Shown here piece after piece: positions 1 through 64,000 of a DNA stretch of 64,000 bases. The translations under genes were made by a program, and so were the position numbers. Under the pieces are notes generated by a model. It did not search any database. It was not told the DNA's origin and was given only the letters and a program-made list of their open reading frames with translations. Source of the stretch: Phycisphaeraceae bacterium (GTDB lineage Bacteria; Planctomycetota; Phycisphaerae; Phycisphaerales; UBA1924); assembly GCA_019636655.1 (NCBI GenBank), contig JAHBXB010000001.1, forward strand, positions 310,001 through 374,000. The letters are read 5' to 3'. How positions within the stretch are numbered: the stretch's first letter is position 1; every line of letters starts with the position of its first letter.

Positions 1-727
1 CGGCCGCGACACAACCGGCGAGGCTGGGGAAATCGGCCCGGAGTCGGCGGAAGGCATCGAGCAGGACCGGGAACGCGGCGAGTTCGGCGGGGCGGGAGCC
101 GGGCATGAAGGCGATCTTGGGAGATCCGCCGCCGAAGGTGAGGGCGCGGCGATCGAGGGCGGCGAAGTCGGTTTGGGCGTCGAAGAGCGGGTGGCCGATG
201 AACCGAGCCTTGACGCCGCGGGCGAGGAACCACGGCTCTTCGAACGGCAGGACGCAGAGCACCAGATCGGTGAGGCGTCGCAGTTTGCGGACGCGCCACT
301 CGCCCCACGCCCACATCTGAGGGGCGACGAGGTGGACGATGTGGATCTTGCGCTGGCGCGTGATCTTGCAGATGGGGAAGTTGGCGCCGGGCGAATCGAC
401 GGGAATATGAACCGCGATGTCATGCGATTGGAGCCAGGCGCGGACCCGGGAGTTGATGCGGTGGTGCTCGACGATCTTGCCGATGCCCGGGACGCCCATG
501 ATCGCGGCGTCGCCGGTGCGTTCGACAATGGTCGCGCCGGCGCGTTCCATGCGTGGGCCGCCCCAGGCGTAGATCGGGAGCGTGGGGTGGCGTCTGCGCA
601 GGGCGGCGATCACGGTGGAGGCGTGGTCATCGCCGCTGGGTTCGAACGCCGTGAACAAGAGCGCAGGCTGGCGACCCTGGGCGGCGGGGGCGGGTGGGGG
701 CGCGGTCGTGGAGGCGGCGACGCTCAT
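1..727 (-). CDS. lpxB: Lipid-A-disaccharide synthase LpxB (3' end cut by window)
   Basis: LpxB joins UDP-2,3-diacylglucosamine to lipid X at the inner membrane, giving the lipid A disaccharide. The 242 visible residues show the LpxB layout: an early FEPSGDDHAS segment (the family's GExSGD region), MGVPGIGKIVEHH, VAPQMWAWGEWRVRKLRR, then FIGHPLFD and IAFMPGSRPAEL in the nucleotide-sugar half. The start is the ATG at 727, which follows the response regulator gene by 36 bp, so it is probably the third gene of the kinase-regulator-lpxB operon. The C-terminal third lies beyond base 1. Its presence implies a lipid A-bearing outer membrane. Confidence 0.9.
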   Translation of the reverse strand, partial: MSVAASTTAPPPAPAAQGRQPALLFTAFEPSGDDHASTVIAALRRRHPTLPIYAWGGPRMERAGATIVERTGDAAIMGVPGIGKIVEHHRINSRVRAWLQSHDIAVHIPVDSPGANFPICKITRQRKIHIVHLVAPQMWAWGEWRVRKLRRLTDLVLCVLPFEEPWFLARGVKARFIGHPLFDAQTDFAALDRRALTFGGGSPKIAFMPGSRPAELAAFPVLLDAFRRLRADFPSLAGCVAA

Positions 728-763
728 CGGCGCGAACGATAGGCGGTGAGGGTTTTGGCGGGC

Positions 764-1420
764 TTAGAAGCCCGCGGCGGCGAGCCAGGCGGAAGGGAGG
801 CGGTCGAGGGCCGAGGCGACGGCGAGCAGGCTCTCCAGGCTGGGGAGGTGGGAACCGCGCTCGATCGAGGAGAGCTGGCTGACGGAGATCCCGCAGGCTT
901 CGGAGAGGTCCTTGAGCGTCCATCCCTTCTCGGTGCGGGCGAGGCGGATCTGGCGACCGAGTTCCTGCCTGAGCCGATCTTGGGGGCGACGGCCGAGGCC
1001 GAGACTGGCGACCGCCTGGCCAAGGGTCTTGTTCAGTTCCTGGAGGGAGAAGGGCTTGGCGAGGTAGTCGAAGGCATCCTGCTTGAAGGTCTGGCGCATC
1101 GAGTCGAGGGAGGGGTACCCCGTGACGACGACCACGCACTGGCGGGGCCACCGGCGACGGATCTCCTGGAGCACCGCTTCGCCGTTGTGGCGGCCCATCT
1201 TGATGTCGAGCAGAACGACGTCGGGCAGGTGAGCCTCGCAGGCCGAGAAGAACTCGTCGGGCGTCGCGGCGGTCCGGACGTCGTGCCCCGAGGGCTCAAG
1301 GACGGCGCGGATGTACTGGCGGAAGTCGGCATCGTCATCCAGCGCGACAATCGACAGGGGTGGAAGGTCCTGGTCGGGCGAGGACGGTGATTCGCCGGCG
1401 TGCGGGGCGCCTGGTGTCAC
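764..1420 (-). CDS. Response regulator with receiver domain and XRE-type HTH output
   Basis: This 218-residue protein has an N-terminal REC domain (about residues 22-140) with acidic pocket DDD at 28-30, phospho-acceptor Asp72 in VVLLDIKMG and Lys122 in YLAKPF. The C-terminal domain (about 148-215) is a cI/XRE helix-turn-helix (TLKDLSEACGISVSQLSSIE), not the usual OmpR, NarL or Fis output. It starts with GTG at 1420, overlapping the kinase stop codon as GTGA, so the two are translationally coupled. By inference it is phosphorylated by that kinase and binds DNA. The REC-XRE architecture is uncommon and its target is unknown. Confidence 0.9.
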   Translation of the reverse strand: MTPGAPHAGESPSSPDQDLPPLSIVALDDDADFRQYIRAVLEPSGHDVRTAATPDEFFSACEAHLPDVVLLDIKMGRHNGEAVLQEIRRRWPRQCVVVVTGYPSLDSMRQTFKQDAFDYLAKPFSLQELNKTLGQAVASLGLGRRPQDRLRQELGRQIRLARTEKGWTLKDLSEACGISVSQLSSIERGSHLPSLESLLAVASALDRLPSAWLAAAGF

Positions 1421-2889
1421 GGGGTGCTCCGGGTGGGGGCGAGTGTACCTGGATCGGCGGCGGCCGCGCTGGTGTCGGGCGTGTAGACCCGGGCGGCGGA
1501 CTTGGGGAGCAGCACCTCGAAGACGGCGCCGCGGCCGTTCTGTCGGTTGCGGACGACGATCAGGCCGCCGTGTTCCTTAACGATGCCCTCAGCCACGGCC
1601 AGGCCCAGCCCGGTGCCGTGCGCGTCGAGCCGGGTCGACGCAAAGGGCTCGAAGAGTCGGCCGAGGACCTCGGGGTCGATCCCGGGGCCGTCATCGGCGA
1701 CCGAGAGGGAGATCCACTCCCGGCCATCGCGCTCGGCGTCTTCGGCGGCGACGACGATCGTGCCGGCGCCGTCCATGGCGTCGACCGCGTTGCGCAGGAG
1801 ATTGACCAGGACCTGGACAATGCGGTCTGCATCGCACTCCACAATGGTGCCCTCGGCGACGGAGTCGGCGAACTCGACGGCCCGGGCGTCGCGGTCGAGG
1901 CGGACCAGGGTCCATGCTTCCTCGACGAGGCCCCGGATGTCAGCGGGCGCCGACTTTGGCGGGCGGACGCGGGCAAAGTCGAGCAGGCTCTCGCTGAGAC
2001 GCTCCAGTCGACCGACGACGCGGAGCATCAACTCCAGTTCCTCCTGCGACACACCGGCGCCGCGGCCGTGGACGAGTTTCTCCGCCAGGCCCTTGAGGAC
2101 CGCCAACGGCGTGTTCATCTCGTGGGACAACCCGGCGGAGAGAAGCCCGAGGGAGGCGAGGCGATCGGCGTCGGCGAGGTTCTGGCGGGCGGTCTCGAGC
2201 AGGTGGTTCTTGCGCTTGAGGTCCGCGGCGGCCTCGGCGAGCTGGCGGGCGGACTCGGCGAGGTCGCGCTCGTGCCGACGGATGGTCAGGATGGAGTGGT
2301 TGCGCGACCGCATGATCTCGCCGAGTTCGTCCGCGGGGATGGCGGATTCGTCGATCAGCTCGGCGGTGCGGCGGCCCTGCTGCACGGCCAGATCGGCCTC
2401 GCGCATGAGCCGGATCGGCTCGTAGACCTGCTTGGGCAGGATGAACAGTTCGAGCGTGGCCGCCACGAGCGCGTACACCGCCAGAAGAGCGAGGGTCATC
2501 AGGAGGTACAGGCGGAGCACGGCGCCGCGCGCCGCGGCCAGGCGGGAGGAGACTGCGATAAACGATCGCTCGGGCGCCGCGTCGGGATCAAACGCGACGA
2601 CCATGGGCCCGGCGGAGGCATCGACCACGACCGGCTCCCGCGGCGTGGCGCGGGCTTGAGCGGCGACCTCCGGAGAGAGCTGGAGCGATTCGGGCGTCCC
2701 ACGGCTGACGTCAACACCCTCGGTGTCCGGTGCGCCACGGAGGTGGGTCCCCAGAACGATCAGTGCTTCGTGGGCCTCGGCGCGGCGGACGACCTCATTG
2801 ATCGCAGGGCGGAGCGAGAGCGCCAGCACGCCAGCAAGCACCAGCGAGAAGCACGTGTGCAGGACGATCAGCTTCTTGCGGATGCGCAT
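1417..2889 (-). CDS. Membrane sensor histidine kinase
   Basis: The start is placed at the ATG at 2889, directly before the basic n-region RIRKK and the first membrane segment; an upstream in-frame GTG at 2967 would add 26 unconvincing residues. Order: TM1 (about residues 6-26), a periplasmic sensor region of about 100 residues without a recognised fold, TM2 (about 125-150), a HAMP-like linker and coiled coil, HisKA with phospho-acceptor His256 in GLSHEMNTP, then HATPase_c with NLLRNAVDAM, ADDGPGID and GTGLGLAVAEG. It is coupled by a GTGA overlap to the REC-XRE regulator, its likely partner. The signal sensed cannot be told from the sequence. Confidence 0.92.
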   Translation of the reverse strand: MRIRKKLIVLHTCFSLVLAGVLALSLRPAINEVVRRAEAHEALIVLGTHLRGAPDTEGVDVSRGTPESLQLSPEVAAQARATPREPVVVDASAGPMVVAFDPDAAPERSFIAVSSRLAAARGAVLRLYLLMTLALLAVYALVAATLELFILPKQVYEPIRLMREADLAVQQGRRTAELIDESAIPADELGEIMRSRNHSILTIRRHERDLAESARQLAEAAADLKRKNHLLETARQNLADADRLASLGLLSAGLSHEMNTPLAVLKGLAEKLVHGRGAGVSQEELELMLRVVGRLERLSESLLDFARVRPPKSAPADIRGLVEEAWTLVRLDRDARAVEFADSVAEGTIVECDADRIVQVLVNLLRNAVDAMDGAGTIVVAAEDAERDGREWISLSVADDGPGIDPEVLGRLFEPFASTRLDAHGTGLGLAVAEGIVKEHGGLIVVRNRQNGRGAVFEVLLPKSAARVYTPDTSAAAADPGTLAPTRSTP

Positions 2890-2980
2890 GCCCGCGAGGA
2901 TGCCCGACGGGCGCGCCGGGTCCATCGCATCAGGAGGCCGACGAGGCTCGGGGGGGGCGGTGGTCACGCTACAGTCGCCG

Positions 2981-4393
2981 GTGAGGCCGCAGAACCATGG
3001 ACAACGTGTCGCACTACAGAGGGTATCAGCCGCGCCGGCGCCGCCGCTGGGGGACGCCGCCCGCGATCGGGTGATCCGCGCAATCGCGGAACAGGTGCCA
3101 CGGTTCCCGGACCTGGAACTGTCCGGAGTGGATACGACGGCCCTTCGGTCGATCGACGGTGCGTTCGCCCACGCGCTCTACGACGCCGTGATCCGCAGGT
3201 GGCTGACGCTGACGTTCATCCTGAACCGGTACGCGCGCCAGCCGATGGACCGGATGGAGCCGGCCATGCAGGCGGTGCTGCTCGCCGGCGCCGCGCAGTT
3301 GATGCTCATGGACCGCGTTCCGGCTCACGGGGCCATCAACCAGGCGGTGGAATGGGCCAAGCGTTCGATCCGCCCCGGCTCGGCCGGGCTGGTGAACGCG
3401 GTCCTGCGACGGGTCGCGGCCTTGCGTGGGGATGCCGCCGCGCGCCGGGATCGGTGGACCAACCTGCGGGACGAGATCCCGGCGTCCGACGGTTCGGCTC
3501 GGGTATTGACCGAAGCGGTGCTGCCCGAACCGGCGATGGAGCGGGCGAGCGCGGCGACGGGGCTGCCGATGCCGGTGCTCGCATCATGGATCGCGGCGAT
3601 GGGGCCGGAGGCGGCCGTGGGCGCGGCGCTCCACACCGTCGGTGCGGCCCCGGTCATCCTGAATGTGGCCCATGCTCGGGCGCCACTGGGGCCCGCCGCG
3701 CGGGTAACGCCGCACTCCATGGCCGGGGCCGCGATCTGGGACGGCGATCACGCCGACCTGACCGAGATGCTGTCCGTGCGAACCGATGTGTGGGTTCAGG
3801 ACCCGGCCTCGGCGCTCGCGGTGGCCGGGGTGGCGGGTGCCGCTCCGAAGGTCGCAATGGACCTGTGTGCCGGGCAGGGGACCAAGACGAGGCAGTTGGC
3901 GGCAACGTTTCCCGAGGCGAGGGTGATTGCGACGGATGTGGACGACGCTCGCCGTGCGACCCTCCGGCGGGGGTTCGAGGGTCATGCCCGGGTCACCGTG
4001 GTTGAGCCGGGGGAGGTCGGTGGGGATGCCCTGCGGGGGGCGGTCGATCTGATCCTGCTCGATGTGCCGTGCTCGAATACCGGGGTGCTGTCCCGGCGGC
4101 TGGAGGCGAAGTACCGCTTCGAACCGGCGAGGCAGCGCTCGATGCAGACGGTTCAGCGGTCGATCGTCGAGGCGGCGGTGCCGATGCTCCGGCCGCGTAC
4201 GGGGATGATCCTGTATTCCACGTGCTCGCTGGAGCGGGAGGAGAACGAAGCCGTGTGCGAGTGGGCCGTCGGGCGATTCGGGCTCACCGTCCGATCGGTG
4301 CGGAGGACGCTCCCGGCCGGCGGACCGGGGCACCCGGACTCGCGGTACCATGACGGCTCGTTTTCGGCGTGGCTTGTCGGAGATTCCGCCTAG
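2981..4393 (+). CDS. rsmB: 16S rRNA (cytosine-C5)-methyltransferase, RsmB/Sun family
   Basis: This 470-residue protein has a NusB-like N-terminal RNA-binding domain (about residues 25-150) followed by an RsmB-type SAM methyltransferase domain. The SAM motif is DLCAGQGTKT at 295-304; the two catalytic cysteines of m5C enzymes are Cys364 in DVPCSNTG and Cys415 in YSTCS. Known family members methylate C967 of 16S rRNA. The GTG at 2981 is the only convincing start in frame, since upstream codons lie in the divergent kinase gene. It is transcribed away from the kinase, with about 90 bp between the two starts. Confidence 0.9.
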   Translation: MRPQNHGQRVALQRVSAAPAPPLGDAARDRVIRAIAEQVPRFPDLELSGVDTTALRSIDGAFAHALYDAVIRRWLTLTFILNRYARQPMDRMEPAMQAVLLAGAAQLMLMDRVPAHGAINQAVEWAKRSIRPGSAGLVNAVLRRVAALRGDAAARRDRWTNLRDEIPASDGSARVLTEAVLPEPAMERASAATGLPMPVLASWIAAMGPEAAVGAALHTVGAAPVILNVAHARAPLGPAARVTPHSMAGAAIWDGDHADLTEMLSVRTDVWVQDPASALAVAGVAGAAPKVAMDLCAGQGTKTRQLAATFPEARVIATDVDDARRATLRRGFEGHARVTVVEPGEVGGDALRGAVDLILLDVPCSNTGVLSRRLEAKYRFEPARQRSMQTVQRSIVEAAVPMLRPRTGMILYSTCSLEREENEAVCEWAVGRFGLTVRSVRRTLPAGGPGHPDSRYHDGSFSAWLVGDSA

Positions 4394-4493
4394 ATTCCGG
4401 TCTGGAGACGCGCTGCACAGCACTGGTTTGTGTCGGCTACACTCAACGCCAACTGTCGCGCCAAACTCGCCGCGGCCTTGGGGCCCATCGTTC

Positions 4494-4955
4494 ATGAATC
4501 TCCTCGACATTCTCACTCTGGACTGCATCAAGGCCCCGCTGACGTCAACGGACAAGCGAGGCGCTATTTGCGAACTCGTGGACGTGCTCGCGGCGGCGGG
4601 GCGCTGCCGCGACCCGGGGGCGCTCAAGGATGCCGTGTGGACCCGCGAGCAGACGCGGACGACCGGCATCGGTCACGGCCTGGCGATACCCCACGGCAAG
4701 TCGGCCGGCGTGACCTCGCTGGCGATGGCGATCGGCCGGCCGGCGCAGCCGATGGATTTCCAGGCGATCGACAACAAGCCGGTGCGGCTGGTTGTCCTGC
4801 TCGCGAGCCCGCCCGACAAGATCAGCGACCACATCCAGGTGCTCGCGCGGATCAGCCGCCTGATGAATATCGATGAGTTCCGCGACCGGATCTACTCCGC
4901 GGCGACGCCCCAGGACATCTACGACCTGCTCAAGAGCCAGGAGCAGCCGGCCTGA
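4494..4955 (+). CDS. PTS EIIA (PtsN/fructose-type) domain protein
   Basis: A stand-alone EIIA domain of 153 residues, the usual length for EIIA(Ntr). The phosphorylatable histidine is His67 in GLAIPHGKS, and the C-terminal ARISRLMN...FRDRIYSA region also fits. Proteins of this family receive phosphate from NPr/HPr-like carriers and act as regulators of nitrogen, potassium or envelope functions rather than in sugar uptake. The start is the ATG at 4494 (MNLLDILT), 100 bp after rsmB. No EI, HPr or rpoN gene is nearby, so its partner is unknown. Confidence 0.88.
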   Translation: MNLLDILTLDCIKAPLTSTDKRGAICELVDVLAAAGRCRDPGALKDAVWTREQTRTTGIGHGLAIPHGKSAGVTSLAMAIGRPAQPMDFQAIDNKPVRLVVLLASPPDKISDHIQVLARISRLMNIDEFRDRIYSAATPQDIYDLLKSQEQPA

Positions 4956-4994
4956 GCGGCGTCGGGCGGATCGCCGAAACTCGAAGCGACTCGT

Positions 4995-5648
4995 TCAGGG
5001 CTTGGTCCTGCCACGCACGCGACGCGGCTTGCGATGGGTGGCGCCCGCGGGCGACTTGGAGAGCGAGACTCTCGCGGCCGGTTCTTTGCCGCGTGCGGCA
5101 CGCCCTGGGGGGGCTCGATGCGACGTCCCATTCCGCGTAGCACCGGGCGCGGGCTCGATACCGAGGAGGTGCTTGACGGCCGCGAGCACGGCGGGAACGT
5201 GCCCCGCCACCTTCACGTGGTCCCACCTGTGGCGGACGATCCCGTTCTTGTCGATCAGGTACGTCGTTCGGACGACTCCCTTGTAGCGACGGCCGAACAT
5301 CACCTTGTTCTGCCAGACGCCATAGGCGTCGCAGACGATGGGGGCTCCTTCGGATGTCCGCCCGGTATCGGCAAGCAATGTGAAGCCGAGGGCGTGCGTC
5401 CGGTCGAACTTCTTGTGAGACTCTGAGTCGTCGGGGCTGATCCCGAGGATCGTGGCTTTGACCTTCGAGAAATCGGGGTGGTGGTCCCGGAAGTTGCAGG
5501 CTTCCACCGTGCACGTCGGGGTATCGTCCTTGGGGTAGAACATCAGGACGACAATCCGACCCGCATAGTCCTTCAGCGATCGGGCCTTGCCGTTCTGGTC
5601 GGGCAGGTCGAAACGAGGGGCCTTGTCTCCGGGGTCGATCAGCGGCAT
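4995..5648 (-). CDS. bcp: Peroxiredoxin, Bcp/PrxQ type, with basic C-terminal tail
   Basis: A thiol peroxidase of the Bcp class, reducing peroxides in the cytoplasm. The PTCTVEACNFRD motif gives peroxidatic Cys46 and resolving Cys51 (atypical 2-Cys, five residues apart). The ATG at 5648 is preferred because GGGGA lies just upstream. The protein is 217 residues against roughly 155 for typical Bcp; the excess is a C-terminal tail of about 50 residues rich in Arg, Lys, Pro and Gly and probably disordered. It is a single gene, convergent with the EIIA gene and divergent from the Nudix gene. Confidence 0.93.
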   Translation of the reverse strand: MPLIDPGDKAPRFDLPDQNGKARSLKDYAGRIVVLMFYPKDDTPTCTVEACNFRDHHPDFSKVKATILGISPDDSESHKKFDRTHALGFTLLADTGRTSEGAPIVCDAYGVWQNKVMFGRRYKGVVRTTYLIDKNGIVRHRWDHVKVAGHVPAVLAAVKHLLGIEPAPGATRNGTSHRAPPGRAARGKEPAARVSLSKSPAGATHRKPRRVRGRTKP

Positions 5649-5758
5649 GTTGGGTCCCCTTTTCTGTGTGTGAGCCAACGGTCCACCGCCTGATCCTTGG
5701 GCCGTTCGCCCGCGGTGAACAGGCCCACGTGGACGGGCGTGGTCTATCCTGACTCCGC

Positions 5759-6298
5759 ATGAGCACGACCGATCAGCCGCCGCTTCCGTACAAGATTGCC
5801 TGCCTCTGCGACCTTCGCGACCGTGACGGGCGGATCCTGCTGCTCCGCCGCAAGAAGGCGCCGAACCTCGGTCTCTGCTCGCCGATCGGCGGCAAGCTCG
5901 ACATGGCGACGGGGGAGTCGCCCGCGCAGTGCGCCCAGCGGGAGATCCTGGAGGAGGCCGGTATCGAGGTGCCGATCGAGCGGCTGCACCTTGCAGGCCT
6001 GATCTCGGAGGCGTCGTACGAGGGGGCAGGCCACTGGCTTTTGTTCTACTACCGGGTTGTGGGCCCGGTCTGGGTCGAGCCGGTCGATATGCGCGAAGGG
6101 CGTCTGGACTGGTTTCGGCCCGACGAGATCGACTCGCTGCCGCTGCCCGAGACGGATCGCAAGATCATCTGGCCGCTCGTGCGGGAGGGAGAGCAAGCGG
6201 GTGCGGCGGGACGCCCGGCGTTCTTTGCGGTGCACATCGATTGCACGGAGCAGGGCGGCGCGGCTGCGATGCGATGGGCGGTGGAGCAGCGCGGCTAG
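5759..6298 (+). CDS. Nudix hydrolase
   Basis: A 179-residue protein whose centre is a Nudix fold. The metal-binding box reads GGKLDMATGES then a REILEEAGI helix (about residues 44-70), matching REUXEEXGU with two extra residues in the loop before the first glutamate. Nudix enzymes cleave nucleoside diphosphates linked to another moiety; the substrate, possibly an oxidised nucleotide such as 8-oxo-dGTP, cannot be told from the motif. It starts with ATG at 5759 and ends 14 bp before the convergent DUF190 gene. Confidence 0.9.
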   Translation: MSTTDQPPLPYKIACLCDLRDRDGRILLLRRKKAPNLGLCSPIGGKLDMATGESPAQCAQREILEEAGIEVPIERLHLAGLISEASYEGAGHWLLFYYRVVGPVWVEPVDMREGRLDWFRPDEIDSLPLPETDRKIIWPLVREGEQAGAAGRPAFFAVHIDCTEQGGAAAMRWAVEQRG

Positions 6299-6312
6299 GG
6301 AACGTATCCAGG

Positions 6313-6633
6313 CTACCGCCGGACAACCCGTACCTTCTCGATCGTGATCAGGCTCCCCTCACCGACCGCCGCGAGGCTCGGCAGGAAGGCCTCGATCTTT
6401 TCGGGCGTATCGACCATTTCGACCACCATGGGAAGATCCTCCGACAGGCGGAGGATCTTGGAGGTGTGGATGCGCGAGTGAACGCCGAAGCCGGCGACGC
6501 CCCTCAGGACCGTGGCGCCCGCCAGGCCCTGGCTTCTGGCCGCGTGCAGGACGGCCTCCCACACGGGCTGACCCTTGTGCGAGTCGCTCTCGTCAACGAC
6601 GACGCGGAGCAGGTCCATCTCGACGGTTGTCAC
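6313..6633 (-). CDS. DUF190 (PII-like) protein
   Basis: A small protein (106 residues) matching the DUF190 family, which has a PII-like ferredoxin fold: the core runs LLRVVVDESDSHKGQPVWEA, then ARSQGLAGATVLRGVAGFG, then DLPMVVEMVDTPEKIEAFL. The GTG at 6633 is chosen because GGAGGA sits five bases upstream. It follows the crcB gene by 13 bp on the same strand, a pairing seen in many bacteria, so a role in regulating fluoride export is a reasonable inference. The biochemical function of the family is not established. Confidence 0.85.
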   Translation of the reverse strand: MTTVEMDLLRVVVDESDSHKGQPVWEAVLHAARSQGLAGATVLRGVAGFGVHSRIHTSKILRLSEDLPMVVEMVDTPEKIEAFLPSLAAVGEGSLITIEKVRVVRR

Positions 6634-6646
6634 AGGATCCTCCGGG

Positions 6647-7033
6647 CTAGAGCCAGCGTCCGAGAGCGAGACCGGCAAGGAACAGGGCGATTCCGAGGAT
6701 GTTGTTGGCGGCGACGTTGGCCCACGCCAGCGCCCACTGCGAATCGCGCATCAGTTGGGCGGTCTCGAACCCGAACGCGGAGAACGTGGTAAACCCGCCC
6801 AGGAAGCCGGACAGGATCAACACCCTCGTCGTGGGGGAGAGGGCCATGCGGTCGCTCTCACCTGCGAGGGCCCACACGATGCCGAACAGGAAGCACCCCA
6901 GGACGTTGACCGACAACGTGCCCCAGGGAAACGACTCGGAGCGGGCCTGGACCACCCCGGCAAGCCCATATCGGGCAAGGGTTCCGGCGGCCCCCGAGAG
7001 GCCGAGCAGGGTGAGCATCGTCGCCTTTTCCAC
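6647..7033 (-). CDS. crcB: Fluoride channel CrcB/FluC
   Basis: CrcB/FluC forms a dimeric membrane channel that lets fluoride leave the cell. The 128-residue protein has four hydrophobic segments and the family signatures ARYGLAG near the N-terminus, GTLSVNVLGCF, and GFLGGFTTFSAFGFE containing the channel-lining phenylalanines. The GTG at 7033 has GGAGGA four bases upstream; the ATG at 7018 is an alternative giving 123 residues. I looked for a fluoride riboswitch upstream and saw none. It is followed by the DUF190 gene. Confidence 0.93.
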   Translation of the reverse strand: MEKATMLTLLGLSGAAGTLARYGLAGVVQARSESFPWGTLSVNVLGCFLFGIVWALAGESDRMALSPTTRVLILSGFLGGFTTFSAFGFETAQLMRDSQWALAWANVAANNILGIALFLAGLALGRWL

Positions 7034-7135
7034 GTGTTCCTCCGGGCCGGTCGACCGCCTGCCGCGTCCACTCATGGGGTATAGGCAGAGAATAGTGGCG
7101 AAAGTGCGGTGATGCGCTGCGGAAAGAACCTGCCG

Positions 7136-7165
7136 TTGGGGGCAGGCCCGCCTGTCATCTATACT
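7136..7165 (+). promoter_or_regulatory. Possible sigma-70-type promoter for the nfeD-floA operon
   Basis: TTGGGG (7136-7141), an 18-base spacer and TATACT (7160-7165) lie just before the first nfeD gene. If used, transcription would begin near 7172, consistent with the TTG start at 7193 rather than the earlier GTG/ATG codons at 7109 and 7112. The -10 is good and the -35 is only partly conserved. Confidence 0.35.
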
Positions 7166-7192
7166 TTGGTGTCGCACACTCGGAGTCGGACC

Positions 7193-9061
7193 TTGAAGAG
7201 TCGACAGGGAACGGGGACCGGGATTCAGATCAGGCGGGCGCTTGCCGCGGCCGTGGCGCTGTGGTTCTCGCTGCTGCCGGGGGGGGCGATCTCGTGGGGC
7301 CAGCAGGGAGGGACGACCCCGACCCCCGCGGCCGTGCCCGCCGCGAGGTTTGCGAAGCGTGTCGTGGTCATCCCCATCACCCGCGAGATCGACGGGATCA
7401 TGGCTCGCAGCGTGGAACGGCGCATCCGGGAGGCCGAGGAGAGCGGCGCTGACGGGATGGTCTTTGACCTGAACACCCCCGGCGGCGACATCAAGGCGAT
7501 GCTGGCGATCTGCTCCGCGATCAAGCGGTCGAAGATCCAGAACTCCGTGGCGTGGGTGAACCCCGCGGCGTACTCGGCGGGTGCGATCATCGCGATGTCG
7601 TGCCGCGAGATCGTCATCTCGGATTCCGCCGCCATGGGCGACGCGGCTCCGATCCAGTCGATCTTGTTCTTTCTCAACGAACTCCGCGAGACCGAGCGGC
7701 AGAAGATGCTGGGCCCGATCCTGATCGAGGTGATCGACTCGGCCCGCAGGAGGGGGTACGACGAACGCCTGGTCCAGGGGTTTGTCAGCCGCGGCGTGGA
7801 TCTGTGGCTGGTTGAGAACATCAAGACCGGAAAACGGCTCTTCGTGGGGCACGACGAGTACAAGCTCATCATGGGACAGGATCCGCCGACCTCGTCGCCG
7901 CGTGTTCCGGCGGCGTCGGGTGCGGTGCCCTACCGCGACCAGCTTGCCCAGGAGAACGAAGGGGTCGACCAGGAGGCCCCCGGCCCGCTCCCCGGGCTCC
8001 AGGACGAGCGGGCGTACAAGCCTGCGATCCCGGGCCTTCCTCGCCAGGTGGTGAAGGAAGTGACCGACATGCAGCAGGCCGAGTCACAGCGACCAGTGCT
8101 GAGCGAGACCGACCGCGGCGAGTGGAGGCTCGTGGAGTTCGTTTCCGACGGCAACGGCCTGCTCACGCTGCGCAACAGCGAGCTGCTCCGATATGGCCTT
8201 GCTTCTCAGGAGGTCAAGGGAGAAGAGGATCTCCGCGCGTTCTTCGGCTCTCCCGAGCTGGTGCGGCTGGATGAGTCATGGTCCGAGCAGCTCGTGGTGC
8301 CGCTGAACAACATCGTCGTCAAGGGCATCCTGCTGGTCATTTTCCTGGTGGCACTCTTCATCGAGATGACCCACCCCGGCGCGATCCTCCCCGGCGCCAT
8401 CGCCGCGTGCGCCCTGGCTGGGATCGTCGCCCCGGCATTGTTTGCCGACATGGCAACGTGGTGGACCGTCGCGGCGGTGCTGGTGGGAATCCTGCTGATC
8501 GGGCTGGAGATGTTCGTGATCCCCGGCTTTGGAGTGGCGGGGGTGGTCGGACTCCTAATGCTCTTCGCCGGTCTGCTCGGCACGTTCACGGCGAGCGAGG
8601 GGCTGTTCCCGGATACCGCCCGGGGACAGTCGCAGCTGCTCCATGGGGCGACGACGCTCATCGTGTCGCTGGTGACAGCGGGCATCATCATGTTCTTCCT
8701 GGGGAAGCACCTGCCGAGCCTGCCGATCATCCGCCACCTCGTACTGAGCGAGCGGTTCTCGTCGCAGCCGGATGACGGCGCTATTTCCGACGGGTTGCTG
8801 GCGGCGATGGGCCCGGAAGGGGGGATCGCCATCGGAACCGAGGGTACCGCCGTGACGCCGCTGCGACCGGCCGGGCGGGTGCAGATCGGAGACCAGATCC
8901 TGGACGTCGTGGCCGACATCGGCTTCATCCCGTCTGGAGCCAAGGTGCGCATCACCTCGACCGGACCCTTCCGAACGACCGTCGAATGGATGGACCAGCG
9001 AACGGCCGGAAGGACCGAGCCCAGGGGCGGGGCGGGTGAGAGCGGAGGCACGCCGGCATGA
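7193..9061 (+). CDS. NfeD-family membrane protein with ClpP-like domain (long form)
   Basis: The long form of NfeD, which works with flotillin-like SPFH proteins. After a signal peptide (RRALAAAVALWFSLLPGG) comes a ClpP/SppA-like serine-protease domain with NTPGGDI and the SAGA motif in AAYSAGAII, interrupted by a long Pro/Gln-rich insertion. Four or so membrane helices follow (about 8310-8710 in DNA), then a C-terminal OB-like NfeD domain (GTEGTAVTPLRPAGRVQIGD). The TTG at 7193 with CGGAG upstream fits the promoter, but GTG 7109 or ATG 7112 are possible. Its stop overlaps the next nfeD start (ATGA). Confidence 0.85.
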   Translation: MKSRQGTGTGIQIRRALAAAVALWFSLLPGGAISWGQQGGTTPTPAAVPAARFAKRVVVIPITREIDGIMARSVERRIREAEESGADGMVFDLNTPGGDIKAMLAICSAIKRSKIQNSVAWVNPAAYSAGAIIAMSCREIVISDSAAMGDAAPIQSILFFLNELRETERQKMLGPILIEVIDSARRRGYDERLVQGFVSRGVDLWLVENIKTGKRLFVGHDEYKLIMGQDPPTSSPRVPAASGAVPYRDQLAQENEGVDQEAPGPLPGLQDERAYKPAIPGLPRQVVKEVTDMQQAESQRPVLSETDRGEWRLVEFVSDGNGLLTLRNSELLRYGLASQEVKGEEDLRAFFGSPELVRLDESWSEQLVVPLNNIVVKGILLVIFLVALFIEMTHPGAILPGAIAACALAGIVAPALFADMATWWTVAAVLVGILLIGLEMFVIPGFGVAGVVGLLMLFAGLLGTFTASEGLFPDTARGQSQLLHGATTLIVSLVTAGIIMFFLGKHLPSLPIIRHLVLSERFSSQPDDGAISDGLLAAMGPEGGIAIGTEGTAVTPLRPAGRVQIGDQILDVVADIGFIPSGAKVRITSTGPFRTTVEWMDQRTAGRTEPRGGAGESGGTPA

Positions 9062-9549
9062 ACGAGGCGATGCTGCTGTGGGGGATCGGGCTGATCGCCG
9101 CGGCGCTGCTGCTGGTGTTTGTCGAGGTGTTCGTCCCCTCGGGCGGTCTCATCGCGGTGGTCGCGGCGATCCTGGCGATCGCGGGCGTGGTGTGCCTCTT
9201 CCGCGTCAGCATGGCGCTCGGGGCGGTGGGCTCGCTCGCGGTGTTGATCCTCGCGCCAACTGCGGGGTTCTTTGCGCTGAGTGTCCTGCCGAGCACGCCC
9301 CTTGGGCGAAAGTTGATCTACGGCGACTCGCCGCCGCACGACGAGCCGCAGGAACCGGTCGAGGATCCGCTGGCGGCACTGGTCGGGCAGGAAGGGGTAG
9401 CCCTGACCGACATGCGACCGATCGGAGCGATCCGCGTCGGAAGCGAGCGGCACCAGGCGCTCTCCGAGGTCTCGTATGTGCGGGCGGGCACCAGGATCAG
9501 GGTGACGACAGTGGAGGGGTCGCAGATCAAGGTTCGGCCGCTCGCGTGA
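9058..9549 (+). CDS. Short NfeD-like membrane protein
   Basis: A 163-residue short-form NfeD. Several hydrophobic segments fill the first 85 residues, then a C-terminal OB-like domain opens with ALVGQEGVALTDMRPIGAIRVG, the hallmark of NfeD C-terminal domains. It begins by an ATGA overlap with the long nfeD gene and precedes floA by 125 bp. Family knowledge places such proteins as anchors or partners of FloA-type scaffolds in membrane microdomains. Having both long and short forms in one operon suggests the two work in one complex (inference). Confidence 0.85.
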   Translation: MNEAMLLWGIGLIAAALLLVFVEVFVPSGGLIAVVAAILAIAGVVCLFRVSMALGAVGSLAVLILAPTAGFFALSVLPSTPLGRKLIYGDSPPHDEPQEPVEDPLAALVGQEGVALTDMRPIGAIRVGSERHQALSEVSYVRAGTRIRVTTVEGSQIKVRPLA

Positions 9550-9674
9550 GGCGCGTTTGAGCCGCGGTGGGGATGCGGGGCTGCGATCGGGTATAGTTCG
9601 ATACACACCGGGGCGGCCGCGAATGGGCCGGCCTATTTCGACCGGCATCGCAGACCGGTCGCGGAGGCGCTTGC

Positions 9675-10742
9675 GTGACGATTCTCAACGGAATGCTCCC
9701 AGCGGCGACGACGTTGGCCCAGGCCGGCGGCGGCAGCACGTCGAAGTGGGTGCTGTTCGTAATCATGGCTGTGGTGGCGCTGTTCGCGCTGATCATGGTG
9801 TTCGTGATCGGTCAGTTTTTCAAGCTCTACATCCAGGCCTTCCTGTCGGGGGCGAAGGTCTCGTTTGTTGAGCTTGTCGGGATGCGGCTGCGAAACGTCG
9901 ACCTGCGGACCATTGTTCTTTCGCGTATCCGCGCCGCCAAGGCCGGGCTGGACATCTCGACCAACAAGCTCGAGACCCACTATCTGGCCGGCGGCAACGT
10001 GCCGAAGGTGATCAGTTCGATGATCGCCGCCAAGGGCGCCAGCATCCCGCTGGACTGGGGCACGGCCACGGCGATCGACCTGGCCGGCCGGGACATCTTC
10101 GATGCGGTGAACACGTCGGTGAACCCGAAGGTGATCGATTGCCCGTCGCTCTCCGGGCCGCGGGCGACGATCGATGCGGTTGCGCGCGACGGGATCCAGC
10201 TCAAGGTCAAGGCCCGGGTGACGGTGAGGACGAACATCAAGCAGCTCGTCGGCGGCGCCACGGAGGAGACGGTGATCGCCCGCGTCGGGCAGGGCATCGT
10301 CTCCACGATCGGCTCGGCGCACGACCACAAGTCGGTGCTCGAGAACCCCGACGACATCACCAAGCGGGTGATGGAGCAGGGGCTCGACGCGGGGACGGCG
10401 TTCGAGATTCTCTCGATCGACATCGCGGACATCGACGTCGGAGACAACATCGGCGCGAAGCTCCAGACCGCTCAGGCCGAGGCCAACAAGCAGATGGCCC
10501 AGGCCGAAGCGGAGAAGCGCCGCGCGCTCGCCGTCGCGACGGAGCAGGAGTTCAAGGCTGAGGAGCAGAAGAACCGGGCAACCGTCGTGCTGGCAGAGGC
10601 CGAGATTCCCAAGGCGATGGCCGAGGCATTCCGCGTCGGCAACATGGGCATCCTGGACTACTACCGCATGAGAAACGTCCAGGCGGATACCGCGATGCGG
10701 TCCTCCATCGCGGGCGATTCGGCCGGCCCGGGCAGCCGCTAG
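9675..10742 (+). CDS. floA: Flotillin-like protein FloA
   Basis: A 355-residue SPFH protein of the FloA (YqfA) type, which scaffolds functional membrane microdomains. It has an N-terminal membrane segment (about residues 23-55), then the FloA body with [32 protein letters not shown], and a C-terminal heptad-rich stretch of EA repeats ([20 protein letters not shown]) typical of flotillins. The start is GTG at 9675 with GGAGG eight bases upstream. It is the last gene of the nfeD-nfeD-floA operon and ends back to back with a convergent gene. Confidence 0.95.
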
Positions 10743-11420
10743 CTAGTTCTGATCTTGCTTGCCCGGCGTGCCTGCCGCCCGCGCAAGCAGGTGCTGTACG
10801 CGATCGTCGCAGTACTGAGAATCCGTGAGCACGCACAGCGTCCTGCTGCGTTCGGTTTCGGCTGGCTGCGGCTTGTCGGCGGTCGATGCCGCGGCAACCG
10901 GCACCGAGGAGGGGGCACGCATGTCGGCAAGGGTGGTCTGGGCGAGCGTTGCATCAGTGGGTACCCGAGTATCCGGGCCCGGGGCGACGACTGGGCGCGC
11001 GGATCCGAATGGGGACATCGAGGGGAGACCTCCGATATAGAACACCGTACCCGGCGGGACCTCGGTCATGATGCCGTCCTTCGTCGGCCGGTAGACCGAC
11101 CGCGGGAACACGGCGAACAGGCCGCCGGAGATCCGGGCGAAACTCCCGCCGTTCCGGTCGCCGTTCACTGCATAGACGGAGTCAAACCCAAACGGCCGTC
11201 GCAGGTCCACTCCGAGACTGCGGGTGCTGAGCGAGAGTGGTCCCACGTCCGCAACACCCTGTTCCACGCGCTGGATCTGCGGGTTGTTGGATTGGGACAC
11301 AGCGGGATTGCCCGGCTGGACCGGCGTAATCGCAGGCTGACCGCCGGTCTGCGCGGGCGCAGGCCCGGCGGCAGCCGGGACGAGCAGAGTGAGCGCGAGA
11401 ACGTGGGGCGGGTATCGCAT
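10743..11420 (-). CDS. Secreted protein of unknown function
   Basis: I do not recognise this 225-residue protein. A signal peptide is clear (LALTLLVPAAAGPAPAQ, cleavage near residue 24). The mature part has a globular-looking stretch (about residues 55-130, with SLGVDLRRPFGFDSVYAV and GGLFAVFPRSVYRPTK) followed by a low-complexity Pro/Ala/Ser region. The last 40 residues contain two cysteines in TLCVLTDSQYC. It follows the TonB-like gene by 33 bp on the same strand, so the two are probably co-transcribed and may act together in the periplasm. Confidence 0.7.
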   Translation of the reverse strand: MRYPPHVLALTLLVPAAAGPAPAQTGGQPAITPVQPGNPAVSQSNNPQIQRVEQGVADVGPLSLSTRSLGVDLRRPFGFDSVYAVNGDRNGGSFARISGGLFAVFPRSVYRPTKDGIMTEVPPGTVFYIGGLPSMSPFGSARPVVAPGPDTRVPTDATLAQTTLADMRAPSSVPVAAASTADKPQPAETERSRTLCVLTDSQYCDDRVQHLLARAAGTPGKQDQN

Positions 11421-11453
11421 CGGCTACGTCTCATATCGGCCGGTTCGTACGGC

Positions 11454-12716
11454 TTATCTCAGCAGAATCCGCACCGTGATGGTGACCCCGGCCTTGGGAT
11501 CCGAGGCGGGCAGGGCGGAAATGGCCTTTCCTTTGGCCGTCCACATATAGACCGCGTTGAGCACCGGTTCATCTACACCCTGAACTCCAGACGCCTCAAT
11601 AAACTCGGCCTTGGAGACCTCGCCGCGGCGGTTGAAGGTCATACGCACGAGCGGATTCTTGGGCGACGCCGTAAGCTGTGTATAGCGGGAGAAGACAGGC
11701 CGGCGAGTCTGGATCTCCAGCCCTTCGCCCGCCGCGGGCCGGCCCGGCCGGATCTCCATGTGCTTGACAAGGCTGGTTGCGTCCGACTCCTTGTTGCTCT
11801 TCTCGGCTTCCTTCGTCGGAATCTCTCGGGGCATATCAGGGGCTGGTGCGGCGACGATGGGTGTCGTTCCATCCTTGCCTGCCGTGGCGGTTGGTGGCGA
11901 CGGTGGTGTTGGGTCGGCGGGCGGCGGAGGGCCGACGAACGGCTTCGCATCGGCTTCGGGCTTCTCCCCGGGGCCGTCGGTCGTCTTGTCCGCTTCGACT
12001 GGCTTCGCTTCTTCAGCATTCGATTCCGGATTCACCGGCGAATCTGGCTGCGGCTTCGTGGGGTCGTCGGCCGACTTTCCCGGTTGAGTTCCGTCCTCGG
12101 ACGGCGGGGCCTTTGGATCTTCGGGTGTGCCGCTTGGCGCCGGCCTGGGACCGGCGTTTGCCTCGGGCGGGGCGTGGGGTCTATCCGGAACCGGTGCTGA
12201 CTCCGCCGGCTTGGACTCAGCCGGATCCGGCGGTTTGGCGGCATGCTCCGGGACGCTGGGCTGCGCCTGCGGCAATGGTGACGGCGGCTGGTCGCTTGCA
12301 GGGGTCGCGGCGGCGGGGGGGGCGGCCGGTGAACCGGCGGCTGGCTGTGCCGTGAGGGCAAGGGATGGCTGCTCGACATCGCTCTGGGGAGCCAGATTGG
12401 GCGTCGGCTTGGCGAACCCGAGCCATGTCTCGGTCTTCTCGGTTGAGGACTCGATGCCGAGTCGAACATCGTCAGGCTTGGGCTGCGGCGGGGGATCTTG
12501 CGGATCCGGCTTCGGGAGCGGCGGCGGTGGCGTTGGTGGGGCGGCCGGATCGTCCCAGGTGAGGGCGATCGGCGGCTTTTCCGCACGAGCCCCGTACCAC
12601 GAGGGCGTCGTGTGGGAGACCGTCATCACGATCGCGGTCGCCGCGGCGGCGGCGTGGATGATCGGGCTGACGACGACGGCAGCCAGAACATGGGATTTCC
12701 TCGTCGCGTACACCAT
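11454..12716 (-). CDS. TonB-like protein with long proline-rich periplasmic spacer
   Basis: A 420-residue protein with the build of an energy transducer: one N-terminal membrane segment (about residues 10-32), about 240 residues rich in Pro, Ala, Glu and Lys (about 50-300) that could span the periplasm, and a C-terminal domain (about 325-420) like TonB_C (NPLVRMTFNRRGEVSKAEFI then SGVQGVDEPVLNAVYMW). No exbB or exbD lies beside it and no TonB-dependent receptor is in the window, so a TonB function is by family likeness only. Confidence 0.7.
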   Translation of the reverse strand: MVYATRKSHVLAAVVVSPIIHAAAAATAIVMTVSHTTPSWYGARAEKPPIALTWDDPAAPPTPPPPLPKPDPQDPPPQPKPDDVRLGIESSTEKTETWLGFAKPTPNLAPQSDVEQPSLALTAQPAAGSPAAPPAAATPASDQPPSPLPQAQPSVPEHAAKPPDPAESKPAESAPVPDRPHAPPEANAGPRPAPSGTPEDPKAPPSEDGTQPGKSADDPTKPQPDSPVNPESNAEEAKPVEADKTTDGPGEKPEADAKPFVGPPPPADPTPPSPPTATAGKDGTTPIVAAPAPDMPREIPTKEAEKSNKESDATSLVKHMEIRPGRPAAGEGLEIQTRRPVFSRYTQLTASPKNPLVRMTFNRRGEVSKAEFIEASGVQGVDEPVLNAVYMWTAKGKAISALPASDPKAGVTITVRILLR

Positions 12717-12847
12717 GACCGTCCACTCATACTAGGGGGCCGCACTCCGTTGCCCAAGCCAGTCTACCCCGGCGGCTGGTATGGCTGGTATCGTCCTGTG
12801 GCTGTCGATTGGCGGACCTTTACGGCGGACACCCGCGAGGAACCCTG

Positions 12848-13912
12848 ATGCTCCACTGGCTCCTGGCCACGCTGTCACTCTTAGTCGCGACCATTCCGCA
12901 GTCCGCTCCGCCAGCGGCCGAAACCGAGCGTCCGAGGTTGTCGGTAGGCGACAAAGCGCCCCCGCTGACCGTGGGAGCCTGGGCAAAGGGAGACCCGTTG
13001 AAGTCTTTGGAGCCGGGCCGCGTGTATCTCGTGGACTTTTGGGCCACCTGGTGTGTGCCGTGTGTCCAGCAGATTCCGCACCTGACGGAGGTGCAGCGCC
13101 GACACGCGGACCAGGGTTTGACGGTCGTCGGAGTGTCGAGCACCGACGCCAAGGGGATCGAAGATGTGGCGCCATTCGTCGAGATGATGGGGGAGAAGAT
13201 GGGGTACACGGTGGCCGTTGACCGTGATCGAGCGACCCACGACGCCTGGATGACGGCCGCTGGCCAGATCTCCATTCCGATGGCGTTCCTGGTTGACCGT
13301 GAGGGCCTGATCGCCTGGATGGGGAACCCTGGCTACCCACAGAAGGACTTCGAACGGACGCTCGAATCCGTTCTCGCCGGCACCTTCGACACGCGAGGAG
13401 CCGCGGAGAAGGCGAAGCGAGTCGAGGCGTTGTTCCGGCAGGCCAGCGAGGCGTGGCGGGAGGAACGGCACGACGAGGCCCTCGGGCTGCTGGACCAGAT
13501 CGTCGGCATCGACCCGCCGCGGCACTCCGCGGTCGCGATGCTGAAGTTCAACAGCCTGCTGACCCAGCTCGGCGATTCGGAGCGGGCGTACGCCTATGCC
13601 GCGGTGCTGGTGGACACGACCTACCTCAATGACCCGGACACGCTGGCCACGATTGCTCGGGCCATTCTGGACCGGCCGGATGCATCGCCTCGTGGGTGCG
13701 AGATCGCCCTTCGTGCCGCGAGCCGCTCCAACGAACTCTCGGGCAACATGGTCTCGAAGACCCTGGACCTCCTGGCGGCGGCGCAGTTTCAAGCGGGGGA
13801 CGTGGAGTCGGCTGTCGCGACCCAGACTCGGGCGCTCGCTTCGGCTTCGGAGAGCGACCAACTCACGTTCTACCAGCGGCTCGAGAGGTACCGGCTTCGG
13901 CTGCAGAAGTAG
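12848..13912 (+). CDS. TlpA-like thioredoxin with C-terminal helical (TPR-like) region
   Basis: A 354-residue exported protein. A signal peptide (LHWLLATLSLLVATIPQ) leads into a TlpA/ResA-type thioredoxin domain (about residues 30-175) with FWATWCVPC holding the CxxC pair Cys69 and Cys72, and the cis-proline in ISIPMAFLVD. The remainder (about 190-354) is helical, with TPR-like repeats (EAWREERHDEALGLLDQI). The start is ATG 12848, following GAGGAACCC; an upstream in-frame ATG at 12809 lacks a signal sequence. It probably reduces or transfers disulfides outside the cytoplasm; the partner is unknown. Confidence 0.85.
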   Translation: MLHWLLATLSLLVATIPQSAPPAAETERPRLSVGDKAPPLTVGAWAKGDPLKSLEPGRVYLVDFWATWCVPCVQQIPHLTEVQRRHADQGLTVVGVSSTDAKGIEDVAPFVEMMGEKMGYTVAVDRDRATHDAWMTAAGQISIPMAFLVDREGLIAWMGNPGYPQKDFERTLESVLAGTFDTRGAAEKAKRVEALFRQASEAWREERHDEALGLLDQIVGIDPPRHSAVAMLKFNSLLTQLGDSERAYAYAAVLVDTTYLNDPDTLATIARAILDRPDASPRGCEIALRAASRSNELSGNMVSKTLDLLAAAQFQAGDVESAVATQTRALASASESDQLTFYQRLERYRLRLQK

Positions 13913-13924
13913 ACCATCCGGGGC

Positions 13925-15193
13925 CTACCGCGCTTCGCGGACGTACTCCCGCCCGGCCCAGATCACGGGCTTGCGATTCTCGAGATCCTCGGCTGTCTGC
14001 CGGAGGATCGAGCCGGTCATCCACGCTGCAAACGGGAAGGTGACCGCCAGCCAGAGCGGGGCGCCGCTGGCCGCGTATACCCGCGAAAGGGTGAACATGA
14101 TCGCGATGAGCGCGGCGGCGCTGGTGACCAGGGCGGTCAGGACAAGAGCGGATCGTTCACCGTTCGAGAACAGCGCCGCCGCCAGCGCGAGCGTGGCCAC
14201 CGCCATCACCGGGCCGATCGCGCCAATGACGCGGGACCGCATGGCGGAGGTCCGCAGGCGCGCGGGCTTGCGGTTGCACGACTCCGAGAAGATCCGGTTC
14301 CAGCCGCGCTGGAACTCCGCCCAGTCGGCGTACATCCGGCAGCGGAGCATGCCGTCGGCGAGGAACACCCCGGCGCTGAGCCCCTCGCGGGCGATGTGCT
14401 GCGCGAGCCGGACGTCCTCGAACATCTCGAACTTCACGGCCTCATGCCCGCGGATCCGCAGGTACGGCTCGCGGCGGCACAGGATGAACTGACCGTTCGC
14501 AAACGCCCGGCGCGATTCGGCGGGTCGATTGGCCTTGTGCATCGGGTACTGCCGGACGAGTTCGAGCGCGGTCGCCGGCTGCACGAACCGCTCGAACCAG
14601 CGGTCCGCCGAGAGCGTGCTCAGGAGCGTCAGCATGTCGAGACGGCGGTTCTCAAGGAGCGCCGCGGTCGCCCGCACGCATCCCGGGTCAAACGTCGTGT
14701 CGGCGTCGGCGAAGAGCAGCAGGTCCGCATCGCGCGCGAGCCGGGACTGGTTCACGGCGGTCCACATGGCGTTCACCTTGCCGGCCCAGTCGGGCGGGCA
14801 CGAGGTGATGTCCAGCAGTTCCCACTCGATGGGCGGGCTCCGAGCCGGGATGCTGGAGATGCCCGCTTCGACCTCCCCCTTCGTATCGTCGGTGCACCGA
14901 TCGAGGGCGAAGACCACGCGGAGGGCCGGGTAGTCCTGGCGGGCCAACGAGCGGGCCAGATCGCCGACAATCTCCTGCTCGTTGTGGGCCGGGACGATCA
15001 CGCAGACGGTGGGCGAGTCGGCGCCCGCCGCGGCCTCGGGGAGACTCAGGCCGTCGCGAGCGGTGGGGATGCGGGACCGCCCGGGGATCATGTGGTACTT
15101 CAGGGCGTAGAACGCCACCACAGCCCAGTACAAGAACACCAGTCCTGACGGAACGATGAGCACGACGAGCAGGGCTTGGATCGGCGTGGGCAT
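13925..15193 (-). CDS. Membrane-anchored family 2 glycosyltransferase
   Basis: A 422-residue protein with one N-terminal membrane helix (about 8-32), a GT-A glycosyltransferase domain and three C-terminal membrane helices. The GT2 features are VCVIVPAHNEQEIVGDLA, LLFADADTTFDPG (the DxD motif) and FEDVRLAQHIAREGL. The layout resembles HpnB and the carotenoid glycosyltransferase CrtQ, so the acceptor is probably a lipid, but which one cannot be told. It is divergent from nnrE with only 44 bp between the starts. Confidence 0.85.
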   Translation of the reverse strand: MPTPIQALLVVLIVPSGLVFLYWAVVAFYALKYHMIPGRSRIPTARDGLSLPEAAAGADSPTVCVIVPAHNEQEIVGDLARSLARQDYPALRVVFALDRCTDDTKGEVEAGISSIPARSPPIEWELLDITSCPPDWAGKVNAMWTAVNQSRLARDADLLLFADADTTFDPGCVRATAALLENRRLDMLTLLSTLSADRWFERFVQPATALELVRQYPMHKANRPAESRRAFANGQFILCRREPYLRIRGHEAVKFEMFEDVRLAQHIAREGLSAGVFLADGMLRCRMYADWAEFQRGWNRIFSESCNRKPARLRTSAMRSRVIGAIGPVMAVATLALAAALFSNGERSALVLTALVTSAAALIAIMFTLSRVYAASGAPLWLAVTFPFAAWMTGSILRQTAEDLENRKPVIWAGREYVREAR

Positions 15194-15237
15194 GCCCGGA
15201 ATCGGTTCCTGTCCCCCCTGGGCAGTAGACTACCCCC

Positions 15238-16116
15238 ATGGCTCGGACGGAGGATAGCGCCGATAGCCCGCGCCGCCGCGGCATGCCCGGTCGGATGCGG
15301 CGTTCGGATTCACAGCCATTCCCAACCAGGGTGTACTCGCGCAGCGAACTCCGCGAGATCGATTTGGCGTGTGTGCGTGACTACGAGATTCCGTCTGTCC
15401 TGCTCATGGAGAATGCCGCGATCGGCCTTGCCGGTGTCGCGCAGCTTGCGGCCCGCAGCGCGGACGGGTTTCTCGTGGTGTGCGGCAGGGGCAACAACGG
15501 GGGGGACGGGCTGGCGGCGGCCCGCCACCTTCACAACGCCGGCCGGGAGGTGGCAGTACTGCTTCTCGCCCCCCATGAGGAGTACCGCGGCGACGCGGCC
15601 ATTCAGCTTCGAGTTGCGAGCCGCATGGGCCTGGACATGGTGAGGGGCGATGCCGGCCCCCTTGCTGAGGCGTTTGGTCGCTTCTTGAACCGACTGCCAC
15701 GCTCAGGACTCGTTGTGATCGACGCCGTGCTGGGGACCGGTCTTGATCGCCCGGTCTCGGGGCGTCTGGCGGAGGCAATCGCGTGCGTCAATGCGTTGAA
15801 GCGAGGCGGCGCGATCATCGTTGCGGCGGACGTCCCATCCGGTCTCGATGCGGACACCGGGAGGCCACTCGCCGAGGGAGAGCGATCAGACCGGGCGGTG
15901 CAGGCCGACATCACAGTCACGTTCGTGGGTTGGAAACGGGGCTTCCTGACCCCGGAAGCGCAGGAGTTCCTGGGCACCGTGGTCGTGTGCGGTATAGGGG
16001 CTCCGCGTGAGTTGACGGAGAGGCTTGGCGAGCCCCTCGATTCCCCGGATCGCCCGGGCGACGAGGCGAACCCGGGACGAGGCTCCGGGAACAGCCGCGA
16101 CGGTCCGCGGCGTTGA
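15238..16116 (+). CDS. nnrE: NAD(P)H-hydrate epimerase (YjeF N-terminal domain)
   Basis: NnrE interconverts the R and S epimers of hydrated NAD(P)H so that a dehydratase can repair them. Recognisable parts are REIDLACVRDYEIPSVLLME, the nucleotide-binding VVCGRGNNGGDGLAAARHL, VVIDAVLGTGLDRPVSG and ADVPSGLDADTG. At 292 residues it holds only the epimerase domain; the dehydratase (NnrD) half found in bifunctional YjeF proteins is absent and must be elsewhere. The first 20 residues and the last 30 (Gly/Pro/Arg-rich) are outside the conserved fold. ATG 15238 is taken as start. Confidence 0.92.
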   Translation: MARTEDSADSPRRRGMPGRMRRSDSQPFPTRVYSRSELREIDLACVRDYEIPSVLLMENAAIGLAGVAQLAARSADGFLVVCGRGNNGGDGLAAARHLHNAGREVAVLLLAPHEEYRGDAAIQLRVASRMGLDMVRGDAGPLAEAFGRFLNRLPRSGLVVIDAVLGTGLDRPVSGRLAEAIACVNALKRGGAIIVAADVPSGLDADTGRPLAEGERSDRAVQADITVTFVGWKRGFLTPEAQEFLGTVVVCGIGAPRELTERLGEPLDSPDRPGDEANPGRGSGNSRDGPRR

Positions 16117-16166
16117 CTGGTTGGATGTCCGGGCGAAGCATCAGGTGACCGCCGGAGGGACCGCCG

Positions 16167-16619
16167 ATGGCCGTACGTATGGAGCTCTCGAGGATCCTCA
16201 TCAAGGAACTGGCGGACTATCAACTGATCGAGCTGCGAGAGGTTGCGCCGTCCGAGGACGGGGACGGCAAGCCCACGTTCTCGCAGGTTGAGGGGGGGCG
16301 GAGTTTCCCGATCGTGATCGGTCTGCCGGAGGCCCAGGCGATCGAGCGGCGGCTCAAGGGAGTGCCAATCAAGCGTCCGCAGACCCACGACTTGCTCATG
16401 GGCATCATCGAGCAACTCGGGGCCAAGCTCGAATCGATCACCATCAACGACCTGACCGACCACACATTCTTTGCGATCCTGACGGTCCGAGACAAGTCGG
16501 GCAAGGTGCTCCAGATCGACTCTCGCCCGAGCGACGCGATCGCCCTGGGTATTGCCAGCAACGTGCCGATCTTTGTCGAGGAGCACGTTCTCGACGCGGC
16601 GCAGAACGATGAAGAGTGA
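16167..16619 (+). CDS. Bifunctional nuclease family protein (DUF151)
   Basis: A 150-residue protein of the DUF151/BFN family, named after plant proteins with RNase and DNase activity. The core includes SFPIVIGLPEAQAIERRLKG, RPQTHDLLMGIIEQLGAKLE and LQIDSRPSDAIALGIASNVP, the last being the most conserved signature. The length is typical for the bacterial single-domain form. It lies between nnrE and truD on the same strand with short gaps. Its cellular role in bacteria is not well defined. Confidence 0.9.
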   Translation: MAVRMELSRILIKELADYQLIELREVAPSEDGDGKPTFSQVEGGRSFPIVIGLPEAQAIERRLKGVPIKRPQTHDLLMGIIEQLGAKLESITINDLTDHTFFAILTVRDKSGKVLQIDSRPSDAIALGIASNVPIFVEEHVLDAAQNDEE

Positions 16620-16661
16620 CCCCCGCGGGTTTCCGGGAGTCCCGGCCTTGTACCGGCCGCG

Positions 16662-18008
16662 ATGCCCCCGGGGCCTATGCTCCGCGCCGTGACCCTCCCC
16701 GAGTTCAGCCCGAGTGCCCAGGCGAAGGTTTACCTGACGGCCGAAGTGCCGCCGGTCGGTGGCGTGCTCCGCGCGCGCCCGGAGGACTTCGTCGTCGACG
16801 AGTTGCCGGCGTACGAGCCCACCGGTTCGGGCGAGCACATCATGCTCCTGGTTGAGAAACGGGGCCTTGCGACCTCCGACCTGATCGGCGCTCTCGCAAA
16901 GCACTTTGGCGTGCGGCGCGAGTCCATCGGGTACGCCGGGCTCAAGGACAAGCAGGCGGTCACGCGCCAGCATGTCACCGTGCACGTTCCCGGGAAGTCG
17001 GCGGCGGACTTTCCCGCGTTCGAGCACCCGTCCATCACCGTGTTGTGGGCGGAGATGCACGCCAACAAGATCCGGAGGGGGCACCTCGCGGGCAACCACT
17101 TCGTGATTCGAGTTCGCGGTGTCGACCCGGGCTTGGTCGTGCGGGCGTTCGCATCGATGAGGCTGCTCGCCGCGCAGGGCGTGCCCAACCGGACCGGTAT
17201 CCAGCGGTTCGGCGCCCTGGCCAACAACCACCTCGTCGGACGCGCGGCGATCCTCGGCGAGTACCGGCACGCGCTGGACGTGATGCTTGGTCCGGATGAC
17301 GCGGCGGTGCGGCTGGCGCTCGAGGCGAGGCAGCTGTACGCACAGCGGCGGTACGACGAGGCCCGCCATGCCTGGCCGCGCCGTTACGGCGCGGAGCGGC
17401 GTGCCCTGGCCTCGCTCGCGAAGGGGACCGGACCCAAGCGGGCGTTCGAGTCCATCGAGACCCTGCAGCGGACGTTCTTCTTCACCGCGTTCCAGTCGGC
17501 CGTCTTCAACTCGGTGCTCGACCGCCGCATCGCCGATGGGACACTCGGCAGGCTGGTGCCGGGAGACATCGCGTTCAAGCACGATAATGGCGCGGCCTTC
17601 GCTGTCGACGCCGCTGTCGCCGCGGATCCTGAGACGGTTCGCCGTGTCGCGCGGCTGGAGATCTCTCCATCCGGGCCGATGTGGGGACCGGGTTTGATGC
17701 GCGCGACAGGGGAGGTCGGCGCGGTGGAGGAGCGTGCGCTGGGCGATGCGGGTGTTTCGCCCGAAGCGATCGATGCCTATGCAGAGGGAGACGAGCACCT
17801 GGAGGGATCTCGGCGCCCCCTGCGGGTGCCGCTGCGGCACCCCGACATCGAGAGCGGCGTCGACGACCACGGGTCGTACATCAAGTGCGTCTTTGAACTG
17901 CCGCGCGGCGCCTTTGCTACCGTGGTCATGGACGAGATCATGAAGCCGAAACCGGCCCAGGCGGGCTCGGACCACGCGGTCGACGAGGATATGGAGAACG
18001 AGGAATGA
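16662..18008 (+). CDS. truD: tRNA pseudouridine(13) synthase TruD
   Basis: TruD converts U13 of tRNA to pseudouridine. The catalytic aspartate is Asp96 in GYAGLKDKQAVTRQ, followed by family motifs such as NHFVIRVRGV, PNRTGIQRFGA and FFTAFQSAVFNSVLDRR. The 448-residue length includes the TruD-specific insertion domain, somewhat longer than the E. coli enzyme. ATG 16662 is used; ATG 16677 is possible. Its stop overlaps the start of the HAD gene (ATGA), so the two are coupled. Confidence 0.95.
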   Translation: MPPGPMLRAVTLPEFSPSAQAKVYLTAEVPPVGGVLRARPEDFVVDELPAYEPTGSGEHIMLLVEKRGLATSDLIGALAKHFGVRRESIGYAGLKDKQAVTRQHVTVHVPGKSAADFPAFEHPSITVLWAEMHANKIRRGHLAGNHFVIRVRGVDPGLVVRAFASMRLLAAQGVPNRTGIQRFGALANNHLVGRAAILGEYRHALDVMLGPDDAAVRLALEARQLYAQRRYDEARHAWPRRYGAERRALASLAKGTGPKRAFESIETLQRTFFFTAFQSAVFNSVLDRRIADGTLGRLVPGDIAFKHDNGAAFAVDAAVAADPETVRRVARLEISPSGPMWGPGLMRATGEVGAVEERALGDAGVSPEAIDAYAEGDEHLEGSRRPLRVPLRHPDIESGVDDHGSYIKCVFELPRGAFATVVMDEIMKPKPAQAGSDHAVDEDMENEE

Positions 18009-18691
18009 GCGGAGCGAGGCCGCGCGTCGGGCTGGTGGTGTTCGATCTGGGCGGTGTCATCGTCAGGATCTGTCGGTCATGGGCCGAGGCGTGCCAGGCC
18101 GCGGGGGTTCCGGTTCGCGGCACAGAGGACTTTGGAACTCCCGAGATGGTTGCCGCCCGGCGGGAGCTGGCTGGGGCGTACCAGATGGGGAGGATCCAGA
18201 CGGACGAGTTCTTTCCGCGGATCGCCGCGGCGACCGGCGGTCACTACACGGCCGAGGAGGTCCGGCGCGTGCACGATGCGTGGACGCTTGACGAGTACCC
18301 CGGGGTGGGCGAACTGATCATCGCCCTGAAGCGGGCCGGGGTGCCGACCGGGGTGCTGTCCAACACGAACCACGCCCACTGGGTGCGGCTCGCCCCGCCC
18401 GCGCACGAGCCCGCGACGGAGTATCCGACACCTCGGATGGTTGATCACCTGCACGCAAGCCACCTGCTCGGCCTCGCCAAGCCGGACCGGATCATTTACG
18501 AGGAGTTCGAGCGGAGAGTACGGGCGGCCGGCTGGACCGGACGCACCGACCAGATCGTGTTCTTTGACGATCTCGTCGAGAACATCGATGCAGCCAGGCA
18601 GTCGGGGTGGGACGGGGAGGTGATCGATCACCTGGGCGACACAGCCGCGCAGATGGTCGGGCACCTGGCGCGGCGGGGCGTTGTCCTGTAG
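18005..18691 (+). CDS. HAD-superfamily hydrolase
   Basis: A 228-residue HAD phosphatase. Motif I is VVFDLGGVIV: the nucleophile Asp is present, but the second catalytic position is Gly rather than Asp, as also seen in the YihX-like group. Motif II is GVLSNTN, motif III is near LAKPDRIIYEEF and motif IV is IVFFDDLVENIDAA. A helical cap (about residues 25-105) is of the YihX kind, whose members hydrolyse sugar phosphates such as glucose-1-phosphate. The substrate here is unknown. It starts inside the truD stop codon. Confidence 0.88.
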   Translation: MSGARPRVGLVVFDLGGVIVRICRSWAEACQAAGVPVRGTEDFGTPEMVAARRELAGAYQMGRIQTDEFFPRIAAATGGHYTAEEVRRVHDAWTLDEYPGVGELIIALKRAGVPTGVLSNTNHAHWVRLAPPAHEPATEYPTPRMVDHLHASHLLGLAKPDRIIYEEFERRVRAAGWTGRTDQIVFFDDLVENIDAARQSGWDGEVIDHLGDTAAQMVGHLARRGVVL

Positions 18692-18705
18692 CGATCAGCC
18701 ACGAT

Positions 18706-19908
18706 CTACGCGACCATCACCTCGGCGTCGACGCCGAGCGAGCGGAGTTGCGACGCGATTTCGTCGCGGTAGGCCGGGTTCATGATGACAACTACAGCGG
18801 GCCGGATCTCGCGCAGGGCTTCCGGCGCCACGATCTGCTGCCCGGTGCCGGCGACGAAGCAGCCGTGCTTGCGGGGGTTGATGTCGACGATGTGCTGGAA
18901 CGGGTTGTCCTGGTCGGCCGGACCCGCGGCGACGTTCAGGAACGTCACGCCCTTGGAGCCCGCGCCCCACAGCACGCCGCGACGGGAGGACCGGCGGAGG
19001 TTGTCCAGGACGCCGACCCATTGCGTGAGCTTCTCGCGGTAGCGTTCGCTGAACCGGTCGACGAGCCCCTCGATTCGGCGCTGCTCGTGATCCAGGCCCG
19101 CGGCAAATCCGGCTGGGACATCGCCCGGGCGGGCCTCGATCGTGAGGAACTGGCCCGAGTAGACGGTATCGGTCCGGAGCGGGATCAGCCCCGCGTTGCT
19201 GAATGCCCTCGAGAGAGACGGGGGCGTGAAGTAGAGCACATGCTCGTAGATGATGTCCCAGATGCCCATCTGCTCGATGGTCCAGAGCGCGTTGGGGACC
19301 TCGAAGAAAACAACAGTGTCGCGCTGATCGCCGATCGTCCGCCGGATGCTCCGCAGGAACTCGTCCGGGCGTGGGATATGCTCGAGCACGTGACGGCAGG
19401 CGATGAAGTCGGCCGTGTGGTGGGCGTGGGCCGGGCCGTAATACTCACTGATGATGTCGATCGAGCCGGGCGAGGCATCGACCTGTTCCCGGGAGCGAGA
19501 GGGGTCGTGCGCCGGGTCGAATCCCAGGCCGGAGTTGGACCCCAGCCGGCAGAGCATGGCGAGAAACTGGCCATCGCCGCAGCCAAGTTCGATGATCCTC
19601 CGGCCGCGGAGCGAGTGGCGTTCGACGAGCGATCGGGCAAGGTCATCGGCGTACTTCTGGAACGTCGCCGAGAAGTGCAGCGCGTTCTCATACTGCCCGG
19701 TGTAGCGCATCAACTCGGGCTTGAACGCGTCGTTGAATACCAGGCCACATCCGCCGGAAGACGGGCGGCAGAACGAGAGCGAGATCTCGGCCGTCGGCGC
19801 CGAGATCGCTTCGTCGCGGGCGTGCAGGAGCACGTTGCACAGCACAGGAACGCGCGGCATCCCGAGGAACTCGCCGGCATCAAGATGGCCGCAGGAGGGG
19901 CACGCCAT
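18706..19908 (-). CDS. SAM-dependent methyltransferase with C-terminal Methyltransf_14-like domain (1 of 3)
   Basis: A 400-residue class I methyltransferase. Its N-terminus has a metal-binding look (CPSCG, then Cys residues near 47-54), the SAM site is IIELGCGDGQFLAM, then FIACRHVLEHIPRP. The C-terminal domain (about 290-400) has VLWGAGSKGVTFLN, VDINPRKHGCF and VVIMNPAYRDEI, shared with the next two genes. Members of this family (TylCIII/NovU-like) put methyl groups on nucleotide sugars. It is the last gene of the minus-strand sugar operon, 9 bp after its neighbour. The exact substrate is unknown. Confidence 0.87.
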   Translation of the reverse strand: MACPSCGHLDAGEFLGMPRVPVLCNVLLHARDEAISAPTAEISLSFCRPSSGGCGLVFNDAFKPELMRYTGQYENALHFSATFQKYADDLARSLVERHSLRGRRIIELGCGDGQFLAMLCRLGSNSGLGFDPAHDPSRSREQVDASPGSIDIISEYYGPAHAHHTADFIACRHVLEHIPRPDEFLRSIRRTIGDQRDTVVFFEVPNALWTIEQMGIWDIIYEHVLYFTPPSLSRAFSNAGLIPLRTDTVYSGQFLTIEARPGDVPAGFAAGLDHEQRRIEGLVDRFSERYREKLTQWVGVLDNLRRSSRRGVLWGAGSKGVTFLNVAAGPADQDNPFQHIVDINPRKHGCFVAGTGQQIVAPEALREIRPAVVVIMNPAYRDEIASQLRSLGVDAEVMVA

Positions 19909-19917
19909 GCGGAGGAC

Positions 19918-21171
19918 TCAGACCGCCCAGACGCGGGGCTTCAGCCCCATCTTGTCCAGGTCCTGCGTGATCTCTTTCACGTAGATGGGGTTCATCACGA
20001 TCACGTGGTCGGGCTTGTAGTCCTTGAGGAAGCCCGGCGGGACCGTTTCCTGGCCGGAGCCCGGGAGGAACTTGCCGTGCTTGTGGGGGTTGATGTCGAC
20101 GGCGTAGTCCACGCCCTGGCCCAGCCCGATGCCGAGGGTCGTGAGGAACGAGACGCCCTTCGAGCCGCCGCCCCAGATGACGACGCGCTCGCCCCTGGCG
20201 TGGCTGCCGCGGATCACCTGCTGCCAGGTGTCGACAACCTTCGAGGTGATCGCGCCGAACCGGTCGACACGGATGGCAAGTTCCTCGAGGTCGTGCTCGA
20301 GGGCCATCCAGGGCGTGGTGGGTGGGGAGCCGGGCTCGGTGGGGACGGCGTCAAGGATGATGTACTGCCCCTCGAACTCCAGCGTGACCTCGGTCACATC
20401 GAAGCCCGTTGACCGGAAGAGGCGTGACAGGGAGCCGGCGGAGAAATAGGTGCAGTGCTCGTAGTACAGGTCCCAGAACGCCCCCTCGCGCAGCTCCCGC
20501 ATCACGTCGGGGAGCTCGAAAAAGATCGACACGCCGCGCCGGGAGCCGATCGTCGTGCGCAGGTCGCGCATGAATCGGAGCGTCGGGGCGATGTGCTCCA
20601 GCGTGTGGCGGCAGACGATGAAGTCGGCCTGGAGGTGCGAGTACTTGGGGCCGTAGAAGTCAACGATGTACTCGAGCCGTCCCTCTTTCTCCGCTGCGGA
20701 CTGGAGCCGGCCGGGGACGTAGCCCGGGTCGATCCCCAGGCCCCGCGCCTTCGGGCCGGCGAGCTCGATGAGCAGCGCGAGGAACTCCCCCTTGCCGCAG
20801 CCGATCTCGAGCGTCGTCTTGGAGTGGAGCTCGTACCGGTCCACGTACCGCTGCGCGAGCTGGCGGGCGAAGGCGTTGAACGTCGGCGAGAAGCCCTGGG
20901 TCTCCTCGTACCGCTGCGAGTACAGGTGCACACTGGGATCGAACAGGATGTTGCAGACAAACCCGCACACGGAACAGAACCCCAGCTTCAGGTCGCGCTT
21001 CGGGAAGTCCATCGCCTCCTGCCGGCTCGGCATGAGGAGCACGCTGTGGACCGGGATCTGCGGCACCGAGTAGAAGGCCCTCATCCCGGCGGAGTCGCAG
21101 TTTGGGCAGCGCGCCGAGGGCACGTTTTCGGAGTGGAACGATGGACCCGGCCTGGCTCGTGCGGTCGTCAT
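19918..21171 (-). CDS. SAM-dependent methyltransferase with C-terminal Methyltransf_14-like domain (2 of 3)
   Basis: A 417-residue paralogue of the flanking genes. It has two intact CxxC pairs (CPNC and CSVC) that probably bind zinc, the SAM motif TTLEIGCGKGEFLAL, FIVCRHTLEHIAP, and the shared C-terminal domain with VVIWGGGSKGVSFLTTLG, VDINPHKHGKFLPGSG and VIVMNPIYVKEI. ATG 21171 is chosen; upstream in-frame codons run into the neighbouring gene. It is much closer to the 18706-19908 gene than to the third copy, judging from these motifs, so a tandem duplication is likely. Role as a sugar C- or O-methyltransferase is inferred. Confidence 0.87.
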   Translation of the reverse strand: MTTARARPGPSFHSENVPSARCPNCDSAGMRAFYSVPQIPVHSVLLMPSRQEAMDFPKRDLKLGFCSVCGFVCNILFDPSVHLYSQRYEETQGFSPTFNAFARQLAQRYVDRYELHSKTTLEIGCGKGEFLALLIELAGPKARGLGIDPGYVPGRLQSAAEKEGRLEYIVDFYGPKYSHLQADFIVCRHTLEHIAPTLRFMRDLRTTIGSRRGVSIFFELPDVMRELREGAFWDLYYEHCTYFSAGSLSRLFRSTGFDVTEVTLEFEGQYIILDAVPTEPGSPPTTPWMALEHDLEELAIRVDRFGAITSKVVDTWQQVIRGSHARGERVVIWGGGSKGVSFLTTLGIGLGQGVDYAVDINPHKHGKFLPGSGQETVPPGFLKDYKPDHVIVMNPIYVKEITQDLDKMGLKPRVWAV

Positions 21172-21181
21172 GCGTGCGTGC

Positions 21182-22447
21182 TCAGACGACGGTAGGCGTC
21201 GGGATCGGGATGATGAACTTGCCGCCCGCCTTGCGGTACGCATCCTGCTGGCGCAGGATCTCGTCCTTGAAGTTCCACGGCAGCAGCACGAGGTAGTCGG
21301 GCCGGCGCTTCATGATTTCGTCGGGCGAGACGATCGGCACGTGCACGCCGGGCATGAACTTGCCCTGCTTGTGCACGTTGCGGTCGGCGACGAAGTCGAT
21401 GAGATCGGTCCCGGCGCCGACGTAGTTGAGCATGATGGCGCCCTTCGCCGCGGCGCCATACCCCGCGATGCTCCGGCCTTCCTTCTTGAATCCCTTGAGC
21501 ATGGTGCGCATCGTGTCGCCGATCGCCCGCACCCGGGCCCCGAAGTCCCGGTAGTACGCCGGCTTGTCCATGCTCAGCGACCGCTCCTCAGCGAGCAGGG
21601 AGATCACGGAGCCCTGCACGTTCTCCTTTCGCCCGGCGTACAGACGGAGCGATCCGCCGTGGATCGGGATCCGCTCCACGTGGTTGAGGAACAGCCCGTT
21701 CCGGCGGAAGAGCGAGTCGAGCGCGAGCGCCGAGAAGTAGCACAGGTGCTCGTGGTAGATGGTGTCGAACTCGCAGTGCTCGATCAGGTCGCGCAGGTAG
21801 GGCACCTCGATCGAGGTCGTCCCCTCGTCCTTGAGCAGCATCGCGACACCCTGGACGAACCCGTTCGTGTCCGCCACGTGCGCCAGGACGTTGTTGCCAA
21901 TGACGACGTCGGCCCTCTTTCCCTCGGCCACCAGTTGGGCGGCGAGGTCCTTCGTGAAGAAGGTGTTGCGGGTCGGGACGCCGATCTTCTCCGCGGCCTT
22001 CGCCGGGCCCGGGGCGGGATCGATGCCCAGCACCGGCACGCCGTGCTCGACGAAGTTCTTCAGCAGATACCCGTCGTTGCTCGCCAGTTCCACGGCGAGG
22101 CTCGTCGGCCCGAGGCCGCGGGTCTTGATCAGGTTCAGCGCGTTGTCGCGAGAGTGCTTGAGCAGGTGATCGGAGAACGAGGAGAAATAGGGGTAATCGT
22201 GCCCGAACAGCACTTCCGGTGGCACGGTCTCCAGGATCTGCACCAGCGTGCAGGCGCGGCAGAAGCCGACGTCCAGCGGGTATTTCCCCTCGGGCGCGCT
22301 CAACTGCTCCCGCGTCAACAGCCCGTCCGAGAGGGGCATGCTCCCAAGGTCGAGCACGGGCTCGAGGCCCTTGTGCCCGCACGAACGGCACGACGCCGCC
22401 CGGCACCGGGACTCAAACATCGAAGAGTGTTCGGCCATGTTGCTCAT
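21182..22447 (-). CDS. Sugar C-methyltransferase, TylCIII/NovU-like (3 of 3)
   Basis: A 421-residue protein with the three-part layout of NDP-hexose 3-C-methyltransferases: a zinc-binding N-terminal domain (CRSCGHKGLEPVLDLGSMPL, later CRAC), a SAM-binding core (LAVELASNDGYLLKNF) with VIGNNVLAHV, and a C-terminal domain with AGYGAAAKGAIMLNYVG and DRNVHKQGKFMPG. The family adds a methyl group to C-3 of 4-keto-6-deoxyhexoses. It overlaps the SDR gene by 4 bp, tying it to nucleotide-sugar synthesis. Of the three methyltransferases this is the closest to characterised C-methyltransferases. Confidence 0.9.
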   Translation of the reverse strand: MSNMAEHSSMFESRCRAASCRSCGHKGLEPVLDLGSMPLSDGLLTREQLSAPEGKYPLDVGFCRACTLVQILETVPPEVLFGHDYPYFSSFSDHLLKHSRDNALNLIKTRGLGPTSLAVELASNDGYLLKNFVEHGVPVLGIDPAPGPAKAAEKIGVPTRNTFFTKDLAAQLVAEGKRADVVIGNNVLAHVADTNGFVQGVAMLLKDEGTTSIEVPYLRDLIEHCEFDTIYHEHLCYFSALALDSLFRRNGLFLNHVERIPIHGGSLRLYAGRKENVQGSVISLLAEERSLSMDKPAYYRDFGARVRAIGDTMRTMLKGFKKEGRSIAGYGAAAKGAIMLNYVGAGTDLIDFVADRNVHKQGKFMPGVHVPIVSPDEIMKRRPDYLVLLPWNFKDEILRQQDAYRKAGGKFIIPIPTPTVV

Positions 22448-23499
22448 GCCCTCTCAGCCGTGTCCGAGTTGCCCTTGAAACGGAAGTCTGCGGTCAGCGT
22501 CCCTTCCTTCAGCAGCGACTGGATGTGCGTGATGCGCTTGTACTTCTCGCCCTCGAAATCGCCGGGCGTGAGGTTCGTCTTGCGGAACGTCTCGTACAGG
22601 TTCTGCGCCGCCTTCCGCGCCGTCCACCGCGGGAGGTGGTCCGGGAACGCCGCAGCGTACTTGTCCCCGCTGACGCGGTAGTTCCGCTTGTCAGGAGAGG
22701 CGCCCGCCGCGAACTCAACTTTGGAGTTCGGCACTGTGTCGCGGACGATCTCCGCCAGTTCACGGATCCGGTAGTTCTCGCTCGTCCCGCAGACATTGAA
22801 CGCCTGGCCGTGCACCGCCTCTCGCGGCGCCTCCATCGTCGCGACGAACGCGCGCGAGATGTCCTCGATGTGGATGATCGGCCGCCACGGCGTGCCGTCG
22901 CTCTTAAGAAGCACCTGCCCGGTCGTGTACGCCCAGGCCGTGAGGTTGTTGAGCACCAGGTCGAACCGCAGGCGCGGCGAGACGCCGTACGCCGTCGCGT
23001 TCCTCAGGAACACCGGGCTGAACTCGCCCGAGGCCATCGGCGCCACGTCCCGTTCCACCATCACCTTGCTCTCGCCGTAGGGCGTCACAGGGTTGAACGC
23101 GGCGCTCTCGGTCAGCAGGCCGTCGCCCCCGGCCCCGTAGTTCGAGCACGACGACGAGAAGATGAACCTCTTGACCCCCGCCTTCTTGCACAGGTCCGCC
23201 AGCCGCACCGAGGCGCGGTGGTTGATGTCGTAGGTCAGTTCCGGGTTGAAGTCGCCCAGCGGGTCGTTCGAGAGCCCCGCGAGGTGCAGGCATGCATCGA
23301 ACCCCTGCACGTCCTTCGCCTCAACATCCCGGATGTCCTTGCGGATGTTCGGAACGCTGGCGATCGCCGCGGGGTCGCCGAAGGTGCAGCGCCGGAACAG
23401 GTCCGAGTCGAGGCCGACCACCTGGTGCCCGCGCCCCAAGAGCATCGGCGTGAGGATGGTCCCGATATATCCAAGATGTCCGGTTACCAGGACGCGCAC
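22444..23499 (-). CDS. NAD-dependent epimerase/dehydratase (extended SDR)
   Basis: A 351-residue extended SDR acting on a nucleotide sugar. The NAD-binding motif is TGHLGYIGTIL (residues 6-16), the active-site triad region is FIFSSSCSNYG and YGESK (YxxxK), followed by RNATAYGVSPRLRFD. The product cannot be deduced: it could be an epimerase, a 4-ketoreductase or a dehydratase. Lying between rfbF and a C-methyltransferase, it most likely acts on a CDP-linked deoxysugar. It ends in a 4-bp overlap with the methyltransferase gene. Confidence 0.88.
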   Translation of the reverse strand: MRVLVTGHLGYIGTILTPMLLGRGHQVVGLDSDLFRRCTFGDPAAIASVPNIRKDIRDVEAKDVQGFDACLHLAGLSNDPLGDFNPELTYDINHRASVRLADLCKKAGVKRFIFSSSCSNYGAGGDGLLTESAAFNPVTPYGESKVMVERDVAPMASGEFSPVFLRNATAYGVSPRLRFDLVLNNLTAWAYTTGQVLLKSDGTPWRPIIHIEDISRAFVATMEAPREAVHGQAFNVCGTSENYRIRELAEIVRDTVPNSKVEFAAGASPDKRNYRVSGDKYAAAFPDHLPRWTARKAAQNLYETFRKTNLTPGDFEGEKYKRITHIQSLLKEGTLTADFRFKGNSDTAERA

Positions 23500-23555
23500 G
23501 CTCTACCTCCGGTCTCTGATCCCCTCTCCATATTCATCCATCGGCGATTCTGGGG

Positions 23556-24326
23556 TTACTCCCAAGTCCGCCACGGCGGGCTGCCCGAGTCCCAGAGATC
23601 CTGCAGCAGCTTGCGGTCGCGCAGCGTGTCCATGCACTGCCAGAACCCGGTGTGCTTATAGGCCATCAACTGCCCGTCGCGCGCCAGCCCCTCCATGGGC
23701 TCCTTTTCCCACTGCGTGCCGTCCCCCTCGATGTAGTCGAACACCTGGGGTTCGAGCACGAAGAACGCGCCGTTAATCCACCCCTCCGCCGTCTGGGGCT
23801 TCTCGCTGAAACTCGCCACCCGGTCGCCATCGAACTCGATGTGGCCGAACCGCGCCGTCGGTCGCACCGTGGTCACCGTCGCCAGCTTGCCGTGGCTCTT
23901 GTGAAAAGCGACCAGCCTGTCCAGATCGACGTCGGACACCCCGTCGCCCCAGGTCAGCATGAACGTCTTCTCCCCCAGGTGCGGCCGCAGCCGCTTGATC
24001 CGGCCCCCGGTCAGCGTCGAGTTCCCCGTCTCGATCAGGTCGACGTTCCAGTCCGGAACGTTCGAATCGATGTTCTGCACCTTGCCGGACTTGAGGTTGA
24101 TCTTCATGCTTCCGGCGAGCGAGGCGTAGTCGGTGAAGTACTTCTTGATGTAGTCGCCCTTGTAGCCCAGCGCGATCGCGAAGTCCTTATGCCCGTGCTT
24201 CGCGTAGTGCATCATGATGTGCCACAGGATCGGCCTGCCGCCGATGTCCACCATCGGCTTGGGCTTGATCTCGGTCTCCTCGGCCAACCGGGATCCCACG
24301 CCGCCCGCCAGTATCGCCACCTTCAT
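23556..24326 (-). CDS. rfbF: Glucose-1-phosphate cytidylyltransferase RfbF
   Basis: RfbF makes CDP-glucose from CTP and glucose-1-phosphate, the entry to CDP-linked 3,6-dideoxy and branched sugars. The 256-residue length and the motifs AILAGGVGSRLAEET, IKPKPMVDIGGRPILWHIMM, LTWGDGVSDVDL and TGFWQCMDTLRDR are diagnostic for this enzyme rather than the dTDP homologue RmlA. The usual next enzyme, CDP-glucose 4,6-dehydratase (RfbG), is not in the window. It overlaps the upstream glycosyltransferase gene by 4 bp. Confidence 0.95.
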   Translation of the reverse strand: MKVAILAGGVGSRLAEETEIKPKPMVDIGGRPILWHIMMHYAKHGHKDFAIALGYKGDYIKKYFTDYASLAGSMKINLKSGKVQNIDSNVPDWNVDLIETGNSTLTGGRIKRLRPHLGEKTFMLTWGDGVSDVDLDRLVAFHKSHGKLATVTTVRPTARFGHIEFDGDRVASFSEKPQTAEGWINGAFFVLEPQVFDYIEGDGTQWEKEPMEGLARDGQLMAYKHTGFWQCMDTLRDRKLLQDLWDSGSPPWRTWE

Positions 24327-25267
24327 GAACGCGTCTCCGCAGCGCCCGCGGCCGAAGCAGCCGGCGCACCCGCCGACGGCTCAACCGGGGCGGACCTCCC
24401 GCCGAGCTGAAACTTCCGAACGACCTTCCCGCCCGTCCTCCCCGCCAGATGCGCAAGGCACGACGCCCGCTCGCGCGCCGGCATCGGGTGCCGGAAGATC
24501 GCCGAGGCAAAGCACCACGCCGACTCGGCCGCCGAGAGCAGCGGTCGCCGGCGCGATGGATCGAACCAGGCCAGCCGCGTCTGCTTCGACGTCGCCTGGA
24601 ACCCGAACGAGAACCCGGTCTCGTGGTTCCGAACGCTGAACAGGTACTCGGGCACCAGGGTCACCCGCCCGAGCAGCGACATCTCACCCAGGAAGTTCCA
24701 GTCGCTCCCGAGGTACGAGCCGTAAAGCCTGGTCTTTGCCACCGCGTCCCGCCGCATCACGCCCCACACGGGGCAGGGGTAGATGAGCCCGAACGAGGAG
24801 CCCAGCCGCTCGCTGGGACGCGCCGCCTGCAGGCCGATCATCGCGTCGTGCTGCTCTTCGTAACGGCCGATCTGTCGCCCACTGCCGTCGATCTCGTTGG
24901 TGTAGCTGTGCGCGATGACCGCATCCGCTTCGCCCCGCAGGCGCTCGATGCATTTCGAGAGAAACTCCGGTGCAAACAGGTCGTCGTGCGCCAACCACTT
25001 GAACAGCGGCGATGCGGCCTGGTCGAAGCAGAAGTTGAAGTTCCCGGCCGCCCCGACGTTCGCCTCCTGCCGGCGGTAGGTGATCCGACCGTCCCGCGCG
25101 GCGTACTCGCGGCAGATGTCCTCAGTCGAGTCGTCCGAGGCGTTGTCGGAGATGAGCAGGCTCCAGTCGCCGAATGTCTGCTCAAGCAGGCAATCCAGCG
25201 CCCCCTGGATGTACCGTTGGCCGTTTCGGACCGGCATGCCAAGCGTGAGTGGGGGTGTCGTGGGCAT
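24323..25267 (-). CDS. Family 2 glycosyltransferase
   Basis: A 314-residue soluble GT-A glycosyltransferase. It opens with LTLGMPVRNGQRYIQGALD, has ISDNASDDSTEDI, and the metal-binding stretch FKWLAHDDLFAPEF. It is the first gene of the five-to-six gene minus-strand operon with rfbF, so it may transfer the modified sugar made by that operon (inference). The last 45 residues are Ala/Pro/Gly-rich and outside the catalytic fold. The start ATG at 25267 faces a 299-bp divergent intergenic region. Confidence 0.88.
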   Translation of the reverse strand: MPTTPPLTLGMPVRNGQRYIQGALDCLLEQTFGDWSLLISDNASDDSTEDICREYAARDGRITYRRQEANVGAAGNFNFCFDQAASPLFKWLAHDDLFAPEFLSKCIERLRGEADAVIAHSYTNEIDGSGRQIGRYEEQHDAMIGLQAARPSERLGSSFGLIYPCPVWGVMRRDAVAKTRLYGSYLGSDWNFLGEMSLLGRVTLVPEYLFSVRNHETGFSFGFQATSKQTRLAWFDPSRRRPLLSAAESAWCFASAIFRHPMPARERASCLAHLAGRTGGKVVRKFQLGGRSAPVEPSAGAPAASAAGAAETRS

Positions 25268-25566
25268 CGGCTCTGCACGCCTGGAGGCAACCGCGGAGGT
25301 CGGGCTTCTGCGGCCCGGACAATTCCTGGTCAGAGCGGTTATTTATATGGACGGGGCGGCCTCGATTCTCGTGTAGGTCTGGCGAATTCGACTGAACCTA
25401 TCGTCCTGTTCACCGCTCGCCGTCGCGCGGTGCGCCAGGTCGGGAGCCCGGCTGTGCGCTCTTTTCCGTCCGTCGACCGATAAGCCTTCCGCGGTTTGGT
25501 TCGCGAACGGTCAACGACGGCCCTGAGCCCGCCGATGCATGGCTGTCTGAAGGAGGTTGATTCTCA
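25268..25566. other. Divergent intergenic region between glycan operons
   Basis: About 300 bp without a gene, between the minus-strand rfbF operon and a plus-strand methyltransferase gene. It must carry promoters in both directions. An AT-rich patch (TTATTTATATGG, 25339-25350) stands out in the GC-rich surroundings and may be part of one; no clear -35 could be matched on either strand. AGGAGG at 25551-25556 is the ribosome site of the plus-strand gene. Confidence 0.5.
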
Positions 25567-26211
25567 GTGCAGGGCAACCCGCTCCTCTTCGGCATCCGAA
25601 CCGCCGGCCACATGGTCCGTCGCCCGCGGCACACGGTGCATTGGATCTCAGACCGACTCCGGCGCGGGGCGACTCCCCTGTCCGTCGGGCTTGCTTCGAT
25701 TTCCTGGCCCTGCATCGATTTCGTCCGTCGCACTGTCAAGCCCGGAGACCGGGTCTTTGAGTGGGGGGGTGGCGGCTCGACGACGTTCTTCGCCGCTCTT
25801 GGCTGCCGCGTGACCACGGTCGAGAGCAACGAGTACTGGCGTGACGAGATCGTCAAGCACGTCGAGAGCGAACTGCCCGCAGACAATCGGCCCGAACTCC
25901 GCTTCATTGCCGCAGAAAACGGCGACCGCGCCGCGGAACAGCAGTATGTCACGTCAGTCGACGACGGTGCTCCGTGGGACATGATCCTCGTGGACGGCCT
26001 GGAGACCCCGAGCGTCTCCCGCGTTGACTGCGTCAAGCACGCCGTCGGCAAGGTTCGCCCCGGCGGCATCATCCTGCTCGACGACTCCTGGCGCCCGGAG
26101 TACGACGGCGTGCCGGCCCTCCTGCCGGGCTACCGCCGCATCGAGTTCTCGGGCCTCGGACCGGCTCGCCTTGGCCTGACGAAGACCGACGCCTACATCC
26201 GACCTTCCTAG
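25567..26211 (+). CDS. Small class I SAM-dependent methyltransferase
   Basis: A 214-residue protein whose central part reads DRVFEWGGGGSTTFFAALGC (SAM motif I variant), VTTVESNEYWRDEI, DMILVDGLETPSV and GGIILLDDSWRP. That order is typical of class I methyltransferases related to the FkbM/Methyltransf_24 groups. The substrate is unknown; the position at the head of a glycan cluster suggests a sugar or glycolipid. Start is GTG 25567, supported by AGGAGG ten bases upstream. Confidence 0.8.
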   Translation: MQGNPLLFGIRTAGHMVRRPRHTVHWISDRLRRGATPLSVGLASISWPCIDFVRRTVKPGDRVFEWGGGGSTTFFAALGCRVTTVESNEYWRDEIVKHVESELPADNRPELRFIAAENGDRAAEQQYVTSVDDGAPWDMILVDGLETPSVSRVDCVKHAVGKVRPGGIILLDDSWRPEYDGVPALLPGYRRIEFSGLGPARLGLTKTDAYIRPS

Positions 26212-26426
26212 GTCGACCCCTAGGCGGGGATACACTGGCTGAGCGCCTTCGCCTGGTCAGCGGCGGTCGTGTTTGTGCGCCAATTCGGCGAAGTGCTTTG
26301 CGCGTTCCCGGACCCTGGGTACTCTGACGATTGCGTCGTCGAGTCGGGTTGTGGTGCCTGGGTACCACCGGAAAAGGTGGGTAAAGGGGGAAGACATGCT
26401 CAGTCCAAGGGGGTCCGAGACCGAAA

Positions 26427-26461
26427 CTCATCGATGCGGGGGCTGTCTACCCGCCAATGAG
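26427..26461 (+). promoter_or_regulatory. Leader hairpin overlapping the ribosome site of the FN3/beta-helix gene
   Basis: Two nested stems can form: CTCAT (26427-26431) with ATGAG (26457-26461), and GCGGG (26436-26440) with CCCGC (26450-26454) around a 9-base loop. The outer stem includes the GAG of the putative Shine-Dalgarno GAGGG that precedes the ATG at 26471, so folding could limit translation. This is seen in the sequence; a regulatory role is inference. The whole leader (26212-26470) holds no gene. Confidence 0.35.
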
Positions 26462-26470
26462 GGCAACGCA

Positions 26471-29400
26471 ATGACTAATCGTCAGCACGTCGGTGGTGTG
26501 GGGTGTCTTCGGGTGACAGCGGCCGTTCTGGTCGCCGTGTGCGGCTCGATGACCTCGTTTGGCTACGGTTCGCAAGGGAGGGTTTCCAGTGTGCCGCCGC
26601 TTGTTGGCGAAAGCCCAAGCACCAGCATCGTTCGGTTCGAGCGTGTGGTAACCACATTGGCAGATGGTCGCCAGGTCGTCCGGCTGGCGCCGGTTTCGAT
26701 CCAGAGTGGTGCGCCCGTTCTTCCGCAGGTGGATGGCTCAGTTGTGGTTCCCGGAACCGGCCCCGCAGCATTCGACAGCCAGATCGCGGCGATCCCCGTC
26801 GAGCCGGCGGGCGCGACGGCTGGCTCGACCGGCTCTCGGCCCTCGCGGTTGGTGATCCGGTCCACCCGTCCTGCCCTGTTGGCGACCGACTCGCAGGCCC
26901 TCGCCACGGACGCCGCTCCGACCGCCCCCGAATCCGCCCCCCGCCAACGAGCGATTCTCTCGGACTCGCCCGAATCTCAGGGAGCGGTGCTCGGAAGCGG
27001 CTGGGTTGCCGAGGAATCGGGCCAGGGTTCCGACTTCGACGCGCAGGCCCGCAGTCGCGTCGTCGCGCCGCGTGCCCCGTCATCCGCCCGCGTGACCGCC
27101 GGCGATGGCTCGCAGGTAATCATCAGTTGGAGCGATCGCTCCAGCGTTGAAACGGGCTACACCGTCGCCCGTGAACAGCGAGTTAACGGTACTTGGAGGA
27201 ACGGCACCACCTTCGATCTCCCCGCCAACAGCACGTCGTATCGCGACAACCCCGGCGCCGGTGAGTTCCGGTACCGCATCCGCGCGTACAACTCCGGCGG
27301 CTCCTCGTCTTATACCTCCTGGGTGCGGATCGTGGTCGCCGGTCAGGATGGCGGAGGCGGTGGAGGTGGTGGCGGCGGCGATTCCGCTTCCCCGCCGGCA
27401 GCCCCAACGGGTGCCCGGATTCTCGACAACGGAAACGGCAAGGTCACCATTTCGTGGACCGACGCTTCGAACAACGAGTCTGGATTTGAGGTTGTCCGCC
27501 AGCGAGTCGTCGGAACTGTGAACGGCTGGCCGGATTACGGCGACTGGACCCAGTTCCCCCAGCCTGCCAACGCGACCGCCTACAGCGACACGCCCGGCAC
27601 CGGCACCTTCCGGTACCAGGTTCGTGCGGTGAACGGCGCCGGCGCCTCGGCCTACACGCCGTGGGTCGAGATCACCCCGGCCGCGGCCGTCAGCATCCCT
27701 ACACCACCCGCTTCGATCGCCGTGACAAACGGCTCTGATTCGATGCAGGCCCGCGTCACCTGGGAGGACCGTTCCAACAACGAGACCGGCTTCAACATCG
27801 TCCGCGAGAAGCTCTCGGGGTCGAACTGGATCGAGCCTGTACCGATGAACGTCGACGCCAACGTCACGTCGTACACCGATGCGCCGGGCGCCGGCACGTT
27901 CCGGTACAAGGTCGCGGCCCGCAACAGCGCCGGCTTCTCGGTGTTCACGCCCTCGGCGTCGATCACCCTGACCGCCCCGCCGCCGCCCTCGGCCATCCCG
28001 TCGGTCCCGACCGCTCTCCAGCCCGTCGCTCAGCCGGACGGCCGGTCGATCCGCGTCACCTGGACGGACACCTCCAACAATGAGACGGGCTTCGAACTTA
28101 TCCGTCAGACTCGCGTCGAGGTCAACGGCATCGAGGACTTCAACGCGTGGATCCAGTTCCCGCAGGCGGCCAACGTCACCCAGTTCTACGACGAGCCCGG
28201 CCCGGGTACCTACCGGTACATGATCCGGGCCAATGGCCAGAGCGGCAACTCCGCCTGGTCGCCGTGGGTTCTTGTCAACGTCGGCACGACCGGCGGCTCC
28301 GGCGGCTCTGGCGGCGGCGGCACAACCAACCCGACGCCCCCGGCGGCGCCGACCAGTATGACGGTTCAGGATCTCGGCAACGGCCGCGTCCTCGCCTCGT
28401 GGACCGACAACTCCAACAACGAGACCTCCTTCGAGCTCGAGCGCAACCCGGCGTTCTCAGGCGGCAGCGTCGTGTTGGGCGCCGACCAGACCGCGTACAT
28501 CAACGACGTCAGCGCCGGGACTTACGGCTACCGCGTCCGCGCGTCGAACGCCGCGGGCTCCTCGGCCTACACCGCCTACGCCAATATCACCATCTCCGGC
28601 AGCACGCCTCCCCCGCCCCCGCCTCCGACCGGCGGTGGTGGCGGTGTCGGCTGGACCGACCTCACGCCCGCCTCGGACGCCCGGGTCGTCTACGTCAGCT
28701 CATCACTGGGCAACAACGCCAACTCCGGCCTCGACTCGGCCCACCCCGTCCGCACCCTCGCGGCCGGGTATGCCCTCCTTCGCACCAACACCGCGGATCA
28801 GATGCTCCTGCAGTGCGGCGACGTCTGGACCGAGGAGTTCCCCGGCTGGGGCAAGAACGGTCGTTCGGCCAGCGAGCGCATGATCGTCGGTTCGTACGGA
28901 AACGGCGCTCGCCCGAAGATCCAGCCCACCTCCAGGACTCGTGACGGCATCTTCGAGCGGAGCAACTCCAACGGCAACCTCATCATCACCGGCCTCGAGA
29001 TCTCCGGCTACACCAGCAGGCACACCGCCGGCTTCCAGTGGCAGCTCGGCGGTGGTGCGAACGTCCTGATCGAGGACTGCCATATCCACCACTGCACGCT
29101 CAACATTGTGCTGCAGGACATGAACGGCGGGTTCGTGATCCGTCGCTCGATCATCGACATGGGCGGCCCGGGCAACAACGGCGACAACGAGGCCAACTCC
29201 GGCTTCTACATCGCCCTCACCCACGCCCCCGTCACGATCGAGGAGTGCGTGATCGACCGCTGCGGCGACCACCCGGATATCCGTCCCGGCTCGACGCCCG
29301 GCATCCGCAGCCAGTCGGTGTACTGCCAGGACACGGCCCCGGGCGTGATCTTCCGCAAGAACCTCGTCTCCAACGGCGGGTGCATGGGCCCGGACCTCCG

Positions 29401-29962
29401 CGCCGGCGGAACGATCGAGGACTGCATCATCACCCGGTGCGCCATCGGCCCCCGCATGGGCTCGGCGACCGGCACCGATACTCCCGGTGGCTACCCCGGC
29501 GGTGTCACGGGCACCGTCCGCAACGTCTTCGTGCTCGACGGCACCAACATCCGGGACAACAACCCGGACTACTACCGCGGCGTCGGCTTCTGGCTTGAGA
29601 ATGTCCGCAACTGCACCGTCGACGGCCTGGTCATCGCCCGCAAGGGTGCGAATCGCAACCCCGATTCGTGCGCCATCGAGATGCACACGGACCCGGGTTC
29701 GGGCGTCAACGGTGTGACCTTCACCAACACGCGCATCTACCAGTGGACCGGCAACGGCGGCACCTTCGCGAAGGCCGGCAACCGTCAGCCCAGCTACACC
29801 CAGACCGGCACCGTCACCTCCGGCTTCCCCAATCCCAGCGTCGCCGTCACGGAAGCCGACATCAGCCTGGCCAAGACCATGCGTCGCGGCTTCCAGGACC
29901 CGCTGATCGACACGCTTCTCACCAACCTCCGCGCGGGCTTCTACGCCTCCTCCGGCCAGTAA
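26471..29962 (+). CDS. Large secreted protein: five fibronectin-III domains plus parallel beta-helix
   Basis: A 1163-residue exported protein. The signal peptide lies in residues 12-32 (LRVTAAVLVAVCGSMTSFGY); ATG 26471 is preferred over ATG 26396 because the signal then begins the protein. Residues 35-200 are low complexity. Five FN3 domains follow at about 201-290, 310-402, 411-501, 511-605 and 623-709, with glycine-rich or PPPPPPP linkers. Residues 735-1150 form a right-handed beta-helix of the pectate-lyase/parallel-repeat type (NLIITGLEISGYTS, IEDCHIHHC, IEECVIDRCGDH). It may bind or cut polysaccharide at the cell surface; no catalytic residues are assignable. No C-terminal sorting signal is present. 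Confidence 0.9.
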   Translation: MTNRQHVGGVGCLRVTAAVLVAVCGSMTSFGYGSQGRVSSVPPLVGESPSTSIVRFERVVTTLADGRQVVRLAPVSIQSGAPVLPQVDGSVVVPGTGPAAFDSQIAAIPVEPAGATAGSTGSRPSRLVIRSTRPALLATDSQALATDAAPTAPESAPRQRAILSDSPESQGAVLGSGWVAEESGQGSDFDAQARSRVVAPRAPSSARVTAGDGSQVIISWSDRSSVETGYTVAREQRVNGTWRNGTTFDLPANSTSYRDNPGAGEFRYRIRAYNSGGSSSYTSWVRIVVAGQDGGGGGGGGGGDSASPPAAPTGARILDNGNGKVTISWTDASNNESGFEVVRQRVVGTVNGWPDYGDWTQFPQPANATAYSDTPGTGTFRYQVRAVNGAGASAYTPWVEITPAAAVSIPTPPASIAVTNGSDSMQARVTWEDRSNNETGFNIVREKLSGSNWIEPVPMNVDANVTSYTDAPGAGTFRYKVAARNSAGFSVFTPSASITLTAPPPPSAIPSVPTALQPVAQPDGRSIRVTWTDTSNNETGFELIRQTRVEVNGIEDFNAWIQFPQAANVTQFYDEPGPGTYRYMIRANGQSGNSAWSPWVLVNVGTTGGSGGSGGGGTTNPTPPAAPTSMTVQDLGNGRVLASWTDNSNNETSFELERNPAFSGGSVVLGADQTAYINDVSAGTYGYRVRASNAAGSSAYTAYANITISGSTPPPPPPPTGGGGGVGWTDLTPASDARVVYVSSSLGNNANSGLDSAHPVRTLAAGYALLRTNTADQMLLQCGDVWTEEFPGWGKNGRSASERMIVGSYGNGARPKIQPTSRTRDGIFERSNSNGNLIITGLEISGYTSRHTAGFQWQLGGGANVLIEDCHIHHCTLNIVLQDMNGGFVIRRSIIDMGGPGNNGDNEANSGFYIALTHAPVTIEECVIDRCGDHPDIRPGSTPGIRSQSVYCQDTAPGVIFRKNLVSNGGCMGPDLRAGGTIEDCIITRCAIGPRMGSATGTDTPGGYPGGVTGTVRNVFVLDGTNIRDNNPDYYRGVGFWLENVRNCTVDGLVIARKGANRNPDSCAIEMHTDPGSGVNGVTFTNTRIYQWTGNGGTFAKAGNRQPSYTQTGTVTSGFPNPSVAVTEADISLAKTMRRGFQDPLIDTLLTNLRAGFYASSGQ
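27071..28597 (+). repeat. Tandem fibronectin type III coding repeats (5 copies)
   Basis: Five repeats of roughly 260-285 bp within the secreted protein gene. Each encodes a conserved order: ISW(T/S)D.SNNETGFE, then Y.D.PG.GTFRY.VRA.N, then SAYT.WV. The copies at 27398, 27701, 28001 and 28337 share near-identical DNA around the SNNE codons, which points to expansion by duplication. The first copy is more divergent (SSVETGY). Confidence 0.8.
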
Positions 29963-29990
29963 GCCTATCGAGGTCAGCTAGTTCCCCAAA

Positions 29991-30015
29991 GGGGGCTCTT
30001 CGGAGCCCCCTTTTT
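29991..30015 (+). terminator. Rho-independent terminator after the FN3/beta-helix gene
   Basis: A perfect 8-bp stem GGGGGCTC / GAGCCCCC (29991-29998 with 30003-30010) closed by a TTCG tetraloop and followed by five T residues (30011-30015). It lies 28 bp after the stop codon and separates this gene from the glycosyltransferase cluster that starts at 30080. It is the clearest intrinsic terminator in the window. Confidence 0.93.
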
Positions 30016-30079
30016 CGTCCTACGATTCCTGTCCGTTCCTCACCCCGTGGCCCGCTCCACCCGATAACTCCAGAGCACC

Positions 30080-31195
30080 ATGAACGGCAAGTACACCTCC
30101 TCGACAAAGTACGTGGCGGCCCGGGCGAAGCGTGCGGTCCTGCGCACGATGCTCCGCCGTCTCGTGTCGTGGACGCCGCTCGAGGCCCCGCAGCCCGGCT
30201 ACACGGTGCTCATCGCCTGCAAGTGCGAGATCCAGGGGATGCTCGGCATCAACCTGCGGTTCCTCGCTTCGCAGAATGCCCCCAACCTGCGCGAGGTTCT
30301 GATCGTCCTGGACCGCACCAGGGAGGCGGCCGGCCCGGAACTCGAGTCGTCGATCCGGGCCCAGTTCCCGAGCCTCCCGCTGCGATTCCTGTACTACTCC
30401 GACCGTCAGGCCAGGGTCGCCGACCGGATCGCGTGGGGCTGGGTGTACTCCTGGCTGTCATGGTCCAAGGGCATCGCCGCCGCCCGGACGCGCTACGTGC
30501 TCCTCCAGGACTTCGACGCCCTGCTCCTGGGACCGAACATCCTCGAGGACCGGTTCGCCGAGATCCAGCGCCGGGGCCACCAGTTCCTTGGCGTCTCGTT
30601 CTACCAGGGCAACGGGGTGGAACCGACCGACCGCCTCGCGACCACGTTCGAACTCATGTTCGACGCCCAGTTCGTTCGCCGGCAGTTCAAGCCGATCGAC
30701 CTGTTCAACCACATCACGGTGCACAACGGTCGCAGCGTGGACTTCGACACGCTCCTGTACGCCCAGTCTCGCCACGGCACCTCCTCGGTCCTGCCCATCG
30801 ACGAGGAGCACATGGTCCACCCGAGCCAGATGATCTGCCAGTACACCGACCTTCACCACCGGCGCGGCTACGTCCCGCCCCTGGCCAACAACCTCCTGCT
30901 GATCCCCTATTACATCTACGTTTCCGGCGAGGACACACTCTTCAACCAGCACGCCGCCGCGCTCCGCGACAGCCGCGGCAAGAGCGTCGAGATCTTCGGT
31001 CGACCGACCGACTGCTCCCGCCTCACCCCGGTCCACGCGCAGTGGATCACCAAGCAGGCCGGCCGGGTGGAGCGGGCGGTGCACGGGCAGGTCCGGCCCG
31101 AGGTGCGCGAGTACTTCGAGATGATCGAGCGGCTCGCCGCGAGTGATCCCGCCGACGCCCCGGCGCGCGGGGACTTCGCGGCTGTTGCGTCGTAA
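30080..31195 (+). CDS. Putative glycosyltransferase (GT-A-like), unassigned family
   Basis: A 371-residue protein without signal peptide or clear membrane helix. VLIACKCEIQGMLGINLRFLAS and LREVLIVLDRTREAAG look like the start of a nucleotide-sugar-binding fold, and YVLLQDFDALLLGP carries a DxD-like motif at the place expected for a GT-A enzyme. I do not recognise a named family. As the first gene after the terminator it opens the plus-strand transferase cluster and is followed by the flippase gene after 15 bp. Confidence 0.7.
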   Translation: MNGKYTSSTKYVAARAKRAVLRTMLRRLVSWTPLEAPQPGYTVLIACKCEIQGMLGINLRFLASQNAPNLREVLIVLDRTREAAGPELESSIRAQFPSLPLRFLYYSDRQARVADRIAWGWVYSWLSWSKGIAAARTRYVLLQDFDALLLGPNILEDRFAEIQRRGHQFLGVSFYQGNGVEPTDRLATTFELMFDAQFVRRQFKPIDLFNHITVHNGRSVDFDTLLYAQSRHGTSSVLPIDEEHMVHPSQMICQYTDLHHRRGYVPPLANNLLLIPYYIYVSGEDTLFNQHAAALRDSRGKSVEIFGRPTDCSRLTPVHAQWITKQAGRVERAVHGQVRPEVREYFEMIERLAASDPADAPARGDFAAVAS

Positions 31196-31210
31196 CGCCC
31201 AGATCGACGC

Positions 31211-32683
31211 ATGACGACGCAAACCCAGAACATCCCGCCGGCCGACGCCATCGGGCCCGAGCCGGACGCACCGCCCCGGGAGCCGCCCGCCCAGAGCGAG
31301 CCGCGAAAGTCGCTGCGCCACCACCTGTTCCGCGGGTCGGTCTGGACCTTCGTGGGCTTCGGCGCCGGCAACATCCTCCGCCTCGGCTCCACGCTGGTGC
31401 TGACCCGGTTGCTCAACCAGGAAATCTACGGCGAGATGGTCATCCTGTACGTCGTGATGTACGGGCTGGCGATGTTCTCCGACATCGGCTCGGGCCCGGC
31501 GATCATCCGCGACAAGCGGGGGGATGACCCGGTCTTTCTCAACACGGCGTGGACGATCCAGGTGGTCCGCGGCTTTCTGCTCTGGATCGTCGGCAGCGCT
31601 CTCGCTCTCCCGCTCGGCCTGTTCTACAACCGGCCGGACTTGTACGTGCTGCTCCCGGCGATGTCGTTCACCGCGGCTATCGCGGGGTTTAACTCCACCA
31701 AGATGTTCACCTGTGAGCGACACCTCGCCCTCGGGCGTCTGGTGATCGTGGAACTTGGCCAGCACATCGCCGCGATCATCGTCATGATTGCGCTGGCGAT
31801 CACCTGGAAGAGCCCGTGGGTGTTCGTCTTCGGTGCGATCGCCCAGAACATCCTGAGGAGCATCCTGTCGCACCTCGCGCTCCCAGGCGTCCCCAACCGG
31901 TTTATGTTCAACCGCGAGGCGTACCTCCAGCTCTTTCACTTCGGCAAGTGGATCTTCATGGGCAGCGCCCTGTTCTTCATCGCGAAGCAGTCGGACCGGA
32001 TCCTCATGACGAAGTACGTTGCGGAGACGACGCTGGGGATCTACGGCATTGCCGTGCAGCTCGCCGACACGGGCATCTCGCTTGTCATTCAACTGGCACG
32101 GGGAGTTCTCCTCCCGGGGCTTGGCAGGGTGCACCGGGAGAACGAGGAGCGCGTCGCCCAGGCGTTCTACCGGGCCCGGTTGCGGATCAACGCGGTCTTC
32201 CTCCCGGCGGCCGGCATGGTCATCACGGCCGGCAACGTGCCGATCGAGTTGCTCTTCAGCAAGGGATGGTGGCAGGCCGGCTGGATGCTCCAACTGCTGG
32301 GGATCCAGGCTGCTACGAGGATTCTCTTCGAGCCATGCGAGCAGTGCGTGGTCGCGCTGGGTCACACTCGGTATGTCTTCATCACCCACCTCACCCGCGC
32401 CGCCTGGATCGTCTGCGCCATCCCCTTGGGGTGGCACTTCTGCGGCGTCATGGGCGTCATCCTGGCGGTGGCGACCTCGGAGGTCACCGTCGGAGCCATC
32501 CTGTACTGGGCCCTCTGGCGGCACCGCGTCCTGAGACCGATGCAGGAGGTCTACTCGCTGCTGCTGATCGCCGCGGGCATGCTCGCCGGTCTCGGGATCG
32601 AGTGGCTCTGGCAACGGTACGGACTCGACTTCCGCGAGCAACTCCACGACTTCTTCAGGGGCCTCGTGGCGCGGTGGCGTTGA
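31211..32683 (+). CDS. Wzx-type oligosaccharide flippase
   Basis: A 490-residue polytopic membrane protein of the polysaccharide-export (MATE/MOP) superfamily. It has a hydrophilic start (about 35 residues), then FRGSVWTFVGFGAGNILRLG, GEMVILYVVMYGLAMFSDIG, FHFGKWIFMGSALFFIAKQSDR and about 12-14 hydrophobic segments in total, the count expected for Wzx. Wzx proteins move lipid-linked repeat units across the inner membrane. Together with the Wzy-like protein at 34025 and the Wzz protein at 47794 it implies a Wzx/Wzy-dependent pathway. Confidence 0.9.
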   Translation: MTTQTQNIPPADAIGPEPDAPPREPPAQSEPRKSLRHHLFRGSVWTFVGFGAGNILRLGSTLVLTRLLNQEIYGEMVILYVVMYGLAMFSDIGSGPAIIRDKRGDDPVFLNTAWTIQVVRGFLLWIVGSALALPLGLFYNRPDLYVLLPAMSFTAAIAGFNSTKMFTCERHLALGRLVIVELGQHIAAIIVMIALAITWKSPWVFVFGAIAQNILRSILSHLALPGVPNRFMFNREAYLQLFHFGKWIFMGSALFFIAKQSDRILMTKYVAETTLGIYGIAVQLADTGISLVIQLARGVLLPGLGRVHRENEERVAQAFYRARLRINAVFLPAAGMVITAGNVPIELLFSKGWWQAGWMLQLLGIQAATRILFEPCEQCVVALGHTRYVFITHLTRAAWIVCAIPLGWHFCGVMGVILAVATSEVTVGAILYWALWRHRVLRPMQEVYSLLLIAAGMLAGLGIEWLWQRYGLDFREQLHDFFRGLVARWR

Positions 32684-32705
32684 TCTCCGATGTAATCGCC
32701 CACCG

Positions 32706-34028
32706 ATGAAACGGGGGCCGTTCGACGTTCGTCCACCTCTCGAATCTGGAGGCCGCGAAGTGCCCCGCCCCTCGAACGACCCGACCAAGCCGCCCAGCGT
32801 CGCCCTGTTCTCCCCCGGCTGGCCCGCGGGCAGCGTGCCCAACGGCATCGTGTCCTACACCGCGGCGATCGTTCCGGCGCTTCGTGAGGTCGGCAGCGAG
32901 CCGTTTGTCATCACCCCGCGGATCGCTGACGGCTGCCGCGATTCATTCGCATTTGCCGTGGAGGCGGCCTTGCGGCCGCTGGGTTTCCGCGACAAGGTCG
33001 CCCGCAAGATCGCCGACCGGTTCGATCCCGGTGCGTGGGACGAGCGTCGCACCGGCCGCGGGGTGGTGGACGTGGTGCGGGGGCTCGCCGACCGGCACGG
33101 GGTGCGGATCGTCGAGATGGAGGAGTCGTTCGGCTGGGTCGGACTGGTGGCCCGCGAATCGGGCGTTCCCGCGGTCGCCCGCCTGCACGGACCGTGGTTC
33201 CTCAACGGCGCGACGATCGAGCGGGAGGACACACCGCAGTTCCGTCGGCGGGTCCGGCTCGAGGGTGAGGCCATCGCCGCGGCTCCAGGGGTGACGGCGC
33301 CGTGCCGGGACGTTCTCGAGCAGACGCGGCGGAAGTACCGGCTGGCTCTGCCGCACGCCGAGGTGATCCCGTATCCCAAGACGCTCGCCCCGGATGAGCA
33401 CCGCTGGTCGCCCGACGTCAGCGAGCCGGACACGATCCTGTTCGTTGGTCGGTTCGACAACCACAAGGCGGGTGATGTGGTCATCGACGCATTCAATTTG
33501 GTCCGCGGGCAGCGGCCTGGCGCGAGGCTCACGTTTGTCGGGCCCGACCGAGGCGTGACCGATGAGAAAGGGCGCCGCTGGTCCATCCAGGAGTTCCTCG
33601 CCGACCGATTCCCAGGCGGCGCCGAGGAGTCCGGTGTCTCGATCCTGGGCCTGCAGCCCCCCGCGGCAATTGCTCCGTTGCGGCGCCGGCATGCGGTCAC
33701 GGTCATCGCCTCCCGGTACGAGAACTTCGCCTACACCGCTCTGGAGGCGATCTCGGCCGGCAGCCCGACCGTGATCACCAACGTTGGGGGCCTTCCCGAG
33801 ATCATCGAGCACGAGCGCAACGGCCTGGTGGCGCGACCGGGCGACGCGGCCGACCTTGCCGACCGGATCGTTCGGATGCTCACGGACGCGGCGCTGTCCG
33901 CACGGCTAGCCCGGCAGGCCGCCGCGGACTGCGAAGCCCGCTACCACCCCAGGGTGGTCGCCCAGGCCACGGTTGACTACTACAACAAGGTTCTCTCGGG
34001 CACCCTTGCACACGGGGACTCGGCGTGA
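32706..34028 (+). CDS. Family 4 glycosyltransferase
   Basis: A 440-residue GT-B enzyme. The N-terminal half contains VALFSPGWPAGSVPNGIVSY and VARLHGPWFLNG; the C-terminal half has TILFVGRFDNHKAGDVVIDA, the nucleotide-sugar site, and the family motif EAISAGSPTVITNVGGLPEI. The sugar transferred cannot be told. The first 25 residues are outside the fold, so the ATG at 32760-32770 region or ATG 32706 are both possible starts; the latter is used. The stop overlaps the next start (GTGA). Confidence 0.88.
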   Translation: MKRGPFDVRPPLESGGREVPRPSNDPTKPPSVALFSPGWPAGSVPNGIVSYTAAIVPALREVGSEPFVITPRIADGCRDSFAFAVEAALRPLGFRDKVARKIADRFDPGAWDERRTGRGVVDVVRGLADRHGVRIVEMEESFGWVGLVARESGVPAVARLHGPWFLNGATIEREDTPQFRRRVRLEGEAIAAAPGVTAPCRDVLEQTRRKYRLALPHAEVIPYPKTLAPDEHRWSPDVSEPDTILFVGRFDNHKAGDVVIDAFNLVRGQRPGARLTFVGPDRGVTDEKGRRWSIQEFLADRFPGGAEESGVSILGLQPPAAIAPLRRRHAVTVIASRYENFAYTALEAISAGSPTVITNVGGLPEIIEHERNGLVARPGDAADLADRIVRMLTDAALSARLARQAAADCEARYHPRVVAQATVDYYNKVLSGTLAHGDSA

Positions 34029-35386
34029 ACATCTTCGGATACCTGGCGCTCTTCGGCTGGTACGCGGTGATCGTCGCGCTCTTTGCGGTCCTCCCGGCGC
34101 GTCGGGCGATTGTGGCGGCGTACGTCGCGGGCTGGCTCTTCCTTCCGAACGAAACGGTGATGATGTCGGGGATCCCGAACTTCACCAAGGGGTCGATCCT
34201 GGCCACGGGGGTGCTCGCCTGCGCCGCCGTGTTCGACTTTCGAGGGCTCGCGGCCCTGCGGTTGCGGCTGTCGGACCTTCCGATGGTGGTCTTCTCGCTC
34301 TCCCCGCTCGCGTCGTCGTACAGCAACGGCCTGGGGTTCTACGACGGCATCTCGCAGGTGATGTACTACAGCTTCCTCTGGGGCATCCCGTATCTCCTCG
34401 GGCGGGCGTACCTGAACGACTGGAGCGCGATGCGGGACCTGGCCGTGGGCGTGTTGCTCGGCGGGGTCGCGTATGTGCCGCTCTGCCTGTTCGAGATGCG
34501 GATGAGCCCGATTGTTCACCTGCGCGTCTACGGCGTAAACCCATTTGTCGGTGCGATGGATACCTTCCGCTTCGGCGGGTGGCGGCCGATTGTGTTTCTG
34601 TCCAACGGGTTGGAACTGGGGCTCTGGATGAGCGCGGCCACGCTTGCGGGTGTCTGGATGTGGCGGAGCGGGACGATCAAGCGGATCGCCGGTGTGCCCG
34701 CGATCTGGGTGGTCGGCGTGCTGGGAGCGACCACGTTCCTCTGCCGGTCGCTCGGCGCCCTGACGCTCCTCGCCACGGGGATGGGCGCGCTGTTTCTGGT
34801 CCGATGGACCAGGATCCGCACCATCGCCGCGGCTTTGGCGGTCATCCCGTTCTTCTACATTACGGCCCGGTCCCTCGATCCGAGCACCTGCGGCCAGTTG
34901 GTTGATGTGGCGGCGATGATCAACCAGGACCGCGCCGAGTCGCTCCTGTTCCGGATGCAGAACGAGGACATACTGGTCGCGAAGGCCCTTGAGCAACCGT
35001 TGTGGGGCTGGGGCGGGTGGGGGCGCAACCGGGTCTACAACGAGGACGGCAAGGACATCTCGATTACCGACGGGTTCTGGGTCGTCATCATTGGAATCAA
35101 CGGGACAATCGCCCTCGTGGCGGTCTTTGCGGTGATGGCGCTGCCGATGCTGCTGGTGTGGCGCCGCATCCCCGCGGTCTACTGGTCCGCGCCCGCGTGC
35201 GCGCCGGTCATCTGGGCCGCGACCATTTCCGCCCTGTTCGCGGTCGATTGCCTGTTCAACGGGATGATCAACCCCGTTTACGTTCTGGCGATGGGCGGGG
35301 CGGTATCCGTTACCCGGCGAGGGGTGTTTGGCTCAGCCCGGCCGCAGCCGCGGCAGGGAGGCCCGGCTCGGCGCACGTCCGCGTAA
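34025..35386 (+). CDS. O-antigen ligase/polymerase-like membrane protein (Wzy-like)
   Basis: A 453-residue protein with ten or more hydrophobic segments and a large non-membrane loop (about residues 285-350) between the later helices, the general build of Wzy polymerases and WaaL ligases. Sequence in this class is poorly conserved, so the assignment rests on topology and on its place in the glycan cluster. Start is GTG 34025, overlapping the GT4 stop by four bases. It probably polymerises repeat units in the periplasm. Confidence 0.75.
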   Translation: MNIFGYLALFGWYAVIVALFAVLPARRAIVAAYVAGWLFLPNETVMMSGIPNFTKGSILATGVLACAAVFDFRGLAALRLRLSDLPMVVFSLSPLASSYSNGLGFYDGISQVMYYSFLWGIPYLLGRAYLNDWSAMRDLAVGVLLGGVAYVPLCLFEMRMSPIVHLRVYGVNPFVGAMDTFRFGGWRPIVFLSNGLELGLWMSAATLAGVWMWRSGTIKRIAGVPAIWVVGVLGATTFLCRSLGALTLLATGMGALFLVRWTRIRTIAAALAVIPFFYITARSLDPSTCGQLVDVAAMINQDRAESLLFRMQNEDILVAKALEQPLWGWGGWGRNRVYNEDGKDISITDGFWVVIIGINGTIALVAVFAVMALPMLLVWRRIPAVYWSAPACAPVIWAATISALFAVDCLFNGMINPVYVLAMGGAVSVTRRGVFGSARPQPRQGGPARRTSA

Positions 35387-35508
35387 AGGCCCCGCGAAGA
35401 GTCTGTGCGGGCTCCGGGGCGCGCGCAGGGGTCGAATCGCTCGCCGTGCACGCGCCATTGAGCCGATGCGATGGTGCTGGATACAGTCTGTCATTCGCGG
35501 GAGGCCAC

Positions 35509-36324
35509 ATGGTTATTATGCCGTTTGATCGGGATGCGCTGCGAGCCAAGGTCAGGTCGGCGAAGCCGTATCCGTTCTTCTGCCTCGACAACTTCCTCGA
35601 CGAGTCATTCGCCGAGGAGGTGCGGTGCTCGTTCCCGTCGTTCGAGCAGGCCGAGAAACTCGGCCGCAAGTTCTCCGCGGTGAACGAGAAGAACAAGATC
35701 CAGATTACGGATTCGACAAAGTTCACGCCGCCGGTCCTGAGACTCCACGAGGCCCTTGCCTCGCAGGAGTGGCTCGACACGGTGGGTTATGTCTTCGACA
35801 TGCCCGGGCTTCTGGCCGACGCCTCGCTCGGCGGCGGCGGCATCCACGAGACCGGACCGCGGGGCCACCTGGACGTTCACGTCGATTTCAACGTGCTCGA
35901 CGAGAACGGCTGGCACCGCCGGCTGAACATCCTCGTGTACTTCAACAAGGACTGGAAGCCGGAGTGGGGCGGGAACATCGAGCTGTGGGACAAAGACGTG
36001 AAGGTCTGCCACCACTCGCTCTCGCCGGTCTTCAACCGCTGCGTCATCTTCGAGACCAACGAGATATCGTTCCACGGCGTCTCGGCCGTCAAGTGCCCCG
36101 AGGGCAACAGCCGCAAGTCGTTCGCCGCGTACTACTACACCAAGGAAGCCCCGGCGCACTACCCGGGCTTTGCCCACTCGACGATCTTCAAGGCCCGGCC
36201 CGACGAGAAGATCAAAGGGAACGTGCTCATGCCGCTGGAGAACGCCTCTCGGGCCGCCAAGGGTGCGTTCGAGTCGCTCAAGAAAGCGGTCAAGCCGCTC
36301 ATCAAGCCCGACAAGAAGGACTGA
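35509..36324 (+). CDS. 2-oxoglutarate/Fe(II)-dependent oxygenase (prolyl-4-hydroxylase-like)
   Basis: A 271-residue protein with a double-stranded beta-helix oxygenase core. The metal triad is His124 and Asp126 in HLDVHVDFNV plus His189 in SFHGVSAV, and Arg202 in SRKSFAAYYY is placed to bind 2-oxoglutarate. ATG 35509 has GGGAGG six bases upstream. Enzymes of this type hydroxylate proteins, lipids or sugars; in a glycan cluster a sugar or lipid carrier modification is plausible but unproven. The C-terminal 35 residues are Lys-rich. Confidence 0.85.
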   Translation: MVIMPFDRDALRAKVRSAKPYPFFCLDNFLDESFAEEVRCSFPSFEQAEKLGRKFSAVNEKNKIQITDSTKFTPPVLRLHEALASQEWLDTVGYVFDMPGLLADASLGGGGIHETGPRGHLDVHVDFNVLDENGWHRRLNILVYFNKDWKPEWGGNIELWDKDVKVCHHSLSPVFNRCVIFETNEISFHGVSAVKCPEGNSRKSFAAYYYTKEAPAHYPGFAHSTIFKARPDEKIKGNVLMPLENASRAAKGAFESLKKAVKPLIKPDKKD

Positions 36325-36368
36325 TCCCGCCGCGGCACAGAGCCCCGCGCGAGACCGGACGCAACGGC

Positions 36369-37361
36369 ATGCCGCTGCTCGTCGTGATCGTCAACTACCG
36401 GACCGCCGACCTGGTGATCGACTGCCTCCGGTCGCTCGCGAGCGAGGTCGCCGCGCTCCCGGGGACGCGCGTGGTCGTGACCGACAACGCATCCGGGGAT
36501 GGTTCGGCCGAGAAGATCCGCGCCGCCATTGATGGGCAGGGGATGGCCGCCTGGGCCCGCGTTCAGCCGCTGGAGCGCAATGGGGGCTTTGCCTACGGCA
36601 ACAACGCGGCGATCCGCGGGGCGCTCGGCGGCCCTGACGCACCAGAGTTGGTCATGCTGCTCAATCCTGACACCGTCGCACGGCCCGGGGCGCTCACCGA
36701 ACTGGTGGGGTTCCTTCGGGCCAATCCGAGGGCGGGGATTGCCGGTGGCCGGCTCGAGGAGCCCGACGGGACGCCGCAGTGCTCCGCGCACTGGCTCCCG
36801 GGTCCGATGAGCGAACTGGAGCAGGGGGCGCGGACAGGCCCCATCACCCGGCTGCTCGGCCGGTTTCGTGTCTCTCGCGGTGTGAGCGACACGCCGCACC
36901 GCTGCGAGTGGGTATCCGGCGCCAGCATGATGATCCGGCGCGAGGTGTTCGAGCGGATCGGGCTGCTCGACGAGGAGTACTTCCTGTACTTTGAGGAGGT
37001 CGATTTCTGTCGGCGCGCGGTGGACGCCGGCTACGAGATATGGTTCGTTCCCGGGTCCTGTGTCACACACTTTGAGGGCTCGGCAACCGGGATCGCCGCC
37101 GCTCGCCGCCGCCGCGCCGGGTACTGGTACGACTCGCGCCGGAGGTACTTCGTCAAGAGCTACGGCGTGCTCGGGCTCATCGCGGCCGATGCGCTCTGGC
37201 TCGTTGGGCGCACCATCCTTCGGGTCCGTCGCCTCGTCGGCCTCGGCGGCTCGACGGCGCAGGACCCGCTGCGGTTCACCCGTGACATCGTGCTCGGCGA
37301 TCTCGGGGCGGTGTGCTCGGGCAAGGTGTGGTCGATCGATCGCCGGGTGCGACCGTTATGA
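36369..37361 (+). CDS. Family 2 glycosyltransferase, WbbL/rhamnosyltransferase-like
   Basis: A 330-residue GT-A enzyme: LLVVIVNYRTADLVIDCLRS, VVTDNASGDGSAEKI, NGGFAYGNNAAIRGAL, LLNPDTVARPG (DxD) and FLYFEEVDFCRRAVDAGYEI. These match the WbbL group, many of which add rhamnose from dTDP-rhamnose; the rml genes at 57-61 kb would supply it. ATG 36369 is the start. The stop overlaps the next start as ATGA. Confidence 0.88.
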   Translation: MPLLVVIVNYRTADLVIDCLRSLASEVAALPGTRVVVTDNASGDGSAEKIRAAIDGQGMAAWARVQPLERNGGFAYGNNAAIRGALGGPDAPELVMLLNPDTVARPGALTELVGFLRANPRAGIAGGRLEEPDGTPQCSAHWLPGPMSELEQGARTGPITRLLGRFRVSRGVSDTPHRCEWVSGASMMIRREVFERIGLLDEEYFLYFEEVDFCRRAVDAGYEIWFVPGSCVTHFEGSATGIAAARRRRAGYWYDSRRRYFVKSYGVLGLIAADALWLVGRTILRVRRLVGLGGSTAQDPLRFTRDIVLGDLGAVCSGKVWSIDRRVRPL

Positions 37362-38329
37362 GTCGCATAGGGGTTGTCGTCATCGGGCGCAACGAAGGGG
37401 ATCGGCTGGTCCGTTGCATTGAATCTCTGCTCGGACAGGGCGCGCCGGTGGTGTTCGCGGATTCGGGATCGACCGACGGGAGCGCCGAGCGGGCCCGTTC
37501 GCTGGGCGCCGACGTCGTCGTGCTCGATTCCTCGGCAGCGCACACCGCGGCGAGGGGACGGAACGCGGGCTTCGCACGGCTGAAAGAAATGGCGGCCGGC
37601 GAGCCCCCCGAATACGTCCAGTTTGTGGATGGGGACTGCGTCATCGACCCGGGTTGGCTGCAAAGCGGCGCCGCGGCGCTCGACGCGGATCCCTCGCTCG
37701 CGATCGTCTGCGGGGAGTTGCGGGAGAAGGACCGCGACGCCACCGTCTATGCCCGGTTGCTCGACATGGAGTGGCACGGCCCGGTCGGACGAATCGACAC
37801 CAGCGGAGGCATCTTCATGGTCCGCGCCCGGGCGTTCGATGAGATCGGCGGCTTCCTGGTCGGGCACGCGGCGGGAGAGGAGCCCGACTTGTGCGCCCGT
37901 CTCCGGGGTGCCGGGTGGGGAATCGCCCGGCTGGAGGCGAGCATGGGCATCCATGACTCAGGGATGACGCGGTTCTCCCAGTGGTGGCGGCGATCATCCC
38001 GCGCCGGATGGTCGTACGCCAAGGCGTGTGCGTCGGGGAGTGTGCAGCGTTCGCTCAAGGGCCGGCTCCGATTGATGATGACCGGGGTCTGGGCCATAGG
38101 GCTGCCGCTGTTCGCGCTTGCCGTGACGCTGTTCTCGGCGTGGGTCTGGCCGATCGTTGTCGCGTGGGTTGTTGTCGCGGCGCTCTACGGAACACTGCTG
38201 TGGCGGATCTACCGGTTCCGGCGCGGACTCGGGTCGCCGCCGCGGGACGCGCGGCTGTATGCTGCGTTCTGTGTGCTCTCCAAGTGGCCGGAGTTGTGCG
38301 GCCAGGTCCGGTTCTGGGCGCGGGGCTGA
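37358..38329 (+). CDS. Family 2 glycosyltransferase with C-terminal membrane helices
   Basis: A 323-residue protein. The catalytic half has VVVIGRNEGDRLVRCIES, FADSGSTDGSAERA, FVDGDCVIDPG (DxD) and DTSGGIFMVRARAF; two hydrophobic segments near residues 235-285 (TGVWAIGLPLFALAVTLF) probably anchor it to the inner membrane. It starts inside the stop of the preceding glycosyltransferase (ATGA at 37358). The sugar and acceptor are unknown. Confidence 0.86.
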   Translation: MSRIGVVVIGRNEGDRLVRCIESLLGQGAPVVFADSGSTDGSAERARSLGADVVVLDSSAAHTAARGRNAGFARLKEMAAGEPPEYVQFVDGDCVIDPGWLQSGAAALDADPSLAIVCGELREKDRDATVYARLLDMEWHGPVGRIDTSGGIFMVRARAFDEIGGFLVGHAAGEEPDLCARLRGAGWGIARLEASMGIHDSGMTRFSQWWRRSSRAGWSYAKACASGSVQRSLKGRLRLMMTGVWAIGLPLFALAVTLFSAWVWPIVVAWVVVAALYGTLLWRIYRFRRGLGSPPRDARLYAAFCVLSKWPELCGQVRFWARG

Positions 38330-38338
38330 GGCCGGGGC

Positions 38339-39895
38339 TTGACGATCCGCTACGCCATCGTCTGCGATCCAAAGTGTCTTAGGCAATGGCATGCGCGCTG
38401 CATCGAGGAGTTGCTGGCGGTGGCCGGGCCAACGTGCATCGGCGTGCTGGCGCGCGGGTCACGGGCCCGCCCGGATGGGGCATGGAGCCGGTTCGAGCGG
38501 CGGATTGCGAGTGTTCCGGGCAGCGCGATGGCGCCCGCACAAGGGTCGCCAACCAAGGCTCTTGATGTACTCGATGATGCCGGGGTGGCGGGGGCGGACC
38601 TGCTCGTGGTCCTGGGTTCGATTGACGACCGGCACCTTCCATCGCCGCCGAGGCTGGGAGTCTGGGCATTCTCTCACGATCGACCCGACTCGTTCCCGGT
38701 CGGGCTGGGCCCGATGCTCCGGGGTGAGCATGTTGTGCAGATCTCGCTTGTGCGGATCGATAACGGGTCGACGGTTCACACCGGGGCGAGCGGCGTTATC
38801 GCCAAGTCGTACCCGCGCACGCTCGATGCGGCGCTTCTTGGCAGCGCGGGGTTCGCAGCGCGGGCGCTGCGTGAAGCGATGGTGACTGGACAGTGCCCGC
38901 GTGTCGACCGGCCGGCAGTCCAGGAGGCCAAGGGCGATCCCGATGCGGCTCTTCCCCAGCTTCGCCGCATGACTCGGGCGGCTCGGATCCGCGATGCGGC
39001 GAAGTGGCTTTTCAGGCACGAGCAGTGGGGGGTCGGCGTCGCGGATCGGCCGATCTCGGACTTCCTTGGCGATGGGGAGCTACCGCCGATCCGCTGGCTC
39101 CCGCGCTCGCGGCGGTCGCACTTCATCGCGGACCCCTTCGCCCGACGCCGCGGGGACACGCTGTGGATTCTCGTGGAGGAATACGAGGCGCGCGAGGCCC
39201 GGGGCGTGCTCTCGATCGTCCAGTGGCGCGACGGGGGCCTCCCAGCCCCACCCCGCCGCGTGATGGAGCAACCGGTTCATCTCTCCTACCCGTTCCTGGT
39301 CGACGACGGAGATGAGATCTACTGCATCCCGGAGACCGGCGAGGCGAGAGAGGCGGCGCTGTACCGCGCCGATCCGTTTCCGGATCGCTGGGTGAAGGTC
39401 TGCACCCTTGTCGAAGGGCCGGCGCTCCTCGACCCGACTGTTGTCCGGCACGAGGGGACCTGGTGGCTCTTCGGCTCCATCGAGGAACGAGAGCGGGTCA
39501 TGGCCCTCCACGCGTGGCACGCCGAACACCTGGAAGGCCCGTGGAAGCCGCACGGGCTTAACCCGCTCAAGTCCGACATCCGCAGTTCTCGGCCCGCCGG
39601 GACTCCCTTCATGCACGCCGGAAGGCTCTACCGGCCCGCCCAGGACGGCTCGCGGGAGTATGGAGGGGCCGTCGCCATCTGTGAGGTGGAGTCCCTGACT
39701 CCGGCTGCGTTCCGCGAGCGGGTGGTCCGGGTGGTGCGTCCGGACCCTCGCGGGCCGTACCCTTGCGGGCTGCACACGCTGTCGGGAGTCGACAGCCAGA
39801 CCGTGATCGATGGAAAGCGGCGCGTGTTTGTGCCGATGCTGTGTGCTCGGCAGCTCGCAACGCTGGCCAGGAAGGCGTTTGGTGTCCGCGGGTGA
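38339..39895 (+). CDS. GINT1-like protein: formyltransferase-like N-terminus plus beta-propeller
   Basis: A 518-residue protein without membrane segments. The first 200 residues loosely resemble a formyltransferase-type Rossmann domain; residues about 245-500 look like a five-bladed propeller (SHFIADPF, YPFLVDDGDEIYCIPET, LLDPTVVRHEGTWWLFGS) as in the N-terminal domain of plant glucosamine inositolphosphorylceramide transferase (GINT1) and many bacterial glycan loci. The function of the bacterial proteins is not settled. The start appears to be TTG 38339, as no ATG or GTG precedes the conserved IRYAIVCDP. Confidence 0.7.
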   Translation: MTIRYAIVCDPKCLRQWHARCIEELLAVAGPTCIGVLARGSRARPDGAWSRFERRIASVPGSAMAPAQGSPTKALDVLDDAGVAGADLLVVLGSIDDRHLPSPPRLGVWAFSHDRPDSFPVGLGPMLRGEHVVQISLVRIDNGSTVHTGASGVIAKSYPRTLDAALLGSAGFAARALREAMVTGQCPRVDRPAVQEAKGDPDAALPQLRRMTRAARIRDAAKWLFRHEQWGVGVADRPISDFLGDGELPPIRWLPRSRRSHFIADPFARRRGDTLWILVEEYEAREARGVLSIVQWRDGGLPAPPRRVMEQPVHLSYPFLVDDGDEIYCIPETGEAREAALYRADPFPDRWVKVCTLVEGPALLDPTVVRHEGTWWLFGSIEERERVMALHAWHAEHLEGPWKPHGLNPLKSDIRSSRPAGTPFMHAGRLYRPAQDGSREYGGAVAICEVESLTPAAFRERVVRVVRPDPRGPYPCGLHTLSGVDSQTVIDGKRRVFVPMLCARQLATLARKAFGVRG

Positions 39896-39923
39896 AGCGT
39901 CCGGTAAGTCGTACTCTCAGAAC

Positions 39924-41243
39924 ATGCCAGCAACAGCGCAGGACAATCCGGCACAGATGCGGGCGCACACCGCGGCCGAGCCTGTTCGTTCCGAGGGAGC
40001 CGGGACCGCGAGGCGGCTGCGCCTGGCCTATCTGACGAACCAGTATCCGGCGGTCAGTCACACATTCATCCGGCGCGAACTGCTGGAGATCGAGCGACTC
40101 GGTCACTCCGTCCTTCGGCTCTCGATCCGCCGTCCGATGTCCAAGATCGTGGACCCGCAGGACCACGCGGAGCAAGAGCGGACGATCACCTGCCTGTCGC
40201 AGCCGGCCTGGCGGCTCATTGGGTCGGCGGTGATCGTCGCGACGACGAGACCACGGGCGTTCGTTCGGGCGATCGGGACGAGTTTCCGGGAGGGATGGGG
40301 CAGCGGGCGGGGTGTGCTCAAGCGGGTCGCGTACCTCGTCGAAGCGTGCTACCTGTTGCGGACGCTTCGCCGTGAGCGAATCCAGCATGTGCACGTCCAT
40401 TTCGGCACGAATGCCGCAACGGTGGCACGCCTGGTTCGGCACCTTGGCGGACCGGGCTTCAGCATGGTCTGCCACGGCTCGACCGAGTGGGACGAGCCCA
40501 AGCAGCTTGATGTCGGAGGCAAGTGCTCGGAGTGCGTGTTCAGCGTCGGCGTGAGTCGGTACACCGTGTCGCAGATGATGCGGTGGACGCCGCGGAAGCA
40601 CTGGGATCGCATCCACATGGTGCGCTGCTCCGTGTCCGAATCGTTCTTCGAGGAACCGGCGCCGATGGCCGACGATGCGTCGTCGATCGTGTGCGTCGGC
40701 CGTCTCAGCGAAGAGAAGGGGCAGCCGCTGCTGGTGGAGGCCTTTGCACGCGCGCTCGAGCTTGGGGGCGAGGCGACCAGCCGCGCCCGATTGATCTTCA
40801 TTGGTGACGGGCCAACCCGGCACAACGTCGAGGAGCGCATCGCGCGATTCGGGCTTCAGTCCCGGGTCGAACTCCTCGGCAACCAGCCCGAGGATGAGGT
40901 TCGGCGGCGTCTGCTCGCCTCACGCGGCCTCGCCTTGCTGAGTTTCAACGAGGGCCTGCCCGTCGTTCTCATGGAGGCGCTCGCCCTCGCCCGTCCGGTG
41001 CTGGCGACCTTTATCGCCGGCGTGCCCGAGCTCGTCAGGTCGGGCGAGAACGGCTGGCTGGTTCCGGCCGGGGATATCGAGGGTTCCGCGCAGGCCATTG
41101 TCGAGATGTTCCGCACCCCGGTCGCCCGCCTCCGGGAGATGGGGACGCGCGGGCGGGCCCTGGTCGTCGAGCGGCATGACCCGCGCATCGAGTCCAGGCA
41201 GTTGGAGAGCCTGTTCCTGAGGTACGTGCCGGGGTCTGACTAA
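39924..41243 (+). CDS. Family 4 glycosyltransferase
   Basis: A 439-residue GT-B enzyme. The N-terminal domain starts with RLAYLTNQYPAVSHTFIRRE, and HVHFGTNAATVARL is typical of a group acting in colanic-acid-like clusters (WcaL-like). The C-terminal domain has SIVCVGRLSEEKGQPLLVEA and EGLPVVLMEALALARPVLAT (the EX7E region). ATG 39924 is chosen because upstream in-frame codons overlap the preceding gene. The sugar transferred is unknown. Confidence 0.88.
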   Translation: MPATAQDNPAQMRAHTAAEPVRSEGAGTARRLRLAYLTNQYPAVSHTFIRRELLEIERLGHSVLRLSIRRPMSKIVDPQDHAEQERTITCLSQPAWRLIGSAVIVATTRPRAFVRAIGTSFREGWGSGRGVLKRVAYLVEACYLLRTLRRERIQHVHVHFGTNAATVARLVRHLGGPGFSMVCHGSTEWDEPKQLDVGGKCSECVFSVGVSRYTVSQMMRWTPRKHWDRIHMVRCSVSESFFEEPAPMADDASSIVCVGRLSEEKGQPLLVEAFARALELGGEATSRARLIFIGDGPTRHNVEERIARFGLQSRVELLGNQPEDEVRRRLLASRGLALLSFNEGLPVVLMEALALARPVLATFIAGVPELVRSGENGWLVPAGDIEGSAQAIVEMFRTPVARLREMGTRGRALVVERHDPRIESRQLESLFLRYVPGSD

Positions 41244-41290
41244 GGAGACAGGCCGCGCTGCCGAGTCGACTCGCGCTGCGCGGCTCTACG

Positions 41291-43228
41291 ATGTGCGGAA
41301 TCGCTGCAGCCATCGGACGCCTCGATGACGCCACGATCGCCGGCGTGGGCCGCGCGAACGACGCGCAGGTCCGTCGCGGACCCGATGCGCAGGGCCGCTG
41401 GCGGAGCGGCGACGCCGATCAGGTCGGGCGAGGTGGCGTTGATTTCGCGTTCCGCCGCCTCAAGATCATCGATCTCTCCCCGGCCGGTAACCAGCCGATG
41501 GTGGACCATGCCAGCGGCAACGTGCTGATCTTCAACGGCGAGATCTACAACTTCCGCGTGCTGCGCAGCGAGCTGGAGGGGCTCGGGCACCGGTTCGCCT
41601 CCCAGGGCGATAGCGAGGTCATCCTCAAGGCGTACGCCCAGTGGGGGGAGGAGTGCATCGCCCGGCTGCGGGGGATGTTCGGCCTCGCGATCTGGGATCC
41701 CACCCGCCGGAGTGTGCTGGTGGCGAGAGATCGCCTCGGCATCAAGCCGGTGTACTGGTCGCGGGTCGCCACCCGCAATGGGCACGCGGTGCTCATCGCG
41801 TCCACGCTCCGGGGCCTCCTAGCCACCGGGCTCGTCTCGCCGCGGCTGGACCGGACGGGCCTGGCGACCTACCTCTGGAACGGATTCGTCGTCGGCCCGG
41901 GCACCATCGTCGAGGGTGTCAGCCTGCTGCCCGCGGGGACGACCGCAACGGTCGATATCACGGACCCGAGGATCGAACCTCGCCGCTACTGGTCGATTCC
42001 CGCGGCCGTCCGCCGTACCTCTGATGCCACGGCCGCCGCCAGTTCGCTTCAGGAGGCCGTCTCGCAGCACCTGGTCAGCGATGTTCCGCTGGGGATCTTC
42101 CTCTCCGGCGGTAAGGACTCAAGCGCGGTGGCCGCGCTCGCCGTTCGCGGATCGACCGCGCCCGTCCGGACCTTCACGATCACGTTCGAGGAGGAGCAGT
42201 ACGACGAATCCACCTACGCGCGCCGTGTTGCCGAGGCTCTGGGCACCGAGCACCACGAGGTCCCGCTCACCGGCCGGGTCTTCCGGGATGGGCTGGAGGG
42301 TGCGCTCGACGGGATCGACCAGCCGACGTTCGACGCCATCAACTCCTACTTTGTCAGCCGCGCGGTCCGGCAGGCCGGGTTGACGGTCGCGGTTGCGGGA
42401 ACCGGCGGCGACGAACTCTTCGGGGGCTACCGCTCCTTCCGCGACATCCCGCGGGCCGCCGCGTGGGCCCGGCGGCTCAGCGCCGTTCCGGCCGTTGCGA
42501 TGATGCCAGCGGCTGAGGCGGTCGCCCGGGTCAAGGCGATGTCGTTCGGGCCCTTCCCGCCGCAGACGCGGTGGGGGCGCTTCGCCGATGCGATCGGCAC
42601 CCGCGGGCGGACCGTGGAGTTATACCAGGTTGCGTACGGGCTCTTCACGCGGCGGTTCCTGCGGCAGCTTGATCCGGAGGCGACGACCCTGGCGCCGTTC
42701 GGTCTGCCGCCGGGCCGGCTCGAAGAACTGCGATCGATCGCCTGTGGGCGGGGCCAGCTGGAGGCCATCTCGGCCCTCGAACTGGAGATGTTCCTCGGCG
42801 AACGCCTGCTGCGGGATACCGATGCGGCGAGCATGGAGGTCTCCCTTGAGGTCCGCGTCCCGCTCGTCGACCACGAGTTTGTCGAAGCGATGTTCCACCT
42901 GGATCAGGTTCGGAGGTTCGAACCTGTCCGCTCAAAGGCACTCCTCTCGGAGATCGCGCTCGGCGACATCCCGCCTGAGGTCTTCGACCGGCCGAAGCGG
43001 GGATTTGAGCTGCCGCTGGACCTCTGGTGCAAGGAAGAGCTCCGCGGTCCCATCAGCGATCTGCTGGCCAATCGGTCCCTGTGCGAGTCCGTCGGCATTT
43101 CCGCCGACGCGGTGCAGCGGCTGTGGCACGCCTATCAATCCGGCGCTCCGGGTCTGTACTGGTCGCGTGTGTGGAGCCTCTTTGTTCTGCTGTGGTGGTG
43201 CCGCCGCCACGGGGTAACGCTCAACTGA
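41291..43228 (+). CDS. Glutamine-dependent asparagine synthase-type amidotransferase (AsnB/WbpS-like)
   Basis: A 645-residue two-domain enzyme. MCGIAAAI places the glutaminase Cys2 at the N-terminus, followed by FRRLKIIDLSPAGNQPM and LIFNGEIYNFR. The synthetase domain has the PP-loop SGGKDSS at 272-278 and TFTITFEEEQYDE. In glycan clusters such paralogues amidate uronic-acid sugars, as WbpS does, rather than make asparagine; the location among glycosyltransferases favours that. True AsnB cannot be excluded. The stop overlaps the next start by one base. Confidence 0.9.
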   Translation: MCGIAAAIGRLDDATIAGVGRANDAQVRRGPDAQGRWRSGDADQVGRGGVDFAFRRLKIIDLSPAGNQPMVDHASGNVLIFNGEIYNFRVLRSELEGLGHRFASQGDSEVILKAYAQWGEECIARLRGMFGLAIWDPTRRSVLVARDRLGIKPVYWSRVATRNGHAVLIASTLRGLLATGLVSPRLDRTGLATYLWNGFVVGPGTIVEGVSLLPAGTTATVDITDPRIEPRRYWSIPAAVRRTSDATAAASSLQEAVSQHLVSDVPLGIFLSGGKDSSAVAALAVRGSTAPVRTFTITFEEEQYDESTYARRVAEALGTEHHEVPLTGRVFRDGLEGALDGIDQPTFDAINSYFVSRAVRQAGLTVAVAGTGGDELFGGYRSFRDIPRAAAWARRLSAVPAVAMMPAAEAVARVKAMSFGPFPPQTRWGRFADAIGTRGRTVELYQVAYGLFTRRFLRQLDPEATTLAPFGLPPGRLEELRSIACGRGQLEAISALELEMFLGERLLRDTDAASMEVSLEVRVPLVDHEFVEAMFHLDQVRRFEPVRSKALLSEIALGDIPPEVFDRPKRGFELPLDLWCKEELRGPISDLLANRSLCESVGISADAVQRLWHAYQSGAPGLYWSRVWSLFVLLWWCRRHGVTLN

Positions 43229-44193
43229 TGGCCACGACGATGCCCCGCCGTTACGCTCTCATCTCGCCCTGCCGCAACGAAGCGCAGTACATGCGACGGA
43301 CGCTCGACAGCACGATCGCGCAGACCGTGCCGCCCGCGCTGTGGGTGATTGTGGACGACGGTTCGACGGACGAGACGGCGGCGATTCTGGATGAGTACGC
43401 CTCGAGGCACCCCTTTATCCGCGTCGTCAAGCGCCCGGACCGCGGGGTCCGCAGCGTCGGGCCCGGCGTGATCGAAGCGTTCTACGCCGGCCTCGACACG
43501 GTGGCGCTCGACCAGTTCGACTATGTGTGTAAGTTTGATCTCGACCTGGAGATGCCACCGGGATACTTCGAGATCCTGATGAAGCGCATGGAGGCGGAGC
43601 CCCGCCTGGGCACCTGCAGCGGAAAGCCCTACTACCCGGACCCGGCGACGGGCCGGCTGATCAGCGAGAAGTGCGGCGACGAGATGTCCGTCGGGATGAC
43701 CAAGTTCTACCGTGTCGAGTGCTTCCGCGAGATCGGGGGGTTTGTCCGCGAGGTCATGTGGGACGGCATCGACTGCCACCGCTGCCGCATGCTCGGCTGG
43801 ATCGCCGCTTCCTGGGACGACCCGGACCTGCGGTTCAAGCACTTGCGAGCCATGGGTTCGAGCCACAAGGGCATCTGGACGGGCCGGGCGCGGCACGGGT
43901 TTGGCCAGTATTTCATGGGCACGTCCCTGCCCTACATGACGGCCAGCGCCCTGTTCCGAATGACCCGCCCGCCGCTGGTTGTCGGCGGGGCCGCGATGTG
44001 GTGGGGCTATGTGTCCAGCATGCTCGCGGGGAAGCCGCGATTCGGCGACGCCCCGTTCCGCCGCTTTCTCAACTCCTACCAGTGGCGATGCCTGCTCCGC
44101 GGCAAGGCCGCCGCGACGCGGGATCTCAATCGACGGCAGGGGGATCTCTGGCACAAGCGGCGCGGCATGCACGCGGGGACGTCGCCCCAATGA
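43228..44193 (+). CDS. Family 2 glycosyltransferase
   Basis: A 321-residue GT-A enzyme with LISPCRNEAQYMRRTLDSTI, VIVDDGSTDETAAI and a metal-binding FDLDLEMPPGY. The start ATG 43228 shares its first base with the stop of the asparagine-synthase-type gene (TGATG), and its stop overlaps the next start (ATGA), so translation is coupled on both sides. Residues after about 240 are basic and partly hydrophobic, suggesting membrane association. Specificity is unknown. Confidence 0.88.
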   Translation: MATTMPRRYALISPCRNEAQYMRRTLDSTIAQTVPPALWVIVDDGSTDETAAILDEYASRHPFIRVVKRPDRGVRSVGPGVIEAFYAGLDTVALDQFDYVCKFDLDLEMPPGYFEILMKRMEAEPRLGTCSGKPYYPDPATGRLISEKCGDEMSVGMTKFYRVECFREIGGFVREVMWDGIDCHRCRMLGWIAASWDDPDLRFKHLRAMGSSHKGIWTGRARHGFGQYFMGTSLPYMTASALFRMTRPPLVVGGAAMWWGYVSSMLAGKPRFGDAPFRRFLNSYQWRCLLRGKAAATRDLNRRQGDLWHKRRGMHAGTSPQ

Positions 44194-44990
44194 TCGCGCC
44201 GGATCCACTCTCTGAGCTCTCGTTCATCGAGTTGATGGGCTTCACGCTGCACCGGGTCAGCCTCGCCGCAGCGGTCGACCACATCGCGAAGGCCATTGAT
44301 CGCGGTCGGGGCGGATGGGTGCTCACACCCAACCTCGACATCATCCGGCGGATCGTGACCGATCCGTCGTTTGCGGCGCTCGTGAGCGGCACCACGCTCC
44401 GTCTTGCCGATGGCATGCCCCTGGTCTGGGCCAGTCGTCTGAAGGGGACCCCACTCCCCGAGCGGGTCGCGGGATCAGACATGATCTGGTCGCTGAGCCA
44501 GCGCGCGGCGGGGGAGGGGCGATCGGTTTTTCTGCTCGGGGGTAACCCCGGCGCGGCCGATGACGCGGCGAGGATCCTCGCGGAGCGGTACCCGGGACTG
44601 AAGATCGCCGGCACCGAGTGCCCGGCACTTGGATTCGAGAGAGATCCCGACGCCATGGCCGCCCTTCAGGCCCGGCTCCTCGGGGCGCGGCCCGACATCG
44701 TCTACGTCGCCCTCGGGTCGCCAAAGCAGGAACGCCTGATTCAGGTGCTCTGGCCGGCGATGCCGTCGGCCTGGTTTCTTGGCATCGGCATCAGTTTCAG
44801 CTACGTGAGCGGGGACGTGAGGCGGGCACCGATGTGGATGCGCCGGACCGGTCTGGAGTGGGTCTACAGACTCTCACAGGAGCCCGGGCGGTTGGCCAGG
44901 CGGTACCTGGTGGAGGGTGTCCCGTTTGCCGTTCGGCTATTCTGGCGGTCGCTCAAAGAGCGACGCCAAGGCACCCTAGTTTCCCTGTGA
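44190..44990 (+). CDS. WecG/TagA/CpsF-family glycosyltransferase
   Basis: A 266-residue enzyme of the family that adds N-acetylmannosamine(uronic acid) or related sugars to a lipid-linked primer. Diagnostic parts are VLTPNLDIIRRI, LRLADGMPLVWASRL with the catalytic-type Asp, VFLLGGNPGAADDAA and DIVYVALGSPKQERLI. It closes the long plus-strand transferase run that began at 30080. No terminator is visible after it, and 247 bp separate it from the next operon. Confidence 0.92.
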   Translation: MIAPDPLSELSFIELMGFTLHRVSLAAAVDHIAKAIDRGRGGWVLTPNLDIIRRIVTDPSFAALVSGTTLRLADGMPLVWASRLKGTPLPERVAGSDMIWSLSQRAAGEGRSVFLLGGNPGAADDAARILAERYPGLKIAGTECPALGFERDPDAMAALQARLLGARPDIVYVALGSPKQERLIQVLWPAMPSAWFLGIGISFSYVSGDVRRAPMWMRRTGLEWVYRLSQEPGRLARRYLVEGVPFAVRLFWRSLKERRQGTLVSL

Positions 44991-45237
44991 AAGCCCCTAG
45001 TTGTATTCTCCTGAGAAGGTGGAATGCCTGCTTTGGGGGTGGGACTGGACCGGTTATTCGTTCAGGGTGCGCCAGTCTTTGCTCACCTGACTAGGTGGCG
45101 CTTCCACTTCGGCCTGCGCGTTGTATAGTTGCCCCTATCAGTGATCGTCTGCCGGCGAGGCCAGGGAGCGGGACCGGTGATGTGGTGAGTTACCGGAACC
45201 AGGCCGACATTCGTTGTCAGGCGATGGGAAAGGCAGG
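44991..45237 (+). promoter_or_regulatory. Leader/promoter region of the exosortase operon
   Basis: A gene-free stretch of 247 bp. A candidate promoter is TATAGT at 45124-45129 with a weak TTCCAC at 45102-45107 (16-base spacer), which would leave an untranslated leader of about 100 bases. CCGGT and ACCGG near 45175-45198 can pair within that leader. The change of gene content here suggests a fresh transcription start, but no strong consensus promoter is seen. Confidence 0.35.
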
Positions 45238-46200
45238 ATGGCTGTGCGTATCGGTGCTGCGAGTCTTGTGGGGGATTCCTCCGCAACGGAGGCCGGCGGT
45301 CGGATTCGACGCGTACAGAGTGTCGTTCTTTTGGCCGGGACGGTGCGCCATACGGATTTGGGCCGGGCGATCAGCCGCTCGCTGGTTGACCTACCAGTCC
45401 GTTCCGGCGAGACCGTGCTGACCTTCTGGCGTGACCAGGTCAGCCGATTCGGCGAGCGGTACGGCCTTCAGAATACTCCCTTGCGGGTGGTCGTGGATCG
45501 TGCTTCGACGCGCCCGGCGGTTCGCGATGAGGGCGGCCCCTTGGGCGTCGTGATCGAGAACGATGTTGCCGAGTTCCGCGGCACGGGCGGCCTGCTCCGT
45601 GACCTTACAGCCGGGTACGAGCCCGATGACTACATCGTGGTGGCCAATGGTGCACAGGTATTGCTGCGGCCGCTCCCCGATCTCATTGAGTTGCTGGCGC
45701 AGGCCCTTGGGGACATCAACCTCCTGGCCCATGACGACGGCTCGCCCGTGGGGCTGATGCTCGTGTCGTGCAGGGCGCTCAGGGCGATCAAGGACCGTGG
45801 CTTCGTCGACTTCAAGGAGCAGGCGCTGCCCGAACTTGCCAAGTCGTTCGACGTCCGGGTTGTCACCGTCTCCTTCGCCGCGGCCAAGCCGATCCGCAAT
45901 GCCAGCGGGTACCTCACCGCGCTCTGGCACCTGCACCGCAGCGACGAGGGGCTTCCGGACGAGCCGGATCCGTTCCTTGAGGATTGGTTCGATACTTTCG
46001 GCATCATCGAGCCCGGCGCCTCGGTCGATCCGACGGCTCGCATCCACGACTCCGTCGTTCTGGATGGCGCTCGGGTTGGCGCGGGCGCCGTGCTGGTCCG
46101 CTCCGTGGTCTGCCGCGGCGGTGTCGTCCGTCCCGGTGAAGTCGTTACGGACCAAGTGGTAGGGGCGGGTACAAAGCTCCGGCGGCTGGTAGGTCGCTAG
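45238..46200 (+). CDS. Degenerate nucleotidyltransferase-like protein with C-terminal beta-helix
   Basis: A 320-residue protein with the outline of a sugar-nucleotide pyrophosphorylase: VVLLAGTVRHTDLGRAISRS (residues 29-48) sits where the family has the GGxGxRL...PKP signature, EFRGTGGLLRDL matches the GTAGAL stretch, and a short left-handed beta-helix ends the protein (IIEPGASVDPTARIHDSVVL). The second Gly, the Arg/Lys of the signature and the metal-binding Asp (NGAQ at 137-140 in place of NGD) are lost, so it is probably inactive. ATG 45238 is used; TTG 45214 is an alternative. It is the first gene of the exosortase operon. Confidence 0.75.
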   Translation: MAVRIGAASLVGDSSATEAGGRIRRVQSVVLLAGTVRHTDLGRAISRSLVDLPVRSGETVLTFWRDQVSRFGERYGLQNTPLRVVVDRASTRPAVRDEGGPLGVVIENDVAEFRGTGGLLRDLTAGYEPDDYIVVANGAQVLLRPLPDLIELLAQALGDINLLAHDDGSPVGLMLVSCRALRAIKDRGFVDFKEQALPELAKSFDVRVVTVSFAAAKPIRNASGYLTALWHLHRSDEGLPDEPDPFLEDWFDTFGIIEPGASVDPTARIHDSVVLDGARVGAGAVLVRSVVCRGGVVRPGEVVTDQVVGAGTKLRRLVGR

Positions 46201-46209
46201 CAGCACAGC

Positions 46210-47097
46210 ATGAAGCTCAGAGCGGCGGCAAGGAATGGCTGGAGATCGTGGCATCTCGCCCTGCTGCTGGTGTACTGCTCCGCCGGTATCGCGCTCACCT
46301 GGCCGGCATGGCGCGACCTGTTTGAGGTTGCGGTTGAGGACGAGGAATCGAGCCACATCCTGCTCGTTCCACTTGTTGCCCTCTGGCTCGCTTGGGTTCG
46401 GCGTGCACGATTGCGCAATGTTCGTCCAACCGGCACGATGATTGGTCCAGTGCTCGTCGCTGCCGGATGGATCCTGGGGGCCTTCGGTTTCAATAACGCT
46501 TACCAGTCCCTGTGGCAAGCGGGGGCTGTCGTGCTCGTCGCTGGCTGCGCCCTGACGGTTCTCGGGACCGGGGTGCTGTTCCGACTCTTTCCGGCATTCG
46601 CGGTGCTCGTGTTTCTGGTCCCGGTTCCCGGCCAGGTCCGAGAGACGATCGCCCTTCCCCTGCAGACGGCGACCGCGGCGACCACCCAGATGGTGCTGGA
46701 GGTCTTCGGCGTGGCGGTTGAACGCTCGGCCAACCTGATGATCGTGAATGGCCGCGAGGTTGCAGTCGCCGAGGCGTGCAACGGCTTGAGGATGGTGTTC
46801 GCGTTGTTTCTGGTCGGGTACGCGTTCGCCTTCGCCCTGCCGCTTCGCGCTTACGCCCGAGTTCTGGTCATTGCATTCAGCCCGATTGCGGCGACAGGGT
46901 GCAACGTCCTGCGCCTCGTGCCTACCGTTCTGCTGTACGCGTATGCCCCGCAGTATGCGGACCGCTTCCACGCGGTCAGCGGCTGGCTGATGTTGCCGGT
47001 CGCCTTCGGGCTGCTTCTCGGGCTGATCAGCCTGCTGCGCTGGGCACTAATACCGGTGTCCAGGTACACCCTGGCTTACCAGCCGACGACGGCCTAG
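46210..47097 (+). CDS. Exosortase (archaeo/exosortase family transpeptidase)
   Basis: Exosortases are inner-membrane cysteine transpeptidases that cut proteins at a C-terminal PEP-CTERM-like signal and pass them to another anchor. This 295-residue protein has about eight hydrophobic segments and the complete catalytic triad: Cys190 in VAEACNGLRMVFALFLVGYA, Arg235 in NVLRLV and His254 in FHAVSGWLML. The following epsI gene, the Wzz protein and the sugar-phosphate transferase make up the usual exosortase/EPS neighbourhood. It resembles the single-gene planctomycetal type. Its likely substrate lies at 56476-56949. Confidence 0.95.
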   Translation: MKLRAAARNGWRSWHLALLLVYCSAGIALTWPAWRDLFEVAVEDEESSHILLVPLVALWLAWVRRARLRNVRPTGTMIGPVLVAAGWILGAFGFNNAYQSLWQAGAVVLVAGCALTVLGTGVLFRLFPAFAVLVFLVPVPGQVRETIALPLQTATAATTQMVLEVFGVAVERSANLMIVNGREVAVAEACNGLRMVFALFLVGYAFAFALPLRAYARVLVIAFSPIAATGCNVLRLVPTVLLYAYAPQYADRFHAVSGWLMLPVAFGLLLGLISLLRWALIPVSRYTLAYQPTTA

Positions 47098-47119
47098 AGC
47101 CGCCAGAAAGGGGGACCGT

Positions 47120-47797
47120 GTGGCGGGCAATCTGGCGAAGATCCTGACCGCTGTTCTCCTCCTCGGCGTCATGATCGACGTCAGCGGTCGTCCGCCGGCG
47201 GTGGATGCCGACCCCTACCACACCCAAGTCAGGGCCGCGGTCGCCCGCATTCCCACACGTATCGGCGTCTGGAGCGGCGTCGACGAGCCGGTTCCACCCG
47301 CCGCGAGGGCCCTGCTTCGCCCCAACGCCATCTTCTCTCGCGCGTATTCCGACCCGGTCACGGGCCAGACTGCCACCCTAGTTCTTGTCCAGTGCCGGGA
47401 TGGCCGAGGCATGATGGGCCACTACCCGCCCGTGTGTTATCCGGCCCATGGGTGGGAGGAGGGTGAGCCCGAGATTCCGGTCGACGTTCAGGTGGCTGGT
47501 CAGACGATCCCGATGACTCGCTATTCGTATGTGCAGGGAGGGTTCAACCGCCGAAAAACAAAGGTGATCTATGGGTTCTTTGTCATCCCGCGTACGGGAT
47601 TGGCACGGGAGATGGACGGTGTGAGAAGGGCAGCCTCTGATTACCGAACGCGGGGACTTGGCGCTGCCCAGGTGCAGGTCATCCTCGGCGACGGGCTGTC
47701 ACGGGCCGAGGAGGCCGCGATGGTCAGGGAGCTGCTGGCCCCTGTGGTTCCCGTCATCGACCTGATCCGATCGGGCGAGGTGGAGTCGACGCGTTGA
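47120..47797 (+). CDS. Exosortase-associated EpsI-family protein
   Basis: A 225-residue protein of the EpsI (DUF3485) family, a constant partner of exosortases that is sometimes fused to them. One N-terminal hydrophobic segment (AKILTAVLLLGVMIDVSG) anchors it; the periplasmic part carries the family motif HYPPVCYPAHGW (101-112) with Cys106, and ends with VQVILGDGLSRAEEAAMVRE. GTG 47120 follows the exosortase stop by 22 bp. Its biochemical role is not known. Confidence 0.9.
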   Translation: MAGNLAKILTAVLLLGVMIDVSGRPPAVDADPYHTQVRAAVARIPTRIGVWSGVDEPVPPAARALLRPNAIFSRAYSDPVTGQTATLVLVQCRDGRGMMGHYPPVCYPAHGWEEGEPEIPVDVQVAGQTIPMTRYSYVQGGFNRRKTKVIYGFFVIPRTGLAREMDGVRRAASDYRTRGLGAAQVQVILGDGLSRAEEAAMVRELLAPVVPVIDLIRSGEVESTR

Positions 47798-50187
47798 GCA
47801 CGAGCATCGAGGTTGTTGATCGCCGCCGCGATGGCGAACTGGCCCCGGCCGGCGGCTTCATGCCGCCCGCCGCGCCAGCCGGCGGCGGCGCCAACGGCCT
47901 GGCGATGATCCATCGGCTGCTGCGGGGCCGCTACCTCGCCGCGCTCCTGCTCGCGATGGCCGGCGCTGTCGCCGGCGCCTCGGCCGGTTGGATGCGGGGG
48001 AGCGAGCTCTACACGAGTGAGGGGCAGATCTACGTCCAGACGGAGCTGACGCCGCTGCTCTCCCAGATTCCGGAGAACCGATCCAGCAATCCACGCAGCT
48101 TCGTGGAGATCCAGATCAAGCGGCTCAAGTCCCCGGCGGTCATCGAAGAGGTCGTCGATGGCGATGGTTGGAAGTCGCTCAACCGCCCGGGTGGGCCCGA
48201 GGGGCAGCGGTGGATCAAGCGGATGCTGTTTGTGAACTCGGATATCCGAGTGCCTGAACTCATCAACGTGGTCTTCATGGACCCCAACCCGCGGGCCGCG
48301 CAGCTTGTGGTTGAGCAGGTCATCCGGGCGTACGAATCTCAGTATTCCGACAAGCAACGGATCGATGACGCCAAGAAGATCGAGGAGCTCAAGGCCCTCC
48401 GCGAGGAGAAGTCGCAGAAGATCGAGGACCTCAACAGCCACATGCTCGCCGAGGCGATGGAGTTCGGAACCGATGACCTGACGGCCCGCAAGGAGATCAC
48501 CCAGAAGCGGGTCCGGGACACCGAGGAGGAGCTCGACCGGATCGACCGCGAGCTCGCCAATCGTGCCGCCGCCGCCGAGCGAAACCCCGGCGACAGCGAG
48601 AACGCCAACGACCGCTCGCCGAGCGAGATCGCCGCGGTCGACAACCAGATGCGGCAGTACCTCCAGGATCGCATCACCCTCGCCGGAGAGATCGACAGCC
48701 TCCGGCTCAGGCTCGGCGAGAATCACCCGGATCTCCGCTCCCGGCGGGACCGGCTTGAGCTCATCGAAGACAACATCAAGAACTACGCCAAGATCTGGAA
48801 CGACCGGGCCCGTGCCGGGGTCGCCGCGCCGGCCAACCCGGCCGGCGCGGTCGTCCCGCTTCTGGAGAGCACCAGCCAGCTCCAGGCGAAGCGAGCGTCG
48901 AACGCGAAGCTGCTCGAGGCCTATCGCGCCGAAGACCAGCGTGTGGGCAACGCCAAGCTCCGAGTCGATCCGCTGCGAGACCAGCTCGCCTACGAGCGGG
49001 GCCAGTACAAGGAAATCAACCAGCGCATCGACCAGCTCACGATCGAGTCGCGCAGCCTGAACAACCTCACCGGCAAAATCCAGATTGAGAGCTACGGCTC
49101 GCTCCCGGACCAGCCCAAGGACAGCCGCAAGAAGTGGGCCGCGGTCGGCCTCGTGGCCGGTGGGGGGTTTCCCATCGCCGTCATCCTGCTCATCGGGCTC
49201 CTCGATCGCCGCTACCGCTATTCCGATGAGGCCAGCGAGGCTAACGCCAGCGTCCCGTTGCTCGGCATCCTCCCTCACCTTCCCAGGCACCTGGGCAGCC
49301 CGGAGGACGCCGCCGCGGCCGCTCACTGCGTCCACCGCATCCGCTCCCTGCTGCAACTCGCCGGCCCGGCGAGAAAGACGTTCGCCGTGACCAGCTCGGT
49401 CGCGGGCGACGGTAAGACCAGCCTCGCGCTTTCGCTGGGCCTCTCGTATGCCGCGGCCGGTTCTCGCACGTTGCTGATCGATTTCGATCTCATCGGGGCC
49501 GGGCTTACCTCTAGCCTTTCGGCCAAAACCGACCACGGCATCGGTGACGTGATCAGCGGCGCAGCGCCGGACGCCGCCGCTCGTATCGTCCAAACCCGCA
49601 CCGAGAACCTCTGGCTCCTTCCCTGCGCGAGAGGCGACGACCGGCACGCCAGCCGCCTCTCTGCGGCCCTCGTTCGGCGCACGATCGATTCTGTTCGTGA
49701 CGCCTACGACGTCGTCATCATTGATACCGGCCCGATCCTCGGCAGCCTGGAGGCGGCGTTCGTCAGCGCCGTCGTCGACGGTGTGATCCTTGTCGTCGGA
49801 CGCGGCCGCCACCGCTCTCACGTCGAGCGGGCGCTGGCCCAGCTCAACTCCGTGGGGGCCAACCTCATGGGCCTGGTGTTCAACCGCGCCTCGTCCTTCG
49901 ACTTCCGCAAGTCCGTGACGAGCGGCTCGATGCGGTCGGTCGGCGAGCACCACGTCCCCGCGGGCCCCGACCACCCCGCCGCGAAGCGTGACAAGGAGCT
50001 CCGCCGTCTCAGCCCTGTCGCCCAGACGGTCGTCATCGATGTGCAGACCGTGCCCGACGACCCCAACGGGACGCCGCATGCCAACGGAGCGCCGAACGGG
50101 GCCTCGGGAAACGGCCCCTCCGCCCCTCCGCCCCCAGCCCCCCCCGCCCCGGCCGGCAGCGCGGGCGGAGGCTCACGCGATCGGTAG
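47794..50187 (+). CDS. Wzz-type chain-length protein fused to BY-kinase-like ATPase
   Basis: A 797-residue co-polymerase. TM1 lies at about residues 47-66, a Wzz periplasmic domain with coiled coil runs from about 70 to 445, and TM2 with the Pro-rich SLPDQPKD motif follows (436-470). The cytoplasmic ATPase has Walker A SSVAGDGKTS (534-543, Lys541), Walker A' LIDFDL (561-566) and Walker B VVIIDTGP (about 640-647). The C-terminal tail contains no tyrosine, so the usual autophosphorylation cluster is absent; it ends in a Pro/Gly/Ala stretch. It starts at TTG 47794, overlapping the epsI stop (TTGA). Confidence 0.9.
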   Translation: MSTSIEVVDRRRDGELAPAGGFMPPAAPAGGGANGLAMIHRLLRGRYLAALLLAMAGAVAGASAGWMRGSELYTSEGQIYVQTELTPLLSQIPENRSSNPRSFVEIQIKRLKSPAVIEEVVDGDGWKSLNRPGGPEGQRWIKRMLFVNSDIRVPELINVVFMDPNPRAAQLVVEQVIRAYESQYSDKQRIDDAKKIEELKALREEKSQKIEDLNSHMLAEAMEFGTDDLTARKEITQKRVRDTEEELDRIDRELANRAAAAERNPGDSENANDRSPSEIAAVDNQMRQYLQDRITLAGEIDSLRLRLGENHPDLRSRRDRLELIEDNIKNYAKIWNDRARAGVAAPANPAGAVVPLLESTSQLQAKRASNAKLLEAYRAEDQRVGNAKLRVDPLRDQLAYERGQYKEINQRIDQLTIESRSLNNLTGKIQIESYGSLPDQPKDSRKKWAAVGLVAGGGFPIAVILLIGLLDRRYRYSDEASEANASVPLLGILPHLPRHLGSPEDAAAAAHCVHRIRSLLQLAGPARKTFAVTSSVAGDGKTSLALSLGLSYAAAGSRTLLIDFDLIGAGLTSSLSAKTDHGIGDVISGAAPDAAARIVQTRTENLWLLPCARGDDRHASRLSAALVRRTIDSVRDAYDVVIIDTGPILGSLEAAFVSAVVDGVILVVGRGRHRSHVERALAQLNSVGANLMGLVFNRASSFDFRKSVTSGSMRSVGEHHVPAGPDHPAAKRDKELRRLSPVAQTVVIDVQTVPDDPNGTPHANGAPNGASGNGPSAPPPPAPPAPAGSAGGGSRDR

Positions 50188-50196
50188 AGTTGAACC

Positions 50197-51612
50197 ATGG
50201 TCGGACTCGCCGGAACAGGCAGGGAGCACACGGTCTGGGGTCTCGACGCGGTCGCGCTCCAGGCCCGCTTCTGGGCGTCGCGCGGCGTGCAGGTGGTCCG
50301 CCTCGGGGAACCGTCGCAGATCGTCGATCACGCCGAGCTCTTCCTCCTGACGAGCCAATCCACGCTTGCGTTCTTTGACCTTCCCGCGCTCCTCGAGTGG
50401 CTCTCTTGGACCGAGCCCGACCTCACATTCCTCCGCCTCCACGACACCAGCGACCAGGGCTACCGCGAGGTCCTCGCCACTGGGAAAGACGGTCGATTCG
50501 CGGGGTTCCGTCGCGTGTATCGCGGCGGGCCGCGCGAGGTTGCCAGGGTCGCCGTGACAACTGACGCCCGCCTGGCTCAACTCTGGCAAGGCTCGCCGGA
50601 TCCGCTGTCCGGATGGAAGCTCCTCCGCCGGATGGTGCGGCGCGGCAACCGCGCTGCGACCAGTGTTGATGCACGTGTCTACGACTCGCGCGAGCCCGAG
50701 GATGTCGCGCGGTACATCCGCGACCTGGTGCAGGTCTGGCGACGCCCCGATGCGACGATCCCCAGGGTGCGGCGGATCGCCAGCGGTGTGTGGGCCGACG
50801 AGGGCGTCAGCGTCCCCTCCGGCGTCAGCATGAGCGGGCCATTGTGGATCGGCGCCGGCCGCACGCTCGAACCCGGCGCTTCCGCCGTCGGCCCGGCGGT
50901 GATGTGGGATCGGCCCGAAGCCCGGCCGCCGATCGATGAGATCAAGTGGCTCGAACTCGAGGCCCTCAACCCGCCGGACCAGCCCCGGCCGAAGTACAAA
51001 GGCCGCCCGGCGCGGGCCGTCAAGCGGGTGTTCGATCTTGCGTTCGCGTCGCTGGCGCTGCTCGCCTCCCTCCCGCTCTACCCGCTCATTGCGCTGGCGA
51101 TCTACCTGGAAGACGGGCGTCCGATTTTCTTCGGCCACCTGCGAGAGTCCGTGGGCGGCCGCGAGTTCAAGTGCCTGAAGTTCCGATCGATGCGGCGCGA
51201 TGCGGAGCACATCAAGGCCATGCTCAAGGAGAAGAACCAGGCCGACGGGCCTCAGTTCTACATGGAGAACGATCCGCGTCTTACAAGGGTCGGACGCTTC
51301 CTCCGTAAGACGCAGCTCGACGAGATCCCGCAGTTTATTAACGTGCTCAAGGGTGACATGGCCATCGTCGGGCCGCGGCCGAGCCCGTTCGACGAGAACC
51401 AGTTCTGTCCCGCGTGGCGCGAAGCCAGGCTGAGCGTGCGCCCTGGCGTTACCGGCCTCTGGCAGATCCGCCGTACCCGCGCCGCCGGGTCCGATTTCCA
51501 GGAGTGGATCAAGTACGACATCGAGTACGTCGAGAAGCAGTCGCTCGCCCTGGACCTGTGGATCATCTGGCGGACGATCGTCCTCGTGTTCCGCGGGGTG
51601 GCGAGGCAATGA
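50197..51612 (+). CDS. Initiating sugar-phosphate transferase fused to degenerate nucleotidyltransferase module
   Basis: A 471-residue protein. Residues 273-465 are a polyprenyl-phosphate glycosyl-1-phosphate transferase (WcaJ/PglC-type, Bac_transf): KRVFDLAFASLALLAS, EFKCLKFRSM, TRVGRFLRKTQLDEIPQF and GDMAIVGPRPSPFDE, which starts glycan assembly on undecaprenyl phosphate. Only one membrane segment precedes it. Residues 1-250 are not the usual membrane region but a soluble module like a decayed nucleotidyltransferase followed by a short beta-helix (WADEGVSVPSGVSMSGPLWI), the same layout as the 45238 gene. It ends in an ATGA overlap with the TPR gene. Confidence 0.88.
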   Translation: MVGLAGTGREHTVWGLDAVALQARFWASRGVQVVRLGEPSQIVDHAELFLLTSQSTLAFFDLPALLEWLSWTEPDLTFLRLHDTSDQGYREVLATGKDGRFAGFRRVYRGGPREVARVAVTTDARLAQLWQGSPDPLSGWKLLRRMVRRGNRAATSVDARVYDSREPEDVARYIRDLVQVWRRPDATIPRVRRIASGVWADEGVSVPSGVSMSGPLWIGAGRTLEPGASAVGPAVMWDRPEARPPIDEIKWLELEALNPPDQPRPKYKGRPARAVKRVFDLAFASLALLASLPLYPLIALAIYLEDGRPIFFGHLRESVGGREFKCLKFRSMRRDAEHIKAMLKEKNQADGPQFYMENDPRLTRVGRFLRKTQLDEIPQFINVLKGDMAIVGPRPSPFDENQFCPAWREARLSVRPGVTGLWQIRRTRAAGSDFQEWIKYDIEYVEKQSLALDLWIIWRTIVLVFRGVARQ

Positions 51613-54600
51613 GGCTCAAACCCAAGACGGTCCGCCGGCTGCTGCTCGGTGCCGGTGTGATCGCCGTCGTCATCTCCTCAACCGTGTGCCTCGTCGTCGT
51701 CCGCAAGTGGCAGCACCGCCGTCAGGGCGACCGCCTCCGTGCTCAGGGTCTGACGGCGTACGCGGAGCACCGCTACACAGATGCGATGAACACCCTCGGG
51801 CCCTACCTCCGCGGGCTCACGTCCTACGCCGGCGACGGAGAGTCCCTCCTGGCCTACGCCCGTTGCCGCGAGATGGTCCCTCTCCCGCGGGACGCCCACT
51901 TGCTGGAAGCCGTGACGGTCTACGAGACCTACCTGCGGGGCCACCCGGCCGACCGCTCTGCCTCCCTTCATCTGCTGTCGCTCCTCATGAGCACAGGGCA
52001 GTTCAACGACGCCGCCGAGTACGCGGCAACCCTCCGGCCAGGGGACCTCGCCGCGGCCACGCCCGAGGATCTCCCGGTGCTCAGGCGCGAGGCGGCTGCG
52101 CTCCTCACACTCCGGCGCTTCGACACCGGATTCGCCCGGGTCGTCGACCGCTGGATCGAGTTGGAGCCGGAGTCACTCAAGGCCCACCTGATGTACTCCG
52201 CCTACCTCGTGGCGTCGGGCCAACCGGCGCAGGCCAAGGCCCGCGCCGACCGACTGCTGGAAGAGCACCCCGGTGACGTCCGATTCCGCCTTCTCTCGCT
52301 CCTGTCGCCCGGCTCGCACGACCGCCCGCTGGTGGATGAACTCTGTGCTCTCGCCGGGCTCGACCCTCGCTCTGCCGCGCGTACCGGCGAGGCGAACTAC
52401 CCCGACGAGTTCTACGTCGAGCGACTCGTCGAACTCTTTGACACGCTCGGCCGGCACGACCATGCCGCAGCCGTCCTGGCCGACGCTGCGACCCGGATCG
52501 ATGATCCGCAAATCCGGTTAGCCTCGTTGCGACGAGCGTGGCAGTCCGGCCAGCCCACCGAGGTCAACGACCGTCTCGCGGCCATGGGTGAGCCCGACCC
52601 CGATGCCTCCGCCGAGTGGCTTGGGATCAGAGGGCTGTGCCTGCTGACGCTGGACGACCCCGGCGCTGCATCGGCGATCGCTTCGGCGCTCCGCGCGAAG
52701 GCCGACATGGCCTCGAGCGCGTGGGCAAGAGCGATCGAGTCGTGGATGGCGACGCCGCAGCGCCGATCACTCCCGCTTGAATCCATGCGTCTTGCACGCC
52801 GGGATCTCCCCGGGTCACCCGAGGTCGCGTTCCTGTACGGCGAGATGCTGGCCGAGAACGGTCTATCCGAACAGGCCAGAGTCCAATGGCGCTCGGCCGC
52901 GATTTCCCCGCGTGCACCCGGTTGGTCCCGTCCGTGGATCCGGATCAGCGAGAGCCTTCTCGCCGACGGCCGACCCGATGAAGCGCTCGATGCGGCGGTG
53001 TCGGCGCTCGCGGCCTCGCCCGGCAGTCTGCCGGCACTTTCCGCCTGGGTCCGCGCCCAGGCTGCCCAGGTCATGGCCGGGCACCCAGGAGCGCCCGATG
53101 CCGACACCGTTCTAACGAGGATCGAATCGGCCGTCCGTCAGGCCAGCGCCGGCGACAGATCCCAGAGGGATCCACTCCTCGCCGACCTTCTTCCCATGAG
53201 ATCGGTCCTGCTCGCCGCGATCGGGCGTCGGGACGAGGCAATCCGCGCTGTTACCGATGCGATGGTGTCCTACCAGTCCAGCCGCCACATCCTGGAGGGA
53301 CTCGCCGAGGCGAGCCTTCGCGCAGGTTTCGGCGTTGAGATTGAGTGCCTCGACGCCGCCGAATCGATGGGTGGCCCGACTGCTCACAGTTCCGCTCTTC
53401 GAGCCGCCGCGTACCGGAACGCTGGTAATCCGGAACGCGGTCTGACCGTTCTGGCGGCAGGTGCTTCCGCGGCCAATCCTGCCGACCGTGTCGAATGGGA
53501 TATGGCCGCGGCCAAGTACTTGGAAACGATCGATCCTGAACAGGCAGCGCAGCGCTGGCTTGCCGTGGCGGATGCTCACAACGAGGACGTTCTCGTTCAG
53601 GTCCTCGCGTCTCGCTCTGCGGCCGTGGTTGCCCGGCCTTCCGCCCTGTCCCGTGTTGCGCAGCGGCTTGGGTCGATGCGGGGGCCGTCAGCCGACAGCC
53701 CAAGCGAGATTCTCCGCCTGGTTGAGGCCGATCAGGTGCTGCAGGGCGCCGTCACGCCGTCATCGCGAGACAGGGCGGTCTCCATCCTTCAGGGTCTGGT
53801 CACGGAATCTCCAAGGGATATGGAGCCGCGCGAGCGGCTCATCTCGGTCCTTTTGCTGAGCGATTCGGCAAACGGCGTTGTCCCGCACACTCTCGACGCC
53901 GTCGAGCAGCTCCGCGCCGCCGCCGCGGTGGCCCCCGCCCCAGCGCCCTACCTCCTCCGTGCGGCGGTGCTGCTCCAACGCGAACGGGATTTCGAGGCCG
54001 CGCGCCAAGAGCTCGTCGCCATCCTGTCCCTGCCCGCTCTCGATCCCGGCTCGCGGCGGCACGCCGTCGAGCTGCTGGTGCAGCAAGGCGATTGGCTGAC
54101 AGCCCTCCCCGCGATGGAATCCATGGTTGGGCCGGACGGGGAGGCGCCGGGTGAACTGCAGCTGATGCTCGCCAATGCCTACGCCGCCATCGGTCGCGAA
54201 CACGATGCGAGAGCAGCATACCGGCGCGCCGCGGCCAGCCCGCCACGCAGCCCGACGCAGATCGTGTCCCTGGCGGCCGCCTTGTACGATCGTGGCGACA
54301 CCGACCTCGCCGCGCGTCTGCTGTCGTGCCTTTCTTCCCTCGATGGGATCTCCCTCGCGCGGCAGCGACTCGCTGTGGGCGAGTTCCACGCCGCCGTTGA
54401 AGAGCCAATAGAGGCCGTTGCCGCCGCGGAAGCAGCGCTGGCGCTTGAGCCGGGCTTGGCTGATGCCGAGCACCTTATCGCCCGGTCACATGCCGCGATG
54501 GGCGACCGCCAAGCCTCGTTGCTCGCCGCCGACCGCGCAATCTCCGCGGGCCACCCGGACGCATCCCTCTCCGTCTTCCGCGAGCAGGTACGACTCACAT

Positions 54601-56066
54601 TGGGCGGCGATCAGGCCACACTGGCGCTACTCGCCGACGCCATGGCCGCCTCCCCCGCCCACGCAGCGGATGTCGCCGCGGCGCGGGCCCTGGAGTTGCT
54701 CCGTGTCAACGGCCGGTCGATGGAGACCGAGGCGCTGCTGCAGGTGGCTCGGGACAACCCGGCTTCGCTGTTCGCCCAGATCACGGTGCTGGAACGGCTC
54801 ATCTCTCGCCCGGCCGATGCCGAAGCCGCCCTCCGTCTTGGTCGGACGGCGATGGCGGCATTCCCGCAAGACGCCGAAGTCGCGAGGCTCACGGTGACAG
54901 CTGCAAGGCTCGCGGCCGAGTGGAACCTGATGTATACGGTCGCCCAGCAGTGGCGCCATCGGGCTCTAGGACGCTCCGTCGAGGCCGATGCCGCGGCCGC
55001 CCAGGCGCTCTTGCAACTCGGTCGACCATCGGACGCGCTGAGCCTTCTTCAGTCTCGTCTTGATCAGTCACCCCGCCTCGCATCGATGTCCGCCGGGCTC
55101 GAACTCCTATCGCTTGCGGCCAGGGCGATGGTCCGAGTTGGTGATGAGGCACGCGCCTTTGCCCTGCTGGCGCCACTCCTCAACGCACCCGGTCCGATCC
55201 GAGAGGCGACCTGGCCGCAACTTGCGTCCCGAGAGGTCCGCCCACCGTCCCGCGCCGCCGCATGGCTCAGCCGACTTGAGTCCTCGGTCCCCGCCGATCT
55301 GACCGACGAGCGACTTGACGTCGCCGCGGCATGGCTGGCGCTCGCCTCCAGGTCACAGGATATCGCGATTGAGTGCATCAACCGCGCCGAAGCGATCATC
55401 GAACCGGCTCTGAAAGACGACGGCCTTTCCGCGGCGTACGCCCACGAACTGTGGGCCGATTGCCAGCGGCGCCGCGGCCGTGCCGACGCCTCGGCCCGCA
55501 GCCTTGCCCGCGCCGCCGACCTCTACGAAGCCCACATCAGCCTCTCGTCGGATGCCACTCGACCGCGATTGCTCCTGGCCGCTGTCCGTGAACGGCAGGG
55601 CGACAGGAACGCCGCGATCGCCCTCTACGAGGGGCTCCTCGCGGATCCCGCTGTACCGGTCGCGTTCCTACCGATCATCGAGAACAACCTCGCGTTTGCC
55701 CTCCTCGCCGCGGGCAGCTCTCAGCAGATTGATCGCGCTCGGTCGCTCGCATCGCGGGCGGCTTTGCAGACCCGCTCCCCATGGGCGCTCGATACCCTCG
55801 CCCGCGCCGAAGCCATGGCAGGCCGTCGCAATGCCGCGATCGACGCCTACCGCGCTGCGCTGTCGGCATCCCCGGCCTTTCCGTCGTCGCTGATTGGCCT
55901 TGCCGATCTCCTGAGCACAGGATCGCGCGAGGAGCGGCGAGAAGCCACGGACCTGCTCGCGCGACTGCCCCAGGACTCGCCTTGGCAGTGGCAGACTCCC
56001 ACGCCCGCCGATCTCGCCGAGCAGCTCGAACTCGTGCGAGCACGGCTGAGGTCTGATAACCATTGA
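51609..56066 (+). CDS. Giant TPR-repeat membrane protein of the exosortase operon
   Basis: A 1485-residue protein with one N-terminal membrane segment (about residues 9-31, preceded by RLKPKTVRR) and a very long extracytoplasmic part made of helical TPR-like repeats, recognised by recurring patterns such as GLTAYAEHRYTDAMNTLGPYL, AYLVASGQPAQAKARADRLL and AEAALALEPGLADAEHLIAR. Exosortase/EPS loci often carry a TPR protein (PrsT in PEP-CTERM systems), so a scaffold role in glycan assembly or protein transfer is likely; this one is unusually long. It starts inside the stop of the sugar transferase (ATGA). Confidence 0.85.
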   Translation: MRLKPKTVRRLLLGAGVIAVVISSTVCLVVVRKWQHRRQGDRLRAQGLTAYAEHRYTDAMNTLGPYLRGLTSYAGDGESLLAYARCREMVPLPRDAHLLEAVTVYETYLRGHPADRSASLHLLSLLMSTGQFNDAAEYAATLRPGDLAAATPEDLPVLRREAAALLTLRRFDTGFARVVDRWIELEPESLKAHLMYSAYLVASGQPAQAKARADRLLEEHPGDVRFRLLSLLSPGSHDRPLVDELCALAGLDPRSAARTGEANYPDEFYVERLVELFDTLGRHDHAAAVLADAATRIDDPQIRLASLRRAWQSGQPTEVNDRLAAMGEPDPDASAEWLGIRGLCLLTLDDPGAASAIASALRAKADMASSAWARAIESWMATPQRRSLPLESMRLARRDLPGSPEVAFLYGEMLAENGLSEQARVQWRSAAISPRAPGWSRPWIRISESLLADGRPDEALDAAVSALAASPGSLPALSAWVRAQAAQVMAGHPGAPDADTVLTRIESAVRQASAGDRSQRDPLLADLLPMRSVLLAAIGRRDEAIRAVTDAMVSYQSSRHILEGLAEASLRAGFGVEIECLDAAESMGGPTAHSSALRAAAYRNAGNPERGLTVLAAGASAANPADRVEWDMAAAKYLETIDPEQAAQRWLAVADAHNEDVLVQVLASRSAAVVARPSALSRVAQRLGSMRGPSADSPSEILRLVEADQVLQGAVTPSSRDRAVSILQGLVTESPRDMEPRERLISVLLLSDSANGVVPHTLDAVEQLRAAAAVAPAPAPYLLRAAVLLQRERDFEAARQELVAILSLPALDPGSRRHAVELLVQQGDWLTALPAMESMVGPDGEAPGELQLMLANAYAAIGREHDARAAYRRAAASPPRSPTQIVSLAAALYDRGDTDLAARLLSCLSSLDGISLARQRLAVGEFHAAVEEPIEAVAAAEAALALEPGLADAEHLIARSHAAMGDRQASLLAADRAISAGHPDASLSVFREQVRLTLGGDQATLALLADAMAASPAHAADVAAARALELLRVNGRSMETEALLQVARDNPASLFAQITVLERLISRPADAEAALRLGRTAMAAFPQDAEVARLTVTAARLAAEWNLMYTVAQQWRHRALGRSVEADAAAAQALLQLGRPSDALSLLQSRLDQSPRLASMSAGLELLSLAARAMVRVGDEARAFALLAPLLNAPGPIREATWPQLASREVRPPSRAAAWLSRLESSVPADLTDERLDVAAAWLALASRSQDIAIECINRAEAIIEPALKDDGLSAAYAHELWADCQRRRGRADASARSLARAADLYEAHISLSSDATRPRLLLAAVRERQGDRNAAIALYEGLLADPAVPVAFLPIIENNLAFALLAAGSSQQIDRARSLASRAALQTRSPWALDTLARAEAMAGRRNAAIDAYRAALSASPAFPSSLIGLADLLSTGSREERREATDLLARLPQDSPWQWQTPTPADLAEQLELVRARLRSDNH

Positions 56067-56475
56067 CATATCGCAAGTATTGAGACGACAAGAGCTTGCC
56101 GAACCAGAGGTGGCTCGTCTCAGATCATGCCAGAGCTACATGCGATTCCTAGGGTGACTCGCAGTGACACGTCGTGCTCTGATCGCGCTTCTCATTCCGA
56201 GTCCATCGGCCGAAACCCCGTGTTGGGAACCGATCAATCCCTGCCGGAATGTCTTGAATCTGCTTGTGCCGGCGGGTATTGTGGGCCTTGGCTGAGTGCG
56301 GTGGCCTGCGGGCCGCGGCAGGACTCGCCGGCCGGGTATGGCACCCGTTGTTTTGCTCCATCCGCGAGAGAGGTACTCGCGGCTCGGGTTCGGGCGCGCC
56401 GTGCGGGGTCCGGACACTTTCGAGGGGAGCATCGCACAACTCGTGCGGGTGGCGGGGAACGAAGGGAGGAATGCC
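56067..56475 (+). other. 409-bp gene-free leader before the putative exosortase substrate
   Basis: No coding region could be supported here. An imperfect stem, GAGACGA (56081-56087) with TCGTCTC (56114-56120), lies 15 bp after the TPR stop but has no T-run, so it is not a standard terminator. A perfect 7-bp hairpin CCGCGAG / CTCGCGG (56362-56368 with 56376-56382) lies about 100 bp before the next start. GGGAGGA (56464-56470) is the ribosome site of the following gene. A promoter for the small gene is likely within the stretch but could not be pinned down. Confidence 0.45.
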
Positions 56476-56949
56476 ATGTCGTACGGTCTTGTACCGTCGA
56501 TTGTCGCCTCCGGGGTGCTGGTTTCGTCCGCGATAGCCGAACCTGTATCGCTGCGCGACGTTGGGGGTGTACCTGGGGGTGCACCAAGGGGCGGTGGGTC
56601 GACTCAAACTGATACTGCCAACCGTCCGGGCGAACCTGCGCCATTGGTTGCCGCCGCCCCGCTGGTCGGTCCGACCCAGTGGGCCGATGCATTCGGCGTC
56701 ACACGGGTCTCTCGCAGCGCCTCCGGCCTCGCTGGCGAGGAGGCCTATGTCGACCTGATGACCAGCCTCGTGGCTGCTGATGCGACCTCGGTCCACCCCT
56801 CCGCTTCGATGATCCCCGGAGTTCACGTGGCCGATCCGGTTGTGGTCGTGCCGCTCCCCCCGACCGTTTACGCGGGCGCCGCGACGCTCGGCGGAGCCAT
56901 GGCCGTCACTGCCTGGCGCCGTCGCCGAACGCACCACCGCACGGTCTGA
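56476..56949 (+). CDS. Small secreted protein with PEP-CTERM-like (VPLPP) sorting signal
   Basis: A 157-residue exported protein and probable exosortase substrate. A signal peptide spans residues 4-21 (GLVPSIVASGVLVSSAIA). The middle is Gly/Ala/Pro-rich and unlike any family I know. The C-terminus has the three-part sorting signal: VPLPP (125-129), a hydrophobic helix TVYAGAATLGGAMAVTAW (130-147) and RRRR (148-151). This resembles the VPLP variants common in planctomycetes. GGGAGGA five bases upstream supports ATG 56476. It is the only protein in the window with such a signal. Confidence 0.82.
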   Translation: MSYGLVPSIVASGVLVSSAIAEPVSLRDVGGVPGGAPRGGGSTQTDTANRPGEPAPLVAAAPLVGPTQWADAFGVTRVSRSASGLAGEEAYVDLMTSLVAADATSVHPSASMIPGVHVADPVVVVPLPPTVYAGAATLGGAMAVTAWRRRRTHHRTV

Positions 56950-56972
56950 GAAGGGAATTTGGTTCGCAGCGA

Positions 56973-58022
56973 TTACGCGCTGCCCCGACCGTATTGACGG
57001 TCGTAGTAGTCTCGATACGCGCCGCTCTTCACCCGATGCCACCATTCGGGGTTGTCGACATACCACCGCACGGTGCTCTCCAGCGCCTCCGGCCACGCCG
57101 ACCGGCTCGGCTTCCAGCCCAGTTTCGCCGCGATTTTGGACGCATCGATCGCGTAGCGAAGGTCATGCCCGGGCCGGTCCGCCACAGGCTTGATCATCTC
57201 CTTCCCCTTGCCCATCGCGTCGAGGATCGCGTGCGTCAGTTCCAGGTTGCTCCGTTCGTTGTTCCCGCCGACGTTGTACACCTCGCCCGGGATTCCTCGC
57301 TCCAGCACTGCCAGTACCGCCTCGCAGTGGTCGTCCACGTGCAGCCAGTCGCGCACGTTCCGGCCGTCGCCGTACAGGGGCACCTGCTTGCCTTCCAGCA
57401 GATTGGTCACGAACAGCGGGATCACCTTTTCGGGGAACTGGTACGGTCCGAAGTTGTTCGAGCACCGGGTGATCATCAGCGGCATGTGGAACGTGTGGAA
57501 GTACGCCCGGACCAGGCAGTCCCCGGCCGCCTTGCTCGCCGCGTACGGGCTGTTGGGCTGCAGCGGCGTCTCCTCGGTGAACTTCAGCTCCGGGTTCCCC
57601 AGCGGAAGCGACCCGTACACCTCATCGGTGCTCACGTACACGAACCGCCCGACGCCCTTGCCGCCTTTGGCCTTCCTCGCTGCGTCCAGCAACACCTGCG
57701 TCCCGCCCACGTTGCTCGCGATGAAGGGACCCGAGTCGAGGATCGACCGGTCCACGTGGCTCTCCGCGGCCATGTGCACCACCGCGTCGCACTCCTCCAT
57801 CAGCGGAGCAACCGCCGCCGTGTCGCGGATGTCGGCGTGCACAAAGCGGTAGTTCGGGTCCTTCTCCACATCGGCAAGGTTCTCGAGGTTGCCCGAGTAC
57901 GTCAGCACGTCGAGGTTGGTCACCCGCACGCCCGGCCGGTGCCGCAGCAGGAACTTCACGAAGTTGGAGCCGATGAACCCCGCGCCGCCGGTGAGAAGGA
58001 TGTGAGTGGGAGTGGGGGGCAT
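56973..58022 (-). CDS. rmlB: dTDP-glucose 4,6-dehydratase
   Basis: RmlB converts dTDP-glucose to dTDP-4-keto-6-deoxyglucose, the second step to dTDP-L-rhamnose. The 349-residue protein has LLTGGAGFIGSNFVKFLL (NAD site), VVHMAAESHVDRSI, VYVSTDEVYGSL with the catalytic Thr-Asp-Glu, YAASKAAGD (YxxxK) and ITRCSNNFGPYQFPEK. It is the last gene of the minus-strand rml operon, 15 bp after rmlD. Its 4-keto product could also feed other deoxysugars. Confidence 0.96.
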   Translation of the reverse strand: MPPTPTHILLTGGAGFIGSNFVKFLLRHRPGVRVTNLDVLTYSGNLENLADVEKDPNYRFVHADIRDTAAVAPLMEECDAVVHMAAESHVDRSILDSGPFIASNVGGTQVLLDAARKAKGGKGVGRFVYVSTDEVYGSLPLGNPELKFTEETPLQPNSPYAASKAAGDCLVRAYFHTFHMPLMITRCSNNFGPYQFPEKVIPLFVTNLLEGKQVPLYGDGRNVRDWLHVDDHCEAVLAVLERGIPGEVYNVGGNNERSNLELTHAILDAMGKGKEMIKPVADRPGHDLRYAIDASKIAAKLGWKPSRSAWPEALESTVRWYVDNPEWWHRVKSGAYRDYYDRQYGRGSA

Positions 58023-58037
58023 GGCGCTTTCCTTGGG

Positions 58038-58931
58038 CTACGCGAGCCGACCCATCACGTCGGCCAGATTGTCCTTCCAGTCCGGCATGCGACCCACCAG
58101 ACGCTCTGCGCGTGAAAGGTCGAGCACGCTGTACGCGGGCCGTCGCGCGGGACGAGGATACTCCGCCGATGTACACGGAGCGACTTCGCAGCGGTGAGCC
58201 AAGCCGGCGAGACGCACGATCTCGGTCGCAAACTCGAACCAGGTGCACTCACCCCCATCCGTGACGTGGAATGTGCCGCGAGCCTCTCGAGCGATGAGAC
58301 TGAGCGCGGTACTCGCGAGGTGGTCGCACGATGTAGGCCGGCCTCGCTGGTCGTTCACGACGCGAAGGCAAGGCTTGTTCTTCGCCAGATCCACGATCGT
58401 CCGAACGAAGTTCTTGCCCGACGTCGCATACAGCCAGCTTGTACGGATGAGCAGGTACTCGCAGCCCGAGGCCTCGATCAGTTCCTCTCCAACCACCTTG
58501 GTCCGGCCATAGGCGTTGATGGGTGAGCGAGGGTGGTCAACGGGATAGGGTGTGTCGGAGTCGCCATCGAAGACGTAGTCCGTGCTGAAGTGGACGAGCA
58601 GTGCTCCCTCGTCGCGACAAACCTTCGCGAGAGCTCCGACGCCCTCGCCGTTGACGCGGCGTGCCGCGGCTTCATTCGCCTCCGCGCCGTCCACATCGGT
58701 CCAGGCAGCACAGTTGATATAGGTGCGGTATCCGCCGACCGCGAGGCGTCGGATGCTCTCGGGGTTCGCCAGGTCGACGGAACTCCGGTCTGGTACATCG
58801 ACTCGAACACCGTGCAACAGATCGGCCTGCTCAAGCAGGCCGTGCCACGACCAACCCAACATGCCGGTGAACCCAATGAGGACCACTGGCTGTCGCGCCC
58901 GTGGCCCGTTGTTGACCAGACGCGGAATCAT
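58038..58931 (-). CDS. rmlD: dTDP-4-dehydrorhamnose reductase RmlD
   Basis: RmlD reduces dTDP-4-keto-L-rhamnose to dTDP-L-rhamnose. Motifs: VVLIGFTGMLGWSW (cofactor site, with GxxGxxG changed to GFTGMLG), VHFSTDYVFDGDSDTPY, YGRTKVVGEE (YxxxK) and LIRTSWLYATSGKNF. ATG 58931 overlaps the rmlC stop as ATGA, which decides this start over a GTG at 58949. It lies between rmlC and rmlB. Confidence 0.93.
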   Translation of the reverse strand: MIPRLVNNGPRARQPVVLIGFTGMLGWSWHGLLEQADLLHGVRVDVPDRSSVDLANPESIRRLAVGGYRTYINCAAWTDVDGAEANEAAARRVNGEGVGALAKVCRDEGALLVHFSTDYVFDGDSDTPYPVDHPRSPINAYGRTKVVGEELIEASGCEYLLIRTSWLYATSGKNFVRTIVDLAKNKPCLRVVNDQRGRPTSCDHLASTALSLIAREARGTFHVTDGGECTWFEFATEIVRLAGLAHRCEVAPCTSAEYPRPARRPAYSVLDLSRAERLVGRMPDWKDNLADVMGRLA

Positions 58932-59425
58932 CCGTGGCGAACCCCCCACGGAAACCCCTCGATACTGTCGTGCGCCCGCCGATCCTCATCAGGGCTCGCC
59001 GCGTTGTACGCGTGCGTCACGTAGTACAGCAACCCCGCCGGTGTATCGCCCACTGTTGCCGCCCCGTGCCACAGCGGCGGCGGGATGATCATCACCCCGG
59101 GCCGCTTCTCGCCGATCACCCCCAGCCAGGCCGTGCGGTCCTCCTCCCGGTACACCCCGACCTTGATGTGGCCCTGAAGGCAGATCCAGAAGTCCGTCTG
59201 AAGCGAGTGCCGGTGCCACGCCTTCACCACGCCGGGGTACTGCACCGAGTAGTTCACCTGCCCCTGCGGAGTCATCACCCCCTGCAACTGGTTCATCATC
59301 GACCAGCCCCGGTCGTCCGCAAACAGCGGCTGCGGCACGAACACCGGTTCGCGCCCTTCCCTCGCCGCCTCGAACGCCGCGGTCACACCGCCGTTCACGA
59401 TCCGTGGAAACTTCGGGGTTAGCAC
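58928..59425 (-). CDS. rmlC: dTDP-4-dehydrorhamnose 3,5-epimerase-like cupin
   Basis: A 165-residue cupin of the RmlC family, which epimerises C-3 and C-5 of dTDP-4-keto-6-deoxyglucose. It keeps PLFADDRGWSMM, a conserved histidine in GVVKAWHRHSLQTDFW, and VMIIPPPLWHGAATVG, but the sequence is more divergent and slightly shorter than standard RmlC (about 180), and KLV.V.RG...D.R is replaced by WICLQGHIKVGVYREE. Its position between rmlA and rmlD supports the epimerase role; a related isomerase is the alternative. Confidence 0.82.
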   Translation of the reverse strand: MLTPKFPRIVNGGVTAAFEAAREGREPVFVPQPLFADDRGWSMMNQLQGVMTPQGQVNYSVQYPGVVKAWHRHSLQTDFWICLQGHIKVGVYREEDRTAWLGVIGEKRPGVMIIPPPLWHGAATVGDTPAGLLYYVTHAYNAASPDEDRRAHDSIEGFPWGVRHG

Positions 59426-59452
59426 GCTGGTCCTCTCGCCGCAAATCCGCGG

Positions 59453-60283
59453 CTACGCACGCCCGGCAACCTTTTTCCGGGCTGGCGTGCCCGCCGCCCC
59501 TTTGCCCGCCGCGGCGCCGCCATCACGGGCCGCGCCGATCCCATCAACATGGTTCGCGCCGCTCTGCGCGATGAGCGTGCTCGCCCGGTGCAGGCTCTCG
59601 AACGTCCCGGCATCCGTCCACCACCCCTCCAAAATCTCGTGCGTCAGATCGCCGCGTTCCAGGTAGTAGTTGTTGACGTCGGTGATCTCCAGCTCGCCCC
59701 GGCCGCTCGGCTTGAGCCCCCCGCATACCTTGAACACATCCGCATCGTAGAAGTAGATCCCGGTCACCGCGTACCGGCTCGGCGGGCTCTGCGGCTTCTC
59801 GATGACCTCCACGATCCGGCTGCCCGGGTCGTCATTCTCGAACTTCACCACGCCAAACCGCTCAGGATCCGGCACTTCCTTCAGCAGGATCTTGGCGCCC
59901 GTCCGTTGGGTAAAGAAGTCCCCCGCCGCCTTGCGGATGTTCTTCTCGATGACGTTGTCGCCGAGCACCACGCAGATCTTGTCGCCATCGGCAAACTCCT
60001 CGGCGAGTTTGAGGGCATCGGCGATCCCTCCTTCGCCCTCCTGGTACGCGTACTCCAGGTGGCTCACGCCAAGGTGCTTCCCGTTCTTCAGCAGCTTGAG
60101 GAAGTCGCCCGCGTGCTCGCCGCCGGTCACGATCAGGATGTCGCGGATCCCCGCGTTGAGCAGGCACTCGATCGGGTAATAGATCATCGGCCGGTCGTAC
60201 ACCGGCAGCAGGTGCTTGTTGGTCACCAGCGTCAGCGGCCTGAGCCGCGACCCCAGTCCACCAGCGAGGATGATGCCTTTCAT
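59453..60283 (-). CDS. rmlA: Glucose-1-phosphate thymidylyltransferase RmlA
   Basis: RmlA makes dTDP-glucose from dTTP and glucose-1-phosphate. The signature IILAGGLGSRLRPLT with NKHLLPVYDRPMIYYPI, then VVLGDNVIEKNI and WTDAGTFESLHRAS are typical of the short (RmlA/RfbA) type. The last 35 residues are Ala/Gly/Lys-rich and lie outside the fold. It is followed by rmlC, rmlD and rmlB on the same strand; 157 bp separate it from the upstream SDR gene. Confidence 0.94.
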   Translation of the reverse strand: MKGIILAGGLGSRLRPLTLVTNKHLLPVYDRPMIYYPIECLLNAGIRDILIVTGGEHAGDFLKLLKNGKHLGVSHLEYAYQEGEGGIADALKLAEEFADGDKICVVLGDNVIEKNIRKAAGDFFTQRTGAKILLKEVPDPERFGVVKFENDDPGSRIVEVIEKPQSPPSRYAVTGIYFYDADVFKVCGGLKPSGRGELEITDVNNYYLERGDLTHEILEGWWTDAGTFESLHRASTLIAQSGANHVDGIGAARDGGAAAGKGAAGTPARKKVAGRA

Positions 60284-60440
60284 CGAGCGCCCTCCACACC
60301 GGCACCGGGGCTTATCGGACCCCCGCGTCCACCACGATCCGCCGATGGCGGAAGAACCTCGATCCGCGGTGCACGAAAACCGGCTGACTGTTCATCGGCA
60401 GTATACCCCAGGATCGTTCGTCCCCGGGGCGTGCCGGCCG

Positions 60441-61322
60441 TCAGGTTTCCGCTAACCGGTCCGTCCACGGCGCCGGTGCCGTCCGCAGTGTCCGCAACGC
60501 CAGTTGGATGTCAAACGTCAAGTCTCGCGGCCGTGGGGGGGCAAGAGACACATCGCTCTGTCGCATCGGGACGATCGGCGATGCATCAAGACCGTGCGCC
60601 CGGGCAATGCCCAATCCGATCTCGTACCTCGACGCCGCCACCGGCCCCCCAAGGTGCAGCAGACGCGGCGGGTTCTCGATCGTAAGCAACTCCGCCACTG
60701 CGCCGGCAACATCGCTCACGTGGATCGGCGACCGCACCTCGTCCGTGAACAACTCCATCCTCTGCCCGCCCGCCAGGTTCCCCACGACCTGGTCCGATGC
60801 CGACTTGCGTCCGGAGGGGCTCCGGCCCAGGCAGAGCGCCAATCGAAGGACGACAGCGTTGGCGCCCGATCCCAGCACCGCTGCTTCGCCCTCGAGCTTG
60901 GTCTGGCCGTAGACGTGCAGCGGCCGCGGCTGGTCGGTCTCGGTGTACGGCGCGGACCGCCCGTCGAACACCTGGTCCGTCGAAAAGAAGATCATCCGCG
61001 CACCGGTCGCCGCGCACGCCTCCGCGATGCTCCGAGTCGCCTCCGTGTTCACCAGGCGTGCCAGCACCGGATCCCGCTCGCACGCGCGGATATCGGGCAT
61101 CGCGGCGCAGTGCACCACGGCATCCAGCCGCGAGGAGGCCACGGCTCGGCGGAGTGACCCCGCGTCCGCGAGGTCGTACGCCACGACGCCGTTCCCGCTT
61201 GCTCCCGCGGCCGCTCGAACGCCCCGCACCACAAAGTGCCCGCGCCGCTCCAGCCACGATGCGATGTGGCTCCCCACAAACCCCGTGCTGCCCGTTACCA
61301 GAACCCTCAGCGGTGCGCCCAT
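60441..61322 (-). CDS. Second RmlD-like SDR (sugar reductase/epimerase)
   Basis: A 293-residue SDR resembling RmlD: VLVTGSTGFVGSHIASWLER (cofactor site), VVHCAAMPDIRACERDPV, MIFFSTDQVFDGRSAPY, YGQTKLEGE (YxxxK) and RSPIHVSDVAGAVAELL. ATG 61322 (MGAPLRVLV) is preferred to upstream codons that encode a low-complexity arm. It could be a second dTDP-4-keto sugar reductase, giving another deoxysugar, or act elsewhere. Same strand as the rml genes, with a gap of 157 bp. Confidence 0.85.
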   Translation of the reverse strand: MGAPLRVLVTGSTGFVGSHIASWLERRGHFVVRGVRAAAGASGNGVVAYDLADAGSLRRAVASSRLDAVVHCAAMPDIRACERDPVLARLVNTEATRSIAEACAATGARMIFFSTDQVFDGRSAPYTETDQPRPLHVYGQTKLEGEAAVLGSGANAVVLRLALCLGRSPSGRKSASDQVVGNLAGGQRMELFTDEVRSPIHVSDVAGAVAELLTIENPPRLLHLGGPVAASRYEIGLGIARAHGLDASPIVPMRQSDVSLAPPRPRDLTFDIQLALRTLRTAPAPWTDRLAET

Positions 61323-61348
61323 GGCCCCATTGTTCCATGTTCCCCGGC

Positions 61349-62716
61349 CTAGAACACCACCTCGATCCGCAGCAGCCCGGCGACCGTCGAGTCCACATCC
61401 GGCGCGTTGATCGGCGACCAGATCACCTGCAAGTCCGGCTGCACTGTCAGCCACGGTGTGATCGAGATCCGGTAGTACAACTCCATGACGGTCTCGTCCG
61501 CATTCCCGCCGTCCGGTGCGCCCCCATCGAGCTGCGTCCAGGAAAAGTACAGCCCCGCCGAGTCATCATCCCGGCCCGGGAACGTGCCGTTGAGCAGCAG
61601 CCCACCGCCCGCTTGCCAGTTGGTATTGGTCACTGCGGCGCTCGCCCATCCGGCCTGCGCGAACACGTACAACCCCTGGTCGTCGGTTTCGGCGGCCCCC
61701 GGTCGTCGCAGCACCTGCTGCTGACCCAGGAAGTACATTCCGGCCACCCCGTTGACATCCGATCCATCCGTCTCGACGAAGTCGCCCGATTGGTACCACC
61801 CGCCGAGCGACATGTGGCCCGCGCCCAGCTCGCCAACCCGCTCCCATGAGAGCCCTCCCTGCCCGACCGCGTAGAACTCGTCCGCGCGGAACAGCGACGA
61901 GAATCCGATTGCCCCGGTCTCGACGCCCTCCGCCCCGGACCCATCGAAGATCCCGCCGCTGATGTACGAGTGCTCGCTCGGGTGCACGAAGAAAACGAAT
62001 CCCATCGCCGGATTGGGGTACGTGGGCATGCCGAAGGCGGTCGGGCTGATCGACGAGCTCAGGTTGAGGAAGTTGGCCGTGGCCGGCATCAGATCGAACT
62101 CGGTGTTCGCATCGATCTTGCCGATCTTGAGCCGCAGCCCATCTTCGAACAGCCTCTGCTCGTACCACGCCTCGTCGACTTCGGTCACGTGCTCGGGCGC
62201 CGCCAGCCAGGAGATGGTCTGGAACGCGCCGCTCGGGTCTGGTGTCTCGGGCACATCGTTGGACTGCACATCGACAAAGAATGAACCGCCGCTGATTCCC
62301 AGCAGCTTCTCGAAGTCGAGCGTCGCGTCCACCTGCAGCAGCCCGTACGACCCGGCTGTCTTGTCCAGGCCCCCTTTCCAGATGCTAAACCAGTCGAGCG
62401 TGTACGACCCCTCGACAGTGACGCCGGCATCCTCGAGCCACGTTCGCGCCCCGCCCCAATCCCCCGTGGCCTGCTGCCACGCCCACCATGGTCGCCCCCC
62501 CTCGCCGAACCAATCACGCTGCTCGATCGCCGGGGCTGCCTCCTTTATCGCAGTCCCATCCGCCGTCGGCTGCGCCGCCCCCAGCGCGGCCGCGTTGATG
62601 CCCGCCCCCAGGAACCCCGCAAGCACGATCACCGCCGTCCCCCCATGCAGGCACCCGCCTATCGGGGCATGCGCTTCCAAGCCGGGACCAAGGCCGTCGC
62701 CGCCATCGTTGCCCAT
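61349..62716 (-). CDS. OprB-family carbohydrate porin
   Basis: A 455-residue outer-membrane protein. A signal-like hydrophobic stretch near residues 25-45 is followed by the OprB core: WWAWQQATGDWGGARTWLED, GVTVEGSYTLDWFSIWKGG, LRLKIGKIDANTEFDLMP and a C-terminal TVAGLLRIEVVF ending in phenylalanine as outer-membrane barrels do. OprB porins let sugars pass the outer membrane. ATG 62716 is used. It is a neighbour of the rml operon, but a functional link is not obvious. Confidence 0.85.
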   Translation of the reverse strand: MGNDGGDGLGPGLEAHAPIGGCLHGGTAVIVLAGFLGAGINAAALGAAQPTADGTAIKEAAPAIEQRDWFGEGGRPWWAWQQATGDWGGARTWLEDAGVTVEGSYTLDWFSIWKGGLDKTAGSYGLLQVDATLDFEKLLGISGGSFFVDVQSNDVPETPDPSGAFQTISWLAAPEHVTEVDEAWYEQRLFEDGLRLKIGKIDANTEFDLMPATANFLNLSSSISPTAFGMPTYPNPAMGFVFFVHPSEHSYISGGIFDGSGAEGVETGAIGFSSLFRADEFYAVGQGGLSWERVGELGAGHMSLGGWYQSGDFVETDGSDVNGVAGMYFLGQQQVLRRPGAAETDDQGLYVFAQAGWASAAVTNTNWQAGGGLLLNGTFPGRDDDSAGLYFSWTQLDGGAPDGGNADETVMELYYRISITPWLTVQPDLQVIWSPINAPDVDSTVAGLLRIEVVF

Positions 62717-62819
62717 GCAAGACTCTTCGATCCGCCACCGTTCCTGTCGCCACCAAACGCCGCAGCCCTGGTGGTCGCCACGGGGCGACCCACAGTCCTG
62801 TGGCTCAACCGCCCTCCGA

Positions 62820-63536
62820 CTACGGAAGCGGCGCACACCACGTCTCTGGAATCGATCGGTGCTCCCGCGCCGACCCGTCAAGCATCACCGCGTTGAACCC
62901 ATTCGCCCGCCCGTGAAGCCGCGCCAGCCGGTCCGCCGCGTGGAGCGGCTGCCGGAAGTCAAGCATGCTCCAGCATCGTTCCTGCGGACGGCCATCGTCG
63001 CCCGGCGGGGGTTGGGACGAGTCTACGACAAGCGGGGCCACACCCGGGTCCTGCACCGCGTCGAATCGGATGCACGCCATCCGCGCCGGCGGCGCAGTGT
63101 CATAGTTGTCCGGATCGCCGGGCTGCCCGGCGTGGCCGGTCGCGTTCATGGCATAGGTCCTCGTCAGGGTCTCTCCATGCTCCGCATCGTTCGTCGGGCA
63201 CACCAGCACGCCGCGGGCTGAGTACAACTCCGTCGGTGTGCTCCCGCCCATCCCCGCCGACTGCTGCACCACCAGCGCCCAGTTCGGCGGCTGAGCGTAC
63301 GGCTGTCCGATGGCCGGCCCGGTCCCGCGGTTCTCATCGGCGTACCCCTGGCAGATGATCCCGATCTGCCTCAAGTTCGACAGGCACACGACTGCGCGCC
63401 CCGCCTCCCGCGCCTGCCCCAGCGCGGGGAGCAACACGCCCACGAGCACCGCGATCACCGCGACAACCACCAGCACCTCAAGAAGCGTGAACCCCGCCCC
63501 GGCGCTCCCCCGGCCGTCGGCTCTAGAGTTCATCAT
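62820..63536 (-). CDS. Type II/IV pseudopilin-like protein (prepilin N-terminal signal)
   Basis: A 238-residue protein with a classic prepilin leader: [20 protein letters not shown], cleavage after Gly15, Phe16 as first mature residue and Glu at mature position 5. The C-terminal part has [20 protein letters not shown], an H-x11-DG version of the H-X9-DG motif of a pseudopilin family expanded in planctomycetes. GAGG seven bases upstream supports ATG 63536. These proteins are processed by prepilin peptidase; their individual roles are unknown. Confidence 0.88.
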
Positions 63537-63594
63537 CACCCGGCCTCGTCGCTCACGGTACATCCTGGATCGAGCATACCGGAGTCTTTACCTG

Positions 63595-64000
63595 ATGGCA
63601 CCACGCTGGTTCGTTCCTTTGATCTCATGGATCCTTGCGCCCGCCCTCGCCCTCGCCCAGCCCGGGCCCGAGGCAGAAACACAGCACTGGGCCGGCACTA
63701 TCCAGCTCCCCGGTGGCGCCGCCATCGAAGCGGTCTTTACGCTGATCCCCGTTCCCCCCCAGCCGGACTCACTCGACGCCGGAGCGTGGGTCGGCACGAT
63801 GGACATCGCTCCGGCCCCGGGCATCGGCGGCGCAGTCGCCGTCCCCCTCGAACAAATCGAGATCACCCCTACCGAACTCCGCTTTGCCATGCGTTCCCCC
63901 GATGGCAGTCGCAACCTGGTCAATGCCACCCGCGCGGACGGGGCCGAGACCGCCGAGGGCAGCTTCGTGGTCGGAGAGGCAACCGCCCTTCGTCTCGCGA
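63595..64000 (+). CDS. Secreted protein, function unknown (3' end cut by window)
   Basis: The first 135 residues of an exported protein. A signal peptide (WFVPLISWILAPALALAQ) is followed by HWAGTIQLPGGAAIEAVF, GAWVGTMDIAPAPGIGG and IEITPTELRFAM. This beta-rich pattern resembles the N-terminal domain found before alpha/beta hydrolase domains in some planctomycetal esterases, but the rest of the gene is missing and the likeness is weak. ATG 63595 is the start. It diverges from the prepilin gene with 58 bp between them. Confidence 0.65.
   Translation, partial: MAPRWFVPLISWILAPALALAQPGPEAETQHWAGTIQLPGGAAIEAVFTLIPVPPQPDSLDAGAWVGTMDIAPAPGIGGAVAVPLEQIEITPTELRFAMRSPDGSRNLVNATRADGAETAEGSFVVGEATALRLA

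Follow-up and report, generated by a model that had tools for sequence, protein, structure and literature searches.

The DNA analysed here (the window) is a 64,000-nucleotide stretch of the genome of a Phycisphaeraceae bacterium (assembly GCA_019636655.1, 3.66 Mb in 8 contigs). Six close-packed genes occupy positions 45214-56066 on the + strand, in the order hexapeptide protein, exosortase, EpsI, chain-length regulator/ATPase, transferase and TPR protein, and are followed by a gene for a small exported protein:

45214..46200, + strand: hexapeptide protein with a left-handed beta-helix-like C-terminus, heading the conserved block (hexapeptide matches weak and under the cut-offs; start codon uncertain)
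46210..47097, + strand: exosortase, 295 aa, with C190, R235 and H254 (PF09721, E 3.1e-44; TIGR02602; tree; AF2 model)
47120..47797, + strand: EpsI-like protein (DUF3485), 225 aa (PF11984, 55.2 bits, cut-off 26.1)
47794..50187, + strand: fusion of a chain-length regulator and a tyrosine-kinase-like ATPase, 797 aa (AAA_31, 41.9 bits, cut-off 27)
50197..51612, + strand: initiating sugar-phosphate transferase, 471 aa (PF02397, Bac_transf, 207 bits, cut-off 27, E 2.1e-61, residues 276-465)
51606..56066, + strand: giant TPR protein with PrsT-like stretches, 1486 aa, ATG start (TPR_14, 53.7 bits, cut-off 23.5)
56476..56949, + strand: small exported protein, 157 aa, the adjacent predicted substrate (ORF; tail found by a leave-one-out profile)
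56476..56538, + strand: signal peptide, about residues 1-21, ...SAIA/EP (judged by eye)
56848..56946, + strand: sorting tail VPLPP-helix-RRRR (tail profile)

The gene block and its exosortase

All open reading frames named in an earlier, sequence-only reading of this DNA exist, and the exosortase carries Cys190, Arg235 and His254 where that reading had placed them. The genes do form one tight run, with two overlaps (4 nt between the EpsI and ATPase genes, 7 nt between the transferase and TPR genes) and gaps of 22 nt (exosortase to EpsI) and 9 nt (ATPase to transferase), and the small gene of 157 codons, with GGGAGGA ahead of its ATG, starts 409 nt past the TPR stop and is thus the next gene, yet outside the overlapping run. 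The hexapeptide gene stops 9 nt upstream of the exosortase gene, and a hexapeptide-like gene is also present in 25 of the 30 relatives' loci; that it might be a duplicate of the N-terminal half of the transferase was ruled out, as no similarity was found. A scan of positions 44900-57100 limited to sigma-70-like promoters yielded none.

The product of 47794-50187 had been called a Wzz-ATPase, of which the ATPase part stands, while Pfam finds no Wzz domain and the N-terminal half fits a chain-length model only below its cut-off; the protein reaches 102.9 bits with TIGR01007 (cut-off 108.05) and 43.2 bits with TIGR03007 (cut-off 278.85). Matches under the cut-off were likewise obtained for the EpsI-like protein with TIGR02914 (30.8 bits, cut-off 42.8) and the TPR protein with TIGR02917 (53.3 bits, cut-off 312), and the N-terminal ~270 aa of the transferase have no Pfam match.

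Two curated cut-offs, those of PF09721 (151.7 bits, cut-off 25.7) and TIGR02602 (114.7 bits, cut-off 105.55), place the window enzyme among the exosortases; it passes no subtype cut-off. Membership of XrtA was rejected at 121.5 bits with TIGR03109 (cut-off 208), as was membership of XrtD at 96.8 bits with TIGR04152 (cut-off 400), a model that also matched the other 17 rows of A2. C190, R235 and H254 are conserved in 30, 30 and 29 of the 31 rows of the window lineage, respectively. The AF2 model of the enzyme has a mean pLDDT of 90.3; its fold matched no solved structure at E 0.001 or better, and a sequence search for a solved structure gave a single chance match (E 0.52). The records of its closest exosortase relatives are named mostly as Phycisphaerales or other Planctomycetota.

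The claim that the adjacent 157-residue protein bears a VPLPP-helix-RRRR tail was borne out, and the tail is not a chance match: a profile made without this protein, from 29 PLP tails of other genomes, put it top of the 996 ORFs of at least 30 codons in the window (E 2.7e-8, runner-up 0.18). The n-region of the signal peptide lacks a basic residue. The tail gave no match at E 10 or better with the PEP-CTERM model TIGR02595 (cut-off 16 bits) and none at E 10 with the VPLPA-CTERM model TIGR03370 (cut-off 25.35 bits), and reached 13.5 bits with Pfam PF07589 (cut-off 20.7). No NCBIfam model matches either the tail or the protein, which would therefore probably be annotated as hypothetical, and a search of 60 relatives with its body gave nothing that rises above noise (best other E 0.005).

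Two exosortases and two classes of tail in one genome

A PF09721 search of the genome found two exosortase genes, that of the window and one on another contig (C6):

C6:102616-104487: second exosortase, in a 623-aa frame (PF09721, 149 bits)

The two enzymes share 27% identity. By eye, the C-terminal part of the C6 frame is EpsI-like, and its gene is preceded by a polysaccharide export gene and followed by genes for a chain-length ATPase and a 1517-aa TPR-like protein. In a tree, 31 window-type rows and 20 C6-type rows were split with 100/100 support. Four nearly fixed positions differ between the window lineage and the other one (N191/S, L199/F, L201/A and T239/L), with N191, L199 and L201 lying within 11 residues of the active-site cysteine; that these four positions read the tail is a guess.

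Within this genome TIGR02595 gave 36 matches up to E 10, of which 25 pass the cut-off; the tails at all 36 places, together with one more found via TIGR03370, make up the non-PLP set of 37. In these 37 of the 39 tails inspected, the residue flanked by the prolines is A, S, T, G or V, while L takes this place in the window neighbour and in a 137-aa protein on contig C2, whose tail (C2:936351-936440) ends RDQLVVVPLPAPAALTGIGLVGVILLRRRVLR. The latter scored 37.2 bits with the tail profile though absent from it, compared with 26.4 bits for the best non-PLP tail of the genome; its gene adjoins one with a PSP tail, and outside the tail it bears little likeness to the window protein. In 35 non-PLP tails the middle residue is A (25), S (6), T (2), G (1) or V (1), and two further tails are PAP. 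The V-type tail reads TPVPSP and can be taken as PVP or PSP. The distance from the motif to the first R/K pair has a median of 17 residues in the 29 of 30 PLP tails that yielded a value, 28 of which come from genomes other than this one, against 14 in 35 non-PLP tails of this genome (p 4.5e-11). TIGR03370 matches 6 of the 30 PLP tails to some degree (best E 7.2e-6).

The genome's other PxP-helix-RRRR proteins, at least 37 of them, have a different motif and helix length and are most probably targets of the C6 exosortase. Many further carriers of the tail had been named beforehand as an argument against a dedicated pair, and the scan supplies them only if PAP and PLP tails are counted as one class. 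The two PLP proteins bear on the idea of a strictly dedicated pair, with the adjacent protein as sole target and the C2 protein either served by the other system or not expressed. The adjacency of enzyme and target speaks for it, as does the PSP-tailed gene beside the C2 gene, which suggests the company of the other system; the C2 protein, however, scores above the best non-PLP tail with a profile that does not contain it, and relatives have several PLP targets, so that we hold this version to be very improbable. A strict single target was thus rejected on account of the second PLP protein, although the idea comes close; what is supported of the proposed dedicated, adjacent target is a conserved adjacency and, in this genome, a narrow target set.

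Window-type exosortases and PLP tails in related genomes

The sequence-only reading had asked for a comparison of synteny, and in this the adjacency proved to be conserved: a PLP tail adjoins the window-type block in 14 of 25 loci, compared with none of 20 control loci of the other lineage (Fisher 3.9e-5, a value that, like the other Fisher values, overstates independence because the genomes are related). The 25 loci are the window and the 24 relatives' loci not ended by a contig, 13 of which have the tail; six of the 30 relatives' loci were dropped for contig ends (L080, L082, L085, L098, L101 and L107), and with none dropped the tail is found in 14 of 30 plus the window, that of L082 lying upstream. 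Flanks covered about 5 kb upstream and 15 kb downstream for window-type loci and about 10 kb each way for controls (two shorter), and tails in both sets were found by one pattern scan, with spurious frames removed by eye. Four of the 20 controls have a PxP tail (PAP in three, PTP in one).

Relatives have up to five adjacent PLP targets, plus scattered ones, and four of their 13 PLP loci come from one genus. In eleven of the 25 window-type loci no PLP tail lies close by; this includes the locus of G028, which of the 61 genomes is the nearest (60% identity) and has its best PLP tail on another contig. Some genes beside window-type loci bear PEP, PSP, PTP, PAP or PVP tails, among them, alone or beside PLP, IPEP (L081 and L108), VPAP (L082), VPEP (L091), VPSP (L103) and IPSP (L104). 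In a second collection, whose flanks mostly end before the place of the target, a PLP tail was found in 23 of 80 loci, four of which repeat genomes already counted and two of which (L287, L303) are among the few with atypical ends. Nine downstream stretches gave PLP in six (two already among the 23), only VPEP in one and no tail in two.

By score, the window lineage is present in 28 of the 61 genomes (the 27 besides the window's own being checked in the tree), which is a patchy distribution in Phycisphaerales, while each of the 61 has one or more exosortase matches that are different or weaker, most of them scoring as C6-like. The best score with the PLP profile reached 33 bits in 24 of the 28 genomes with the lineage and in 3 of 32 without it (p 1.5e-9), the profile consisting of 30 tails chosen for PLP and the line having been fixed after the scores were known, with one genome without the lineage (G015) at 32.9 bits. 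One of the 33 genomes without the lineage (G048), having no tail match, was omitted; with it the count is 3 of 33. At the same line, the figures within the window's own family are 15 of 15 and 1 of 22. Genomes with the lineage that had given no tail to the profile reach the line in 10 of 14 cases (p 5e-5), and so do 26 of 35 additional carriers selected from the 80 loci that a different route had turned up (p 7e-8 against the same 3 of 32).

At least one PLP tail was found in 25 of the 28 lineage carriers, a group in which a larger number of tails was read; among genomes without the lineage, the best tail is PAP, PTP, PSP or PEP in 28 of 31 (31 of 32 read; G030 gave no locus). The carriers with no PLP among the inspected tails are G053 and G057 (five tails each) and G027 (PMP, PTP). 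Nor does a high score always mean a PLP tail, the top one being PTP in G013, PMP in G009 and G027, and PAP in G060; in G044 a PLP tail is on top but below 33 bits, and in G013, G049 and G060 PLP tails stand further down the list. The genomes that reach the line without the lineage are G019, G059 and G038. Completeness of the G019 genome is 82%. The tail of G059 sits 1.2 kb away from the end of its contig, and the lineage is present in four other members of that genus. G038, like G048, has an exosortase that falls outside both lineages, its placement being unsure.

A probable second sorting system and its relation to known ones

Gene content, catalytic residues, a separate lineage, the tail class, conserved adjacency and genome-level co-occurrence were all shown by computation; at the level of genes, the enzyme of the window lineage is paired with the PLP tail. 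The best reading is that the window enzyme represents an exosortase subtype that has not been named and that has a cognate tail to itself, alongside the general PEP-CTERM system. We consider it likely that the cell runs a second exosortase system here, one with a separate tail code and PLP proteins as its targets, the C6 enzyme serving the other tails. The window exosortase, then, probably recognises its own tail signal on two proteins, while the other enzyme probably handles the usual dozens of surface proteins. The tail code of the window system would be V/I-P-L-P, a longer helix and then arginines. The small protein would be exported by Sec and retained through its tail in the inner membrane, the exosortase, with Cys190 as nucleophile together with Arg235 and His254, would cut at or beside the PLP motif, and the protein might then be released or passed to an acceptor. 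The C6 exosortase would handle the 37 other tails (mostly P-A-P with a shorter helix), each enzyme keeping its own tail class, and the predicted targets of the window enzyme in this genome would be the adjacent protein and the 137-aa protein.

Alternatively, there may be one general system in which both exosortases act on all PxP tails, PLP being a drift within the PEP-CTERM class and the adjacency a matter of co-expression. A single architecture is indeed common to all tails, some window-type loci have PAP, PSP, PTP, PVP or PEP tails in their neighbourhood, and target ends can be similar with either motif, as in QDQLVVVPSP of the C2 neighbour and QDQLFIVPLP of targets in other genomes. However, few genomes lacking the lineage score high with the PLP profile and most of those carrying it do, the helix lengths differ and the control loci have no PLP tail, and we therefore regard a single general system as unlikely.

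That the substrate is attached to the polysaccharide made by this cluster had also been raised, i.e. the exosortase would join the small protein to the polysaccharide or to a lipid-linked sugar of the same operon, which is compatible with a second system with its own tail code. A similar transferase is found in 23 of the 30 relatives' loci (of the remaining seven, three stop short of where it would be), substrates of the archaeosortase ArtA are reported as lipid-anchored in the part consulted of PMC7157517, and attachment of PEP-CTERM proteins to the outer membrane or a glycan is discussed as a possibility in a passage of PMC12188702. Against this, co-location with glycan genes is general for exosortases, as described in part of PMC1569441, and by eye is also seen at the C6 locus, so that it does not distinguish the window system; such joining seems to us a rather doubtful proposition. 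Less probable still is the fuller picture of two mutually exclusive channels, set by the middle residue of PxP and the helix length, of which that of the window would couple tiny, fast-evolving proteins (here the orphan of 157 aa and the second PLP protein of 137 aa) to the lipid-linked glycan that the operon's transferase begins, as an end-piece of the polysaccharide.

The second sorting system proposed here resembles XrtA/PEP-CTERM (EpsH, EpsI, PrsT; TIGR03109, TIGR02595) in the exosortase core, EpsI, chain-length protein, initiating transferase, TPR protein and motif-helix-arginine tails; in Aquincola, too, the PEP-CTERM gene pepA adjoins the TPR gene prsT, according to the portion consulted of PMC9850573. 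It differs in an enzyme under the XrtA cut-off and in a PLP tail with a longer helix and no TIGR02595 match. With XrtD/VPLPA-CTERM (TIGR04152, TIGR03370) it shares P-L-P in the named tail class, but the XrtD model spans 486 positions, EpsI of the window is a separate gene and the window tail has no TIGR03370 match. The C6 exosortase is alike in its PF09721 match and, by eye, in the chain-length ATPase and TPR-like protein after its gene, and unlike in its EpsI-like C-terminal extension (by eye) and in belonging to a lineage with no PLP gene nearby in 20 loci.

Names of NCBIfam models already pair an exosortase subtype with a tail (XrtC/VPDSG, XrtD/VPLPA). Among the papers listed on exosortases and PEP-CTERM proteins, a scope with subscription journals mostly outside it, no title or abstract opening names the present pairing, and we file the exosortase subtype with its own tail class as the new part and sorting by distinct tails as the known one. 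In the portions of the literature consulted, substrate choice and end product of exosortases are not settled, deletion phenotypes and exoproteome changes being described with no defined product. With its two exosortases, its two tail classes that can be told apart and just two predicted targets of one of the enzymes, the genome is a small test bed for specificity, in which N191, L199 and L201 and the contrast of PLP with PAP offer defined swaps.

A dedicated system with adjacency has been described for rhombosortase/GlyGly-CTERM (Haft and Varghese 2011; PMC3237569, consulted in part), in which enzyme and target stand side by side when targets are few, although the enzyme family is unrelated to exosortase. 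In that source, rhombosortase genomes with several targets rarely have them adjacent, whereas the window-type relatives often keep as many as five beside the enzyme.

Short PLP-tailed proteins next to the exosortase block

Among the loci of relatives that carry an exosortase of the window's type, a QDxL stretch immediately before the PLP (P-L-P) motif of the predicted sorting tail is common to the adjacent targets of nine, i.e. L291, L293, L299, L300, L301, L305, L309, L313 and L314, and is lacking in the window's small protein (56476-56949). Further short PLP proteins, with frames of 121-169 codons, lie close to the end of the block in L265, L280, L287, L303 and L304, as in the window; judged by eye, these are unlike one another. 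Past the small protein gene, and convergent with it, lie the following genes:

56973-60283, minus strand, four genes for putative dTDP-rhamnose synthesis (RmlB, D, C, A, as read by eye)

Second PLP-tailed protein and second exosortase in the same genome

Two features on other contigs (C2 and C6) of the same genome are:

C2:936345-936791 (L192:6346-6792), minus strand, second PLP-tailed protein, 137 aa counted from its ATG
C6:100758-111427 (L047:5759-16428), second exosortase locus

The immediate neighbour of the former is a frame of 272 aa whose tail reads QDQLVVVPSP. In the latter, the exosortase is part of a frame of 623 aa that ends in an EpsI-like stretch, and the locus also contains genes for a 1517-aa TPR-like protein and a chain-length ATPase, and an export gene (all labels but that of the exosortase by eye).

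Exosortase model, initiating transferase and other window proteins

When the model of the window exosortase was searched with Foldseek, 39 columns were aligned to 2ddz, a Pyrococcus protein of unknown function (28% identity, rmsd 1.3, E 0.72). The first ~270 aa of the initiating transferase (encoded by 50197-51000) have no match in Pfam and do not resemble the hexapeptide protein that starts the block at 45214. Other proteins in the window include:

26273-29962, frame of 1229 aa matching fibronectin III and right-handed beta-helix
35002-36324, 2OG-Fe(II) oxygenase domain protein, surrounded by glycosyltransferase genes
38339-39895, GINT1_N domain protein (124.8 bits) within the glycan cluster

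The name of the GINT1_N model points to glucosamine inositolphosphorylceramide transferase.
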